Below, in pieces: positions 1 through 64,000 of a stretch of DNA of 64,000 nucleotides. The position numbers and the translations under genes are program-made. The stretch is from Triglochin maritima (taxonomy: Eukaryota; Streptophyta; Magnoliopsida; Alismatales; Juncaginaceae): assembly GCA_963682175.1 (NCBI GenBank), contig OY821775.1, positions 13,798,501 through 13,862,500 of the forward strand, written 5' to 3'. The stretch's first letter is position 1; the number at the start of each line of letters is the position of its first letter. Under the pieces are notes generated by a model. That model was not told the DNA's origin, did no database searches, and was given only the letters and a program-made list of their open reading frames with translations.

Positions 1-158
1 ATTTTTGTCCGGAATAAGTGTATTTTCTGTCCGCAATAAAATAAGTGTATTTTCTTTCCGGAATAAGTGTAGTTTTGTCCAGAATAAGTGTATTTTTGTC
101 CGGAATAAGTGTATTTTATGTCCGGAATAAGTGTATTTTCTGTCCGGAATAAGTATGA
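1..158. repeat. Short tandem repeat, 21-25 bp unit
   Basis: About seven imperfect copies of a unit with core CCGGAATAAGTGTATTTT run head to tail from the first base. The array probably continues upstream of the window. Units differ by a few substitutions and small indels. No coding potential. Confidence 0.85.
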
Positions 159-1140
159 ATTTCAACGTAAACTGGACAACCATTCCACATAAACAAGACA
201 AACTTTCTACATAAACAAGACAAACTTTCAGTTCCATTTCTGGACAAAACTTAATAATAAAAAATATTATGATTAGTGTGGGATCTGCACGAATAAAGGA
301 TCTGCACGCTGTCCTAGGGTCTGCACACTGTCTTATCTGTGTATTGGGAAAGGAATCGTTGAACTTAAAGAACTGACGTTTTTTATAAAGACAAAAACGC
401 GCGAAGAGAAATTTCGTTGACTGGACGCTGACTCAAAGAAAATACCTGAGTTGTACAGATCCACGTAAGACGCGTCCGTGACGCGCGCGTCCGTGTATAA
501 CGACCCAATAATATACATTTACACCACTCACCTGCACACTTTACCATGTTTGCTCGCAGAGTCGACGAAGAGGAAGTGCTGCTCCGCCACCTCGATTTCT
601 CCTCTCATCCCCTTCTTCCAACATCCACTGTCGGCCACCGTTACCCACCATAGCAGTAGGTATGCCCTTTTCTTCACATACGACATTGGTGTGTTATTTT
701 GGGTACGTAGTCAAACATTGTAACGGGGAGTAAAACTTGTTCTTCACAAAATTTGTTTTCAAGTGGGGGTGGATTTTTTCTCCTAAGGTCGTGATCTGAG
801 CTGTTTCGTGTGTGTTTGTTTTTGATTTCCAGCGTGTAATGTTTGTTAGTGATGAGCAACTTTTGTTAAAATGTTACTGGATGAAGCAAACCATGTATTC
901 CAGAAGTTGTAATTTGTTCCCAACATTTTCAGTTCGATTTGTATTACTAATTTGATTTTAACCTGGCAGTCATCCATCGGAGCCTAAAAAACTGAAACTG
1001 ACTCAAAAGCATAATTTTTGGGGGTTACTATTTGAAAATTTTCTTAAATGGTCCCAAAATTACATTTTACCATTAACAAATTAATTAATATACATTTCGT
1101 CCTGTGTCTTTAAACAAGATTTTTGACTCAATTTTCTTGT
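159..1140. other. Non-coding stretch with small direct repeats
   Basis: A roughly 26-bp unit with core ACATAAACAAGACAAACTTTC is present twice at about 187-236, and GGATCTGCAC or a close variant three times at 280-330. The rest is AT-rich and I see no gene in it. Confidence 0.6.
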
Positions 1141-1159
1141 TTGAATGAATTGTTATTTA

Positions 1160-1470
1160 TCTATCTTACAGTTTTCGGACGGATTGACGTGGACAACTTC
1201 CCATATGTTGATAGACTGCCAGGAATTATTTTACTATTTCTGGAGAGGTGGAATGACGTACGTGCTGATGGTAACTGTGGATTTCGATGTGTTGCCAATG
1301 TCTTCCATGATGGTCAAGACAACTGGCCGTACGCCCGTCGTGCGATTTCTAATGAGATAGGTGCACATCCTATTTATGAGTGTCTATTTTGACAATGTGG
1401 TAGAGGCTCGTCAACGAATTAATTGGGGTGGGAGAGCTTGTGACGAGAATCATTATATGGAAGTTCGGGC
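1160..1470 (+). pseudogene. OTU-like cysteine protease domain remnant
   Basis: The frame at 1160-1392 encodes a segment containing ADGNCGFRCVA followed by a DNWPYARR motif, and after a one-base frame change near 1390 continues as RINWGGRACDENHYME. The D-G-N-C-G-F-R core matches the nucleophile region of OTU-like cysteine proteases, as found in plant genes and in proteins carried by some plant Mutator-like elements. The remainder of the domain, including a convincing catalytic His, is not visible, and coding similarity stops near 1470 where a GC-rich segment begins. I read this as a transposon-derived or gene-derived fragment, not a functional gene. Confidence 0.5.
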
Positions 1471-1477
1471 CGCCGCG

Positions 1478-1512
1478 AGAACCGCCTCCCCCAAGGGGGA
1501 GCGGTTCCGGTG
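1478..1512. other. GC-rich near-perfect hairpin
   Basis: GAACCGCCTCCCCC is followed after AA by GGGGGAGCGGTTC, an inverted repeat with a single bulged base. It lies in an isolated GC-rich island (about 1455-1555) within AT-rich DNA, which suggests a short insertion. Confidence 0.55.
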
Positions 1513-1555
1513 GCCGCCCTCTCGTTGGATCGGGCGTCTCCCGTGGACGCCACAC

Positions 1556-2436
1556 CCAATTTTTTTTATTTAAAAATTAATTAAAATAAACAAGGGAAAT
1601 TACCAGATTTGAGTAATCTGGGGCGTCCGTTGGTTCTCTTCCTGGCCTCCGAGACATTGTATCTGGTGAATAGAAGAGTAATATGAAGAGAAAGTGGTGT
1701 TAGAAGAGTGAAATGAAGACTTATACAAGTAGAAAGGGTTGAAGAGCAAAATGGTAACTGTACGAGCGATTTAATTAGTTTTAAGGCGACGAATAACAGT
1801 TCAGTATTTTTTTCCACTACAAATGTAATTATGTGACATATTTCTCCTATATAATATGCTTACAATTTCCAGATTTTTTTGTGACTTAATTGACTTCGTC
1901 TTGTTGATTGACTTAAAATTCCCTTTCCTAAAATCAAACAGTAAACCATTTCCCTGTTCAGCTTCGTTTGTTGCCTATAAATTTGATTAGACATGTAATT
2001 GTCATTTCTTTATAGTTGATTTATCAAATTGTTTTACAGTGAATGAACATAGCTATGTTGAAACCTCTGTTCAGGAATGTGGCCCGATGTTGTTGCATAT
2101 GCGGGCCCGATGTTGTTGCATATGCGGGCGCGATGCCATGGAGATGCGCATCGCATCTCCCCGGTGCAGTTTGCATTGTGACCCGCATCTTAAAACTCCC
2201 ATTTTTTTTGTTTTTTACTCTTATTTGTTTAATATTGAATTATTGATCTTAGAAATTATTCAAAAACTTACCTAAATTTTTAGTTATATGTATATAATTT
2301 ATAATTAATATATATATATATATTATTTAATTATTAAATCGCATATGCACCTTTATCCCGCATATATCGGATACCGTGTCTCGCCGCATTGAATCTGCAT
2401 CCTGTATCTCCGAACCTTGGTTGAAATAACTACTAG
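1556..2436. other. Non-coding, with a 24-bp tandem duplication
   Basis: At about 2082-2130 the unit CCCGATGTTGTTGCATATGC plus GGG occurs twice in tandem. A near-palindromic GAGATGCG-CAT-CGCATCTC follows at about 2141-2160. The remainder is AT-rich and shows no gene. Confidence 0.5.
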
Positions 2437-3600
2437 AGGACGACGAGAGGGATGAATTACTAGTACTTACTATGGTAAGTTGTGTAGATGAATACATTAG
2501 GTACTCCCTATTGAAGACCCCGTCCACATCACCCCTTTGACTAGAAATGTAAAAACGTTAGACATGTCATCTAAACATTGGCAGGTATTACGACACTTGT
2601 AGAATGCATAATGAGGTTTTCTTAAAACTCTGTCACATTTTGAAATTGAAAGACCTACTAAAACCGACCCGTGAGTTAGTGTCGAAGAACAATTGCACAT
2701 GTTCCTATATGACTTAGGTCACACACACATTAATAGGGCATTGCAAGATATGTTTCAACATTCCGGGGAAACTGTTAGTCAACACGTGAATATTGTCCTA
2801 CATGCTCTCACGATTTGAGCATGCGATATTATTCAACCAATAGAACCTTTAACAGAGCGCCCCATACATCCACGACCACGGTGGTGGTAAGTTTTTCCCC
2901 TACTTCATATAATGTGTGGGTGCAATTGATGGGACTCATGTGGATGTGTACATCCCCAAAGACAAGCAATTAGCTTATCGTTCAGGTCTAGACCCCAAGC
3001 ACACAACCCAAAATATGTTAGCAATTTGCGATTTCAAGATGTGATTTACGTTTGCTATTTCCAGATGGGAAGGTAGTGCCCACAACCGTCGAATTTTAAA
3101 TCAGGCCATCTATGATTGTACCCCAACTGCCCCCAAATTGTAAATCCCTCAACTTTCTTGTTAGTTCCTTTGTCGCAGACCCAGTTAATGTAATTCATGT
3201 TGACTTCCTAACTATTTACCATATAATTACTACGTTGTTGACACAGGTTATCCAATCGAAGGGGTTTTCTGGTCCTCAAGGATTTTGTGCATCTCGTCCT
3301 CGCGACAAATGGTTAGGAAACGTAATAGAGAGAGTTTTTGGTGTGTTAAAGATCTGTTGGGCATTGTTAACACACATGGATCTTTATCATCTAAAATCAC
3401 AAGCATTGTTTGTACAAGTAGGAATGACACTCTACAATTTCATAATAGATGAAAGAAATGACGAGATGATAGAAGAAACTGAAGAATTGGTTCATACGAA
3501 ACGACAAACCATCACCATCTCGTCATCAAAGTACCAATGTTTGTGATGAATTAAATATGACCCACTTAAGGGACCTAATTTGTGACGTTATTGTAACTGC
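2437..3600 (+). pseudogene. PIF/Harbinger transposase remnant (locus 1)
   Basis: Discontinuous reading frames match the plant HARBI1-like DDE nuclease. In order they show a helix-turn-helix-like N-terminal part, a segment reading QDMFQHSGETVSQHVN-like (about 2745-2790), the first catalytic Asp region GTHVDVYIPKDKQ (about 2925-2970), a CDFKM block (about 3025), and the C-terminal NVIERVFGVLKICWALL block (about 3320-3370). Many stops and frameshifts break it; the longest frame is 3112-3546. Harbinger elements encode this transposase plus a Myb/SANT-like protein, and a matching Myb-like remnant lies downstream at 9.87-15.77 kb, separated by two copia insertions. Family is clear; function is lost. 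Confidence 0.8.
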
Positions 3601-3785
3601 GAATACAAGGGTTTAGAATATGAATTGAATTTGCACTTTTGTTTAGCAAATTATGAACTACTTGATGTTGGTTTGAATGTATGGCATTAAATTTGTACTA
3701 CGTTTTACTTTTTAAGGGATTGAAATTAATGTTCTTATTTGATTGGTACAAATGTTATAAAATTGTGCTTCACTACTGTTACCTT

Positions 3786-4674
3786 TGTTGGGAGGGGGAT
3801 CTACGATGCACTAACTCGACACAGATTACACGCACCACGAAAAAACGAATATTGTATGCGGAAATTAACTTCTGACCCTCTCCCAAACTTAATGCAACAA
3901 GCAAACACAAATTAAGATGGAAATATCAAGCAATCACACAACACACCTGAAGCAAACCACGACACACGCGATTTTACAAGGTTCGGTAAAATGCCTGCGT
4001 CCTTGGGGGGTCTCCTGCGGGTTTCCTTTCCTTGAAGCTCTTCTCCAACAAGAGAAGTCTCCGAGATTACACAAGTTTGGAAGCAATGTGTCTCCCAAAG
4101 CACTCTAGATCTCTCTCTAGCCTAATCTCTCTCAAGGAAATAAAGATTGTATGTTGTGTTACAAGATTAGGGCAAAAAACCTATTTATAATGGGATAAAT
4201 TCGTATAGGAAATAAGTCAGATCGTGCATAACTGTCTCCAAAGGGTCGACCGGAATTGCCCATTCGGTCGACCGTTGTTCGGTTAATATGCATAACCGTC
4301 AATGTTCGGTCGACCACTCGCCCCGAGCCGGTCGACCGTTCCGCGCTTCTGAATAGCGTCCGAAGCTCCTGGACGTTTTCGGTCGACCGCGAGTCCAACA
4401 ACGGTCGACCGTTCTGCATGTCGATTTTCAACTCCCAGCACTTTCGCTTTTCGGTCGACCGCGTGCCCAACACCGGTCGACCGGATCTCGATCCATCCCG
4501 AGCTCCAAATCTACTGACGTTTTTCGGTCGACCGATTTCTCCGAAACGGTCGACCGTTCCTCGATCTGTTCCAAGCCTCCAGGCTCCTGGAGTAAATCGG
4601 TCGACCGTGACTTAAGCTCCGGTCGACCGTTTCTCCCTGTTTCCTGTATTAACAATTATAAACCAAATCCAACA
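3786..4674 (-). repeat. 3' LTR of copia element 1
   Basis: 889-bp long terminal repeat, the downstream one in element orientation. It carries a 12-site array of CGGTCGACCG palindromes at 4244-4628, preceded (plus-strand sense) by about 450 bp without such sites. Confidence 0.93.
4243..4628. repeat. Paired palindrome array in copia 1 3' LTR
   Basis: Twelve sites built on GTCGAC, most as full CGGTCGACCG. GTCGAC starts are 4245/4267, 4309/4331, 4382/4404, 4454/4476, 4527/4549 and 4600/4622. Every pair is exactly 22 bp apart; successive pairs are 64, 73, 72, 73 and 73 bp apart. The 12-bp spacers within pairs and the stretches between pairs differ in sequence. Seen directly; function is unknown. 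Confidence 0.95.
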
Positions 4675-4778
4675 ATCTCCACCTTGGTTAGAATTGTTAC
4701 CTTAGCCTTCTTTGCCTCCACATCCTTTGTGCTTCCTAGTAGCACCTTTAGCGTTACTCCCCGGAGCGCTTCTCCTTC

Positions 4779-6650
4779 TCACTCTCTGAGGACATTGAGA
4801 AGCATCGAGCACAACTCAAACTTCTCCCGATTGATGACCTTAGTCATCATATCTGCAGGATTCTCACTCGTGTCGATTTTATGGAGAACAACCTGCCCTT
4901 CTTCGATCCACTCCCGGATCCTGTGGTACCTTACTTCAATATGTTTGGTCCTTGAATGGAACGTCTGATCCTTGGCTAGATAAATTGCACTTTGACTATC
5001 ACAATGCAATTTGGTCACTTCCTGTTCCATCCCCAAAGAGCTAACCAAACCCTTCAACCATATAGCTTCTTTCCCGGCATCGACAACATCCATGTACTCC
5101 GCTTCCGTCGTAGACAACGTGGTAGTATGTTGGAGAACCGATCTCCAACTCACTGGACCTCCACCCAAAGTGAACACGTACCCTGTTGTGGACCTCCGCT
5201 TATCCAGATCTCCAGCATAATCTGAATCAACGTACCCCTCCACCTGCCTTTGTGCTCCATCTTTGGTGAACTTCAAGCTAACATCCATGGTTCCCTTCAG
5301 GTACCTCAACAGCCACTTCAACGCTTCCCAATGCTCTTTTCCTGGGTTAGCCATATAACGACTCATGAGGCTAACTGCGTGTGAAATGTCTGGCCTAGTG
5401 CAGATCATAGCATACATAACGGATCCCACTGCACTAGCATATGGAATTCTCTCCATATCTCTCCTTTCCTTTTCAGTAGAGGGGCTGGACTTCAACGAGA
5501 GCTTGAAGTGAGCACTAATAGGTGTGGCCACCTGCTTGGCATTCTCGAGATTGTACCTCTCGAGTATCTTCCGGATATAACTCCTTTGAGTGAGCAGGAT
5601 TTCACCTTTCTTGGTATCCCTGGAGATCTCCATACCGAGAATCTTCTTTGCACTTCCGAGGTCTTTCATCTCAAACTCCCCGTGAAGCTTCAGTTTGAGA
5701 TCATCTATATGCTTCATCTCCTTAGCCGTGATCAACATGTCATCCACATACAAAAGCAAGAACCCGTGTGTACCGTCTCCAAGACTCCGCAAGTATACAC
5801 AACTATCATAATTGCAACGTACAAAACCATTATTAATCATAAAAAAATCGAACCTTTTGTACCACTGCCTCGGCGATTGCTTAAGTCCATAGAGGGACTT
5901 TTTCAGCTTGCATACTTGTCCTTCCTTGTCTCGTGCGATGAACCCATCCGGCTGCCTCATATAGATTTCTTCCTCTATGTGCCGGTGAAGAAAAGCTGTC
6001 TTCATGTCAATCTGCTCTAACTCCATGTTGTCCATAGCTACCATAGCTAACAACACTCTAATAGAGGTGTGCTTTACAACGGGTGAGAAGATCTTGTTGT
6101 AATCGACCCCTTCCTTCTGAGCATATCCCTTTGCCACCAACCTTGCTTTATACTTTATCTCCTCCATAGGAGATGACCCTTCCTTCTTCCTGAAGATCCA
6201 CTTGCACCCAATCGCGCGCTTTCCCTTGGGAAGCTCCGTTAACTCCCAAGTTTGATTCTTATGAAGAGACTCCATCTCTTCGGTCATGGCCACCATCTAC
6301 TTGTTCCTGTCCTCCGGCTCAATAGCTTCTTCGAATGTGCAAGGGTCCTCACATTCGGTAACAAGTGCAAACGCAATACTAGCATCATCGTGACCATACC
6401 TCACCGGTGCCTTTGTGATCCTCCTTTGTCTTCCTTGAGCAATACTCTCTTGCTCAGCTTCCTCCTCTACTCGTGAGTCAGTTGTTTCTTGCTGAACTTC
6501 TTGATTCGATTCTTCCCTTGAAGTCGTGACCCCAACTTCAATTTCGTCTTCCTGCATGGGAACCTCTTGCTGCTCTTTCTCCTCAAGGCCCTTAAGCAAA
6601 CTTGTCTCATCAAAGACCACATTACTCCGTAGGAGTACCTTCTTGCTCAC
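4779..6650 (-). pseudogene. Copia 1 reverse transcriptase-RNase H
   Basis: C-terminal half of the copia polyprotein: it copies element RNA into DNA and degrades the RNA strand inside virus-like particles. Frame 6296-4779 shows the RT entry block (GCKWIFRKKEG, KARLVAKGYAQKEGVDY), the catalytic YVDDM motif (copia YVDD), GLKQSPRQWYKRF, and an RNase H domain with DSDYAGD and STTEAEYM. The linker frame 6650-6297 is acidic and ends with a TAG exactly where DRDKW-type proteins keep tryptophan, so a TGG to TAG change separates it from RT in the same frame. A second same-frame TAG at 6657-6659 separates it from integrase. RT and RNase H motifs themselves look intact. Confidence 0.9.
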
Positions 6651-6656
6651 CGGATC

Positions 6657-7680
6657 CTAAAGCTTATATCCTTTCACTGCCCCATCGTAACCAAGGAATA
6701 TGCACTCCTTCAATTTCGAATCCAGCTTCGACCGTTGTGTCTCATCGACCAACGCATAGGCTTTGCATCCAAATATCCTAAGCCTCGGGTAATCAAATAG
6801 CTCACCCGTCCACACTTCCTGAGGTGTCTTTAATTCAAGTGCCGATGACGGTGAGATATTTACTAAGTAACATGCAAGATCTACTGCTTCCGCCCAAAAA
6901 TCCTTCGACAGATTTGCATGAAGCCTCATGCTCCTTGCACATTCACATAGTGTCCTGTTCATCCTTTCAGCTACACCGTTTTGTCCCGGACTCCACGGTG
7001 TAGTGAAATGCCTCGTGACGCCTTCTTTCTCACAGAAACTTGCAAACTCCCTTGAGGTCCACTTACCTCCGTTATCTGTCCGTAAGTACTTAACAAATTT
7101 TCCTGTACTTTTCTCTACTTGGGCCTTCCATGCTTTAAACTTATCAAAGGCTTCAAATTTATTTTTCAGAAAATAAACCCATACCTTCCTTGAGAAGTCG
7201 TCTATGAATGTGACGAAATATTTGGCTCCACCCTTTGACCGAACCTGAGTCGGTCCCCAGACGTCTGAGTGCACATACTCTAGATTTTTCTTCGTCTTGT
7301 GGATAGCCGTCTTGAACCGAATCATGTGCTGTTTACCGAAGACACAATACTTGCAAAAATCCAATTTGCAGCTCTTAACACCCTTCAGCAATCCCTGTTT
7401 GTGTAGCTCACGCAAACCCTTTTCCGACATATGTTCAAGCCTCATATGTCAAAGTGTGAACCTGTCTTCGTCGCGTGCAACGTTTGTTGCATCTTTTCTT
7501 GCTACTGCATTCCCTAGCATTCAATACAAGTTGCCCACATTGGTTCCCTTTATCACTGTCATCGCCCCATGAGTGACCTTGATCTTTTCGTCCCCGCCGC
7601 CACCCGAGAGTATCAAGCTCTCCTAGAGAAATCAGATTCTTCTTAAACTTTGGTACGTGACGCACCCCGTCAGCATTCGA
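6657..7680 (-). pseudogene. Copia 1 integrase
   Basis: Frame 7445-6657 carries the zinc-binding region (His from HMRLEHMS, Cys pair CKLDFCKYC), the first catalytic Asp in HSDVWGP, the second in RTDNGGKW and the catalytic Glu in NGVAERMNRT, followed by the GKAY-type C-terminal region. The order is that of a copia integrase (DDE recombinase inserting cDNA into the genome). Upstream, the linker to protease is broken: in the reading frame, TGA replaces an expected Trp codon just before HMRLEHM (about 7446) and another TGA follows NLY (about 7519), both one-base changes from TGG. The frame from protease is also lost near 7690. Confidence 0.88.
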
Positions 7681-7682
7681 AT

Positions 7683-8712
7683 TCACCCATTGAACATCTT
7701 GAACTGTACGAAACCAATACCGACAGTAGTGCACGGTGCATCGTTGCCCATAACAACTATCCCTCCTTTCAGTGGCTCATAGGATGTGAACCACTCCTTA
7801 TCCGGGAACATGTGAAATGATGCTCCTGTATCCAAAATCCATCCAGATGATGATTTGTCAATACCTGCAGCGTAAACTGTAAGAACGTCGACTTCGTTCT
7901 TCTCCTCCACCACACTGGCGGAATTGTACCCGTCTTTTCCTTTCTGCAGCGACTCCTTGAAGGCCCTACAATCACGCTTCATATGACCAACCTTCTTGCA
8001 GAAAAAACATTCAAAGGATCTCCCCTTTGATTTGGACCGGCCCCTTCCGTTGCTTCTTCCTTTGTTACCCGTTCTGCCCCTTTTCGGTGTTGCGATCAAT
8101 CCTTCACCCTTCTCGAAAGAGTTACTACCAGAATTCCTCCTTGCATCATAGGAGATCAGCGTGCCCTTGACCTCCTCCAACACCAACGAATCCTTGCCAT
8201 ATATGATCGTATTCACCAAATTCCCATACGAGTCCGGCAGCGACGTCAATAACAACATTGCCTTGTCTACATCCTCCATCTTGTCCTCAAGCTGAGTCAG
8301 ATCAGCTATCAACTTATTGAACACCGAGAGATGCTCATGAACGGTGTGTTCTCCTTCATCCGAAGCATGTACAGCTGACGCTTCAATTCAACTTGTTGCT
8401 AAGGTTCTTCATCATGAACCTCTCCTCCAGAAGTTTCCAATATTCTGCCGCAGTCTTCACCAATTCCTCGAAAAGCAAATCATCCGAGAGGCACAACTCG
8501 ATGATTCCTATAGCCCGGAGATTCAGACTCTCCCACTTTTCGTCGGTCGTCTTCGACGGCTTCTTCTCAATCCCATCCAACGTCAGCAATAGCCCGTCCG
8601 TCTGAGACATCAACGCACGATCCCTCCGTTGCCATGTTGAGAAGTTCCCTTTTCCGGTGAATTTCTCCACCCGAAAATTCCACGCTTCTTCCCCCATCGA
8701 AAGTGCAACCAA
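7683..8712 (-). pseudogene. Copia 1 gag and protease
   Basis: Frame 8712-8383 encodes the start of gag (MVALSMGEEAWNFRVEKFTG), the capsid-type domain with the TWQRRDRALMSQ region typical of copia gag. A one-base frameshift near 8388 moves reading to frame 8324-7683, which continues with FNKLIADLTQ, a basic linker, one CCHC zinc knuckle (CFFCKKVGHMKRDC, nucleic-acid binding) and the aspartic protease active site DTGAS. The protease then loses frame near 7690. The Met start lies 15 bases from the 5' LTR, close behind the primer binding site, which fits a compact leader. Confidence 0.88.
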
Positions 8713-8713
8713 A

Positions 8714-8725
8714 GCTCTGATACCA
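8714..8725 (-). other. Primer binding site, copia 1
   Basis: On the minus strand this reads TGGTATCAGAGC, the complement of the 3' end of plant initiator methionine tRNA, two bases from the 5' LTR (8728). Confidence 0.93.
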
Positions 8726-8727
8726 GC

Positions 8728-9618
8728 TGTTGGGAGGGGGATCTACGATGCACTAACTCGACACGGATTACACGCACCACGAAAAATCGAATATTGTATG
8801 CGGAAATTAACATCTGACCCTCTCCCAAACTTAATGCAACAAGCAAACACAAATTAAGATGGAAATATCAAGCAATCACACAACACACCTGAAGCAAACC
8901 ACGACACACGCGATTTTACAAGGTTCGGCAAGGTGCCTACGTCCTTGGGGGGTCTCCTGCGGGTTTCCTTTCCTTGAAGCTCTTCTCCAACAAGAGAAGT
9001 CTATGAGATTACACAAGTTTGGAAGCAATGCGTCTCCCAAAGCACTCTAGATCTCTCTCTAGCCTAATCTCTCTCAAGAAAATAAAGATTGTATGTTGTG
9101 TTACAATATTATGGCAAAAAACCTATTTATAATGGGCTAAATTCGTACAGGAAATAAGTCAGATCGTGCATAACTGTCTCCAAACGGTCGACCGGAATTG
9201 CCCATTCGGCCGACCATTGTTCGGTTAATACGCATAACCGTCAATGTTCGGTCGACCACTCGCCCCGAGCCGGTCGACCATTCCGCGCTTCTGAATAGCG
9301 CCCGAAGCTCCTGGATGTTTTCGGTCGACCGCGAGTCCAACAACGGTCGACCGTTCTGCATGTCGATTTTCATCTCCCAGCTACTGTCGCTTTTCGGTCG
9401 ACCGCGTGCCCAACACCGGTCGACCGGATCTCGATCCATCCCGAGCTCCAAATCTACTGACGTTTTTCGGTCGACCGATTTCCCCGAAACGGTCGACCGT
9501 TCCTCGATCTGTTCCAAGCCTCCAGGCGCCTGGAGTAAATCAGTCGACTGTGACTTAAATTCCGGTCGACCGTTTCTCCCTGTTTTCCTGTATTAACAAT
9601 TATAAACCAAATCCAACA
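8728..9618 (-). repeat. 5' LTR of copia element 1
   Basis: 891-bp LTR, highly similar to the one at 3786-4674. It should hold promoter and polyadenylation signals, but I cannot place them with confidence. Confidence 0.93.
9185..9571. repeat. Paired palindrome array in copia 1 5' LTR
   Basis: Same layout as in the other LTR: GTCGAC-type starts at 9187/9209, 9251/9273, 9324/9346, 9397/9419, 9470/9492 and 9543/9565. All pairs are 22 bp apart; pair period is 64 then 73 bp four times. The copy at 9209 is GCCGAC and the copy at 9543 reads CAGTCGACTG, changes consistent with transitions at CpG. Confidence 0.95.
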
Positions 9619-9864
9619 ACCTTTACTATTCTACAATTACTGTGTCGTACTTGTCTCTTCACTCCACAACACAGGCTTGGTCTCACAACAACAAAAGAAT
9701 GGTTCACCGGTACACAAGCTTTATTCCACTGATTGCAATGGGACTTTGGTCCCCTACTCATTCTCGTTTGAGGAGATTTACAAAGACGAAATTTTTATGG
9801 ATATTTTACAAGATCCTCCACTGTAGAATGCACAAAACATGACAACGTCGATGGCTATCAGGCG

Positions 9865-10526
9865 GCAGAGGTACCTCCCCGATGCTTCCATCCCTATAGT
9901 GCGAGAACCCCGCAAGGAGTAAAGGACTACAAATTGGACAGTAGAGCAACATGCTCTGTTATTCGTCTCTGTTGGAACAGGCACAAGAGGGGAACATGCT
10001 TGGCATGTGTTTAAATGTCGTAGGATGAAGAAAATTGTCAAGAAATTCAACACATTCACGAATTTAAGCTATTTGTGGGAGCAAATGAAAAACCACTGAA
10101 ACAATAAAAAAAGATATACCACGTGGAAGTGGTTAAAGCAACAAACGGGATTGGGCTGGGACAAGGCCCGAGGAACTTTATCTATGGACGAGCAGTGGTG
10201 GAAGGGCAACGCTTTGGTGAGTGGTTTTTTCGTCAATATAGTGTAATTTTCCCTTCTATAGCACACTTATGTGAGATATAATATCCTTAATTTGCTTGTT
10301 GAACAGAGCCACAAATATCCGTTCGACTTCAAGTATGGGCCTCTACTTTATGAGGATGAAATGTGGTTCATCTTTGATAATGGTTTCACTGAGAGTGTTG
10401 GAAACATATGTTTCAGAAGAAGAGGCACCAAGAACCGGCTACACACTAACGTGAGCAATTCATCCCATGCTAACATAGTTGACCAAGCAAGAGTCGAAGA
10501 TGGAAGTGGAGAATCTGGTGATAATC
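9865..10526 (+). pseudogene. Myb/SANT-like protein of Harbinger locus 1, N-terminal part
   Basis: Interrupted frames encode a Myb/SANT-like DNA-binding domain of the kind found in plant L10-interacting-Myb-like proteins and Harbinger ORF1 products: NWTVEQHALLF (helix 1 region), a region ending in the weakened WEQMKNH helix, then TGLGWDKARGTLSMDEQWW, the classic sequence after the domain. A likely intron with GTGAGT donor and AG acceptor spans 10217-10306; the next exon continues with a HKYPFDFKYGPLLYEDEMWF segment. There are stops in the first part. The frame is cut at 10526 by copia element 2 and resumes at 15394. Confidence 0.65.
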
Positions 10527-10731
10527 TATTAAACGGAATTAGGGAGAAAGAGGTTGATTTCTATATATTATTCTGAGTTTTACATGAGTTTGTATATATA
10601 TACATCACTAAGTTGGGTGACCGTTTGAAGTTAATGCTGAGTGAAGAGATGCATCCTTTGGGAGAAGACGTGATGGTTGACGAGGAGGCGCGTTGCATGT
10701 TGGTGAAGATGTGCGTCTGCATATTTCAACA
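10527..10731 (-). repeat. 3' LTR of copia element 2
   Basis: 205-bp LTR. The polyprotein stop codon (TGA, 10726-10728) lies inside it: the last sense codon and the stop are made from the LTR's own first bases. Confidence 0.93.
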
Positions 10732-12711
10732 CTCCCCCTCAAGTTGGGTCTGGAAGAGATTGTAGGTGCCTAACTTGATTATGATGGTGTCGAACGGTTG
10801 TTTACTTAGGGCTTTGGTGAAGATGTCCGCCAATTGTTCTTTACTGGGGACGTATGGAACTTCTATTTCTCCAGCTTGAATCTTCTCACGGATGAAGTGA
10901 CAGTCAACTTCAATGTGTTTGGTCCTTTCGTGGAACACGGGGTTGGAAGCAATGTGTCGTGCGGCGTTGTTGTCGCAAAACATATTCATAGCTTTAGTGT
11001 GAGTTTGACCCATATCGTGAAGAAGTTGCTTTATCCAAATGAGTTCACTGGTGGTGGACGCCATTGCTCGATATTCTGCTTCTGCACTTGATCGAGCAAC
11101 CACCTTTTGTTTCTTACTTCTCCAAGTAACAAGATTTCCACCAACAAATGTGCAAAAACCGGTAGTTGACCTACGATCATGGCTTCCTGCCCAATCAGCA
11201 TCTGAAAAACCGATGATGTTGTTAGAATTGTTATTTTTCATTAGCAACCCTTGTCCTGGTGTTTGTTTTATGTACCTCAGAATTCTATCAATAATATCTA
11301 AATGTGATGTTCGAGGTGCATGCATGAATTGACTTACTATACTAACAGCAAAGGTAATGTCGGGTCCGGTCATGGTTAAATATATAAGTTTTCCTACAAG
11401 TCTTTGGTATTGGTGAATGTCTCTAATCGGTTCACCGTCGGTTGGACTGGTTTTGAGATTTGCCTCAATGGGTGTACTAGCTGGTCTAGCTCCAAGTTTT
11501 CCTGTTTCTCTTAAGAGGTCTAGGGCATATTTTCTTTGTGATAAAAATAGACCCCTTTTTGAGTATGCAATTTCTATTCCTAAGAAATATTTTAGGAATC
11601 CTAGATCTTTTATATCAAATTTGGTTTTTAGATAGTGTTTAACTTGAGTAATTTGTTCATTATTATCACCAGTAATGATGATGTCATCTACGTAGACCAA
11701 GACTATGACAATCTCTCCTTTACGATGCCTAGTGAACATAGATGCGTCAGCAGAGGATTTAAAGAAACCATAAGCAAGAAGAAAGTGACTAAGTTTTGCA
11801 TACCATGCGCGGGGTGATTGCTTTAGGCCATAGATGGCTTTGTTGAGTTTGCATACCTGGTTGGGAGAAGTGTTGTATCCCGGAGGGGGTACCATGTATA
11901 CTTCATCTTCAAGGGTGCCTTGAAGAAAAGCATTTCTGACATCCATTTGATAAAGCTTCCATCCTTTGTTAACTGCTATGGAAAGAAGAACCCGAACAGT
12001 ATTCATTTTTGCTACTGGTGCGAAGGTTTCTAGGTAGTCAAGCCCATAGGTTTGAGTATACCCTTTTGCTGCAAGGCGAGCTTTATACCTTTCGATAGTA
12101 CCATCGCTATTATATTTTATTTTGTAAACCCATTTGCATCCAACGGGTTTTGTTTTATTTGGTCTAGGGATGAGAGTCCAAGTGTTGTTGGTTTCTAGGG
12201 CTTTAAGTTCTTCTCGCATTGCTTTTTGCCATTTAGGATTGCTACTGGCTTCTTCATAGTTTTTTGGTTCTAGGGTTTCACTTATTTGGTTTAGGAAAAC
12301 CCTATAGTTTGGTTGTATTTGTTTGTAGGTGAGGTAGTTCTGAATGGGATAAGTTACTTGAGAGGTGATAAAATCATTAAACCTAGTGGGAGGACGTTTT
12401 GGTCGGGTAGACCTCCTTGGGGTTGGAGCTCTTGTTTCTCCTTGTCCTCCTCCTTCTTCGTGTCCTTCTCCTTGTCCTTCTCCTTCTCCTTCTCCTTGTC
12501 CTCCTCCTTCTTCGTGTCCTTCTCCTTGTCCGTGTGCTTTGATGTTGAACTCAGGTAGAACTTGTGAGGAGTCTGGACGAGTTTGTGTTGTAGGGTTGTA
12601 GTAGGGTTCAGTTTCCCTAAATATTACATCCCGGGAGATATACATTTTACAAGATTCAGGGTCAAAGCATTTATACCCCTTTTTTGAAAAGAATAACCAA
12701 GAAATAAGCAT
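10726..12711 (-). pseudogene. Copia 2 reverse transcriptase-RNase H
   Basis: A 661-codon open frame holding the whole RT-RNase H half. Visible blocks: WQKAMREELKALETNNTW, GCKWVYKIKYNSDG, the YVDDIIITGDNN catalytic motif, GLKQSPRAWYAKL, RNase H DADWAGSHDRRSTTG and SSAEAEYRAM. No internal stop, so this part could still be translated, but it is out of frame with integrase by one base near 12685 (a run of T on the minus strand). An acidic low-complexity stretch with repeated GQGEGHEEGG lies between integrase and RT (about 12410-12545). Confidence 0.92.
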
Positions 12712-13600
12712 TTTACAGAATTGCTATCAAATTTATCTAAGCGTTTCTTATGAACAAAGCATACACACCCGAAGATTTTAAGATGATCCAGGGTTAGTTT
12801 TCGTCCTAAGAGTATCTCAAGTGGTTGTTTATTCTGAAGAGTAGGACTAGGAAGACGATTTATTAGATAAGTCGCAGTTAAGATAGCGTCAGACCAAAAT
12901 CGTTTGGGAACATGATTTTGAAAGAGCAATGACCTTGTTACATTTAGAAGATGGCGATTTTTCCGTTCCGAGACTCCATTTTGTTCAGGGGTGTGTATAC
13001 ATGTTAATTGGTGTAATATTCCCCGATTTTTCAAAAAATTTTGAAAGTTGTGGCTGGTGTATTCGGTCCCGTTATCTGTCCTTAAGGTCTTAATTTTAAA
13101 ATCATACATGTTTTCAACAAAAATTGTAAAATCGCAAAAAACTTGAAAAACTTCGGATTTATTTTTGAGAAGATAGGTCCAAGTATTTTGTGAGAAGTCA
13201 TCGATAAATAGCACAAAATATTTAAAACCGTTGTAAGACTCAACAGGAACGGGTCCCCAAATATCGGAGTGAACTATTTCGAAAGGAACACTTGATTTGG
13301 TTTTAGAGTTAAAAAGGGTAATCTAGTTTGTTTAGAATACTGACAAACATCACATGCATAATCAGAAGAAATAAAAGGAAATAACGTTTTTAAAACCAAA
13401 GAAGATGGGTGTCCCATTCGTTTGTGCCATAGAATATGGTTTGGTAAACTAGTAGTATGAAAACTCCTGTTTTGAGCCTCTAAAACATAAAGTCCATTGG
13501 TATGAATCCCTTTACCAATCGTCTTCCCTGTAGTTCGTTCCTGAAAGAATACATCATTAGGGGTGAATATAACATTACAATTTAAATTTTGTGTGATTTT
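12624..13600 (-). pseudogene. Copia 2 integrase
   Basis: Frame 13214-12624 includes FIDDFSQNTWTYLL, the catalytic RTDNGTEYTS and the NGVSERKNRHLL block carrying the third catalytic residue, then the FGCVCFVHK C-terminal region. The zinc-binding part with its CDVCQYSKQ motif lies at about 13300-13450 in another frame; a single missing base near 13315 in a run of T restores continuity. An in-frame TAA at about 13603 lies just upstream, between protease and integrase, where related proteins have serine in LLSVSK. Confidence 0.88.
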
Positions 13601-14998
13601 TTATACTGAAAGAAGATTAGAGGTGAAAGTAGGTACATATAAAACATTTTTATTTACTTGATCTAATATGGTGGTTTCTCCTATCCCTTTTATTTCTACT
13701 TGATTATTATTTGCAACAGTCACAAAATTATGAAGAGAGTTCACACGTTTCTTTATTTTCCTTATTAGACTAGAATTTCCGGTCATATGATCAGTAGCAC
13801 CGGAATCAATTATCCATTGATTATTATTTATATGTCTAAGATTTTTTCCTGTTTTGTTGGCAGAGTAATTTCTGGAACAAGGGGATATACTTGCGCAATT
13901 ACCTAAACCCTGAGGGGTGGACTGCAAATATGCGCTGAGGTGGCCCAGCAGTTGGTCTAGTGGAATCGGGTCGGATCTGGAGCTGGATCCGGGTCCGTTG
14001 GATGCAGCATCTGGTCGGATCCCTATTTCGGGTCGGGTTAAAGGGAACCCGGATCCGACCGAATCGCGTGAGGTTATAAAACCTCGTGGATCCGAGCGAA
14101 TAATCGATTCGCCTTCCCATTTTCTTTGTTCCTCTTCTGCGTTAGGGTTTGCCGCCGCGCTGTTTCCTTTTGGTCCGCCGTTCCTTTTTTTGTTCCGATG
14201 ATCACCTCCTTCCCGTGTTGGTCGAAGATGAGGGTGTAGGAACCAACATGAGTTCCTGTTGTGCCCGGTCTTTTTACAGTTGTCACATGTTTCCTGAGGT
14301 TTATTTCCGTATTTTCTTGTCTGATTTTGGGGTTTTCCGGCGAAGAACGCCTGGTTTTCTGAAGATCGGTCCGCGATCTGAGCGGTGGTCCGACGAGATT
14401 CCTCCCGTTGGATCATCGCGATGATGGATGCGAGATCAGGGACTGTGGGGGTCATCAAGACTTGGCTTCGGATGGCTTCATAGCTGCCGTCGAGTCCGAT
14501 GAGGAACTGATAGATTTGATCTCGCTCCTTTCGTTCGAGTAGGATTTTTGGGTCAGCAGTCGTGGGTTCGTAGATGGCGAGCTCGTCCCATCCACGCTGC
14601 AGTGTCCCGAGATACTCCGTGATTGTTTGTCCTTGCTGTTTTGTCTGTGACAAATCGTGTTTTAGTTTAAAAATGTGAGCAAAGTTGTTGGTTTTACCGT
14701 ATATGCTTTGAACGCCGTCCCATAGCTCCTTTGCGGAATTTTTGTAAAGGAAGATAGCCCCGATTTTGGATGTCATGGAGTTGATTATCCATGTCATTAC
14801 AAGATGGTCTGTCGCCTGCCACTCTTCTTGTTTTGTTTCGGTGGCATCCTCCTCTGGTTTTCTTGCTGTCCCGGTGATGTGTCCCAGCTTTCCCTTCCCG
14901 CTGAGAGCTAGCGTCACAGCCCGTGCCCAAGATAGATAGTTCTGTCCGTTGAGCAACTGTGACACCAGTTTTGGAGCGTTTGTTTCTGAGTCCGCCAT
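13601..14998 (-). pseudogene. Copia 2 gag and protease
   Basis: Open frame of 465 codons starting MADSETNAPKLVSQLLNG, with the gag domain blocks NYLSWARAVTLALSGKGKL and DELAIYEP, a CCHC zinc knuckle (CDNCKKTGHNRNSC), a Ser/Pro/Arg-rich linker and the aspartic protease active site IDSGATDHMTG (copia D-S-G-A form). It ends at a TAA at the LLSV position where the family continues into integrase. Start chosen as the first Met after the primer binding site leader. Confidence 0.9.
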
Positions 14999-15169
14999 TT
15001 TTGATTTTTCCTTCAGGGGTTTTGGATGTCGGGGTTTGTTTTGTCTCCTTCAACCCCCTTGAAAGGCGAAGGTGATGAGTGGTGGGATTCTTTTGGTTTT
15101 GGTTTTTTTTTCTGAGGTGGATCGATGATGAGTGGGGGCACTCTGAGATTCACCAGTGATGGAACACTT

Positions 15170-15181
15170 GCTCTGATACCA
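15170..15181 (-). other. Primer binding site, copia 2
   Basis: Minus strand TGGTATCAGAGC, directly abutting the 5' LTR with no spacer. Confidence 0.93.
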
Positions 15182-15388
15182 TATTAAACGGAATTAGGGA
15201 GAAAGAGGTTGATTTCTATATATTATTCTGAGTTTTACATGAGTTTGTATATATATATACATCACTAAGTTGGGTGACCGTTTGAAGTTAATGTTGAGTG
15301 AAGAGATGCATCCTTTGGGAGAAGACGCGATGGTTGACAAGGAGGCGCGTTGCATGTTGGTGAAGAGGTGCGTCTGCATATTTCAACA
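15182..15388 (-). repeat. 5' LTR of copia element 2
   Basis: 207-bp LTR, near-identical to 10527-10731; contains an alternating TA tract two bases longer than the other copy. Confidence 0.93.
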
Positions 15389-15393
15389 TAATC

Positions 15394-15771
15394 ATTTAGG
15401 ACCAACTGGTTGTTACACAACAGTCCCGTCAGAAACCAAAAAAAAAACGAAAAGGCCCCACATTCGACCATCGATCTAGTACTTGCGTGAAAAAATTGCG
15501 AACGTGTTTGACGTCATATCTCAAAAGAAGGACATCCTCTTGGTAGAGGTTAATTCCCAACAATGGGGTCCAAAGGTTGCAGATATAGCCGAGTGACTGC
15601 AGCTTTCGAAGGCCTATGGAATGGTTGCCGACATTACTGACTGGGTGAACTTGAACAATATCTTTGAATCTGTGACAAAGAGGGAGGTGTTGGGGGCACT
15701 TGGTGATGTGGATAGTCGAACTATATGGATTGAGAAGGAGTTGCCGAAACTAAAGAGGTCGAACATGTAAA
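15394..15771 (+). pseudogene. Myb/SANT-like protein of Harbinger locus 1, C-terminal part
   Basis: Continuation of the reading interrupted at 10526. Segments KTKRPHIRPSI and REVLGALGDVDSRTIWIEK followed by a terminal TAA match the C-terminal region of plant Myb/SANT-like Harbinger-type proteins. Two in-frame stops lie in between. Joined across the copia insertion, 9865-10526 and 15394-15771 form one decayed gene. Confidence 0.55.
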
Positions 15772-15880
15772 CTAAGTCAGAAGAACACTATTAGGTCATT
15801 TTATTAGGTGCGACATGACTCATCTTTATTTCTAATTAATAACGACGTTGATCTATTTTTCGTAATTGAACGTTTGTCTG

Positions 15881-16235
15881 TGTTAAATTTGGTTGGTCCA
15901 CCACCTCAACAAAACCTAAGCACTTAGGTGAAGGGTAGTGGATCCAACTTTATTATATAGTGTTGTACACTTTTTGTGTTTAGCAATGTGAGACTATTTT
16001 CTCAACACTCCCCCGCACGCGTGACCGGGATAATTTTCTCCGTGTCTACGCGTGAACAATATAGGTTGGAGTGAACCCCCACAGGTCAATCGACCCGCTC
16101 TGATACCATGTTAAATTTGGTTGGTCTACCACCTCAACAAAACCTAAGCACTTAGGTGAAGGGTAGTGGATCTAATTTTATTATATAGTGTTGTACACTT
16201 TTTGTGTTTAGCAATGTAAGACTATTTTCTCAACA
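15881..16235 (-). mobile_element. TRIM (miniature LTR retrotransposon), 355 bp
   Basis: Two 127-bp direct terminal repeats (15881-16007 and 16109-16235), both starting TGTTAAATTTGG and ending CTCAACA, differ at four positions, all transitions. Between them are 101 bp with no coding capacity, including the primer binding site complement GCTCTGATACCA just before the right repeat, so orientation is minus. Flanks GTCTG/GTCTT are a 4-of-5 target duplication. Each LTR has an internal palindrome CCTAAG-CA-CTTAGG. Confidence 0.9.
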
Positions 16236-16240
16236 GTCTT

Positions 16241-16768
16241 TATATATTATACCATGGATCTACTTTAATTTTCATATTCAAATGTTCGATAATTGTGAGT
16301 CGACAATTTATTTCACTAGTTGTTTACCTCGTTTTCAGTGTGATTTATTTCATTGTAATGTTGCAGCTATGATGAGTTCGTTTTTAATTCTGTTTATTTT
16401 CAGTTCTTGTGAAGTTCAGTTGAACTTGTGGGGATTCAATTGTTGCAGCTAAGTTGAGTGCCTTTTTAATTAAGTTTATGATATGTTGTTGTCTACTTTA
16501 GTGTGACCTGTGGGCATTCAATTCCTTGAGACTAGTTGAGTCCTTTTAAATTAAGTGTATCTTCAGCTTATAGTTGTTAGAGTGTGATCTTTTCTAGTAA
16601 AAGAAGTGAAACAGAAGATCTCCCCATGAAAAGAACACCCATCCACACTATCAACACAACCAATCCAGGCAAAATAATCACACCAAAAAAATCACATGAC
16701 CACCAAATGAAACAGTATTAAAATTTGATTACCACAACATCCTCGCATAAAATTAAGTAGACGTACAC
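16241..16768. other. AT-rich non-coding stretch
   Basis: No gene, RNA or repeat boundary recognised here. Confidence 0.5.
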
Positions 16769-17192
16769 AGGCCCGGCCCATAGCAGGAGCAGGGTCAGCT
16801 CCTGCTCCGGGCTTCATTTTGAGGAGGCCTCAAAAAAATGATTTATGTATATGGGCTTATTGAATTTCAAAGAAGATTAGTAGTGCTAAGATGACAAAAA
16901 ATATTTATGTATATGGGTTTATTGGGTTGCAAAGAAGATTAGTGTTAAGATGACAAAAATTATTTATGTATATGAGTTTATTGGGTTGCAAAGAAGATTA
17001 GTGCTAAGAATATAGCACATAAACATTGATAAATTTGTCTCAAAAAATGCTAAGAGGACAAAAATTCAAGTGATATTGTACTAAGTTAGTGAATTTTTAT
17101 TTATTTAAACTAGGAGGACAATTTTTTTCAAATTTAGGAGTCTCATTGTTGATTTTCGCACAGGGCCTCGAAAATTCCCAAGACGGCCGTGG
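16769..17192. mobile_element. hAT-like non-autonomous element
   Basis: Imperfect terminal inverted repeats (AGGCCCGGCCC at the left, GACGGCCGTGG at the right) flanked by an 8-bp near-duplication ACGTACAC / ACATACAC (16761-16768, 17193-17200), the hAT TSD length. Inside, a roughly 66-bp unit built on ATTTATGTATATGGG and GCAAAGAAGATTAGT occurs three times (about 16843-17010). No coding sequence. Confidence 0.6.
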
Positions 17193-17349
17193 ACATACAC
17201 ACAACACTTTAGTACAACACACAAACACGACATCAACAGACTCACAAATTAACTAAAACTAACATGACGACTCCAACACATTTTTCCATCGCAACTTCCT
17301 GAATTTATTTGGTTATCAAGGCTATTATCATTATGTGGATGATACCAAC

Positions 17350-17580
17350 TAGGAGTGAGCAAGGACCGGTCCGGTCCGGGTTTTTTGACTGGACCCAACC
17401 GGTCCGGTCTTCGGTCCGAGATCGGAGCCGATCCGGTTCCGGTCTGGTACGGACCGGTCTGAGTTTTTTTTATTTTAAGGTAAAAAATGGTTTTGGACCG
17501 GAGTCAACCGATCCGGTCTTCGGTCCGGGGTTCGGAGCCGATCCGGTTCCGGTCCGGGTCAGACCGGTTGCTCACCCCTA
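17350..17580. mobile_element. hAT-type MITE with ACCGGTCC motifs, 231 bp
   Basis: Terminal inverted repeats TAGGAGTGAGCAA and (reverse) TAGGGGTGAGCAA; 8-bp TSD ATACCAAC / ATATCAAC (17342-17349, 17581-17588). The interior is packed with GGTCCGG, ACCGGTCC and TTCGGTCCG in both halves, so the element is largely self-complementary. Confidence 0.85.
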
Positions 17581-17588
17581 ATATCAAC

Positions 17589-18239
17589 TGTTGGCCAATA
17601 AAGGTAATCAAAGTCGAACGGAGTCCATGTCGATGTTGTTGTGAGTGTGAATGTGCCGCATAGTATCCCCCAAATGAAGTTGAAGGCCTGCACAGATGGT
17701 TTGACAAAGTTTGTAACCAATCAAACATAATAATGGTGAATCAATCCATTTTTCTTCAGTTATTTTTTATATTTTTTTGGGGTGGGCACACAACAAACTG
17801 ACTGTATTATTATACAACAATAAACTTCAACTAGTCAAGACAACACGATATTGAGTATGCGAATTGGACAAGTAGTAACAACAAGATTCCGACAACAGTC
17901 AACAAGTGAAATACAACCATTTCACTGCATTTAGAAAGTAGATTTTTACATACAAATAATAAGCATGTTAATATGTAAACCATTCCACAAAAAATGGAAG
18001 TGGTTCTGCAACAACTTCAAACATTGGAACTAACCAAAAGTTGCTAATGATAACGTAATTCACTCAAAAAACAAGTTCTAAAACATTCCTACTTGAACTT
18101 GCAATCAGTGGGCACATATTCCCTGTATCCCTCTTATTGACATCATATCATGCATATAATTATGTCGTATATCCTTTATTCTTAACCTAAGCAATGCTAC
18201 GTAACGAGTTTTATGTTTAAGTTTCAGGAATAAAACAAG
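17589..18239. other. AT-rich non-coding stretch
   Basis: No feature recognised. Short frames here lack any family resemblance. Confidence 0.5.
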
Positions 18240-19735
18240 TGAGAAGAAGAGACACAAAAAAAGACTTAAAAGCAAGAAAAAAGATTGAATTTCAAGACTT
18301 ATGGACTGAGATGCAAGAGAGAATGACCCGGATGTAAACCAAAATGACCAATAAGTAAATCAAGAAGTTCCACACCATCATGATGAGTATTTTGACAACT
18401 AGATCCTGGCCTAAACATCAACAACCAAATTGGGTTCACCAAACATGAAGAAATCAAGCCAGAATCGAGACACCAAAAACCAGACCCTGTCAAGCCAAAC
18501 CAGACCATTAATTGGTTGTCTGAAACTACCAATTGGTGGTCCAAATGACTCCAAATGATTCATGGTTTAGTCGGGTGCTCGATTATGTTGTTTGATGTCC
18601 ATTTATAATATGCGTTTAGTCTCATACCGGGGGATTGTCCTCGGTTACCTTTTTCTATGACTATAAATAGAACTTTTTCCCCTCTTTTGTATTTACTCAT
18701 TGCTTAGTGGTCAATCCCTCTACTTAGAGTCAAGTCTTGAAGCAAAAACTCAAGTAGGAAGATGCTACTTGTAATGTGAGTCATTTAGTAAAAGAATTTT
18801 TTGTTAGTTTAATGTGTCTCTTTTTTATCTTCTTGCATGTTTACCTTAACTTCGTTTCATTAATCTTAGTTGACTTAGTCAACATGTTTTTCTATCTTAA
18901 CATAATAGTTAACTTAATGATTAGTGAGTAGTTTCATCCCCCTTTGGGGGTGGAGATGGTGTACATATATATTGTGATGTTTGGATGTTTGTATGTTTAT
19001 TGGAGGTATTTTAATCATCATGTTGGGGGATTTTTTATGGGTTTTGCCACAAGATTTAGACACTTCCCATGCTTAGTTTCCTCATGTTTATTGACTGAAA
19101 TTTCCTGTTGAATATGTTACATGTTAGTTAAGTGTTTGTATTTGTGGTTGTTTTCTTGATTGAATGAAGGAACTTTATATTGATGAGTTTTGCCATAAGA
19201 TTTAGACACCTCCCATGCTTAGATTTGTTCTTCACATGAGGTTATGGTTTTTGATGAGTCTTCTCATATCTTTAGTCACTTCTCATGCTGAGCCTAATCT
19301 TATGATAATCAAGTAGTAATTGCCGATAAGTTGTGTGAATGGATTGATAAGTTTTGCCACATCTTTAGACACTTCCTTTGCATGAAAACACACACACGAC
19401 ACACACACATACATGCTTACATGCGTCATTCATCACTTATTTCACTTCATACATGCACACACTCCACCCCTTAGGGTTTTTTCTTCCTGAATTCTAATAT
19501 ATTTGTTAGTCTTTTAGTTTACTTTTAATCAATCGTTAGTTGCTTTCATTTGCATTTGTTACTTACTAGTTTAGTGTAGTTTGACTTAGCATAATCAAAT
19601 CTCTTTTTCCTTTTTCGTCATTTGATTTCGGACAAACCAGAGGCTACTCATCTCCCCGTGGATCGACTCGTACTTGTCACCGCTTCATCGCAGCTATGCA
19701 CTTGCAGTTATTAAAAACGTTTAAACACCCTCCTC
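18240..19735 (+). repeat. LTR/leader-like non-coding repeat, copy A
   Basis: Contains a TATA-like CTATAAATAG at 18661, about 1 kb of AT-rich non-coding DNA, then GGATCGACTCGTACTTGTCA (19662) and CACTTGCAGTTATTAAAA (19697). The same order, in reverse, occurs at 25230-26340. Four degenerate copies of a ~40-bp unit (GTTTTGCCA...TTTAGACACTTCC...TGC) lie at about 19023, 19183, 19252 and 19345. Probably an LTR or leader of an unidentified retroelement; ends not determined. Confidence 0.4.
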
Positions 19736-20387
19736 AGGGGAGATGGACCGAGTTGAGGGTTGTCCATACCAGGTATTGCTTCAGTTGGGGCAGGTGGGTT
19801 GGGGGGAATGACACCATGCATTATTAGGCGGCCACAATTACACACCATATTTCCTCTAACTCATACTCCTTCTATGGGTCTTCATGAGATCTGATCCCAT
19901 ACGACAAAACAAATAGACCCATAACTTAGATATTGGATTGCAAGACAAAAAATATGAATAAAACATTCAAAAGTAAAGAAAGTATGGTCATTTCGGTTGC
20001 TTTATCAGCCTCCAATCAATTGCATGTGTGTTGTTCTACTAAGAGGGTTAATATTTATAACATAATATAGTCATTCGAATTGCATACATTAAAGCCAAAC
20101 TCATAATGAGCTTTTTAGGATGCAACAACTGCCCAGCCAAATAACACCTTTGACCAACCATCCACTTCATTTGGTTTGCAACAACAACTTATTGGCCTGA
20201 TATGATGTTCTCATCTGGAGGTTGATATATTTTTTCATTCAATTACTGGTTATTCTGTTGACAATTGAATTCTTGATAGTCGACCAACAAAGCACAGACA
20301 TATGATTCATACAATACTTTTTCTTTCTACCTAAGTAAAGCAATCAAACTTTTTTTATACGAAGCGCAAAATAGTGGAACGCCAACA
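19736..20387. other. Non-coding stretch
   Basis: Nothing recognised apart from being the left flank of the solo LTR at 20393. Confidence 0.5.
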
Positions 20388-20680
20388 CATTTTGTAACAT
20401 CCCGAAACAACGGAAATTTAAAAATTTAAACAATCAAGAGATTATCAGAATAAACTCATCAACAGGAATGTCACTCAATAAATCAACCGTCGGTGCACCA
20501 GTAATACAACAGAGTTTGTCAAAAGACGTGATTACAACAATACAATGAAAAGACAGATAAAGTAATCATGACGACCTCGAAGAGTCCGATGAGGATCCTG
20601 ACCCCAAAATGAGTGCGCCCGCGGTCACCACCCGACAGAACCTACTGCGGTCCTAAAACATGAATCAAACAACGATGCCT

Positions 20681-20702
20681 GAGTTTCCCATTAGGAAACC
20701 CC
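20681..20702 (-). promoter_or_regulatory. Conserved LTR hairpin (copy in reversed solo LTR)
   Basis: In LTR sense GGGTTTCC-loop-GGAAACTC, next to GGCATACGGGG. It pairs as in three other gypsy LTRs in this window. It lies 288 bp from the LTR 3' end. Confidence 0.6.
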
Positions 20703-21079
20703 GTATGCCAAGCTCACCTATATGCATGTAATAGTACGTTAAATGAACCTATCATACTAGTAGCATGTCATGTCACATCTGCAATGCATCAAATCCCTCA
20801 ACACGGTAAACGAGACCTCAGTCCAACAACAACGACCCTCAACAGGGTCCACAAGGACATCAATCCAGCAACAACAGCAATGGGTCTCCCTCGGAAACCT
20901 ACCGTAGGCACATACGGTCTTACGGACAGTAAGCGACGCGTCCCCCCACACGCGACTACTCGAGCCAAAGGGATCGGTGAGGAGCGTCCACACTTCCGCG
21001 CAAAGAACCACGTGGTCTACACCACCTTCGACGGAGCCGTAGCCCGGTCGGTCAACATCCCAGGATAGGTGCCCAATCG

Positions 21080-21280
21080 GGGATCATCACTGGCACAACC
21101 TCAGCGGTCATCGCTGGCACAACCTCAGCGGCATCGCCGACACAACATACGTCCGGCACAACATCGGACAGCACAACCACAAGCCGAAACATCGTCAGCA
21201 CCATCATCGCCGGCAACAACCTCGGCGGCATCGCCGACACAACATTAGTGGTACAACATACGTCCGACACAACATGGGAC
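21080..21280. repeat. Minisatellite in reversed gypsy solo LTR
   Basis: Interspersed copies of CAGCGGCATCGCCGACACAAC, ACGTCCGACACAACAT and variants. It occupies the position between hairpin box and palindrome array that other LTRs of this group fill with different tandem repeats. Confidence 0.65.
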
Positions 21281-21584
21281 GGGTCCAGACCGTAGTCTGT
21301 AGGGTCATAATGCTCCACGAGCGATGCGTCAACACGCATTGGGATCCGCGATCCCTCAGGTCTGCTACTCTACAATGAGTCCAATCAATCCATCAAAATA
21401 GTCACGATCCATACATGGAGCTGACGCGTCCCGGACACCCACACTCTTCCACACGGCAGTCCCTGGGCAGGCACGCGTAACTCGCCCACCGTCACCTCCC
21501 AGCTCACGCACAAGGCGAGGACACGGGCTTCCAAGGACAGAGTTGGCATCCTAAATGGAACCAGGAATTCTGTCCTGCGCAAAA

Positions 21585-22005
21585 CGATCGACCGAAGGAG
21601 GCAACCCGGTCGACCGTTTCCTCAAGGGAATCAGTCGACCGCTTCCACAAGAGAATCAGTCGACCGAAACGTCTGCAACGGTCGAACTATTTGCGCAAAA
21701 CATAAGTCACAACGGTCTACCGAAGGTCTAAAACCGGTCGACCGAACGATGTCAAAATCCGGAGTCTGGTCAACATTAATTCAAACTATCGGTCGACCGA
21801 CTCAGGGTCTCGGTCGACCGAACTAACAGGGTCATCCTAATATTTCTACGTCATATAACGGTCGACCGCAACATGCAAAACAACCAGTACACTTAAGTTC
21901 CGGTCGACCGAACACAAGGAATCGGAATCGGTCGACCGAAACACAACAGACAGACAAAATTACATACATTTGGTCGACCGCCCGAAGGCCCTGGTCGACC
22001 GTTGG
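21585..22005. repeat. CGGTCGACCG palindrome array in reversed gypsy solo LTR
   Basis: About 18 full or one-base-changed copies, including pairs 21587/21609 and 21659/21681 (22 bp). Variants include AATCAGTCGACCG and GGTCTACCG. Confidence 0.9.
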
Positions 22006-22397
22006 TCGCCTTCAACCTCGCGCCAGCCGAGGTGTTTCACGGAAAACGACGCCGGAGAGGTCTCCGACCTCCCCGACCGACCGACACCACCCTCCCACGA
22101 GGGTGAGCAACAACAAACCAAACTAAGGACCGACATACCTCTCAAGACGATGAAGACCCACCGAGCCTCGCTCGCGCAACGTCGCCTCCCGAACGCAACC
22201 ACCCACGCGACCGCTTCCTCGCACGCTATCCTCCGCACGCTTCACGTCGGACCTGCCTCCTCCGCCTCTGCGCCGTCGGAAAGAGGAAGGAGTGACAAAC
22301 AAGGTGAGTGAGGAAGAAGAGTTGGGAGAAGAAAAATGGAGGACAAAGGTTTTTTTGCTTTAAAACAAAACCCAAACCCAAGGCAACACTCCCCACC

Positions 22398-24445
22398 TGT
22401 AGGATTTCATGTTTAATTATACATATATATTTTCGAAATTTTTATGTATAATAAGGATCAATTACAATTTTCTTTGATTTATTTCATGCATGCATCGGTT
22501 TGTTTTAACATCTAGTTTCAAAACTCTATTAAAACAAACAAGAGCTCCGAAATTCATACCTAGAAGTTCTCAAAAACTTCTTGAAGATTCGGAGACGTTG
22601 GGGATGCTTCTCGCCGCGCCGGATGCCTCCGAGTATTCACCAAACTCTAAACAAGATCGGAGAGAGGGAAGCTAGTCTCTCGATCTCCGATAGGGTTTAG
22701 AATCTAATTACTAACCCCTCTTTAATTCCCTTGAGAAGATGGTCTCTTAAGAACTAAAACTAAACTTAAGAATTAAGGGATTTTCGTGGAGAATTATGGA
22801 GAGAGAATTTTGCTCAAGAGAATAATGAATTAAATTAAGGAGGTAATGAGATAACCTTGTATTTATAGGTTCTCTCCAAATTACCTATTCATGTGCAACC
22901 CCTTGCCCATGATCTCATGCAAAATTCCATCTAACCATCCATTATTTAATAATAAATAATATTAGCCACGAATTAAATCAATTATGGACCAATTCCATGC
23001 ATGATCTAATTAATTCTTAAATTAATTCTGCATAAAACCGTCTGGACCAGTCGACCGTTACGAAGGTCCGGTCGACCGCTCGAACCCAATTTCGGTTGAC
23101 CGTGCAAGATTCGGTCGACCGTTCTTAACGTAGAATATTTCATCGCAATGTTCGGTCGACCGACCGATAGATTCGGTCGACCGTTCCGAACATACGAAAA
23201 TTCCTTGTTATCGGTCGAGACATGTCCGGTCGACCGTGCACCTTCGGTCGACCGTTATCCATTAACCGGTCGACCGTTTGCACAGTCTTGCAGACTTGTC
23301 AAATTTCGGTTTAACCCCTACAAAATTTGACATTTCGGGATTAGTAGTAAATTCACAACTTATGTAACATATTATCCTATGTAATGATCAATCATTACAC
23401 CCCATAATATTTACATCACATATGAATTTAATTTAGATTCTAATTATGTTATTAATCACAACATAATTTTGATTTTGCTTGTTCACCCCATGTGTCATAT
23501 TTTCTACATGAAACCCGACACATCCTATAAACTCAAAATCCTCATTTCTTGTTTCCCAGTTTTGTGGTGTGACCTATGGGAGGATCTAAACTAAGTTGGC
23601 AGTGATATTAAGAGCTTAATATCACAAGCTATAAGCGGTATCTAGCTACACATTATAGCTCCCAATTAGTTAGATGTCTTAATTCCACTCGAACCAAAAC
23701 CCGATCCACTTAGTGATGGAGTGCATCACTTGTGTCCGTCCCTTGCCTCATGATATTAAGAATACACACAAAGTAGTATTGTGTCATCTTTGTATTAGTA
23801 TTCATTTCTTGATCTCTTTAAGCTAGTTATAAATATGTGACTTAACTCAAATCACATTGTGCGCATTATAACTTTGCTTTATCAAGGGGCCCACTAATAT
23901 CATCACTCAATTAAGAGGGGCAATGATAATCTTTTGACTAACTATCTTCTCCAACAAAAGTTGTACTTAACCAACCAATGCCTTTACACTACACTGATCG
24001 ATAGTTCAAGACACTGATCTAATTAAGTATTCCTTAAGTGATTAGATATAAGTCTCATATCAAAGGACCAAAGACACAGTAAAATATTAATGACACAGAA
24101 ACACATTTCTATAATATTTTACTTATTAGGTCTATTCAGTATACAAAAGTAATATTTTCCTCTTTTGCATACACGTGTCGTCACTCACTTGTAGAGCTAC
24201 AATGATCTATGACCAACACGACAATCTTAACTCGGCAATTAATGTCCCATGTTAATTACCATGATTGCGAATATCTTTTGTTTTATGCAAACCAATATCT
24301 TTCAGAGCTCTACGGTTAAGGACCAAGAGCCTCTTCCTTAACACTTCTAAAAGACGAATAACATAAAAAAGGAACAAAATGATTTCTCATTCAATTCATA
24401 ATAATTGACATTTAAAAGTAAAACTTTTAGAACACATTCCCTTCA
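22398..24445. mobile_element. Solo LTR, third family, copy 1 (nested)
   Basis: TGTAGGATTTC...CATTCCCTTCA flanked by TSD CCACC (22393-22397, 24446-24450), 2048 bp, no coding capacity. Related copies lie at 40374-42875 (reverse) and 43355-45272. Shared blocks include CCAGTTTTGTGGTGTGACCT and AGAGCTCTACGGTTAAGGAC. This copy carries a CGGTCGACCG array at 23048-23277. Confidence 0.88.
23048..23277. repeat. CGGTCGACCG palindrome array in third-family solo LTR copy 1
   Basis: GTCGAC-type starts near 23050/23071 (21 bp), 23095/23114, 23155/23176 (21 bp), 23214/23229 and 23247/23269 (22 bp). Flanks show single transitions such as CGGTTGACCG. Confidence 0.9.
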
Positions 24446-24558
24446 CCACCATCCCCTACACTCCTAGCCCATACCTCCCTCACCTCCCATACCCTCTCAC
24501 ATCAACCCCACCTAATCTCCATTAAGGCCCTAAGATGGGTTAGGGACATAACACATTT

Positions 24559-25229
24559 AGTATGTAAGAGTCCTAATAGTGCATGATTCCAACTTAAAAA
24601 ATTCATCCAACCATAAGTGTGTCTTTTTCTCCTTTCATTTTAGTAGTACCATCTTAACGACCGTGTAGAAAAACGCAGCAATACATGTGCTTGGTTTGGT
24701 TTTGTTTGTAAAATGCAGCAATATATGAAACAAAAGGACTAGTTTTTGTAATACTCATTGTTCGTTTGGTGAGTTAAAAAGTAGGACATAAAATGGGGGC
24801 TGAAGGTTAAATAAAATGAACAAACGACAAGAAAAATGTGTGATAGACATTGACTTCACAATTCTATAAACAAAATAGAGTGACATAGACATATACCAGT
24901 CGGGACAGTTTGGAGACCTGCATGAGATGATCTGCATTATTTTTCGACTGCGTCCAACCAAAGCTTCATGTTGTGAAGGGCCTCCATAACCTTTTCAATG
25001 AGGAAACGGTAGCACACTTCCAACTTAAAAGTGGGTCACAGAAAGACGAAAAACATGGAAATAAGAGGTTGCACATCCGTAATCCTTTGTAGGACATAAA
25101 AAACAAACATAAAGAAGTTAGGCGTTGCTTACCGGGTGAGACAATACCCCGCACATGAAGATGGAGGCGTCGTAGGCGGCCCACTCCTTGCGTGCGAAGA
25201 ACCCGCAAAAGCATATAGGAAGGTTATGG
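24559..25229. other. Non-coding; possible Harbinger-derived scrap
   Basis: A minus-strand stretch reading ARKEWAAYDASIF (about 25150-25200) faintly recalls the GWEGSAHDSR block of Harbinger transposases. Too weak to call a gene. Confidence 0.25.
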
Positions 25230-26340
25230 CCGGTGGATACGTGATTGATCGTTTTAATAACCGCAAGTGCACGACGTCGGTGAAGACGTGACAAATACGG
25301 GTCGAACCTCAAAGAGTTGTGAGTATTGTTCCAATCATACTCGAGTGAGAAATGAGAGGATAATGAGTGGGATATGCTAACTAACTAAACTAAACTATGA
25401 GTGAATTAACAATTAAACTAAATCCCTTGGAGTGGAGGTGCAACAATGAGGTGTGTGTGCATGAGTGAGTTTTCATTTCATTGAGCACAAGTGTGTAAAT
25501 TAGGTGAAATCAACTGGAAACTAGTGTGGAGTCTAATTAACATCAATTACATTTACATGAATGCGTGACTAATATAGATAAACATGAAGTTAAGATGCAC
25601 TTTGGGTTCTCAAGAAAGAACTAAGGACCTATTGTGGTCATTAGGACATCAATTAACCATTCATACAACTCAATACATTCATGCATTCTCTACTAATCAA
25701 GCATTCATACATAACAAACCACTTCCATACAAAGATAATCATTACAAGCAACAAGATAAACTCCAGATCTAGCATGAGACAAGTACTTAGTGTGACCATT
25801 ATCCCATGTAATATAAGTTTTAGCAAGTTACAAGTTTAGATTTACATTAAGCACATGAAATGACACAAGATAAGAAAAACACATCATACACTTCACCATC
25901 AACTACATTGCCTCCATCATGAATGGGATGGATTTACTCTCTACTCATGTTAACAACTATGGAAAGCAAGAAATCTACAATAAAACATGGCAAGAAAAGC
26001 AAAGTAGAAAATCAACCAACAAAACACCAAAATATTTGGATAGAAAGAAAGTTAATGACAAGAGGAAAAAGATTCTACCATTAGATTAAAGAAAGTACTA
26101 GTTTACAAGCTCCTTCCACTTCATTATTCTTGTAGCCCCAATGGGTAAAACCTAACATATTCTAATGGTGGAGGTGGAGAAGAAGAAGAATAAGAAGAAG
26201 AAGAAAGGTAGAATAAACATTGCTATTTATAGAATAAATAAGAGTTTGGATGAATATAGAAGCAATCCGACGACTGTAATCATTATCTCTATAGTCTGGT
26301 GCACCTAAATAATCGAGACGAAGTTACAGGAGAAATTATA
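25230..26340 (-). repeat. LTR/leader-like non-coding repeat, copy B
   Basis: Reverse-strand counterpart of 18240-19735: TATA-like ATTATAAATAG (about 26222-26232), CTT/CTC-rich downstream tract, about 1 kb AT-rich, then GTTCGACCCGTATTTGTCAC and CACTTGCGGTTATTAAAACG at about 25245-25310. Confidence 0.4.
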
Positions 26341-27535
26341 GACTAATTGGGGCAAATTGATCTGCCAATGGTGGATGATTTGCTTATGATCCGTCCTATT
26401 TTTCTCCAGCAACTTAAATGTTGTATTTTACACGTGGGGTGTACTCCTGGTCTATTGGTTCGGGCTTGTTTGTCTTTATTTTACCAAATACCCCTCAAGA
26501 TCATGGTATTGGAGGATTTTTGTGCATGAATGTTTTTATTGCATTTAGGTCCCTCTAGATTACATCTTAGTCATTCTTGATTTGCAGATGGGTCCTTGTG
26601 CATGACAAACATGTCCACTTTGATTCATTTGAGTTATTTCTTCTTACATTTTAGTTTTTTCTTCTTCTTTATTACCTAATACCTGAAACCCTACAAACAC
26701 TCGAGTAGCACACAATTGGGGTATAATAAAAGATATATAACATGAATGTGATGTATGACATGCTACTAATCAATATGCTCTTCTGGCCATCAAGTTTGAC
26801 CATTTTTCGTAGAGGGGGGAGACGGGTGGAAGGATGAAGATTTAGAGGGTGGAAGGTGGACGGTTGTGTTGGGAGAAGAAGGAAACGGTGGGAATGGGTT
26901 TGGAGGGAAGAAATTAATTTTTTGGGGAAGGGGATAAAACAAGGGTTTGTTGGTAATTCACTTCCGATTTGAGTGTTTTGGTTTATAAAGAAACTGGACA
27001 CCCAAACGTCACGACTTTTTGCTTAAAGGTAAACCAAAGAAATCAAAACTGTAGCGATTTTCACACGGTTTTCCATAAACCAAACCTACCCAAACACAGC
27101 CTAAGAAATCACACATGTCCTCGTGCTACATCCAAACACTTTATCATTGTTGATCATTGCCCAACATTTTTTTGTTTGCCTATTACCAGGTTTATAAAAG
27201 ATTCAAAGCACCATCATTTTCCAATTTTCATTTCTCCATTGCTGGTAACCTCATGGGCTTCCAAAACAGCGTGCATTTATTGTGACAGCAACTCCGCCCC
27301 CAAGTGTTTGGATGTAGCTTCTGCCTTAGTCCAATTTCTTCAATGAAAAAAGTTGGTAGAAGCTGGATCCAACCGTGACCTTAGTCATTTTTATCTAACC
27401 CTAATGGTCTTATTGTTTTAAAATTAAGAATGTACCAACTAAGCTAATCCAAAGCCTGCAATATTGAATAGTGGTACCGTGGGTTCCACCACTATCCTCC
27501 ATGTTGCAAAGTGATGCAAAAATATAATTATTTTT
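26341..27535. other. Non-coding stretch
   Basis: AT-rich, with short unrelated frames. No gene or element boundary could be fixed. Confidence 0.45.
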
Positions 27536-29960
27536 GTAACTCATTTTCGTAAAAGATCGATATAGTTTACTTTATTGGAATTATCTTTTATTGAACTTCA
27601 ATTAAATAATATCATTATTTAATTGTTTTCGAGTGGACAACTTAGACATACATCAACCCTTAGGATCTGTTGTTATGGATTTTTCCCAAATTTTGTTACT
27701 TTTACACTCTTTGATAAACACAATACCCCATGTTTTCCACTTATACCTATTTTACAAGTAATTACCTTGTATATACATGGGTATGTATCACATGTACATT
27801 GTAGTATCAGCAAAAGTTGGGCAAAACCCATAACAACAAATCTCCACTCTTATGATGTGTAAGTATTCGAATCCAAACTGATAATTACGTTGTATGACTT
27901 ACAAATCATTCTGACAATATGACCCAAAAGCATATCTAAATATCCCGTTGCAGTACATGTACGATCGATGAACGCATTTGACGACACAAGACACCCGAGA
28001 GTAATTAAGATTTTTTCGCTTAATTTTTTTTTAAACATGTATAATGGGGTTGAGTGTGCACACTATACTTTATGGAAGTAATACAATAGTTATACTACAA
28101 ATGAGTACAACTTGTATGATTAGTAACGTACAATAGTCATATGACTTAGACGACCATTAACGGGTGGTCTTTTTTGGGCGCCTGAAATGCCCTCCCTTAA
28201 CGGGAAGGTGGAACCACCCGTGCACCCAATTTGAGGGGCCACGTGCCCCTCCCCCCGGATTGGTTAAAAATGTATTTTTTTGTTTAAAAGAAAAAAGATT
28301 AGTTATATATAATTAAGTTAATGTATTGATTAGTTAAATTGTAATTTAATTAATTAGGTGTTGAAAATTAATTGTAAAATTATTTTATGATTAATTAAAT
28401 TGTTTTTGATTTATTAAGATGTAATTAAATTAAAAAATTAAAAAAAAAATCATATACGAAATACGAAAGACTAGTACAATACTCATAAACTTCGGATACG
28501 AAATACAAATACATATACGAAATACTGTAGGTCCTCGATGCTTGAGAACCCCAAGATTGGACGTCATCGTCTTGTGTTTTGTGTAGTCACGCACATACTG
28601 TAGGTTATCGATGCTTGAGAAGTCCAAGAACCGATGTCATCGTCTTGTGTTTTGTGTAGTCACGCACGCACTGTACGTCATCGATGCTTGAGAAGTCCAA
28701 TAGTCATTGTAATGCATACTATGATAGTGAAGGATGAACGTGATTCCTCCGCTAATTTTGAAGATTTGAATGAATTTATTGATGATCAACCTGGAAATTC
28801 CGTGAACGAACCGATTCGGTATTCCACTGACCGTGTAGTGGATATTACGAGGTACTTGAGAAAGAGAGATCAGTTGCGTGACTAATCTTTTTAAATAATT
28901 ATTTAACGATATTAAATAATTACAATAATGATTATTAATATATTTTGTTGATTGTTAAAAAAGTTTTAGAGAGAAGAATAAAAATAATGACGTGACAACA
29001 AATATTGTAATGTGATTGGGTGGATTGGATAATGGTTGAAGATTTTATAAAGGAGTTGGTTTGTGCTGACATGATTGAGAGAGAAAACATGACGTCCGGG
29101 AACTTTCCGGGCGCTGTTAATGGTGGTTTTATAGTCTACCCTCAACTACTTTGAGAAAAGCTCGGTTGTTGTGTTCATTTGACTTATGTTACTTAATTAC
29201 TAATGTAAATACTTTTGTCAACTCATTTTCATAAAAGATTGAGCAACTCACGAGATAGATTACTTTATTCAAATTATTTTTATTGAACTTCAAATAAATA
29301 ATAATATTTATTTAATTGTTTTCAAGTAGACAACCTACTCATACGTCAATACGTACGATGTGTAACTCGGATCCATATCCAAATTAAAAATTGCTTTGTA
29401 CGATCTACAAACTATTGTGACTATACGCCCAAAAGCATATCCAAATATCCCGTTGTAGTACATTTACGACCCGTGAACGTATTAACACGACCCAAGCTAG
29501 ACACCCGAGATAGTAATTATGATTTTCTTTCGTTTAATTTTTTTCCAACACGGCTGAGGGTGCACACAACACTTTATGGAACTAATACAATAGTTATACA
29601 ATAGCTAGTTGGGATTAATGACTTTGTTGTTGTTTTTTCATTAGACTAATACTATTTAGTTAGTAACGTAATTAGTTTTGCCAACTCATTTTCGTAAAAG
29701 ATCGAGTTAGTCACGTGGTAATTTACTTTATTCGAATTTTCTTTTATTGGACTTCAATACAATAATATTATTTATTTAACTATTTTCAAGTCAACAACCT
29801 AGACATATGTCAATATGATGTATACGGATCCGAATCAAAATTACAAACTACGTTGTATGGCCTACAAACCATTGTGAGATTATACACCCCGAAAGCATAT
29901 CCAAATATCTCATTGCGGAGATAATAATTATGATTTTTTTGTTTTTTAGGAAGACTCTAG
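27536..29960. repeat. Three diverged copies of a ~350-450 bp segment
   Basis: Copies at about 27536-28030, 29215-29560 and 29680-29960 share, in order, ACTCATTTTCGTAAAAGATC, TTTACTTTATT, TTTTATTGAACTTCAA, a GACAACCTAGACATA-like block and AAAGCATATCCAAATATC. All are head to tail. The interval between the first and second copy holds a probable insertion (28160-29130). Confidence 0.7.
28160..29130. mobile_element. Possible non-autonomous insertion between segment copies
   Basis: Left edge CCATTAACGGGTGG...GGGCGCC and right edge GGGCGCTGTTAATGG are inversely related, and the block separates two copies of the repeat. Ends and TSD could not be fixed. It contains 2.3 copies of a 71-76 bp tandem unit (28524-28700; core ATCGATGCTTGAGA and GTCATCGTCTTGTGTTTTGT) and a short frame ending ITRYLRKRDQLRD of unknown origin. 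Confidence 0.35.
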
Positions 29961-31560
29961 CTCCGCTGCTCGATCGAACCAATATCTTCACATGGTTCAA
30001 CGTTGGTATCGGTTCTTATTAAAAAAAAGATTGGTTGTTTGTCTGGTGATTTTTGGTATTGGTTTTGGTTCTGTAGGTGTGTAATAGTGGTGTCTAAAGA
30101 GGAATGATTTGTATTTAATTGAGGTAAAATCAGTTTGTTTCCTAAAGTAGTGGAATTGAAAGGCAGAAGGGATAGATTGTGAAATCAAATTTGATTTTAA
30201 AAAGATGGAATTAATTTTTTTTCCTGAACAATCACATGTTGGCTGGTGTCACCAACTTGAGATTGAGGGAGACGCCTAGGGTGCACCAACCAGACGGGTC
30301 TAGTAGCCGGGACTACATGAGAGACGAAGAAGTGCACAATTTGTGGCTTAGAGCGCAAGGGTTCGTGGAAGAGCACCAATGCTTGGAATCTGAGGATGCC
30401 CAAGGGAGGTCGAGGAGCATCAACAAGCATGGCGCAAGCGTGTCACTTGGGAAGTGCATACTCACATGCAGGCAGCCAAACGCGCTTGAGAAGCACAAGG
30501 TGGGTTGTGGCAATGAGGGCACGCGCTAGACATTGCCCGGGCAGCACATAGGCGTGCCTTGGAGGCGTGCGTGGGCAGGCAATGCCTAGGAGTTGAGGTG
30601 TGGATGTTTGGGAAGCCAAGACACTTGCGTAGGGGTCAACAAGGACTGAGAACGAGTCAAGAGAGGTTGTTGATCGTGTGGGAACGGTTAGACAATCTCT
30701 CCTTGAAAATAGGATTCGGTTATGGAACGGGTCCATAACCGAATCGGGGAAAATTTGGGTTGATCAAAATTGTTCTCCTTAAAAATAGGGATCGGTTATA
30801 CTTGTCCTTAAAAATAGGGATCGGTTATACTTGTCTTTAAAAATAGGAGTCTGTTATTGAATGAGTCCATAACCGAACGGAGGTGGCATGAGTGGGCTGA
30901 CCGGGTCAAGCCCCACTAATACATGCCTCTCCAACGTGTGCATTCGGTTTTGGGGAAAAACCGAACCAGCCAACATGTTCCCCACGTTCTGGTCAAGGAT
31001 GGACAAGTCCTTAACCGTTTTATTCGGTTATAGCCCCATGCGTGATTTATACAAGGCACTAGAGAGAGTGACCTTAGTGGAGAGAGTGGGCATTCGGGTT
31101 TGCCCCACTCCTCCACAACCAAAGGAGAGTTAGAGGTGATAATGGGAATCGTGGATCCCCATGTGTGCATGTAGTGGGAGGTTCACAACATGTATAAAAG
31201 GGATGCACCTCCAACCTGTGGAAAGGGCATCACGACTAGAGATAGGGTTTTCTAGTTGTATCGGGTTTTTCCTTCCTTCTTACATCCTTAAGGAATTGTA
31301 ATTCGTTTGTTCATAGTAATAAAGAGTTGTGATTCCGTCAACGTTGTTTGTGTGTACGTTTTCGTTTGTGCTTGTTTGACTCTGCGGGAAACCGAGAGAG
31401 TTATACGATTGTGTTGGTGTTTTCAATATTCTCCGCGGGGATAGAGTGTTTGGCGAGGTCAAAGCTCGAAAAAGTTGAAATTTAAGAGTCTCTAAAGGAC
31501 TCCTAACATAACCGGTGACAAGCTCTTAGAAGAATTTTGACTTTTCGAACGCTTTTATCC
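29961..31560 (+). repeat. LTR-like non-coding sequence
   Basis: Holds a perfect inverted repeat ATTCGGTTATGGA...TCCATAACCGAAT (about 30713-30744), a 29-bp unit CCTTAAAAATAGGGATCGG... in three tandem copies (about 30778-30855), and a TATA box TATAAAAG at 31194 followed by CTTCCTTC and AATAAAG (31319). This resembles a retroelement U3-R region, but ends and TSD are not found. Confidence 0.4.
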
Positions 31561-32031
31561 GAACAATGACGACGTAAGATGACTTTTAAATGATAACCCT
31601 AAAAAAGTAGAAAAATATTAATACTGTCACCAAAAAAGTAGAAAAATATTATCAACCAAGGTTGAACTCAGTTCTGCCATCTGTTTCAGAGGAAGAATTC
31701 AGTTGACCACAAACTGATATACAGAAAGCCTGTTAGTCTGCAGGCTTGATCGTGCGTATAGATTGCGTGAAATAGTAACTGGGACATGTCCCACGAGGTG
31801 TTTAAGAAATATCCTAAGTACAATACTTATCAGAAGATTTAGAGAGAGAATTGTACCATCAAAGCACTTTCGTGACCAATTTTTATTTTATGCAACAGAA
31901 TTCACCGTAGTAATCAACAGTACCAAGTTCCAAGCCCCACCTACCAGGCTTGTATTGCCATGTACAGAGTGAAGCTGATTAAAGTAAACATACAAGCTTC
32001 TCTAATCTTAAAATCGTTTTGGAGCTCATAA
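31561..32031 (-). other. Probable 3' UTR and flank of the F-box/WD40 gene
   Basis: Directly follows the stop codon on the minus strand. No other gene is visible. A 21-bp unit CCAAAAAAGTAGAAAAATAT is nearly duplicated at about 31600-31650. The polyadenylation site cannot be fixed. Confidence 0.45.
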
Positions 32032-35000
32032 TCAAGAGGGGTCATCCCAAAACTTGGAAAAAGGCTTGTAATCATCTAATGACAAGGGAATAGAGCAGTT
32101 AGAGAAGTCTCTCAAGCATGCGATGCTCGTGCCTTCTTCATAACCAGCAGTAACAATTCTACAGCCGTCTACTGCCATGGCTGACAGTCCAGTGACACCC
32201 TCGGGATCATCAAAGTCGCAACATTCCAAAGTGTTGGTTAGCACCCCTGTATCCGTTTCCCAGACCTTGATACAAGGATCATGCGGTCCCCCAGTGACTA
32301 TTTTGAATGAATCCATGTGTACCGTAGCTATATGTCCAACATGTCCTTCCAAATCAATCACCTCTTTCTTCGCATGGTTTCGGATGTCCCATAACATAGC
32401 CCTGCAAGAAATGTGATGGCTCTCAGAACCAAACAGAAACGCTAAGCACAAAAAAAAAACATTGCAAGTTGTAATTGGAAAATGCACCATATGGAATGCT
32501 GACGTCTCACAAAAAAGAAGAATCATAGAAAATGTGGATTAGGAGGCCAAAATTTGCTGCTCACCTGTCCTTTCCGCCAGTGCAAATTAGAGACTTAGTT
32601 GATGACATTCCAAAAGAGTACAATACTGGAGGGTGAGCAGCTGCAACGAAAACCTTCTGCATTGTTCGCAAATCGATAGCAGTGATGAACGAACCAGCAC
32701 CAACGTAACACATTGCTTCATGGCATCTCATTCCAATTGGTTGTCCAGAAACAGACGTCATTCCTACACATGATGAGGAGCGGGAGGAGGATACATTGGC
32801 ATCCCAAACTCTTATCTACAGAAACACCACTATTTTTAAAGAATGAATGAAAATTCTACAAATCAAGCAAAATAGTATATTTAGATGAAAATTGCTTTCC
32901 TCCTGGTTATTAGCAAATCTAATAAAATGGTTACTTTTCTTGGTTCACATTTATATTTCGAGATTAAAATGGTGCTTTATAAATGAAATTAGCAAATCTA
33001 ACAAAATAAGATCATAGTACAACTTCCATCCAGGCGGAAAAAATACACCATCGTTAATTAATGACATTCAATTTCTTTGCATCACCTTTCGGAAAAGTTG
33101 GTCTATATCTATAATAAAGGAAAGTGTTGCCAACAAAGATGACTAACATAATCACAGTTTGCTGACAAGAAACTCAATCAAAACTAAAGCTTGAAATACA
33201 GAATAAAATTCATACCTTTGCATCCTTAGACACGCTCACTAGAAGAGATGGGTTATGCCTGGAAGAGACAATGGATAATATTTCAATTATTGATGAACTC
33301 ATAAAGAACCCAAAATATTGGAATGCAAAGAATCCGAGTCTGTCATTTCATTTTCTGTGCATCATACGTAACATGGCACGTGCTTGGTACATCGAAACAG
33401 AAACCTAGGGTAGTAGTACTCAACACACAACTTGATGAGAAAAGCTAAAAAATGAAGCTCTAAAAATGTCATAACACTTTAGGTGCTGTATGCTACAGGA
33501 ATACTATCCCAGAAACAACATTATCTTAATTCCAGATTAAATGGTTTCAGAATTAATAAAATTGTAGTCATACCCAGCAGTTACCAAAGACGAGATAGGT
33601 TTTTCATGCCCATAAAAAGTGGTCTTTAGTGGATTGCGTTTCCCACTTGAACTGAAAGACCAAAGGCGAACTGTACCATCTTCTCCACCACTTGCCAGCA
33701 CTTTTGAACCACAGCTTCCAAGCAGTTGATCTGCAAGGGTCGTTACTGGGCTCATGTGACCCTTAAAACAGCGTTGTGAGTTACCCTACAAGTAAAAATT
33801 GAAGCACCATTGTGAATAGCCCACGTGCACGAATCCTTAAAACATGACTTGTCAAAACTTTTCCTTGAAGCGGTGTTATATCCACTATTTCTTTAGATTT
33901 AATCACCTCAAAAATCTATTTGGACTATGCTTCTTGGAAATGCAAAAGGTAAAACACCAGGGCAAACGAGTAATCATATTGAATATACTCACAAGTGGAA
34001 CATCTATGACATAAAAACTTCAAAAAGCTATGAAAATCTAGAATAATGAGTAGGGATGCAGTTTCTGATTATTGGGTTATGATAATAGATCTTACAGTAA
34101 GCACGTAATATAGTATTACAGCATAATTATTGTGTAGTAGTAAATTTTCCATATGTAGGAATCTAGGAGCTGAAGCTAATGCAAATAAATAATTAGTGCT
34201 ACTCCAATGAAAGATATATCATAACATAAACCAGAAAACCTTTAAATTTAAGAAACTGATGGTTGAAGATAATAGGTCCATGGTAATCTCAATAACTAAT
34301 TGTTAAAAAGGATTGGAGCACAGTTATCTCAAAACAGCAGTCATAATTGGGTCAAGATGAACTAAGCATTGCATATGGAATGAAGGTTTGTGGTTGACAA
34401 CACTTAAAAAGATAACATTGCAGATATCTATATTAAAAAGAAAGAATTGAAGATTACCTTCCACCACAGACGAATAGTATGATCAGCACTTGAAGTGACT
34501 AATACAGTATCTTGGTCTTGCGATGCACTTCGACCCAAACAAGTATCACTGACAGGAAACAATCTGCAGCAAAACAGGAGTTTGTAAAAATTGGAGACTT
34601 ATGTTAACCATTAGGATCAATTTAATTGAATTTCAAACCCCAAATGGGCCAAGAAAAAGGTTGTAATGATCATCTTTCTTTTAGTAAGACGGTCTGAAAG
34701 ACTAACAAATGGGTACATTAAAGTGAACAGCAGAAATAAAAAGGCAAGGGGTGTCATCTTTTGAGCCTATTTTCTTCATGGGAAAAAAAGACTGCAGGTC
34801 TTGGCAGCATTTTCTTGTATCCCTAGAAACACCCCTTGCCCAGGTCAACAATTTCACCATCTCATCTACTAACCATGAATTTACTTTTACTTGCCCAAAA
34901 TGCAACAGAACTCAGACTAGATTTTTCATATATTGGCGAATTCCACAAATTCATTAATCTAAATATGGACAAGTGTAGCTCGTCTAAAATTAAATGCTAC

Positions 35001-38000
35001 ACAGAATATTTCCTACGTCTCTGCACGATGCATGTGTTGCAAAACATGATGAACTGCAAGGATCAAAATCATCAATGGACTGACCTCATACAAGTAATCC
35101 TTGCATTGTGAGCCCTTATAATCTGGTCAGATGGCACCATCCAACCACCAAACTTGTACTTCTGTAGAAACGACCCCTGATAAACAGCACATACAAATGA
35201 CAATGATGTAAGCAGGTGCATAAGAAAGAAATCCACAAAGAGTTCCAAAAGTCAAAATATTGCCAAACATACTAAAAGCAACCCACAGAACCTACAGCCT
35301 ACAGCAAAATGGTAAATTAGGACTAACTATTTAAAAAGAGAAAAAAAAGAAAGATATAAAGCATTATGCAAATTACTCGAGGGACCATAACTTCAAGAAT
35401 TAATTGATTGCAAATAAATGTGTTACACTCTTGCAACCTTACTGGAAAATCTAACTTAACATTCAGAATCTCATATAAAATACCCTGCCATAAGAACTCA
35501 AAGGAATGCAATTTGGACAGGGTAGGCATATCAGTAGACCTATGACTGCTGGCTGAAGCTTGTGTGGAGGCTTGGCTCGAAGTCTTACCAAGCTGATCTC
35601 AAACACCCAATTAAGCTCAATTACAACAACAAACCAGCTCGAGATTTGAAAAGGCTAGAGATTAGCTCATTACCCCCATTGAGATACACACTTCCTTATC
35701 TAATTTATTACTGCTATAACAACAACAACCCAAACAAAATATTCACTGCTTATTCAACAGAAATAAGGCAACCTTCACAACAATACAACAAAAAATTGTT
35801 GAGTTCAATTATTCTTCGACCAACACCATCCTAAGGGGTGTTTGTGCACCTAGAAACAAAAGGAAAAGAAAACAGATTCCCTTTTGCCAGAACTTTTCCT
35901 AGTGTTTGCGTTAGTCTTGGAAAATGATTTTTTTCCCTTAGTTTTCTTCTACCATCCAGAATGTACTGAATTTTTTCCCCTCAGTTTCCCATACCCTCTC
36001 ACAGTTTAATAGAAAGTGCATGACTACAATAATCTTATATATTAATTAATTTACTCTTCAACAAGAGGTATATGTATATAATATATAATTCACATATCAC
36101 ATTTTTTAGTTAAATTATACATTTATATATACAACATTTACAGATAATATCAATTTCCAGAAATGACAGTTAATGAATTCAATTTTTTTATTTTCCAGTG
36201 AATTCCAATAGCTTGCACAAACAACAAAATCTTGGTCAAAGGAAAATTAATTTCCTCTGGTTTTTGTTTTCCGTTTTTTTCCCTTTGACCACAGAATCCA
36301 TTTTTCAATGGTTTCCTGTGCAGAAAAACCCCCTAAGAAGGAACGTCAAAAGATGTTTCCATATTTAATTTATGACGTAATGGGAGGAAAGAGGTTAGCA
36401 ATATCAAGGTCCCTACTCTTTCAAGGAAATCAAATGCATCTACTTGAACATCCCATGTTTTTCACTTTTTTGTACATTACTCAATGGTTTGCACATGGAG
36501 AGGATTTCCTTTTTCTCATGCAATCCGTGAAGGACTATGTACTCCAATTCCTACTTATCATGAAAAAAGGAGGAAAAAAACAAGTTGACCAAGTAGTTTT
36601 AACCTTTAAGAATTGTGAAACAAAACTGCAAAAGATCTGTGGATAACCAGCTATTTTCTCGGGTATGTGAGTATCATCATTTCCCTCTCCCCAATCTACT
36701 TATCATTAAGGGTGAAAACGGAGCGGATACGAAGCGGATGTGCCAGTATCCGAATTCGTATCCGTTTTTTTTCTCTCGAATCTGAATCCGAAATCGAATC
36801 CGATCGAATGTATGAGAAAGAGATCCGAATTCGTATCCGTCGAATTCGGATCCGAATTCGAATAAATTCGCATCCGAATTAAGTTTAAAATCCATTCCGA
36901 ATTAGGATATCCGAATTCGTTAAAAAATCCGAATAGACTTAAAAACATTTTTTGATTGATCTAAACAAGAATAAATTTCAACATTTATTTTTTGCCTACA
37001 TGAAAAAATATTAAATATAATATAAATAACATAATTTAATTCATATATTTGTATATATATATTTTTTTATTTATATGTGCATATAAAATACGAACCGGAT
37101 ATTATTCGAATCGGATGTACCAATATCCATATTCGTTTTGTTTTTTTACGGATGTTTATATCCGAATACAAATTCGGTTGCGGATTTTTTTTCTCAGATA
37201 ATTTTTTTGATTTCGAATACGGAGTCGGTCGGATTGACGGATTTCGGACACAAAGTTTCACCCCTACTTATCATCAGATGGTAAACATATGTAAAATAGT
37301 ATCAAAACCGTGAAGAAAGAAGTGCATTTGACAAACAAACATGAGGAATCAAGTATCACAGACAATTAGTCGCAGAAAGACATAGTAACTATAAATAAAA
37401 GTCACAGATTACTACATATCCAGAGAAATAGTTTCAACTCCCAAAAACATTCTACAAAAAATTAAAAAGAAAAAAGAAAACTCGCCTTTGCAAGAAAAAC
37501 ATGACCCTTGTCCAGTAAGATATGGCTACAAGGGGATCCATATTGAGAATAAGTAACAATTTGAGGATCAAGGAACTTAAATTGTTGCAAAGCAGCATGT
37601 CTTGCCAGATATGCGTCCCTCATAGTCATACCCATCATATTAGAATGCATAGGCTGCATTGGCCAGCGCTCTCTGGACATAAAAAAGAAAGAACCACCAA
37701 AACTCACTAATCAATAAATTTTCCCAACCAAAGAAGTCGGTACCACCGACTATATTACTTAAAATAGCAATATGTGCAAACTTGATCTTCAAAACATAGG
37801 AACAAAGCAAGAAGGCAGAAAAACACTAAATTACTCAAGGAAATGAGAAACGAAAAGAAAACCTTGACAAACATCTACCCTAAAAAGGATTCAAATGGGA
37901 ACAGCCAAAATCCTACAGAAAACGCAAAAGTTGGCCAAAATAACACAACAGCTGACTCAAGCACTATAGTAGTCGAACAAGTTTTAAGACATCCAGGAAT

Positions 38001-38523
38001 GATTGCATTCCATTCCTTCACAACTTCACCCAAACAGGACTGATACACTATTAAGTCATAATTACCAATTTAAAGAAGGCAGGCCTCTACGTAACCGAAA
38101 CAAAACAAGAGTGAAAGGGGAAAACCAAACCTTCATTAATCCCTCCAATGATCACTATAATCCCAACTAACTTTCTACAAATTACACGACAAACATATAA
38201 CAGACTATAACAAACTATTCGAACCCTAACTAACTAAAGTAACATCAAATAATCGTAAAGATTAGAACTTTGCCTACAAAAACAGATAATTCTCACGGAA
38301 TTGAGTCCAAGAAACAGAAGAGCTAGTACCGGAAGAAGCGGGACCAGATGGGGTCGGAGTAGGCGACGCGGCGGAAGAAGGTGCAGGTCATGGACATGTG
38401 GGCGAGGTCGGGGAGGTCGAGGAAGGAGGCGCAGTGGGCGACGGAGTCGGCGTCGAGGTCCTCTAGGGTTTTGGACCGCCCGGCGGAGGTCACCGTAGAA
38501 GGTGAAGTCCGGGACGCGGCCAT
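32032..38523 (-). CDS. F-box/WD40 repeat protein (At3g52030-like), 8 exons
   Basis: Probable substrate receptor of an SCF ubiquitin ligase. Exons (coding): 38523-38330, 37672-37486, 35176-35085, 34563-34458, 33785-33574, 33258-33216, 32815-32565, 32401-32032; total 1455 bp, 484 residues plus stop, in phase at every junction. Exon 1 carries the F-box (about residues 18-64, SVAHCASFLDLPDLAHMSM). Exons 3-8 carry WD40 blades, with signatures such as TIRLWWKG, TVRLWSFS, KIRVWDAN, AMLWDIRN and IKVWETDT. All introns are GT-AG except intron 2 (35177-37485), which needs a GC donor (AAG/GCGAGT) to keep frame. The start is the first Met of the F-box frame. Domain order and length fit the F-box/WD40 family typified by Arabidopsis At3g52030 (match from memory). 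This is the only clearly intact host gene. A hAT MITE sits in intron 2. Confidence 0.9.
36707..37266. mobile_element. hAT-type MITE in intron 2, 560 bp
   Basis: TIRs TAAGGGTGAAA and (reverse) TAGGGGTGAAA with a perfect 8-bp TSD CTTATCAT (36699-36706, 37267-37274). The interior repeats ATCCGAATTCG-type motifs many times, including the palindrome CGAATTCG. No coding capacity. It lies in the 2.3-kb intron of the F-box/WD40 gene. Confidence 0.92.
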
Positions 38524-40373
38524 CGCCGGCGTGAGAGATCGACTTGGGGGATCGGAGACTCCGATTTCCGAATTATTGGGTTTTTAATTAGTTTGATTTG
38601 GGCTTAATGATTGTAGGGAGAGAGAGCAGTCAAACTTTCGGGCGGAAATTGTTCGAAGTCAAAATTTTGTCCAGGTGAAATGTGAAACTCGTACTTTCTA
38701 AGAGGAGGAAAGTCCTACTACTGTACTACACGTCTCCACAACCGAAAGTCTTTTTAGCAAGAGGAAATGTCAAAAAATGAATTTTCCAAGTCAACTTGAA
38801 AATAATTAAAAATGAAATCAACAAAAATATTAACTTTTTAAACATTTTTTTGTTGTTTGTGCATAATATTAAAATATGTTGAAAATATTAAAGATTTAAT
38901 TACTTACTAAGATTTATGAACAACATAATAATAAGTTTAATGTAAATTATAATGAGTAATTTCTGGTGCAATTGTATAATTTTGTTATACATTATTATGA
39001 ATATGTAAAAATAGGTGACTTTTCCAAGGATAAATGAGGTTACCCAATCTGGACCGTTAAATTTTAATCCAATGGTTAATACTTAATAGCTAGTGTAAGT
39101 GGATACAAACATATTTGGTAGGTTGCATTGATTGGAATAGATTTTGTTGTTATAACCCAAATACTATGTGTTGTTTTGCAATTTGGACGAGAATTAGTCC
39201 TTTGGACAAAATACAAATCCATGTTAAAAAATGAGTTAATTCTCATTTTCATTTAAACTTAGGCCCCGTTTGGCACGTGTACTGTTGATTTTTTTCGTGG
39301 TTTATTGGGTAGTTGCCAAACGGTCCCGTTTTTATCTTCAATTTTTCAAAAATCGGATTTTATTCTTGGATTCTTGCACTCACATGTGAACAGGACAATT
39401 GAAACCAGTTCTCATCCATTTCTTTGGTTTTTTCTTCCATTCAATCTGACATAACCTTCCTTTGGACGAGAATACCCACTTTTACTCCCAACAACCAACC
39501 CATCACTTTCCTTCCCCCACCCGTCTATCTCTCTCCCTTGCCCTAACGTCCTCCACTCCACTATTTGCCGTCGTCAAACTCTTCTTTTTTGGAGCTGTTG
39601 CACGTTCGGACGTTTTGTTTGCATTTCAGGGTCCACTGCCGACCACTCGAGCGGCAACCCGGTTGTACCCCTACGAACGCCTGAATCTGCTACCTGCGCC
39701 GACCCGATCGTCTTTCTCCCTTCCATATGTAAACCCACTTCCACCAAAGATCTACTAATCATCTTGAGAATCCATCAAATTTTCCCTAAAAATTTCAAAC
39801 GTTTGGAATTTAGTTGCATGTTTAGTGAGTGATGCAGTCTGGTCCTATGTTCGATCGTAGCAGTTGGTTCATACTAGAAATTTTAATTTTATGTTGAAAT
39901 TTTGTTAGATGATTTGGGTTTCAAACTTCTGAATTTGGTAGATGAAGTTGAAGAATATCGTACAAGTGACATATATGGTAACAATTTGGTAAATAAGTAA
40001 AATGAATGAAATGGTGAAAAAAATATGTGACTGCTTGTATAACAAAAGGTTTAATTTTATGACATGTATTACCTTTGTTGTTTCCCCTTTTCGAAAAATT
40101 AAAGAAATTTAATTATTTTCAGTCAAACTCGGACAGTTTGAACATCAACTCATAATTGTGTCTATAGTTGTTAACAACAAATACAGTTGCTGGGCCTTTT
40201 TTCCAATCGAAATTGGTTTTGCTTTGATGTATGTTGTTCATGTTTTGCATGTTGACTGTACTTGATTAAACAATAAATTCTTGATTTTTAGGTTCTCATT
40301 CAATTAATAGATTACAAATTTTTTTCAACTAAAATATTACGGTGCTCAACCTCAAATAAACGGTCGTAATTTT
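38524..40373. other. Upstream region of the F-box/WD40 gene
   Basis: The first ~60 bases are presumably 5' UTR. No convincing TATA box near the start; GGGCTTAAT at about 38600 resembles plant GGGCC/site-II-type elements only loosely. GGCCCCGTTTGGCA at about 39262 is a common edge motif of plant MITEs, but no partner end was found. The rest is AT-rich. Confidence 0.4.
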
Positions 40374-42875
40374 TGAAGGGAATATGTTCAAAAAATATTC
40401 TTGTATATGTCAATTATTATAAATTGAATTTACAAACATTTTTTATTTCCCTAACTGTATTCGTCTTTAGAAGTGTTAAGGAAGAAACTATTGGTCATTA
40501 ACTGTAGAGCTCTAAAAGATAATAGTTTACATAAATCAAAAGTTATTCACAATCATGGTAATTGACATAGAACATTAATTATCGAGATAAGATTGTCGTG
40601 TTAGTTAAAGAGTATTGTAGCTCTACTAATATTTAACGACACGAGTATATAAAAGAGGAAAATGATTACTTTTATATATTGAATAGACATAGTAAGTGAA
40701 ATATTATGGAATTGTGTTATGTGTCATTAATGTTTTTACTGTGTCTTGAATCCTAAGATACGAGACTTATGTCTTTTCACATAAGAAGTGTTTGATTTGA
40801 TTATTGTCAAAAGTTATTATTAAGTACAGTGATAAAGGCAATAGTTGGTTAAATATGACTTATACTTGAAAAAATAGTTCGTCAAATGATTAGCATTGCC
40901 CTCTTTACTTGAGTAGTGATATTAGTGGGCCCCTTGATAAGATGAAATTATAATGTCCATAATGTGACTTGTGTTAAGTTACATATTTATAATTAGCTTA
41001 AGAAATCAAAAAAAAATATAATACAAATGTGACACATTTCTACTTGTATAATATTCTTAATACCATGAAACAAGGGATAGATACAAGTGATGTTCTTACA
41101 TCACTAGATGTATCGTGTTTAGTTCGAGTGAGCAAAACATATTTGTTATTTGAGTAACTATAATGTATAGCTAGATACTGCTTATAATTTATGATATAAA
41201 TTATTTTATGTCATTGCCAACATAACTTAGATCATCTTATAGGTCACACCACAAAACTGGAAAACAAGAGATGTGATTTTATATTTTATATGATGTATTA
41301 AGTTTCATGTGTTATGAAATAATATACATGTGGTAAAATAATAAAATCAATATGTTTGTGAAAACGACATTGTTAGAATAACAAATAAATTCGTATGAGA
41401 TGTATATATATTATGGGGTATAATGTTTTGACATTATATATGATAATATATTACATGATATAATGTGATCCGCAACATTATAACATATGAATTAACTAAA
41501 CCCCAAAGTCCAAATTTTGTTGGATATTAATCCCAAATTTGGTGAAGTCAAAAACAATGAAAATGGTCAAACCGTTTGCCCACATTTTTGCATATATTAA
41601 TAAGAGGTTTTTTGTTGATTAATGACTGGATTTAATCCACATTGGTCAAAGGTAGTTATGGGATGATGATGTGACAAAATAAACAAGAGATCATGTGCAA
41701 AGTGGTTTGCACATGACATAGTTTATAGGAGAAATAGACATGAGATCATGTGCAAAGTGGTTTGCACATGATGTGGTTTAGTGGAGAGATTAACAAGGAA
41801 TTATGTGTAAGTGGTTTGCACATTATGTGGGTGAGAGAAAATCCTATAAATAGGTTCATCCTCCCTTCCTTGTTAAGACTAATGTAAAAATTCTCTTCTC
41901 TCAATTTCTCTATCATTCCATCCAAAAATTCTCTTTAATTAATTGCTGGAGATTAAATTCTTAGAGCAAAAGAGGTTATTAGCTAGATTTTAACCTACTA
42001 GTATTAGAGATTGATTGACTAACTTCAATCTCTCTAATCTTGTTTAGAGTTTGGTGAACACTTGGAGGTGAATCGGCAGACGATTCAACACACAACCTTG
42101 TTGGTTACAATGAAACGTAACAGAAAAATAACATAGAAATGATTTTTTTTAATTCATCAACCACCCAAGATCCATGCAAATGATAATAATGAGGAAAACT
42201 AACGTACAACGATTTATACCTTTGATGTGTGCCTTTCTTTTGCTCACGGAGGAGGTGTGAAGAATCCCAAGTGTGATTTCTCTACTTGGGACATACGAAC
42301 CACTGACTAAACTCCACCAATACGTTAGCTAGAACGAGAGGAGTGGAAGAACAACTTTTTTCCTTGCTGGAGAGAGATCGGACGGCTAAAGGGCAGCGGC
42401 TAAGGTTAGGAGGGGAAGAAATTAGGTTTGCATCTTTTTATCTTTTTATTTATGTCTCTCCAAAGCTAACCCTAATCTCATTAGGTAAGTTAGTTTATGG
42501 CCCCTTTAGCCATCCATGTGTTTAGTCCATTGGATCAATGTGTGTGACCCTTTGTAGGACCTGATCGTATTAGTAACGCGCACAACGATTGACACGTAGA
42601 TCGTAATTGGTTTCTAGCTAAACGTTACGACTCCTAATATAATCGGATTAAAATTCCTTTCAACTATTTATTCATTGCCACCTTGATTAATGGACACCTC
42701 CTTCAAACGCAACTCTGGATCTTCATAAAGGTTTTAGAGAAATTTTGGATATGATCATCTTCTATTTATTTTAATATATATGTGCATTACATTGTATTAA
42801 AATATGGAAACCGATCATGTATGCATGTATAAAAATTTCTAAAAATATATACAAGTATAGGGCACGAAATCCTAT
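40374..42875 (-). mobile_element. Solo LTR, third family, copy 3 (no palindrome array)
   Basis: Plus strand TGAAGGGAATATG...GAAATCCTATA with TSD ATTTT (40369-40373, 42876-42880), 2502 bp, reverse-oriented relative to copy 1. The outer TG has become TA by one transition. At the place where copies 1 and 2 carry palindrome arrays, this copy instead has three ~60-bp tandem units built on ATGTGCAAAGTGGTTTGCAC (41685-41830). No coding sequence. Confidence 0.88.
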
Positions 42876-42919
42876 AATTTTTTGGGCTTACATAGGTTTA
42901 AATTTTTGTAAGGTAGGTA

Positions 42920-43354
42920 ATGGCTTCTACATCGCTACCTGTAGATTATGATGAAGAGTTGTTTCTGATGTCATCGTTTTTACTACTTTCTAAGCAACAA
43001 TTTCGAATAGAAAAAGTCCCTCGGAATCTACTGTACACTGCCCCATTCACCGATGCTCATATTATAGCTGACATGATGTCTGGGCATTATAGGATTTGTT
43101 CCGATGCGTGTAGATTGTTGCCTCAGAGTTTCAAAAATCTTTGTGAATTGTGTAGAGGTTCAGGTAAACTGAAAGACTCAGACAATAAGATAAGGGTAGA
43201 GGAGCAAATGTATATTTTCTTAAGAATTTTAGGTCACGGTGACAATAATAGGTCGTTACAATCAAGATTGCAACATTCCGGGGAAACAATAAGTCGGTAT
43301 TTCGATGAGGTAACTGACGTTGTGTTCGAGTGGGCTTGTAATGTGATCAACCAC
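42920..43354 (+). pseudogene. PIF/Harbinger transposase locus 2, N-terminal exon
   Basis: Open frame starting MASTSLPVDYDEELFLMSSF, then RIEKVPRNLLYTAPFTDAHI and QHSGETISRYFDEVTD, the conserved N-terminal and helix-turn-helix-like region of plant Harbinger transposases. About 145 codons without a stop. It is cut off by the truncated LTR that follows; the catalytic part resumes at 45273. Confidence 0.8.
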
Positions 43355-45272
43355 CTACTAGTCTAGCAATCAATCTTTAATTAAGCTTAGAATGTAGCTA
43401 ATAACCCCTCTTTAAGCTCCTGAGATTTCTCTCTCCAAAACTTAAAACTATTAAGAGATTTTCGTGGTGATTAAGAGAGGGATTAGAGAGAGAGAATTAT
43501 ATTGCATGTAATAAAACAAGTAGATGAGGGGTCCTTTTATATGCTCCCAAAACATTTATATCAAGAGTTATTCTCTAGTCATGATCTCTTGCTTTTTCTC
43601 TCCTAAAATTAATCCAAAATTGTCACATAAGTATCCTAAAAACGTTTGATCAAATCTCGAATTAATCCAACCCATGATCTAATTATTCTCATAATAATTT
43701 AGGCAGAAATCGTGTTGTTCGGTGAACTGAGAATTCTTCTCGGTTGACCGAACCATACGATTTTATTTCAAGTTCGGATGACCGTGAGCTAGACAGTCGA
43801 CCGAACATTCATGAGAAAAATTCTCTGGAAAAATTAAGACGATCCGTGTCTTGCCCTAGTCAACCGTTGACCCACCAAAATTTCTCCTAACAAATCTCTT
43901 CGGACGACCGTGTCACTTTCGGTCTACAAAAAATATCCCAAGATAGCTCCTGGATATTTTCTCTCGGTTGACCGCTCTAGCCGGTTTACCGAATCCAATT
44001 ATCCAAGCACTCCAAACAATCTCGGTAAATCACTTGCATTCATCCGACCCTTGTTCGGTTGATCGTTCCTAAGATATCTCGGTCGACCGAACCCAACACG
44101 GTTTACCGTTTTGATCCTAATTTTGCCTTTGTCAAATTTTGGATTCATTTCCAACAAAATTTGATTTTTTGGGGTTTTTAGCAAATTTATATCTTATGTA
44201 ATATATTATCCTATGTAATATTAAATTATTACACCCCATAATATACACCTCATATAAATTTATCCATGATTCTAATTATGTCAATTCTCAAGACATATTG
44301 ATTTTATTGATTCACCACATGTGTCTCTTTTCACATGAAACCCGACACATCAAATGAACTCAAAATTAAGCTTCTTGTTTCCCAGTTTTGTGGTGTGACC
44401 TATAAGAGAATCTAATCCAAATTGGCAGCGATATTAAACACTTAATATCTCAAACTATAAGTGATATCTAGCTACACATTATAGTTACTCAATCAGCATA
44501 GATGTCTTTGTTCCACTCGAACTAAACACGATTCATTTAGTGATGTAAGTACACCACTTGTGTCTGTCCCTTGCCTCATGATATTAAGAATATATACAAA
44601 GTATAAATGTGTCACATTTGTATTATATTCATTTCTTGATCTCTTTAAGCTAATTATAACTATGTAACTTAACTCAAGCTACATTGTGCACACTAAAATT
44701 TTGCTTTATCGATGGGCCTACTAATATCATCACTCAATAAAGAGAGGCAATGGTAATCGTTTGACTAGCTATCTTTTCCAGCACATTTTATGTTCAACCA
44801 ACTATTGTCTTTATCATTATACTCATTGATAGTTTTTGACAATAATCAAATCAATCACTTCTTGAGTGAAAAGATATAAGTCTCATATCTTAGGATCCAA
44901 GACACAGTAAAACATTAATGACACGAAACACATTTCCATAGTGTTTTACTTGTTAGGTCTATTCAATATATAAAAGTATTTTTTTCCTTTTTTATATACT
45001 TATGTCGTCAATTATTTGTAGAGCTACAACAATCGATGACCAACACGACAATCTTATGTCAGTAATTAATGTTCCATGTTAATTACCATGATTTTGAATA
45101 ACTTTTGATTTATATAAACCATTATCTTTTAGAGCTCTACGGTTAAGGACCAAGTGCCTCTTCCTTAACTCTTCCAAAAGATGAAAATCATAATAAAGGA
45201 ACAAAATGTTTTCACATCCAATTCATAATAATTGACATATAAAAGTAAAACTTTTAGAACACATTCCTTTCA
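43355..45272. mobile_element. Solo LTR, third family, copy 2 (5' truncated)
   Basis: Aligned with copies 1 and 3 from the CAATCAATCT / TAATAACCCCTCTTTAA block to the end CATTCCTTTCA at 45272. The first several hundred bases found in the other copies are missing and no TSD is seen, so a deletion probably took the left end. It carries a decayed palindrome array at about 43722-44110 (forms CGGTTGACCG, CGGATGACCG, CAGTCGACCG, CGGTCGACCG). Confidence 0.75.
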
Positions 45273-46105
45273 ACAACTCCCCAACATATAATAGAAGGTT
45301 GTGGCGGAAAATATTTCCCATACTTTAAAGATTGTATTGGGGCTCTTGACGGGACACATGTAGACACATTGGTTCCCACCGACATGCAAATTCTGTATTG
45401 ATCTGGTCGGGACCCAAAGATGTGCACTCAAAATGTTTTGGCAGTTTGTGACTTCAGTATGATGTTCACTTTTGTTTCCGCGGGATGGAAGGGTGTGCTC
45501 ATGATTGCAAAGTCATCAACCATGCCTTAGCCGACAAATCAAATAACTTCCATAGTTTCCCTGGTCTATTTGAAACCAAATGATTTTTCCAACTGTATAA
45601 ATTTTAAATAAAAATTTATAGTCCAGGAATCCAAATGTTGTACTTGTTGCAGACAAGTACTACCTCGTCGATACCGGATACCCTAATTGATAAGGTTTCT
45701 TGGCCCCGTATAGAAATACAAGGCACCATGTCCCCCAGTTTTGAGCCTAGGGACCCAGAGGGAAAAAAGAGTTGTTTAACCACTTGCATTCTTCGTTCAT
45801 GAATATAATTGAACGTGCATTCGGTGTGCTAAAGAAAAGGTGGACCATTTTAAAAAATATCCTCCTTCCCTATGCGCAAACAAGTAAAGTTGGTGATATG
45901 TGCAATGAGTCTGCACAATTACATTATTGAACAAAGAATGGTGGGCGAAATCATCTTGGAATTTCAAACGCAACATGTCGTTGGGGAACCCACAAATGTG
46001 GACGAAGTCAGTTTGGGAACGGATGGTCAAGTTGATGAAACAACCATGTCCATTAGGAGGGATTCAATATGTGATTTGATAGCCAATAGTAGAGGGTTGG
46101 AATGA
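45273..46105 (+). pseudogene. PIF/Harbinger transposase locus 2, catalytic part
   Basis: Shows KYFPYFKDCIGALDGTHVD (first catalytic Asp), CTQNVLAVCDFSMMFTFVSAGW, then KVSWPRIEIQG, and NIIERAFGVLKKRWTIL (third catalytic residue block) ending in a frame with MSLHNYIIEQRM. Several stops and frameshifts separate the blocks. Matches locus 1 in order; clearly dead. Confidence 0.82.
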
Positions 46106-46399
46106 CATAGTTTGTTTTCTATTTCAGTTGTACATAGGGTGTTAAAAATGTTACTATATTTGTGCATTGTCAGACTATAAAATATAATTTTTTTCTTTCA
46201 CATTCTTCTTATGTACACTGGATGGTATTCCTATTGATGTTAATGTTGAAGAGTCTTACGATTTAGATGACCCAATGTTCCGCAACACGACATTCCCCAA
46301 CAATGCATAGACATTAGTGCCTATTATGACCCAGAACAACCTGCTTAACCATTCCCAATTTCGCCCCCCAAGGTTTTTGGATTGTAGACCCGTCAAACC

Positions 46400-47580
46400 C
46401 CCCTAACCACCCAAATGCACCCTCCATTCAGTGGTCCTCTCCAATTTGAAACCCACCAATTTGGTTTTAATCTGATGGGTTACAATCTTTGGAATCAATC
46501 GATCACCATCCACAATATTTCCTGTAAACCCCACACAAATCAACAATCCACCAAGTAGTAGCACAATTACCCGGGTGGTCGTGGAAACCGCAAATTTGTC
46601 CAAAAAGAAAAAAAGGAAATCTTGTAATGGGACACCACATGCAATGTGGACCAACAAACATCACCCTGAAATTTTCCTTAAGATTTGTGCCAAACAAGTT
46701 CGGTTAGGTAACCGACCAAGTGGATCATTTGATAAGACAGGGTATGAGAACTTAATTTCACAGTTCATGAAACAAACAGGGTTGTCATACACGAAAGAAC
46801 AATTTAAGAATCATTGGAAAAAAAACAAGAACGGAATGGCAAGGTTGGAGCGCTTTCCGCTCCATGACCGGAACAGGTTGGGATGACGAACGGGGCACAT
46901 ACACCTTAGATGATGACCGTTGGACAGATTTTGTAAAGGTATTTCGAATGTTTTTCAAATTACAGAAAACATGTTTTTGTTCCTTTCATCTTTTCTGATA
47001 AAGTTATGTCAGGGTTACCCCCAATGTGAAGGGTTGAGGTTTAAAGGCCTACAAGTTCCTGATTTGTGCGATGAGTTGTTCAACAAAGCAACACCGACAT
47101 GGAGGTTTAATTGCGTTACCAACAACAAGGCATTATCGTCTTCTTTTATTGGGGACATCTACTCAAATGATGGTGGCCCAGACTTTGATGACGTTGTACG
47201 TTCTCAACAAATGCCTAATGACAAATCCCAACCATGCCAGGTGGAGGACAATGTTGATCTTATTCCAAGAAGAAAAGAAGAAGGTCAATCAACAAAGACT
47301 CTAGCAATGATGAACATCTGTACCGATCTGAAATGGACAAGGAATATAGGTCACGTCTGCTAATCAACAGACATCGGGTAGATGGGCCTACTTTTGAGCA
47401 TTGCATCGGTTTGTCGATAGAGACAGAGACACTGTCTACTAGCAAATGTTTCTTGCTACCATGAATATGTTCAAGAAGAAAATGAATAGAATGGTTTTTG
47501 CCAACATTCCAGACAAAGCGGGCAAACTAGCTTGGATGGAAATGGAGTTCAAAGAGCGATTTCCAAATGAGAGTGCCTAG
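46400..47580 (+). pseudogene. Myb/SANT-like protein of Harbinger locus 2
   Basis: Frames at 46575-46886 and 46920-47363 read VWTNKHH-like helix 1 (MWTNKHHPEIFLKICAKQVR), YTKEQFKNHWKKNKNG, then after a frameshift GWDDERGTYTLDDDRW, and CEGLRFKGLQVPDLCDELF, the same layout as plant Harbinger ORF1/L10-interacting-Myb-like proteins. The next part has stops. Transposase followed by Myb-like gene repeats the gene order of locus 1, supporting both as one Harbinger superfamily. Confidence 0.7.
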
Positions 47581-48370
47581 GAAGTAGTTGGGTATTACCT
47601 TTCACGTGTTTTATTTCTCAGATCTAATGTTGCAACATCTTTGTAATAACAGTCCAACATTTGAGTCGGTCTGTTATATGTTGGAGTACTTTTATGTTTC
47701 GTACGTAATGTTAATAAGTGTTATATATTTCTGTCTTTGTCATTTATTTTCACTGTGCATGAGAATGAAAATGTTTCACTTTATTCCAGGCCTGAAGTTA
47801 GAAGAAAATTTCCACCTGAGATTTGTCAGCTTCTTGGTTTGGTTCAAGACACACAAGAGTATAATACTCAGCTTGGATTATTTTTTTTGGGGGGGGGGGG
47901 GGGGGGTGGGGGTGGGGGGGGGGGGGGGGGGGGGGGGGGGGTATTATCCCGTGTAATTGAGGTGTGCTTGTCTTCTTCTTCTTCCTCTTCTAGTTTTGTT
48001 GTTGTACTATACACCCACAAGATATGTAAGGAGCGTTGTTGTAATTACACTACAGATTGTAGGCCATCCAATTTAACTGATATGAGTTATACATATTTAC
48101 ACCGAGCAATTCAGGTTGAGCAGCTGGAGCATGATATATCTGCTGAAGAGCCACAATATGAAAGGAGGGGGCAACAGGGAACAAGAGATTTTGTTTATGT
48201 GGGGACCTTTTTTAATTTCTTATGCTTGTCGTTGAACATGCCTAGACAATGTCATTTCCTTACTAGTTGGACCACGTGTCATCCAATCGTTATGGTTGAT
48301 TATTTTTTCGCAAACATGTCCCCACCTTTTGTGTATGTCTTTAGTTCTTAAATGAAATCATGTGTTTAGG
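47581..48370 (+). other. Unrecognised coding-like scraps and a poly-G tract
   Basis: The frame at about 47785-47880 reads RPEVRRKFPPEICQLLGLV and one after the G tract reads LHRAIQVEQLEHDISAEEP; both look protein-like but I cannot name a family. Between them is an almost pure G run (47889-47941). Likely remnant of the Harbinger locus or a third fragment; no intact gene. Confidence 0.35.
47889..47941. repeat. Poly-G homopolymer, 51 G in 53 bases
   Basis: Only two T interrupt it (47907, 47913); the last 28 bases are uninterrupted G. It follows eight T. Confidence 0.9.
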
Positions 48371-48812
48371 TGTGTTGTAAAGTCGTGGAAGTGAGAGAGA
48401 GAGAAGGTATGGGGTGGTATGGGTGGAGTGATGTGTGTATGGAAGGAGGTATGGTGGGAGTATGGGTTAGGTGTAGGGTTTGTTTATATAAACCAAAACT
48501 CAACCCTTTCTCCCCTTTTTCTCTTCTCCATTTCGTTTCCACTCAAACTCACCCATTCTTCTTGCATCCCGGCGACCAGAGGAGGAAGGAGAGGAGCTCC
48601 GGCGGCGTGGTGGAGGCGAGCACGAGGAAGGAGCGTGAGGAGGTCTTCGGAGACGGCGGTGCGCGAGCGAGGCTCCGGCGGGTCTTCATCGTCTTTAAAG
48701 GTATGCCAAGTCTTCATAGTAACTCCCCAAGAGGTGTGGGAGTGTAGGGGGCGGCGTTGGTGCCGTTTTCCCCGGTGTAACCCACTGAACCGAGGTTGAA
48801 GACGACTGGTTC

Positions 48813-49365
48813 GGTCGACCGTTGTGTGTCTCGGTCGACCGAACATCGTCTAAATGATGCCTGTTCAGTGGCGATATTGTAGTGTTTCGGTCGACCGTGT
48901 GAGGTTCGGTCGACCGATATTTTATAAAAATAACTTGCTGCCCGAAAACGGTCGAACGACGTCTGTGTGACGGTTGACCGTTTATGCCAAATTTTAGCGG
49001 GAATATTTTATAAGGGTTATATTAGTCCGGTCGACCGGTGGTTGTTCGGTCGACCGATCCCAGTAGATAGGGTAGACAGACCTTCGGCCGACCGAGTGTG
49101 CGTCTCGGTCGACCGAACTGCGCAAAGTCGGTCAAGAGCGTTGACCATCTAAACGGTCGACCGCTCTGGATCCGGTCGACCAACTGCGTGCAGTTTTCCT
49201 GTAGTGAAGTGTCTGCTGATCCGGTCAACCGAAAGAGTTTCGGTCGACCGAATGCAGTGGGCAGGATTCATGCAGTTTCCTTATCGGTTGAACGGACCCT
49301 GGTTCGACCGACAAGATATATATGTATATAAAACGTATAGCGTAGACCTTCCAAACGGTCGACCG
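48813..49365. repeat. CGGTCGACCG palindrome array in forward gypsy solo LTR
   Basis: About 16 sites, most in pairs: GTCGAC-type starts 48814/48834, 48890/48909, 48951/48973, 49030/49049, 49087/49108, 49156/49175 and 49224/49243, spacings 19-22 bp. Confidence 0.92.
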
Positions 49366-49557
49366 CTAGATTTGACCTTGTTCGACTGGTGGGTCGAATT
49401 ATCTTTCCTTGGTGGATTTTTCCACATACGTGACGTCGAGCAGAGGCGACTACCGGCTGCCGAGCCCACGGTCGATCACCGGACCTCGGAGCTACGGATT
49501 TCACCTACGACGAGAGCGTATTTCTGTTGGACCCCTCGTGGAGGCCTGTGCGGCAGA

Positions 49558-49790
49558 GAGGGATGCCTTCCATGCCTGTGTGGGTGGTAGATGCCTCCTT
49601 CCCTGGTGGGGGAAGGGGTTGCACTTTCCGTGTGTCGGAGAGCGAGGTCACTTGTGCCGGTGCGACCGAGAGACGCCTTCTTCCCTGGTGGGGGAAGGGG
49701 ATGCACTTTCCCTGTAGAGGAGAGCGGCGACCCCCTCGTGTGGGCCTGGATTGGCAGGGGGGATGCCTTCCAAATGCCCCAGTGTGCGGC
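49558..49790. repeat. Minisatellite in forward gypsy solo LTR
   Basis: A unit with TTCCCTGGTGGGGGAAGGGG and TGCACTTTCC is repeated at about 49599 and 49681 (82-bp period), with partial GATGCCTTCCA copies on both sides. Confidence 0.75.
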
Positions 49791-49908
49791 AGGGAGATGG
49801 ACCGTGGTGGCGGTTGGGCATTCATTGGGCCCGAGGCGGATTGCATTGCATGAGCATTCTTGGCATTTTCATCTGTATTTCTGTATATGTAGGAGATGTT
49901 GGCATACG

Positions 49909-49927
49909 GGGTTCCTTTCGGGAACTC
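49909..49927 (+). promoter_or_regulatory. Conserved LTR hairpin (solo LTR copy)
   Basis: GGGTTCC-TTTCG-GGAACTC, stem of seven pairs including one G-U. It is about 298 bp before the LTR end. Confidence 0.6.
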
Positions 49928-50230
49928 AGGCAGATTTTATGTTTTATTTTCAGGAAGCAGGCAGTCTTAGGTTGGTGGTGACCGAGGGGAGTGCCTCCGG
50001 GATCGGGTCCTGTCTCTTTATCTTTTTGTAGAGGTAGTGATTACTGTAGTTATGTATTAGACATGTAATCACTCTTTTGACACTCTGTATTATGACTTCC
50101 ACGTGGAGATATTTTATATATATATTCTGTTGACTTTTCCGGTAGCGTGCCCTTGTTGACCGTTGACGGTCGTATGTTTATGTTTTAAAATTGAAAAATT
50201 TCTTCCGCTGTTTCGGGACGTTACATGTGT

Positions 50231-50990
50231 GATGTGAGTTACTTCTTGAGACCAAAATTTTGCCATTCATGGGCCACGGTGGTTACACTGAATATGGTTG
50301 AAGAGGTGAGGTGGTGAAGCATGTTTGGGAACACTTTCCAAATGCAAGTAGGCAACACTCGTGCTACTTCTACTGCATAGACAAACAAACATAATTCCGT
50401 ATGATTGGATGCATGCCCATTACTAGTGTAAGATCAATGGATGTAAATAAATGAGAAGTGCCTCAATATTAGGGATCCACAATAGTTGTTTCTGTTATGG
50501 TATTTCCATCACGATCGTAATAGCATGGACAAAAAAAAATTGCAGACAGATTCAACAACTGTTGCTCCATCATAGCTTTCTTAAGTTGAATAAAACATAT
50601 CCCTCCATCATATTCATGTGCTCAATCATCATACAACCCATAACTTAATTTTAGTCACTCAACAAACTAGCATAACTAGTAACATGGAGAACCATAAAAT
50701 GCGTTTCACTCAGAAACACACATGAGACTACCAATGCAACTAACACCAATAAATCTAACATCACCAATAGAAACATATTTAATCGTCGAGGAAGCCATTA
50801 GTTATATCATATAATTAGTACTTTTAAACATGGAAGCAACATAGACCAGACCGTAAACACTAGATAGACAGTGCTCCTACATATCAACGGGAAACAACAA
50901 CATCGACAACCACAAAAGACCACCGTCCCCACATTTCGGCAAACAACAAAATTTGTGGGTTGAAGCTACTCCCGACCTAGATGCCCCACA
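50231..50990. other. Non-coding stretch
   Basis: No recognisable feature. Confidence 0.5.
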
Positions 50991-50994
50991 CACC

Positions 50995-51530
50995 TCAAAG
51001 GAGGAGTACAACAGCGACTACCACAATAACAAGCAAGATGAAGTGGACAATGGGGAGCAGCGTCACGCGTGTAGTACCGTGAAGGTGTCGGAGCATAGCC
51101 ATTTCCTCCTCCAGAGCCTCCAGTCGACGAGCTACTTCCAGGATTGGGTTTGGAAGATGTATTGCACGGCCATCAACCATCGCACGTCGAGGTGGTTGGT
51201 CGACCTCCACTCCATCATCGTGGAATGACATTTGGTCCACCCACCGGAAGTAGCTGCATCTCAGGGCCGGCTGAACGGAAACAGGAAGTTAGGGACAAAA
51301 TTAAAAATCAAAATCCCTAATATCTTTCAAAACAATAATAGTACTCACGTTGTCCGATCCACAGCTGTAGAAGAATCTACCAGGTTTTTCAACGTGCGCG
51401 ACATGCCAAGATGAGCGGGAACTCCACGATGCAAGTAGGGCGTCGAAACATAATGGACTCAACGGTGCTCGAGGCCGATGACATGCTATTTTGACGACAA
51501 AAGTGGAGGCGAGGCATTTGATGGCGTGGT
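50995..51530 (-). pseudogene. GRF-type zinc-finger membrane protein (partial or broken)
   Basis: Exon 51270-50995 reads PALRCSYFRWVDQMSF, then a coiled-coil-like stretch (EVARRLEALEEEMAMLRHLH) and a C-terminal hydrophobic segment of about 20 residues (IVHFILLVIVVVAVVLLL) followed by a stop. Upstream, across a GT-AG intron (51271-51348), an exon gives HVEKPGRFFYSCGSDN. PGRFFYSCG plus CSYFRWVD is the core of the GRF zinc finger; plant genes of this family often end in a coiled coil and a membrane anchor. The first Cys pair region (HRGVPAHL) is in another frame, implying a frameshift. Small GRF genes are common in plants and functionally obscure. I consider it a broken copy, though an undetected exon arrangement is possible. 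Confidence 0.55.
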
Positions 51531-51649
51531 GAGGTGAGGGAGGGACATTTATAGAGTTGTGGGGTGGTGATTTTGCGCGTTTTCCAGGGGCAAGGTCGGA
51601 AAGGGATGGAGAAAAAACCGAAGAATAGTGTCAGGATCACCAACGGGCG

Positions 51650-53545
51650 TGTTTCTCAGAGATGAATGACTTTTGATATGACAGAAATGGGTCAGGGTTT
51701 TAGGGCAGAAAAACCCACCACAGTAAACGTGTCAAACGGGTCCTTAGATTTCGAGAATTACAAAACGTTTTTTTATTAAAAGACTAACCGTATATTTGAG
51801 ATCTTCTAATTTTTACAAATCAATTTAGGTACAATATTATTTGATATATTCCGATCACTCTTCAAAAAACCCAACTTTACCAAGATACTTTATTTCTTAA
51901 TTTTTATATGTTCTTATGAAATTTCTGGCTTATTTTCCTGTCTCAAATAAAAAATTCATAATAAACAAAAATAACATTTTGTGTAACACAACTGTATTCG
52001 AGACTAATACTACAAGATAATTAAAGAAATAAAATTACGAAAGGTTTACAAACACAAGATATCCTTCCTCAATTAGCTTGAAAGTGTAAGATGTAAAATG
52101 AGAAATGGAAATTATAAAATGTAAATTGTAAATTATAAATTGAAAGGGCAATTATACCTAGGATCATGAACTACAATTTCTGAAAGTGTAAAATATAAAC
52201 AATGATTTTTAAATTGTAACTAAGATAATGAACTACAATTGCCGAAATTGCAAATACTTAAACAACGATTTTGTAAAATTAAAAGTATAAAATGCAATCA
52301 CGTAAAGTGAGAAATTTCCAAAAGTGATCAAAACACATCGATCATTGTACTTAAACTGACCGCAAAAAATAGATTCTTCCATAATATAAATTCAATCTTT
52401 GTTACTAAGTTACTAATAAACCATATATATTACCCTAATCCTAGGTTACTTAAAACACAGTACTTATAACCTAACCGTATTTGTCTATGTATACATATAA
52501 TTAAATAAAATTAGGAACAACCCATCTAAGGGAAGCCAGCACGGATATGGATAAGAGTTTACTCATCCTATAATCAACCCATTTACAACCCTCCCGTTTA
52601 AAATATCCAGTTTTTGAGTTTGTGCTTGCCTAAAACTACATTCGAGAGATGGGTAAAGTGGCTAAGAGTTTTTGAAGTGGGAGTCTCATTTTTTTTTTTA
52701 TATTTGCCACACTAGCTTCTAGGTTGTTGGTTCTTAGGTACTAAAAAAAATTCAAAAAAGCTAGCTACAATATGGTGAAAAGCCGAATGTAGGTAGATTT
52801 TAAAATCAAGGAAAAATAAATAGAGACATTTGGTTCTAATTGCACCTTCTCAACTGCCCAAAATCTCCTTCATGACGAAAAATTGCTTTTGTGACTTTAA
52901 GCTCCAATTGGTAAAAGCTTTTTTAGAGGATTATGGATAAAAGTGTGGCTTGTGGTTTTCTTATTTACACAACAAACTTTTGAATGAACAAACATGCTAT
53001 TCTGTTTGGCTTATTCCCCTCATGCATATAACAACAAAAAAACAACTCAAATGATACTTTTGCTGGCTTTTAGTCTAGATGTTGTTAATATTAACTTGGA
53101 TTTCATAAGAATTGCAATGCAACCGCACTAAAATTATGATTTCTACCAATGAAATGCATGAGGGGAATAAGCCAAACAGAATAGTGAATAATTGAAAAAT
53201 GGAAACTATGGTGTCGGATATCAAGAATGTGTAAAAACATTTTCAAATCCCTAAGTTTGTCCATTTTATCGATGCAAATGTGTGTAAACGAAAATTGATT
53301 TTGTATGCCTGTGAGCGACAAACTGAAAGATTATATATATAAAAAGAAACTAGAACACAAATCCATGGATCAGCGGATGGAATCGAAACGGAAGCATATG
53401 CACAAGAGAAAACAAGGCTTTATGGCATAGTGGTCCGCTCGTTCTGCGATGTATCTTCTCTTCTCTCCATTTTTATTCCGTAAGTTTATATGTACTAAAT
53501 ATTTATATCTAAAAAGATTCGAATACGATGACTAAAAGCAAGTTT
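51650..53545. other. AT-rich intergenic stretch
   Basis: Nothing recognisable. A short repeated AAATTGTAAAT/TGAAAGTGTAAAAT texture at about 52080-52310 suggests low-complexity decay. Confidence 0.5.
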
Positions 53546-53596
53546 GCAGGATGCTATTTTTTTGTCCAGGTTTAGGAATAGACGTCGGATATTTAT

Positions 53597-55541
53597 TGTA
53601 AGGAAACGAATTTGAAGCGTTGGAAGGAAGCTAAAATCATAATAAAATCTAATTAAGGATTTAATTTGGCAATAACTGTGATTTAAGGAAGGGGTTACGT
53701 TTAGGATACCTTTTATCCTACTTAAGCAATATTAAGGTTGGAAGAAAAGGAAGTTGTTCTCACCCTAAAACACTACTCGACTGCAGTTGACGGCGACGCT
53801 GACGGCGGAACGTGAACAGAGGACACGGCCGGAGCTCGGAAGCACGAACCTATCGGAGGTATGCCTTTGGTATATGCTTGAACGTTCATCGTAGTTGGTC
53901 ATGTCGAGGGTCGAGTTGTGAGCTCACCCTCAACCTATCTCGCCGTGAGGTAGGAGGTTGACGTCAGAATTGACGTCAGAGTCGTTGTCGAGGTCGCGGG
54001 AGGAACCCTATTGGGAACCGCTAGAGGGATCCGCTTGTCGAAGGAGATCACCGTGGATGCCGCTGATGGAGGCCACACCTCGGTGCAGATCGTGGTCGTC
54101 GATCTCGTAGTTGGAGTTCGTCGAAGTCTGGATCGTTACTGGAGCAGTCGCGTGCGCGAGGAGAAGGGACGAAGTCGGAGTACACGTGATGGTCGCCGCC
54201 ATGCGCGAAGGTGAGAGGCCTTGGTGGCTGGATCGGAAGAAGAAGAAGAGGAAGAGGAAGAGGAAGAGGAAGAAGAGGGTGACGGCTGGTTGGTTTGATA
54301 ATTGGGCGAATTGCGTGTTGGCCCACACGTTTTGGGTTTTGCGATGGAAGGATTTAAATGCTGGCATTTTACATGTTAGGTTTATGGTTTACAGTATTGC
54401 ACTTTCTACCTAGTCTTTTATGAATATTACGATTTAATGTTTTGGGTGAATGACATTTAGTACCCATGCCCTTTATAATATTGGGTTTAGGATTTTGGGT
54501 TAATTGCTTTTCCTACTCTAGACTGTTAGATATCGGGCTTTTACATCAAACAACATAATTGTATTTTCTACTACTGTTAGTTATTGTGCTTTTAAATGGT
54601 ATAATCGCACCCTCAGCCTTGAATTTCTATATTATTGTTTACAGAAAATAGATGATATTTGCCTCCCTTAGTCAATTGGAAAGAACACTGGTAAATAATA
54701 ACAAATTGACTGTATTGGCACTACTGACTCTTAATGAGCAATACTGGCCTGTTGAGGCGATAGTCTCTGAGGAGACGTGTGGCAGCAATAAGTCCACAGA
54801 ATCAGATCTGATTTCTACCATGACACAGGTTGGTGTATGCGATCCTCACATTAATTAATGAAAGTTTTAATTGATGATGTCAGTAGTGATGATTAATGTA
54901 TGGTAGTGAGGATGAGTCATACACCAACTGGAAGACCGCATGTGCCTGCGGTGGGAGATCCATAGGATTCCCGCACTAGTATGATTGTATCGGCTAACTG
55001 AACTGACGGATGATAATGTTAATTTTTAATGTTATGGGGACTGCCCGTATTGTATTGACCGTACTTACTGAAAGAAATGATAAAGTGGTATTGTGATTAA
55101 TAACTATTGGATTATCTTCACTGTGATTAATGATATTGATAATTGGTTTCACCGACTACGTGAGAATTGGTTTTTGCTTCCCGAAGGCATACTGGGTTTT
55201 CTTTATGAAAACTCATTCGTTGTATGATGGTCGTTTTGCAGGTATTACCGAGTAGGTAGCCTGTGGTGGATAACCTTGGGGAACTATGTGCACTGGGAAC
55301 TGATGTGTTCTATGTTACTGTTATTTGTCCTTTTATGCTATCGAGTCATGTCATTACTTTCAAATCACACTCAGTGTCTGTTCTCAAATCTTTTGAATTA
55401 TCTTATTCCGGATTGTTATGGAGCTCCAATTATTCTCTCTTTGTTCCTTTACTGTTTTATCGTTTCTTGTGATGTTCCTTGTTTCCACGAGAACTCTGAT
55501 TTTGACTTCCGTGTTGACCCGTGTGGAACCGGGATGTTACA
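53597..55541 (+). mobile_element. Gypsy solo LTR without palindrome array
   Basis: TGTAAGGAAACG...CCGGGATGTTACA, 1945 bp, perfect TSD TTTAT (53592-53596, 55542-55546), nested in the CACTA remnant. It shares with the other gypsy LTRs the end sequence and a GGCATACTGGG box with hairpin (55186-55214) but has no CGGTCGACCG copies. Confidence 0.87.
55194..55214 (+). promoter_or_regulatory. Conserved LTR hairpin (array-less solo LTR copy)
   Basis: GGGTTTTC-TTTAT-GAAAACTC. Relative to the other copies a C-G pair is replaced by T-A, keeping the stem. It lies about 327 bp before the LTR end. Confidence 0.6.
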
Positions 55542-55688
55542 TTTATACTAGCTGACATCTATTCCTCTGAAGAAAAGAATAAACGTCGGTTTTATTTATA
55601 ATCTGACGTCTATTCTTTACGAACAGACGTCATATGTTAGTTCACCGACGTCTATACCTAAATAATAGACATCGGTTAGATATAACGG

Positions 55689-55719
55689 CCGACGTCTATT
55701 CTTTAAGAATAGACGTCGG
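55689..55719. repeat. 31-bp palindrome in CACTA subterminal region
   Basis: CCGACGTCTATTCTT and its exact reverse complement flank a single T: two 15-bp arms. Confidence 0.9.
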
Positions 55720-56613
55720 ATATTGGAAGTCCGACGTCTATGTATAGACGACACACACAAAGATGTCGGATCTGGGAGTGCTTATATCCGACGTATATAC
55801 CCCTGTACATCCGACGTATATGTCATTTTCTGTAGTAGTGCAAGCTGAAATCAAAATATTAAGTAAGCGACTCGTGCTTATTCTCTCTAGCTTAAAATAG
55901 ATTTGATATTTGGTGAGAAGTGTACTTCAAAATGTCAAAGACCTTACAAATTGTAGGATTCTAGCCTAATCCTAATCCTAATTGTGCTTTGATGTTGATT
56001 AGTTGGTGATTAGGGGGAGATGGAGATGGATGGCTTGGATTGAATGTGGGTGGATGTGTGGTTGAGATGGAGAGGAGTGGAATGGATGGTGGAGATGGAA
56101 GGATGGGGAGATATTTAGAGGTGAATTCTCTCCCTCTCTTCCCTCACGTTCTCTCTCTCTCTCTCGTTGATCTCTCTCTCTCACTCACGTTCTCTCCCTC
56201 TCTTAGTGCATTCCGGCGAGGAAGAAGGGGTGTTCTCCGGCATAGGAAGGATCGGCTCGAGTGGTGGATTGGAGGTGAGTTCGTTGTGCGCCAACCGTTC
56301 CTTTTGCTTCGTTCTCTCTCCCTCAACCTAACTCGAGTTCTGTGGTCGTGGGTGGTAGTTGGAGGTTGCCGGAGGTGGTGTTGTGGCTGTGGATCGTTGA
56401 GGAGGTGATTGATCGTCGTTTGGACGCGATAGTCGTCGACGGATCGTATTTGGGGAGACGTGCTCGAGGAGGCGTCGTCGCGGTTCTTCAAAGGTCTCTT
56501 CAGACCTTCTAGTATGTCAAGCTCGCTCACTTAATTACCGTGAGTATTTGGAAGTCGACGGTAGGCCGTTTGGCTCGTCGCAAGTAAATGTGCAGCAAAT
56601 TTCACTGCCTGAT

Positions 56614-57190
56614 CGGTCGACCGGTTGGTGCAAACGGTCGACCGTTCGTCGAACGATGCCTTGTGGCGGTCGACCGATTGTGCGTAAAAGGCAAACCTGG
56701 AGAGTTTCGGTCGACCGGGTCCCCTTTGCTGGTCGACCGTGTGCACTGTCTTAAGTCGGTTGGGAGCGTTGACCATCTAAACGGTCGACCGCTCTTTGAC
56801 TTTGTTCGACCGTGACTTAAGTGAGTTTGGGGTCGGTTCGACCGAATGTGGGTTCGGTCGACCGAACCTGCGTGTTGAGCGTGAGGAACGCTCTGGATGA
56901 AATCGATCGACCGAGGAGGTCTCGGCATTCGACCGGTTTCAGGACGCGAGAGTGGGATTATTCCCTGTGGGATCGGTCGACCGAAGGATGCTCGGAGTTC
57001 GACCGATCGGACGTTTTGTTCGTTGAACATGGGAGTTGACCATCTAAACGGTCGACCGTCCCGTGATTTTGGTTCGACCGAACGAGTGTGGTTTTGGGAA
57101 TCGGTCGACTGATGGAGTGTCGGTCGAGGTGGATTGCCCTGTATTTGCTTGATTCAGTCGACCGAGACTTTTGGTTCGGTCGATCGTTTG
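56614..57190. repeat. CGGTCGACCG palindrome array in chromovirus 5' LTR
   Basis: About 19 sites in 570 bp, half of them exact CGGTCGACCG and the rest one or two bases off, typically GGTTCGACCG or CAGTCGACCG. One 31-bp stretch present in the 3' LTR array is deleted here near 56650. Confidence 0.93.
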
Positions 57191-57289
57191 TGTCCAGTTT
57201 TGCACTATGGAGGTGTTGTTGTTGTGATCGTCCGTGTGGGGCGAGTTGTGGTGTCGATGTTCTTCCGGCAAGTGTGCTAGGTGCAGGAG

Positions 57290-57785
57290 GGTTGCGGTGG
57301 TTGGTTGAGATTAGACCTGCAGCCCCGTAACCGTGTGTGAGCTTGGGATTGGCTGAAATAGGCCTGAGGCCCATCTTAGAATTGTGGTGTTGCGGCGGTT
57401 GGTTGAAAGAGACCTGGAGCCCCGTGACTGTATGAGAGCTGCGGTTGGTTGAAAATAGACCTGGAGCCCAACTAGTCTGTACGGAGTTGGTTGAGATTAG
57501 ACCTGGAGCTCCGTAGTGCGTTCGGGTTGGTTGAAATTAGACCTGGAGCCTGAGCAGGGACCGCGTGTATGGGTTGTTTGAAAATAGACCTGGAGCCCTT
57601 AGACGTTTGGGTTGGTTGAAATTAGACCTGGAGCCCTTGGTCGTGTCGTAATAGCTAAGGTTGGTTGAGATTAGACCTGGAGCCCCGTGACTGTGGTGGG
57701 TGCGGCGGTTGGTTGAGATTAGACCTGGAGCCCCGTACCTGCGGTGTGTGCTGTGGTTGGGTGAGAGAGCCCTGGAGCCCAGCCT
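57290..57785. repeat. Minisatellite in chromovirus 5' LTR
   Basis: About eleven copies of a unit with core GGTTGGTTGAAATTAGACCT followed by GGAGCCC, at 40-55 bp intervals (for example 57297, 57389, 57442, 57485, 57527, 57571, 57610, 57659, 57711, 57757). The core is conserved; the linkers vary. Confidence 0.9.
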
Positions 57786-57864
57786 GGTTGTGATGCTTTT
57801 CTTGTTTAGTAGAATTGCATGCTAGGGTGCCTTTTCATTTCATGCATTTAGAGTTTGGCATACG

Positions 57865-57884
57865 GGGTTTCCTTCTGGAAACTC
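57865..57884 (+). promoter_or_regulatory. Conserved LTR hairpin (chromovirus copy)
   Basis: GGGTTTCC-TTCT-GGAAACTC, an eight-pair stem with a four-base loop, 280 bp from the LTR end. Expected in the transcribed leader; role unknown. Confidence 0.6.
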
Positions 57885-57989
57885 AGGCAGTGTTGCATGT
57901 TTACTTTCAGGCCGTGATCGGCGTTAGGGGGTGGTGACCGAGGAGAGGAGCGCTGCTACCGGATCCAGCTTTCTCTCGGTTGAGGTCGT

Positions 57990-58030
57990 GTGATTACTGT
58001 TTCCTTCGTTTATGCTTTCGATGTAATCAC
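57990..58030 (+). promoter_or_regulatory. Second conserved inverted pair near LTR end
   Basis: GTGATTAC at 57990-57997 and GTAATCAC at 58023-58030 pair perfectly. The same pair is at 50037-50044/50065-50072 and, 7 of 8, at 20528-20535/20562-20569. Confidence 0.55.
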
Positions 58031-58167
58031 AACTTTTGTAAACTCTGATGTTCGGATAAATATATATATATGTTGGTGCACCTGTGTTCCTTTATTTGCG
58101 TAATATCCTCTGTTGATTAAGTGTTTATAAATTTTAAATTTTCCGTTGCTTTGAGGATGTTACAACT

Positions 58168-58179
58168 TGGTATCAGAGC
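58168..58179 (+). other. Primer binding site, chromovirus
   Basis: TGGTATCAGAGC, complementary to initiator Met tRNA, three bases after the 5' LTR. Confidence 0.95.
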
Positions 58180-58285
58180 GGTCGGTTTCAGTGTCCTTAT
58201 CCAAAGAAACCACCCTTAGAGTTATAGAGTCTGTATTAGTTCATGCATTTATGGTTTTGATGTGTGTTGTTTTCTTTGTGTATAG

Positions 58286-59300
58286 ATGCCTCCGAAACGC
58301 GTGAGACCTCCCCCACGGGACCGCAGCACCAGTAGTGAGATTGGGGGCGCGGACTGGGCAGAGGAGTGGCGGATGCTCTATGACACGGTAGGTCAACTGG
58401 GAGCGATGTTGGATCGCCAGTCAAGCAGAGGAGAGCCAGCGGCGGCAGGAGCGATGCTCGACCGCTTTATGAGACAGCACCCGCCTACTTTCGATGGTAG
58501 AGGAGAGTCTGAGGCTGCAGAGGATTGGGTCCTGAAGATTCAGGAGATCCTGCAGGCGATTGAGTGCCCGCCTGAGAGGCAGACATGCTTGGCAGCTTAT
58601 GTGTTGGGCGGAGACGCGTCCAACTGGTGGAGGACCACATCTGCTGTGGTGTTTGAGGGCAGGGCTGAGGTCAGCTGGGAGGAATTCCTACGGGAGTTCA
58701 ATGAGCAGTATTTCCCAGAGCATGTCAGAGATGGGAGGAGAGAGGAGTTTATGACTCTCGAGCAGGGAGATGCGACCCTGGCTGAGTATACCCGGATGTT
58801 ACTGTCCGGAGATCTGTGTGACGCCGCTGCAGAGGGCGAGGAAGTTTATACGGGGGCTGAGGAAGCACCTCCGTACTCAGGTGACCTACAGTATGCCGCA
58901 GACGCTGGCAGATGCGGTGAGATTTGCGACGCTCATTGATCAGGATTACCAGCAGAATTATGCTGAGGCCAGGAGAGCACCGGGGAAGGTCAGTGGACGT
59001 CCGGGTGCTCCGCTAGCAGGGATTCCGGCAAGAGGCCCCAGATCGGAGGTGGTGGATCACGCCAGCCTGAGGCGTGCAGAGGTTGTGGCCGAGTTCACTC
59101 CGGAGAGTGTTGGGGCCGTGCAGTGTGCCACGGGTGTGGCAAGCCAGGTCATTTTGTGCGGGATTGTCCGAGTGGGCCAGGCGGGTCCAGCAGGCAGTCA
59201 GGGCAGCCAGCAGGAGGCAGAGGCAGAGGTCGTCGACCTTTTGTGTCGTCGCAGCAGCAGGGTCAGAGGACTGGACGGGTCTTTACCATCCAGGCGGATG
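58286..59300 (+). pseudogene. Chromovirus gag
   Basis: Starts MPPKRVRPPPRDRSTSSE. Retrotransposon gag domain with FMRQHPPTFDGRGE, AEDWVLKIQEILQAIECP, WEEFLREFNEQYFPEHVRD and FMTLEQGDATLAEYT in the first frame. A shift near 58800 moves to a frame with PLQRARKFIRGLRKHLRTQV and LADAVRFATLIDQDY; a second near 59040 leads to the CCHC zinc knuckle CHGCGKPGHFVRDC (59126-59167). Forms the particle shell and binds RNA in this family. Start chosen as the first Met after the PBS leader, matching family starts. Confidence 0.9.
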
Positions 59301-60049
59301 AGGCGAGAGATGCCAGCACGGTGGTGGAAGGTACGTTTTTTGTTGCTGGGTTGAGTGCGAGAGTGCTGTTTGATTGTGGGGCCACTCACTCGTTCATCTC
59401 GGAGCGATTTGCGAGCGTGTTGGGTCGTACCCGTGCGATGTTGACTGCCACGTTGGAGGTCAGCACACCCTTGGGTCTGGTGGGCATTGTGGGGAGCTTC
59501 CTCCCCAGCGCCACGATTGTTTCGGGAGATCAGGAGTTTCTGGCTGACCTGATCTTGTTGCCGATGGAGGACTTCGACGTCATACTGGGGATGGATTGGC
59601 TGTCCCAGTACGATGTGCGAGTTTTGTGCCGGGAGAAGAAGATTCTGATCCCGAGGAAGGGTCTACCTGATGTGCTGATCAGGGGGACGAAAGATAGAGG
59701 AGGTAGAGTGATCGTATCAGCAGTGAGGGCACAAAAGTTGTTGCAGCAGGGTTGCAGAGCTTTCATGGCCACTTTGGTAGTTCTAGATCCAGAGGCGAGG
59801 AGATTAGAGGACATTGAGATTGTTCGGAAGTTCCCAGATGTATTTGCAGATGATGTCACTGGGTTGCCGCCTCACAGAGAGATTGAGTTTGGGATCGATT
59901 TGGTAGTTGGGACTACGCCGCAGTCGAAGGCACCGTATCGGATGGCACCTGCTGAGCTGGCAGAGCTGAAGAAGCAGTTGCAGGACCTGATGGATTCGAG
60001 ATTTATCCGCCCAGTGTCTCACCTTGGGGAGCGCCAGTACTCTTCGTGA
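59301..60049 (+). pseudogene. Chromovirus protease and pol N-terminus
   Basis: In frame with the zinc knuckle: FFVAGLSARVLFDCGATHSF has the retropepsin-like active-site position (D-C-G-A-T-H-S-F here, as in many plant gypsy elements), followed by DVILGMDWLSQYDV, the second conserved protease block. Then KFPDVFADDVTGLPPHREIEFGIDL leads to RT. The frame is lost near 60012 within [10 protein letters not shown], where one missing base changes the conserved SPWGAPVLF. Confidence 0.88.
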
Positions 60050-61305
60050 AGAAGAAGGACGGATCACTACGAATGTGTATTGATTACAGGATGCTGAACA
60101 AGGTTACCGTGAGGAATCAGTATCCCTTGCCCAGGATCGAGGACCTGTTTGATCAGTTGCAGTCAACGCATGTGTTCTCGAAGATTGATCTGCGATCCGG
60201 TTATCATCAGCTGAGGATCAGAGAGGCAGATTTGCAGAAGACAGCATTCAGGACGAGGTACGGGCATTACGAGTTTCTGGTGATGTCGTTTGGGTTGACG
60301 AACGCGCCTGCAGCGTTTATGGATTTGATGAACAGGACGTTCAGTCAGTACCTCGACCGGTTTGTGATCGTCTTCGTGGATGATATTTTGGTTTACTCGC
60401 CAGATGTGGAGCAGCATCGAGAGCACTTGAGAGTTGTACTTGGCATTTTGCGGGATCATCAGTTGTATGCCAAGCTATCGAAGTACGAGTTCTGGCTGAG
60501 CAGTGTCGCCTTCTTGGGACACATCGTGTCAGGTGACGGGATTTCCGTAGATCCAGCGAAGGTCGAGGCCGTTACACAGTGGAGAGCCCCGACGAGTGTG
60601 GCAGAGGTCAGGAGTTTTGTGGGTCTAACGGGCTATTATCGCCGCTTTATTCAGGATTTCTCGAGGTTGGCTTCGCCGTTGACGGCTCTGACGCGGAAGG
60701 GCGTCGAGTTCGTGTGGTCCCAGAAGTGCGAGGACAGTTTTCAGTAACTGAAGAGTCGGCTGACGACTGCTCCAGTTCTGACACTTCCCAGTGGCAGTGG
60801 TGGGTTCGTGATTTACAGTGACGCGTCAGGAGTTGGACTGGGATGTGTACTTATGCAACGCGGGCAGGTGGTTGCATACGCGTCGAGGCAGCTGAAGGTG
60901 CACGAGAGGAACTACCCCACTCATGATTTGGAGTTGGCGGCAGTGGTGCACGCTTTGAAGACCTGGAGGCATTATTTGTATGGCGAGCGATTCGAGGTGT
61001 TCACAGACCATCAGAGCCTGAAGTATCTGTTTTCGCAGAAGGAGCTGAATATGAGGCAGCGCAGATGGCTCGAGCTGATTAAGGATTATGATTTCACCAT
61101 CTCGTACCATCCGGGGAAGGCGAATTCGGTTGCTGATGCTTTGAGCAGGAAGGTGGAGGTCACCGTAGCAGGTCTTTGTATCGAGGAGTGGAAGCTGCTT
61201 GAGGCGTTGACCGAGTGGAGACCGTTCACCGATGAGTCGCGAGGTGCAGTGATCGCCGGGCTGAGAGTGGAGCCTCAGTTGGTCTCGAGTATTGTTCAGG
61301 CTTAG
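60020..61305 (+). pseudogene. Chromovirus reverse transcriptase-RNase H
   Basis: RT blocks: [44 protein letters not shown] and the catalytic FVDDILVYS. It continues with [15 protein letters not shown] and the [10 protein letters not shown] connection. An in-frame TAA at 60745 interrupts it just before RNase H, which then reads [42 protein letters not shown] and [15 protein letters not shown] second in-frame TAG at 61303 (one transition from CAG) separates RNase H from integrase. Confidence 0.92.
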
Positions 61306-62715
61306 AGTACTGATGATGAGTTAGCTGGGTTGCTGCAGTTAGCTGCCAGAGATGGATCAGACTTCAGTATTGGAGTTGATGGTGGGCTGAGGTTCAGAGG
61401 CCGTGTCTGGGTGCCGAAGGGAGGAGATCTGAGGCAGGACATTCTGGAGGAGGCGCATAGATCCCGTTATTCGATCCACCCGGGCAGCACGAAGATGTTT
61501 AGAGATCTTCAGAGGAATTTCTGGTGGAAGAGGATGAAGACGGAGATCGCAGAGTTTGTTGGCAGATGTCTGATTTGTCAGCAGGTGAAGATTGAGTACC
61601 AGAGACCTGCAGGGCCGATGCAGAGGATCGAGCTTCCAGAGTGGAAGTGGGAGCACGTGACGATGGATTTTGTCACCGGGCTGCCGAAGACGAGAGGATT
61701 CCACGACGCGATTTGGGTTATAGTCGATCGACTGACCAAGTCGGCGCATTTCTTAGCTATCCGGACCACGTTACCTCTGGAGGGTCTATCTAAGTTGTAT
61801 ATTGAGGAGATTGTCAGGCTTCATGGAGTGCCCGTGAGTATTATTTCAGATCGAGATCCGAGGTTCACTTCCAGATTCTGGTGGAGTTTGCAGCAGGCCT
61901 TGGGGACTCGGTTGAAGTTCAGTACGACATTCCATCCGCAGACAGACGGTCAGTCTGAGAGAACCATCCAGACGCTAGAGGATATGTTGCGAGCGTGTAC
62001 TCTGGATTGGGCAGGTCATTGGGATGAGCATCTGCCATTGATCGAGTTTGCCTACAACAACAGTTACCATTCGAGCATTGGGATGGCACCGTACGAGGCC
62101 CTGTACGGGAGACCGTGTAGATCATCGGTATGCTGGAGTGATGTAGGCGAGAGACAGCTAGTTGGTCCTGAGATTGTGCAGATGTATGCTGAGAAGGTTG
62201 ATGTGATCAGGCAGAGACTAGCGACTGCGCAGAGAAGGCAGAAGAGCTACGCGGATAGGCGTAGGCGAGAGCTGAGATTTGAGGCAGGTGACCATGTCTT
62301 CCTGAGGATTTCACCATCTCGAGGAGTGATGAGGTTCGGGAAGAAGGGGAAGCTCAGTCTGAGGTATGTCAGACCGTTTGAGATTCTCGAGCGGATTGGA
62401 GATGTTGCCTACAGGGTAGCGCTACCGCCGCAGTTTTCGGGTCTTCACAACGTCTTCCACGTTTCGATGTTGAGGAAGTACGTAGCGGATCCTTCTCATG
62501 TGATTCAGTTGGAGGTTCCAGAGATCCGTCAGGATTTGTCTCTTGAGGAGAGACCGGTGGAGATTGTGGATCGGATGGAGCATCAGTTGAGGAGGATTAC
62601 CATTCCGATGGTGAAGGTCAGGTGGCAGCACCACAGTGAGCGAGAGGCCACTTGGGAGATTGAGGAAGAGGTTCGGAAGGAGTTCCCGGAGTTGTTTGGT
62701 GAGCATCAGTCTTAA
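61306..62715 (+). pseudogene. Chromovirus integrase with chromodomain-like tail
   Basis: Open for more than 460 codons. HHCC zinc finger (HRSRYSIHPGSTKMFRDL, CLICQQVK), catalytic core with MDFVTGLP (first Asp), SDRDPRFTS (second Asp) and TDGQSERTIQTLEDM (Glu), then a GPYEVL-like region (RPFEILERIGDVAYRVALP) and a C-terminal segment VKVRWQHHSEREATWEIEEE, typical of Tekay/Del chromodomains thought to steer insertion to heterochromatin. The stop at 62713-62715 lies just before the polypurine tract. This is the best preserved part of the element. Confidence 0.93.
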
Positions 62716-62732
62716 TTTCGAGGACGAAATTC

Positions 62733-62748
62733 TTTTAGGAGGGTGGAT
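62733..62748 (+). other. Polypurine tract, chromovirus
   Basis: TTTTAGGAGGGTGGAT immediately precedes the 3' LTR; it primes plus-strand DNA synthesis in this family. Confidence 0.85.
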
Positions 62749-64000
62749 TGTAGGATTCTAGCCTAATCCTAATCCTAATTGTGCTTTGATGTTGATTAGT
62801 TGGTGATTAGGGGGAGATGGAGATGGATGGCTTGGATTGAATGTGGGTGGATGTGTGGTTGAGATGGAGAGGAGTGGAATGGATGGTGGAGATGGAAGGA
62901 TGGGGAGATATTTAGAGGTGAATTCTCTCCCTCTCTTCCCTCACGTTCTCTCTCTCTCTCTCGTTGATCTCTCACTCTCACTCACGTTCTCTCCCTCTCT
63001 CAGTGCATTCCGGCGAGGAAGAAGGGGTGTTCTCCGGCATAGGAAGGATCGGCTCGAGTGGTGGATTGGAGGTGAGTTCGTTGTGCGCCAACCGTTCCTT
63101 TTGCTTCGTTCTCTCTCCCTCAACCTAACTCGAGTTCTGTGGTCGTGGGTGGTAGTTGGAGGTTGCCGGAGGTGGTGTTGTGGTTGTGGATCGTTGAGGA
63201 GGTGATTGATCGTCGTTTGGACGCGAGAGTCGTCGACGGATCGTATTTGGGGAGATGTGCTCGTGGAGGCGTCGTCACGGTTCTTCAAATGTCTCTTCAA
63301 AGGTCTCACTTAATTACCGTGAGTATTTGGAAATCGACGGTAGGCCGTTTGGCTCGTCGCAAGTAAATGTGCAGCAGATTTCACTGCCTGATCGGTCGAC
63401 CGGTTGGTGCAAACGGTCGACCGTTCGTGAAGAAAATACGGGTTCTGCCTGAAATCGGTCGAACGATGCCTTGTGGCGGTCGACCGATTGTGCATAAAAG
63501 GCAAACCTGGTGAGTTTCGGTCGACCGGGTCCCCTTTGTCGGTCGACCGTGTGCACTGTCTTAAGTCGGTTGGGAGCGTTGACCATCTAAACGGTCGACC
63601 GCTCTTTGACTTTGTTCGACCGTGACTTAAGTGAGTTTGGGGGTCGATTCGACCGAATGTGGGTTCGGTCGACCGTACCTGCGTGTTGAGCGTGAGGAAC
63701 GCTCTGGATGAAATCGGTCGACCGAGGAGGTCTCGGCGTTCGACCGGTTTCAGGATGCGAGAGTGGGATTATTCCCTGTGGGATCGGTCGACCGAAGGAT
63801 GCTCGGAGTTCGACCGATCAGACGTTTTGTTCGTTGAACCTGGGAGTTGACCATCTAAATGGTCGATCGTCCCGTGATTTTGGTTCGACCGAACGAGTGT
63901 GGTTTTGGGAATCGGTCGACCGATGGAGTGCCGGTCGAGGACCGATGGAGTGCCGGTCGAGGTGGATTGCCCTGTATTTGCTTGATTCGGTCAACCAGGA
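62749..64000 (+). repeat. 3' LTR of chromovirus (first 1252 bp)
   Basis: Nearly identical to the start of the 5' LTR, with indels around the palindrome array. It runs off the window before the minisatellite and hairpin. Confidence 0.93.
63393..63995. repeat. CGGTCGACCG palindrome array in chromovirus 3' LTR
   Basis: Pairs with GTCGAC/TTCGAC-type starts at 63395/63416, 63458/63479, 63520/63542, 63594/63615, 63648/63668, 63717/63739, 63787/63809, 63862/63884 and 63915/63934 (19-22 bp). A 22-bp tandem duplication at about 63921-63962 is absent from the 5' LTR. Confidence 0.92.

Follow-up and report, generated by a model that had tools for sequence, protein, structure and literature searches.

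Repeated cis-elements in the U3 region of copia LTRs are known from Tnt1 and Tto1, where they function as stress-responsive enhancers; unlike the arrays of the Ty1/copia element described below (element A), these repeats are present in few copies, consist of other motifs and are family-specific. The LTRs of Sireviruses carry palindromic CGG-CCG repeated motifs upstream of the TATA box, which were called Sirevirus-specific and absent from 'classic' copia elements and which, in the parts of the 2010 description consulted, have no known binder (Bousios 2010, PMC2829016). In the same parts, the 10-bp palindrome CGGTCGACCG is given as the "repeated motif" of a Vitis Sirevirus LTR, again upstream of the TATA box, and a word search of the main text brought up no treatment of the motifs' spacing, periodicity or helical arrangement (PMC2829016). 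Among the literature matches listed, this was the only paper seen to give the exact 10-mer as a motif of a transposable element (TE), and the string was also found within a primer in PMC12316476; a helical spacing rule for LTRs was not seen in the literature consulted. In maize, the Sirevirus palindrome CACCGGACNNNGTCCGGTG forms CGG-CCG clusters in the cis region of the LTR and has also been reported in Helitrons; its core differs from that of CGGTCGACCG, and it was interpreted through secondary structure and small RNAs in the sections consulted (PMC10760457).

Dense arrays of short motifs are also described for the VANDAL21 transposons of Arabidopsis, in which VANC21 targets same-orientation YAGTATTAY motifs that are enriched in one TE family and rare in other TEs, as far as the consulted sections of PMC5735166 go. 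The arrays reported here are similar in that short motifs lie densely in non-coding TE regions and have grown by tandem repeats. The VANDAL21 elements, unlike those described here, are DNA transposons with a non-palindromic motif and a TE-encoded binder, so that the VANC precedent, to which a reading of this DNA from sequence alone had appealed, is unproven for one palindrome that recurs across several families (PMC5735166, same sections). The sequence-only reading had also put the arrays forward as a candidate for an undescribed system, but the consulted part of the 2010 paper already tabulates the 10-mer for the Vitis Sirevirus, with its LTR cluster placed ahead of the TATA box (PMC2829016). 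The class of motif is known; what is new here is its occurrence in other copia and in gypsy hosts, its scale, and a helical spacing rule that the literature consulted does not give.

The window (the whole 64-kb stretch of DNA analysed in this study) contains element A, a Ty1/copia element of 5.8 kb, on the minus strand at 3786-9618. Its 3' LTR (3786..4674) reads TGTTGGATTTGG...CCCTCCCAACA on the minus strand, its end being placed through TG...CA and the AT/TG junction, and its 5' LTR (8728..9618, minus strand) was placed by self-BLAST and the junction; the two are 96.4% identical over 892 positions (self-BLAST spans 3786-4675 and 8728-9619). The primer binding site TGGTATCAGAGC (8714..8725), which we take to be of the initiator-Met type, and a single polypurine tract AGGTGGAG (4677..4684) followed by AT/TG, both read on the minus strand, give the orientation of the element and therefore place the palindrome array in U3. 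On the same strand lie a gag/zinc-knuckle ORF with a copia-type gag (7683..8387), an integrase ORF (6657..7448; rve and gag_pre-integrs) and a reverse transcriptase ORF (4779..6296; RVT_2, E 7e-77), the last of which stops some 105 bp short of the 3' LTR.

The array in the 3' LTR (4243..4629) consists of twelve palindromes in six 22-bp pairs, ten being exact copies of CGGTCGACCG and two differing from it by one mismatch. The sequence-only reading had reported twelve GTCGAC-centred sites in this LTR, 22 bp apart within each of six pairs and 64, 73, 72, 73 and 73 bp from pair to pair, and the positions of the sites (4245-4622) bore out all six pairs and exactly these distances. For the matching array of the 5' LTR (9185..9572; 8/12 exact), the pair-to-pair distances of 64, 73, 73, 73 and 73 bp were likewise found; the accompanying claim of 22 bp six times does not hold on the 11 GTCGAC sites remaining there, and is recovered when the twelfth, which has decayed to CGGCCGACCA at 9207-9216, is counted. 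Reading the sequence further located a TATA-like box, ATTATAAATAG (4181..4191, minus strand), ~52 bp downstream of the array in the sense of transcription. The sequence-only reading gives neither the minus-strand orientation nor this placement in U3, and it makes no reference to the arrays in other LTRs of the window, those of Ty3/gypsy among them.

Sirevirus repeated motifs are defined as a CGG-CCG palindrome in at least 8 copies of high identity, and the 12 sites of element A, 10 of them exact, agree with this definition; by reading, the position of the cluster in U3, upstream of the TATA box, is also found in element A and in a second copia family, FAM3. The AT/TG attachment site that follows the polypurine tract in Sireviruses is present in element A as well, as AGGTGGAG-AT-TGTTGG. 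No copy of the Sirevirus polypurine octamer AGGGGGAG, of which Sireviruses have several in the linker, was found inside 3786-9618, the tract of element A being AGGTGGAG, and the length of 5.8 kb, with the reverse transcriptase ORF near the 3' LTR, departs from the 8.5-14 kb, linker domain and often env-like gene of Sireviruses. Two of the 120 matches listed bear TNT 1-94-like names from their sources. Because element A lacks the Sirevirus polypurine tract, linker and size, and because gypsy elements also carry arrays, the restriction of the motif to Sireviruses fails here. What is held in common with the Vitis Sirevirus motif, as given in the parts of PMC2829016 consulted, is the same CpG-rich 10-bp palindrome, repeated many times in a cluster of the upper LTR that lies a short way ahead of a TATA box; what differs is its presence in a copia element without Sirevirus hallmarks, in a second copia family and in Ty3/gypsy, the helical lock, and some 360,000 copies.

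The window holds 61 exact copies of CGGTCGACCG, and not one appeared in any of 100 dinucleotide shuffles; the copies are distributed over eight places, six of them outside element A. Two of the six belong to element B, a Ty3/gypsy element on the plus strand, whose 5' LTR (55952..58164) carries an array at 56614-57186 with 8 exact copies and whose 3' LTR, incomplete at the window end (62749..64000), carries one at 63393-63922 with 10. The ORFs of element B (59956-62715) encode RVT_1, RNase H and integrase, and its domain order of RVT_1, RNase H, integrase and chromodomain is that of chromodomain Ty3/gypsy elements, the Chromo and rve matches lying below the cutoff (22.2 bits with a cutoff of 25.1, and 22.1 with a cutoff of 32.6, respectively); Chromo scores 25.6 in the relative L070. 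By eye, TATA-like stretches are seen both before and far after the array of element B, which is not clearly upstream of a TATA box. The remaining four arrays, at about 21.6-22.0, 23.0-23.3, 43.7-44.1 and 48.8-49.4 kb, lie in what appears by eye to be LTR-like sequence, and are named here after the families defined below. These are FAM1 (21585..22001; 7 exact; minus orientation by reading) in a gypsy-like LTR assigned to gypsy via L070, FAM4 (23048..23276; 7 exact), the degenerate FAM7 (43741..44089; 5 sites at one mismatch or fewer, 1 exact) and FAM2 (48812..49365; 10 exact).

Genome-wide, the exact 10-mer is present in 359,535 copies in the 1.06-Gb assembly, which the relatives of its transposons mark as that of a plant, as compared with 90 copies of the control word, which is CGGTCGACCG read backwards and is itself a palindrome. 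Pairs of exact copies separated by a gap of 0-30 bp number 100,280 and those with a gap of 31-60 bp number 95,235, the control giving 0 in both classes; gaps of 21-25 bp and 26-30 bp are found in 3,192 and 3,384 pairs, respectively. Measured from start to start, the first 100 listed pairs with a gap of 0-30 bp include 94 at 18-25 bp (48 of them at 22 bp), none at 26-30 bp, five at 31-33 bp and one at 40 bp. By eye, 49 of the 50 listed places with a gap of 21-25 bp are spaced at 31-33 bp from start to start and one at 35 bp, and many of the 40-bp pairs among the listed matches with a gap of 26-30 bp enclose a third site.

For comparison between families, 40 arrays were collected from the window and, by way of the pair list, from the first 783 kb of contig C1, with sites accepted at one mismatch or fewer; the C1 clusters at 458564-458792 and 655719-656070 were left out of this set. 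Clustering with the palindromes masked gave 11 families, nine of which have at least 8 sites. FAM0 (element A) and FAM3 are copia, with 60% amino-acid identity in pol, and FAM6 (element B) and FAM1 belong to Ty3/gypsy and are 90% identical across the integrase region; FAM4, FAM5 and FAM7 are unassigned. Element B (56745-56781), FAM2 and FAM10 have in common a stretch of 29-37 bp that ends in GTTGACCATCTAAA, lies beside a palindrome and occurs in either orientation, and the LTR of FAM2 resembles that of element B by eye. With the palindromes masked, neither element A nor FAM3 showed a match to element B. The copia and gypsy arrays have separate origins; in view of the kinship of FAM1 with FAM6 and of the stretch that FAM2 and FAM10 have in common with element B, the independent origins may, by our estimate, number only two to five. 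In FAM3, TATATAAAG was found by reading ~75 bp downstream of the array. Among the 393 distinct sites, 266 are exact, and single changes fall at half-site positions C1 (33), G2 (21), G3 (45), T4 (6) and C5 (22); variants with a centre base, which are known from rice (CGGTC-N-GACCG), numbered 0 in the 40 arrays. The palindromes are GC-rich, and the first two flanking bases are rich in A/T.

Helical phase was analysed in one member from each of nine families, drawn from 783 kb of one chromosome and the window. Adjacent spacings tend to 21-22, 31-33, 41-42, 50-53, 63-64, 73, 94, 106, 115-117 and 125-128 bp, and off-phase spacings of 25, 47-49 and 56-59 bp are also present. At 10.5 bp the Rayleigh R is 0.63 for all adjacent spacings (n=115), 0.56 for the distinct spacing values of each family (n=71) and 0.54 with the pair class omitted (n=47; best 0.585 at 10.8), and for each of these spacing sets the observed maximum was reached by 0/2000 jittered sets. 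Coherence over whole arrays (~220-670 bp) peaks at 10.47 bp with a score of 63.9 (bootstrap over families 10.44-10.51); the score is 8.4 at 10.2 bp, and the best of 2000 jittered sets scored 31.0. When the two copia families were removed the peak was still at 10.45 bp, with a score of 43.3. Dealing the spacings anew among families gave a mean score of 38.5 and shuffling their order inside each array gave 43.6, with 0/2000 sets reaching the observed coherence in either case, and the register is therefore kept beyond neighbouring sites.

Phase is shared with nearby exact sites by exact sites (mean cosine 0.60, n=232) and by those with one mismatch (0.62, n=97) or two (0.44, n=56), and is not shared by sites with three mismatches (-0.08, n=32) or by the control word (-0.08, n=25). 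By family, FAM2 (gypsy-like) is weakly phased (mean phase cosine 0.43) and FAM1 (gypsy) shows no coherent phase (R 0.49 at its best period, 11.22; mean cosine 0.0 at exact sites). Exact-exact pairs at 41-70 bp, taken alone, show modest periodicity, with R of 0.40 at 10.47, 0.41 at 11 and 0.40 at 12. Taken over the nine array families, the sites show a phase lock at 10.47 bp, a period close to that of free B-DNA (10.4-10.5 bp). The helical phasing suggested for element A by the sequence-only reading thus extends to the nine-family sample, where the observed coherence lies above every null set.

Sequence constraint was assessed on an alignment of 40 family A LTR copies, comprising the two from the window and 38 others; similarity over the array was the criterion by which these best 40 were taken from 962 candidates. 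Before any correction, non-majority bases make up 2.2% in palindromes, 2.4% in linkers, 2.7% in spacers and 3.0% in the rest, these rates being close because the palindromes are CpG-rich and column 4316 is polymorphic. Variant alleles found in two or more copies were treated as inherited, and the expectation was stratified by base context. On this basis, the palindromes contain 22 inherited variant alleles against 36.5 +- 4.3 expected (1/10,000 permutations), and against 30.6 expected when compared with array spacers and linkers alone (94/10,000). The proposal that the palindromes had been retained while the sequence between them diverged is borne out to the extent that palindromes change less once base context is allowed for; it thereby passed the refuting condition set by the sequence-only reading, an equal rate of change in palindromes and linkers, even though the raw rates are close. 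Private variants in the palindromes number 37 against 46.3 +- 4.8 expected (300/10,000). The stronger deficit of inherited variants suggests constraint during element replication more than a lower mutation rate, and the somewhat smaller number of private variants makes a mutational share in the deficit possible. That low mutability alone conserves the palindromes is disfavoured, since private CpG change per column is similar inside the palindromes (0.41) and outside them (0.48 and 0.38).

Between more diverged members, where a third member was used to set the sites, substitution divergence ranges over 0.02-0.11 within sites and 0.10-0.36 outside them in all seven families with at least 3 members, a contrast that may be exaggerated where the palindromes anchor the alignment. 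Gaps show little if any reduction in the sites of FAM0 (6.7 vs 7.5% elsewhere) and FAM2 (16.4 vs 17.2%), and they are commoner in the sites of FAM3 (16.1 vs 9.7%). In family A, 8 indels were counted in the 387 bp of the array, 3 of them exactly 22 bp long, and 32 in the other 503 bp; this difference points to constraint but is given no weight because the copies were chosen by array similarity.

A dimeric factor seated on one face of the helix is suggested jointly by the exactness of the palindrome, by its conservation and by a period close to the pitch of B-DNA. We consider that the arrays are probably composite, putative protein-binding elements in LTR control regions, with each CGGTCGACCG as the target of a sequence-specific dimer that is most likely a transcription factor of the host and would bind cooperatively on one helix face as an enhancer or derepressor. 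Each 10-bp palindrome would hold one dimer, and cooperative seating of the dimers on one face would keep the sites near whole turns of B-DNA (about 21-22, 32, 42, 52, 63 and 73 bp). In the two copia families, the array just upstream of the TATA-like box would act as the enhancer or derepressor, and the position of this box ~50-75 bp after the array in both families is in keeping with an enhancer. As two superfamilies and the Vitis Sirevirus have the same 10-mer, the factor is more probably of the host than encoded by a TE. Protein binding, the dimeric state, host encoding, and activation rather than repression are what we infer for the arrays. As candidate binders, WRKY (W-box), ARF, DREB, LBD and Gal4-like factors were considered and set aside, and nothing pertinent on LOB-domain palindromes was present among the literature matches listed.

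A wider reading is advanced with more doubt. Ty1/copia and Ty3/gypsy LTRs might, in parallel, have come to exploit one putative dimeric plant DNA-binding protein, which would form an ordered one-face assembly over ~200-700 bp of B-DNA, the LTR carrying a helical-register code made up of site identity and phase. As each site has three CpGs, such a factor would have to tolerate, or even read, CG methylation, and this property would enable the elements to be active in methylated chromatin. To our knowledge, eukaryotic control regions seldom keep register for tens of helical turns. LTR elements would have in this factor a common activator or gatekeeper, and the 360,000 sites would present it with a large sink. 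The spacing yields a physical prediction, namely that half-turn changes should break the array and full-turn changes should not. The question of what binds the Sirevirus motif is testable in this genome, where the site is exact, abundant and common to two superfamilies.

Other explanations of the arrays were weighed against cooperative binding of a host dimer. Anti-silencing of the VANC type, in which silencing marks are removed by a TE-encoded protein bound to dense motif arrays while non-autonomous or foreign families parasitise it via the same motif, is unlikely in our view. In its favour, private CpG change is not raised in the palindromes, and VANC targets as described in the consulted sections of PMC5735166 are likewise dense clusters in non-coding parts of TEs that have expanded by tandem duplication; but an identical palindrome in Ty1/copia, Ty3/gypsy and the Vitis Sirevirus better fits a host factor. 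Folding of palindrome-rich LTR transcripts, which would make the arrays chiefly siRNA hotspots or structural RNA, seems to us improbable. The array of element A does fold far better than its shuffles (z -8.0, 0/100), and small RNAs are attracted to the palindrome clusters of maize Sireviruses in the sections of PMC10760457 consulted. Good folding would, however, be expected of any array of identical palindromes, and targeting by the host would favour the loss of sites, which in fact show little inherited change. The pitch of A-form RNA is about 11, and the lock at 10.47 bp is near that of B-DNA instead.

That the palindromes set the rotational positions of nucleosomes, without a specific factor, is quite improbable. 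GC-rich sites with A/T-rich flanks at multiples of about 10 bp would suit this explanation, but the nucleosomal period is 10.2, at which the whole-array score is a small fraction of that at 10.47, and rotational positioning needs no exact 10-mer. Very improbable, and already disfavoured, is a mutational by-product of recent tandem duplication of a 73-bp unit with gene conversion, without selection. It is consistent with the 64/73-bp units of family A, with the indels of exactly 22 bp and with the recurrence of many spacings inside a family; against it, spacings vary between families yet tend to helical multiples, the palindromes persist while the spacers diverge, and element A and FAM3 do not match element B once the palindromes are masked.

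Several further features were observed. A second LTR element in the window (10527-10731 / 15182-15388) has ~207-bp LTRs that are 97.1% identical and a primer binding site at 15170-15181; the exact palindrome is absent from 10527-15388, which provides a natural contrast within the same window. Direct repeats of 127 bp (15881-16007 / 16109-16235), 96.9% identical and with a primer binding site at 16097-16108 in between, are presumably a TRIM (miniature LTR element). In the LTR of element B, a second repeated motif, ~GGTTGGTTGAGATTAGACCTGGAGCCC, with a period near 48 bp, lies directly downstream of the palindrome array at 57291-57780. Tandem repeats of 22 bp, ATTTTCTGTCCGGAATAAGTGT, are present in 6.9 copies at 1-154. 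Outside the window, twelve stretches of viral contigs (L097-L108) each contain one close pair of the 10-mer, probably by chance.
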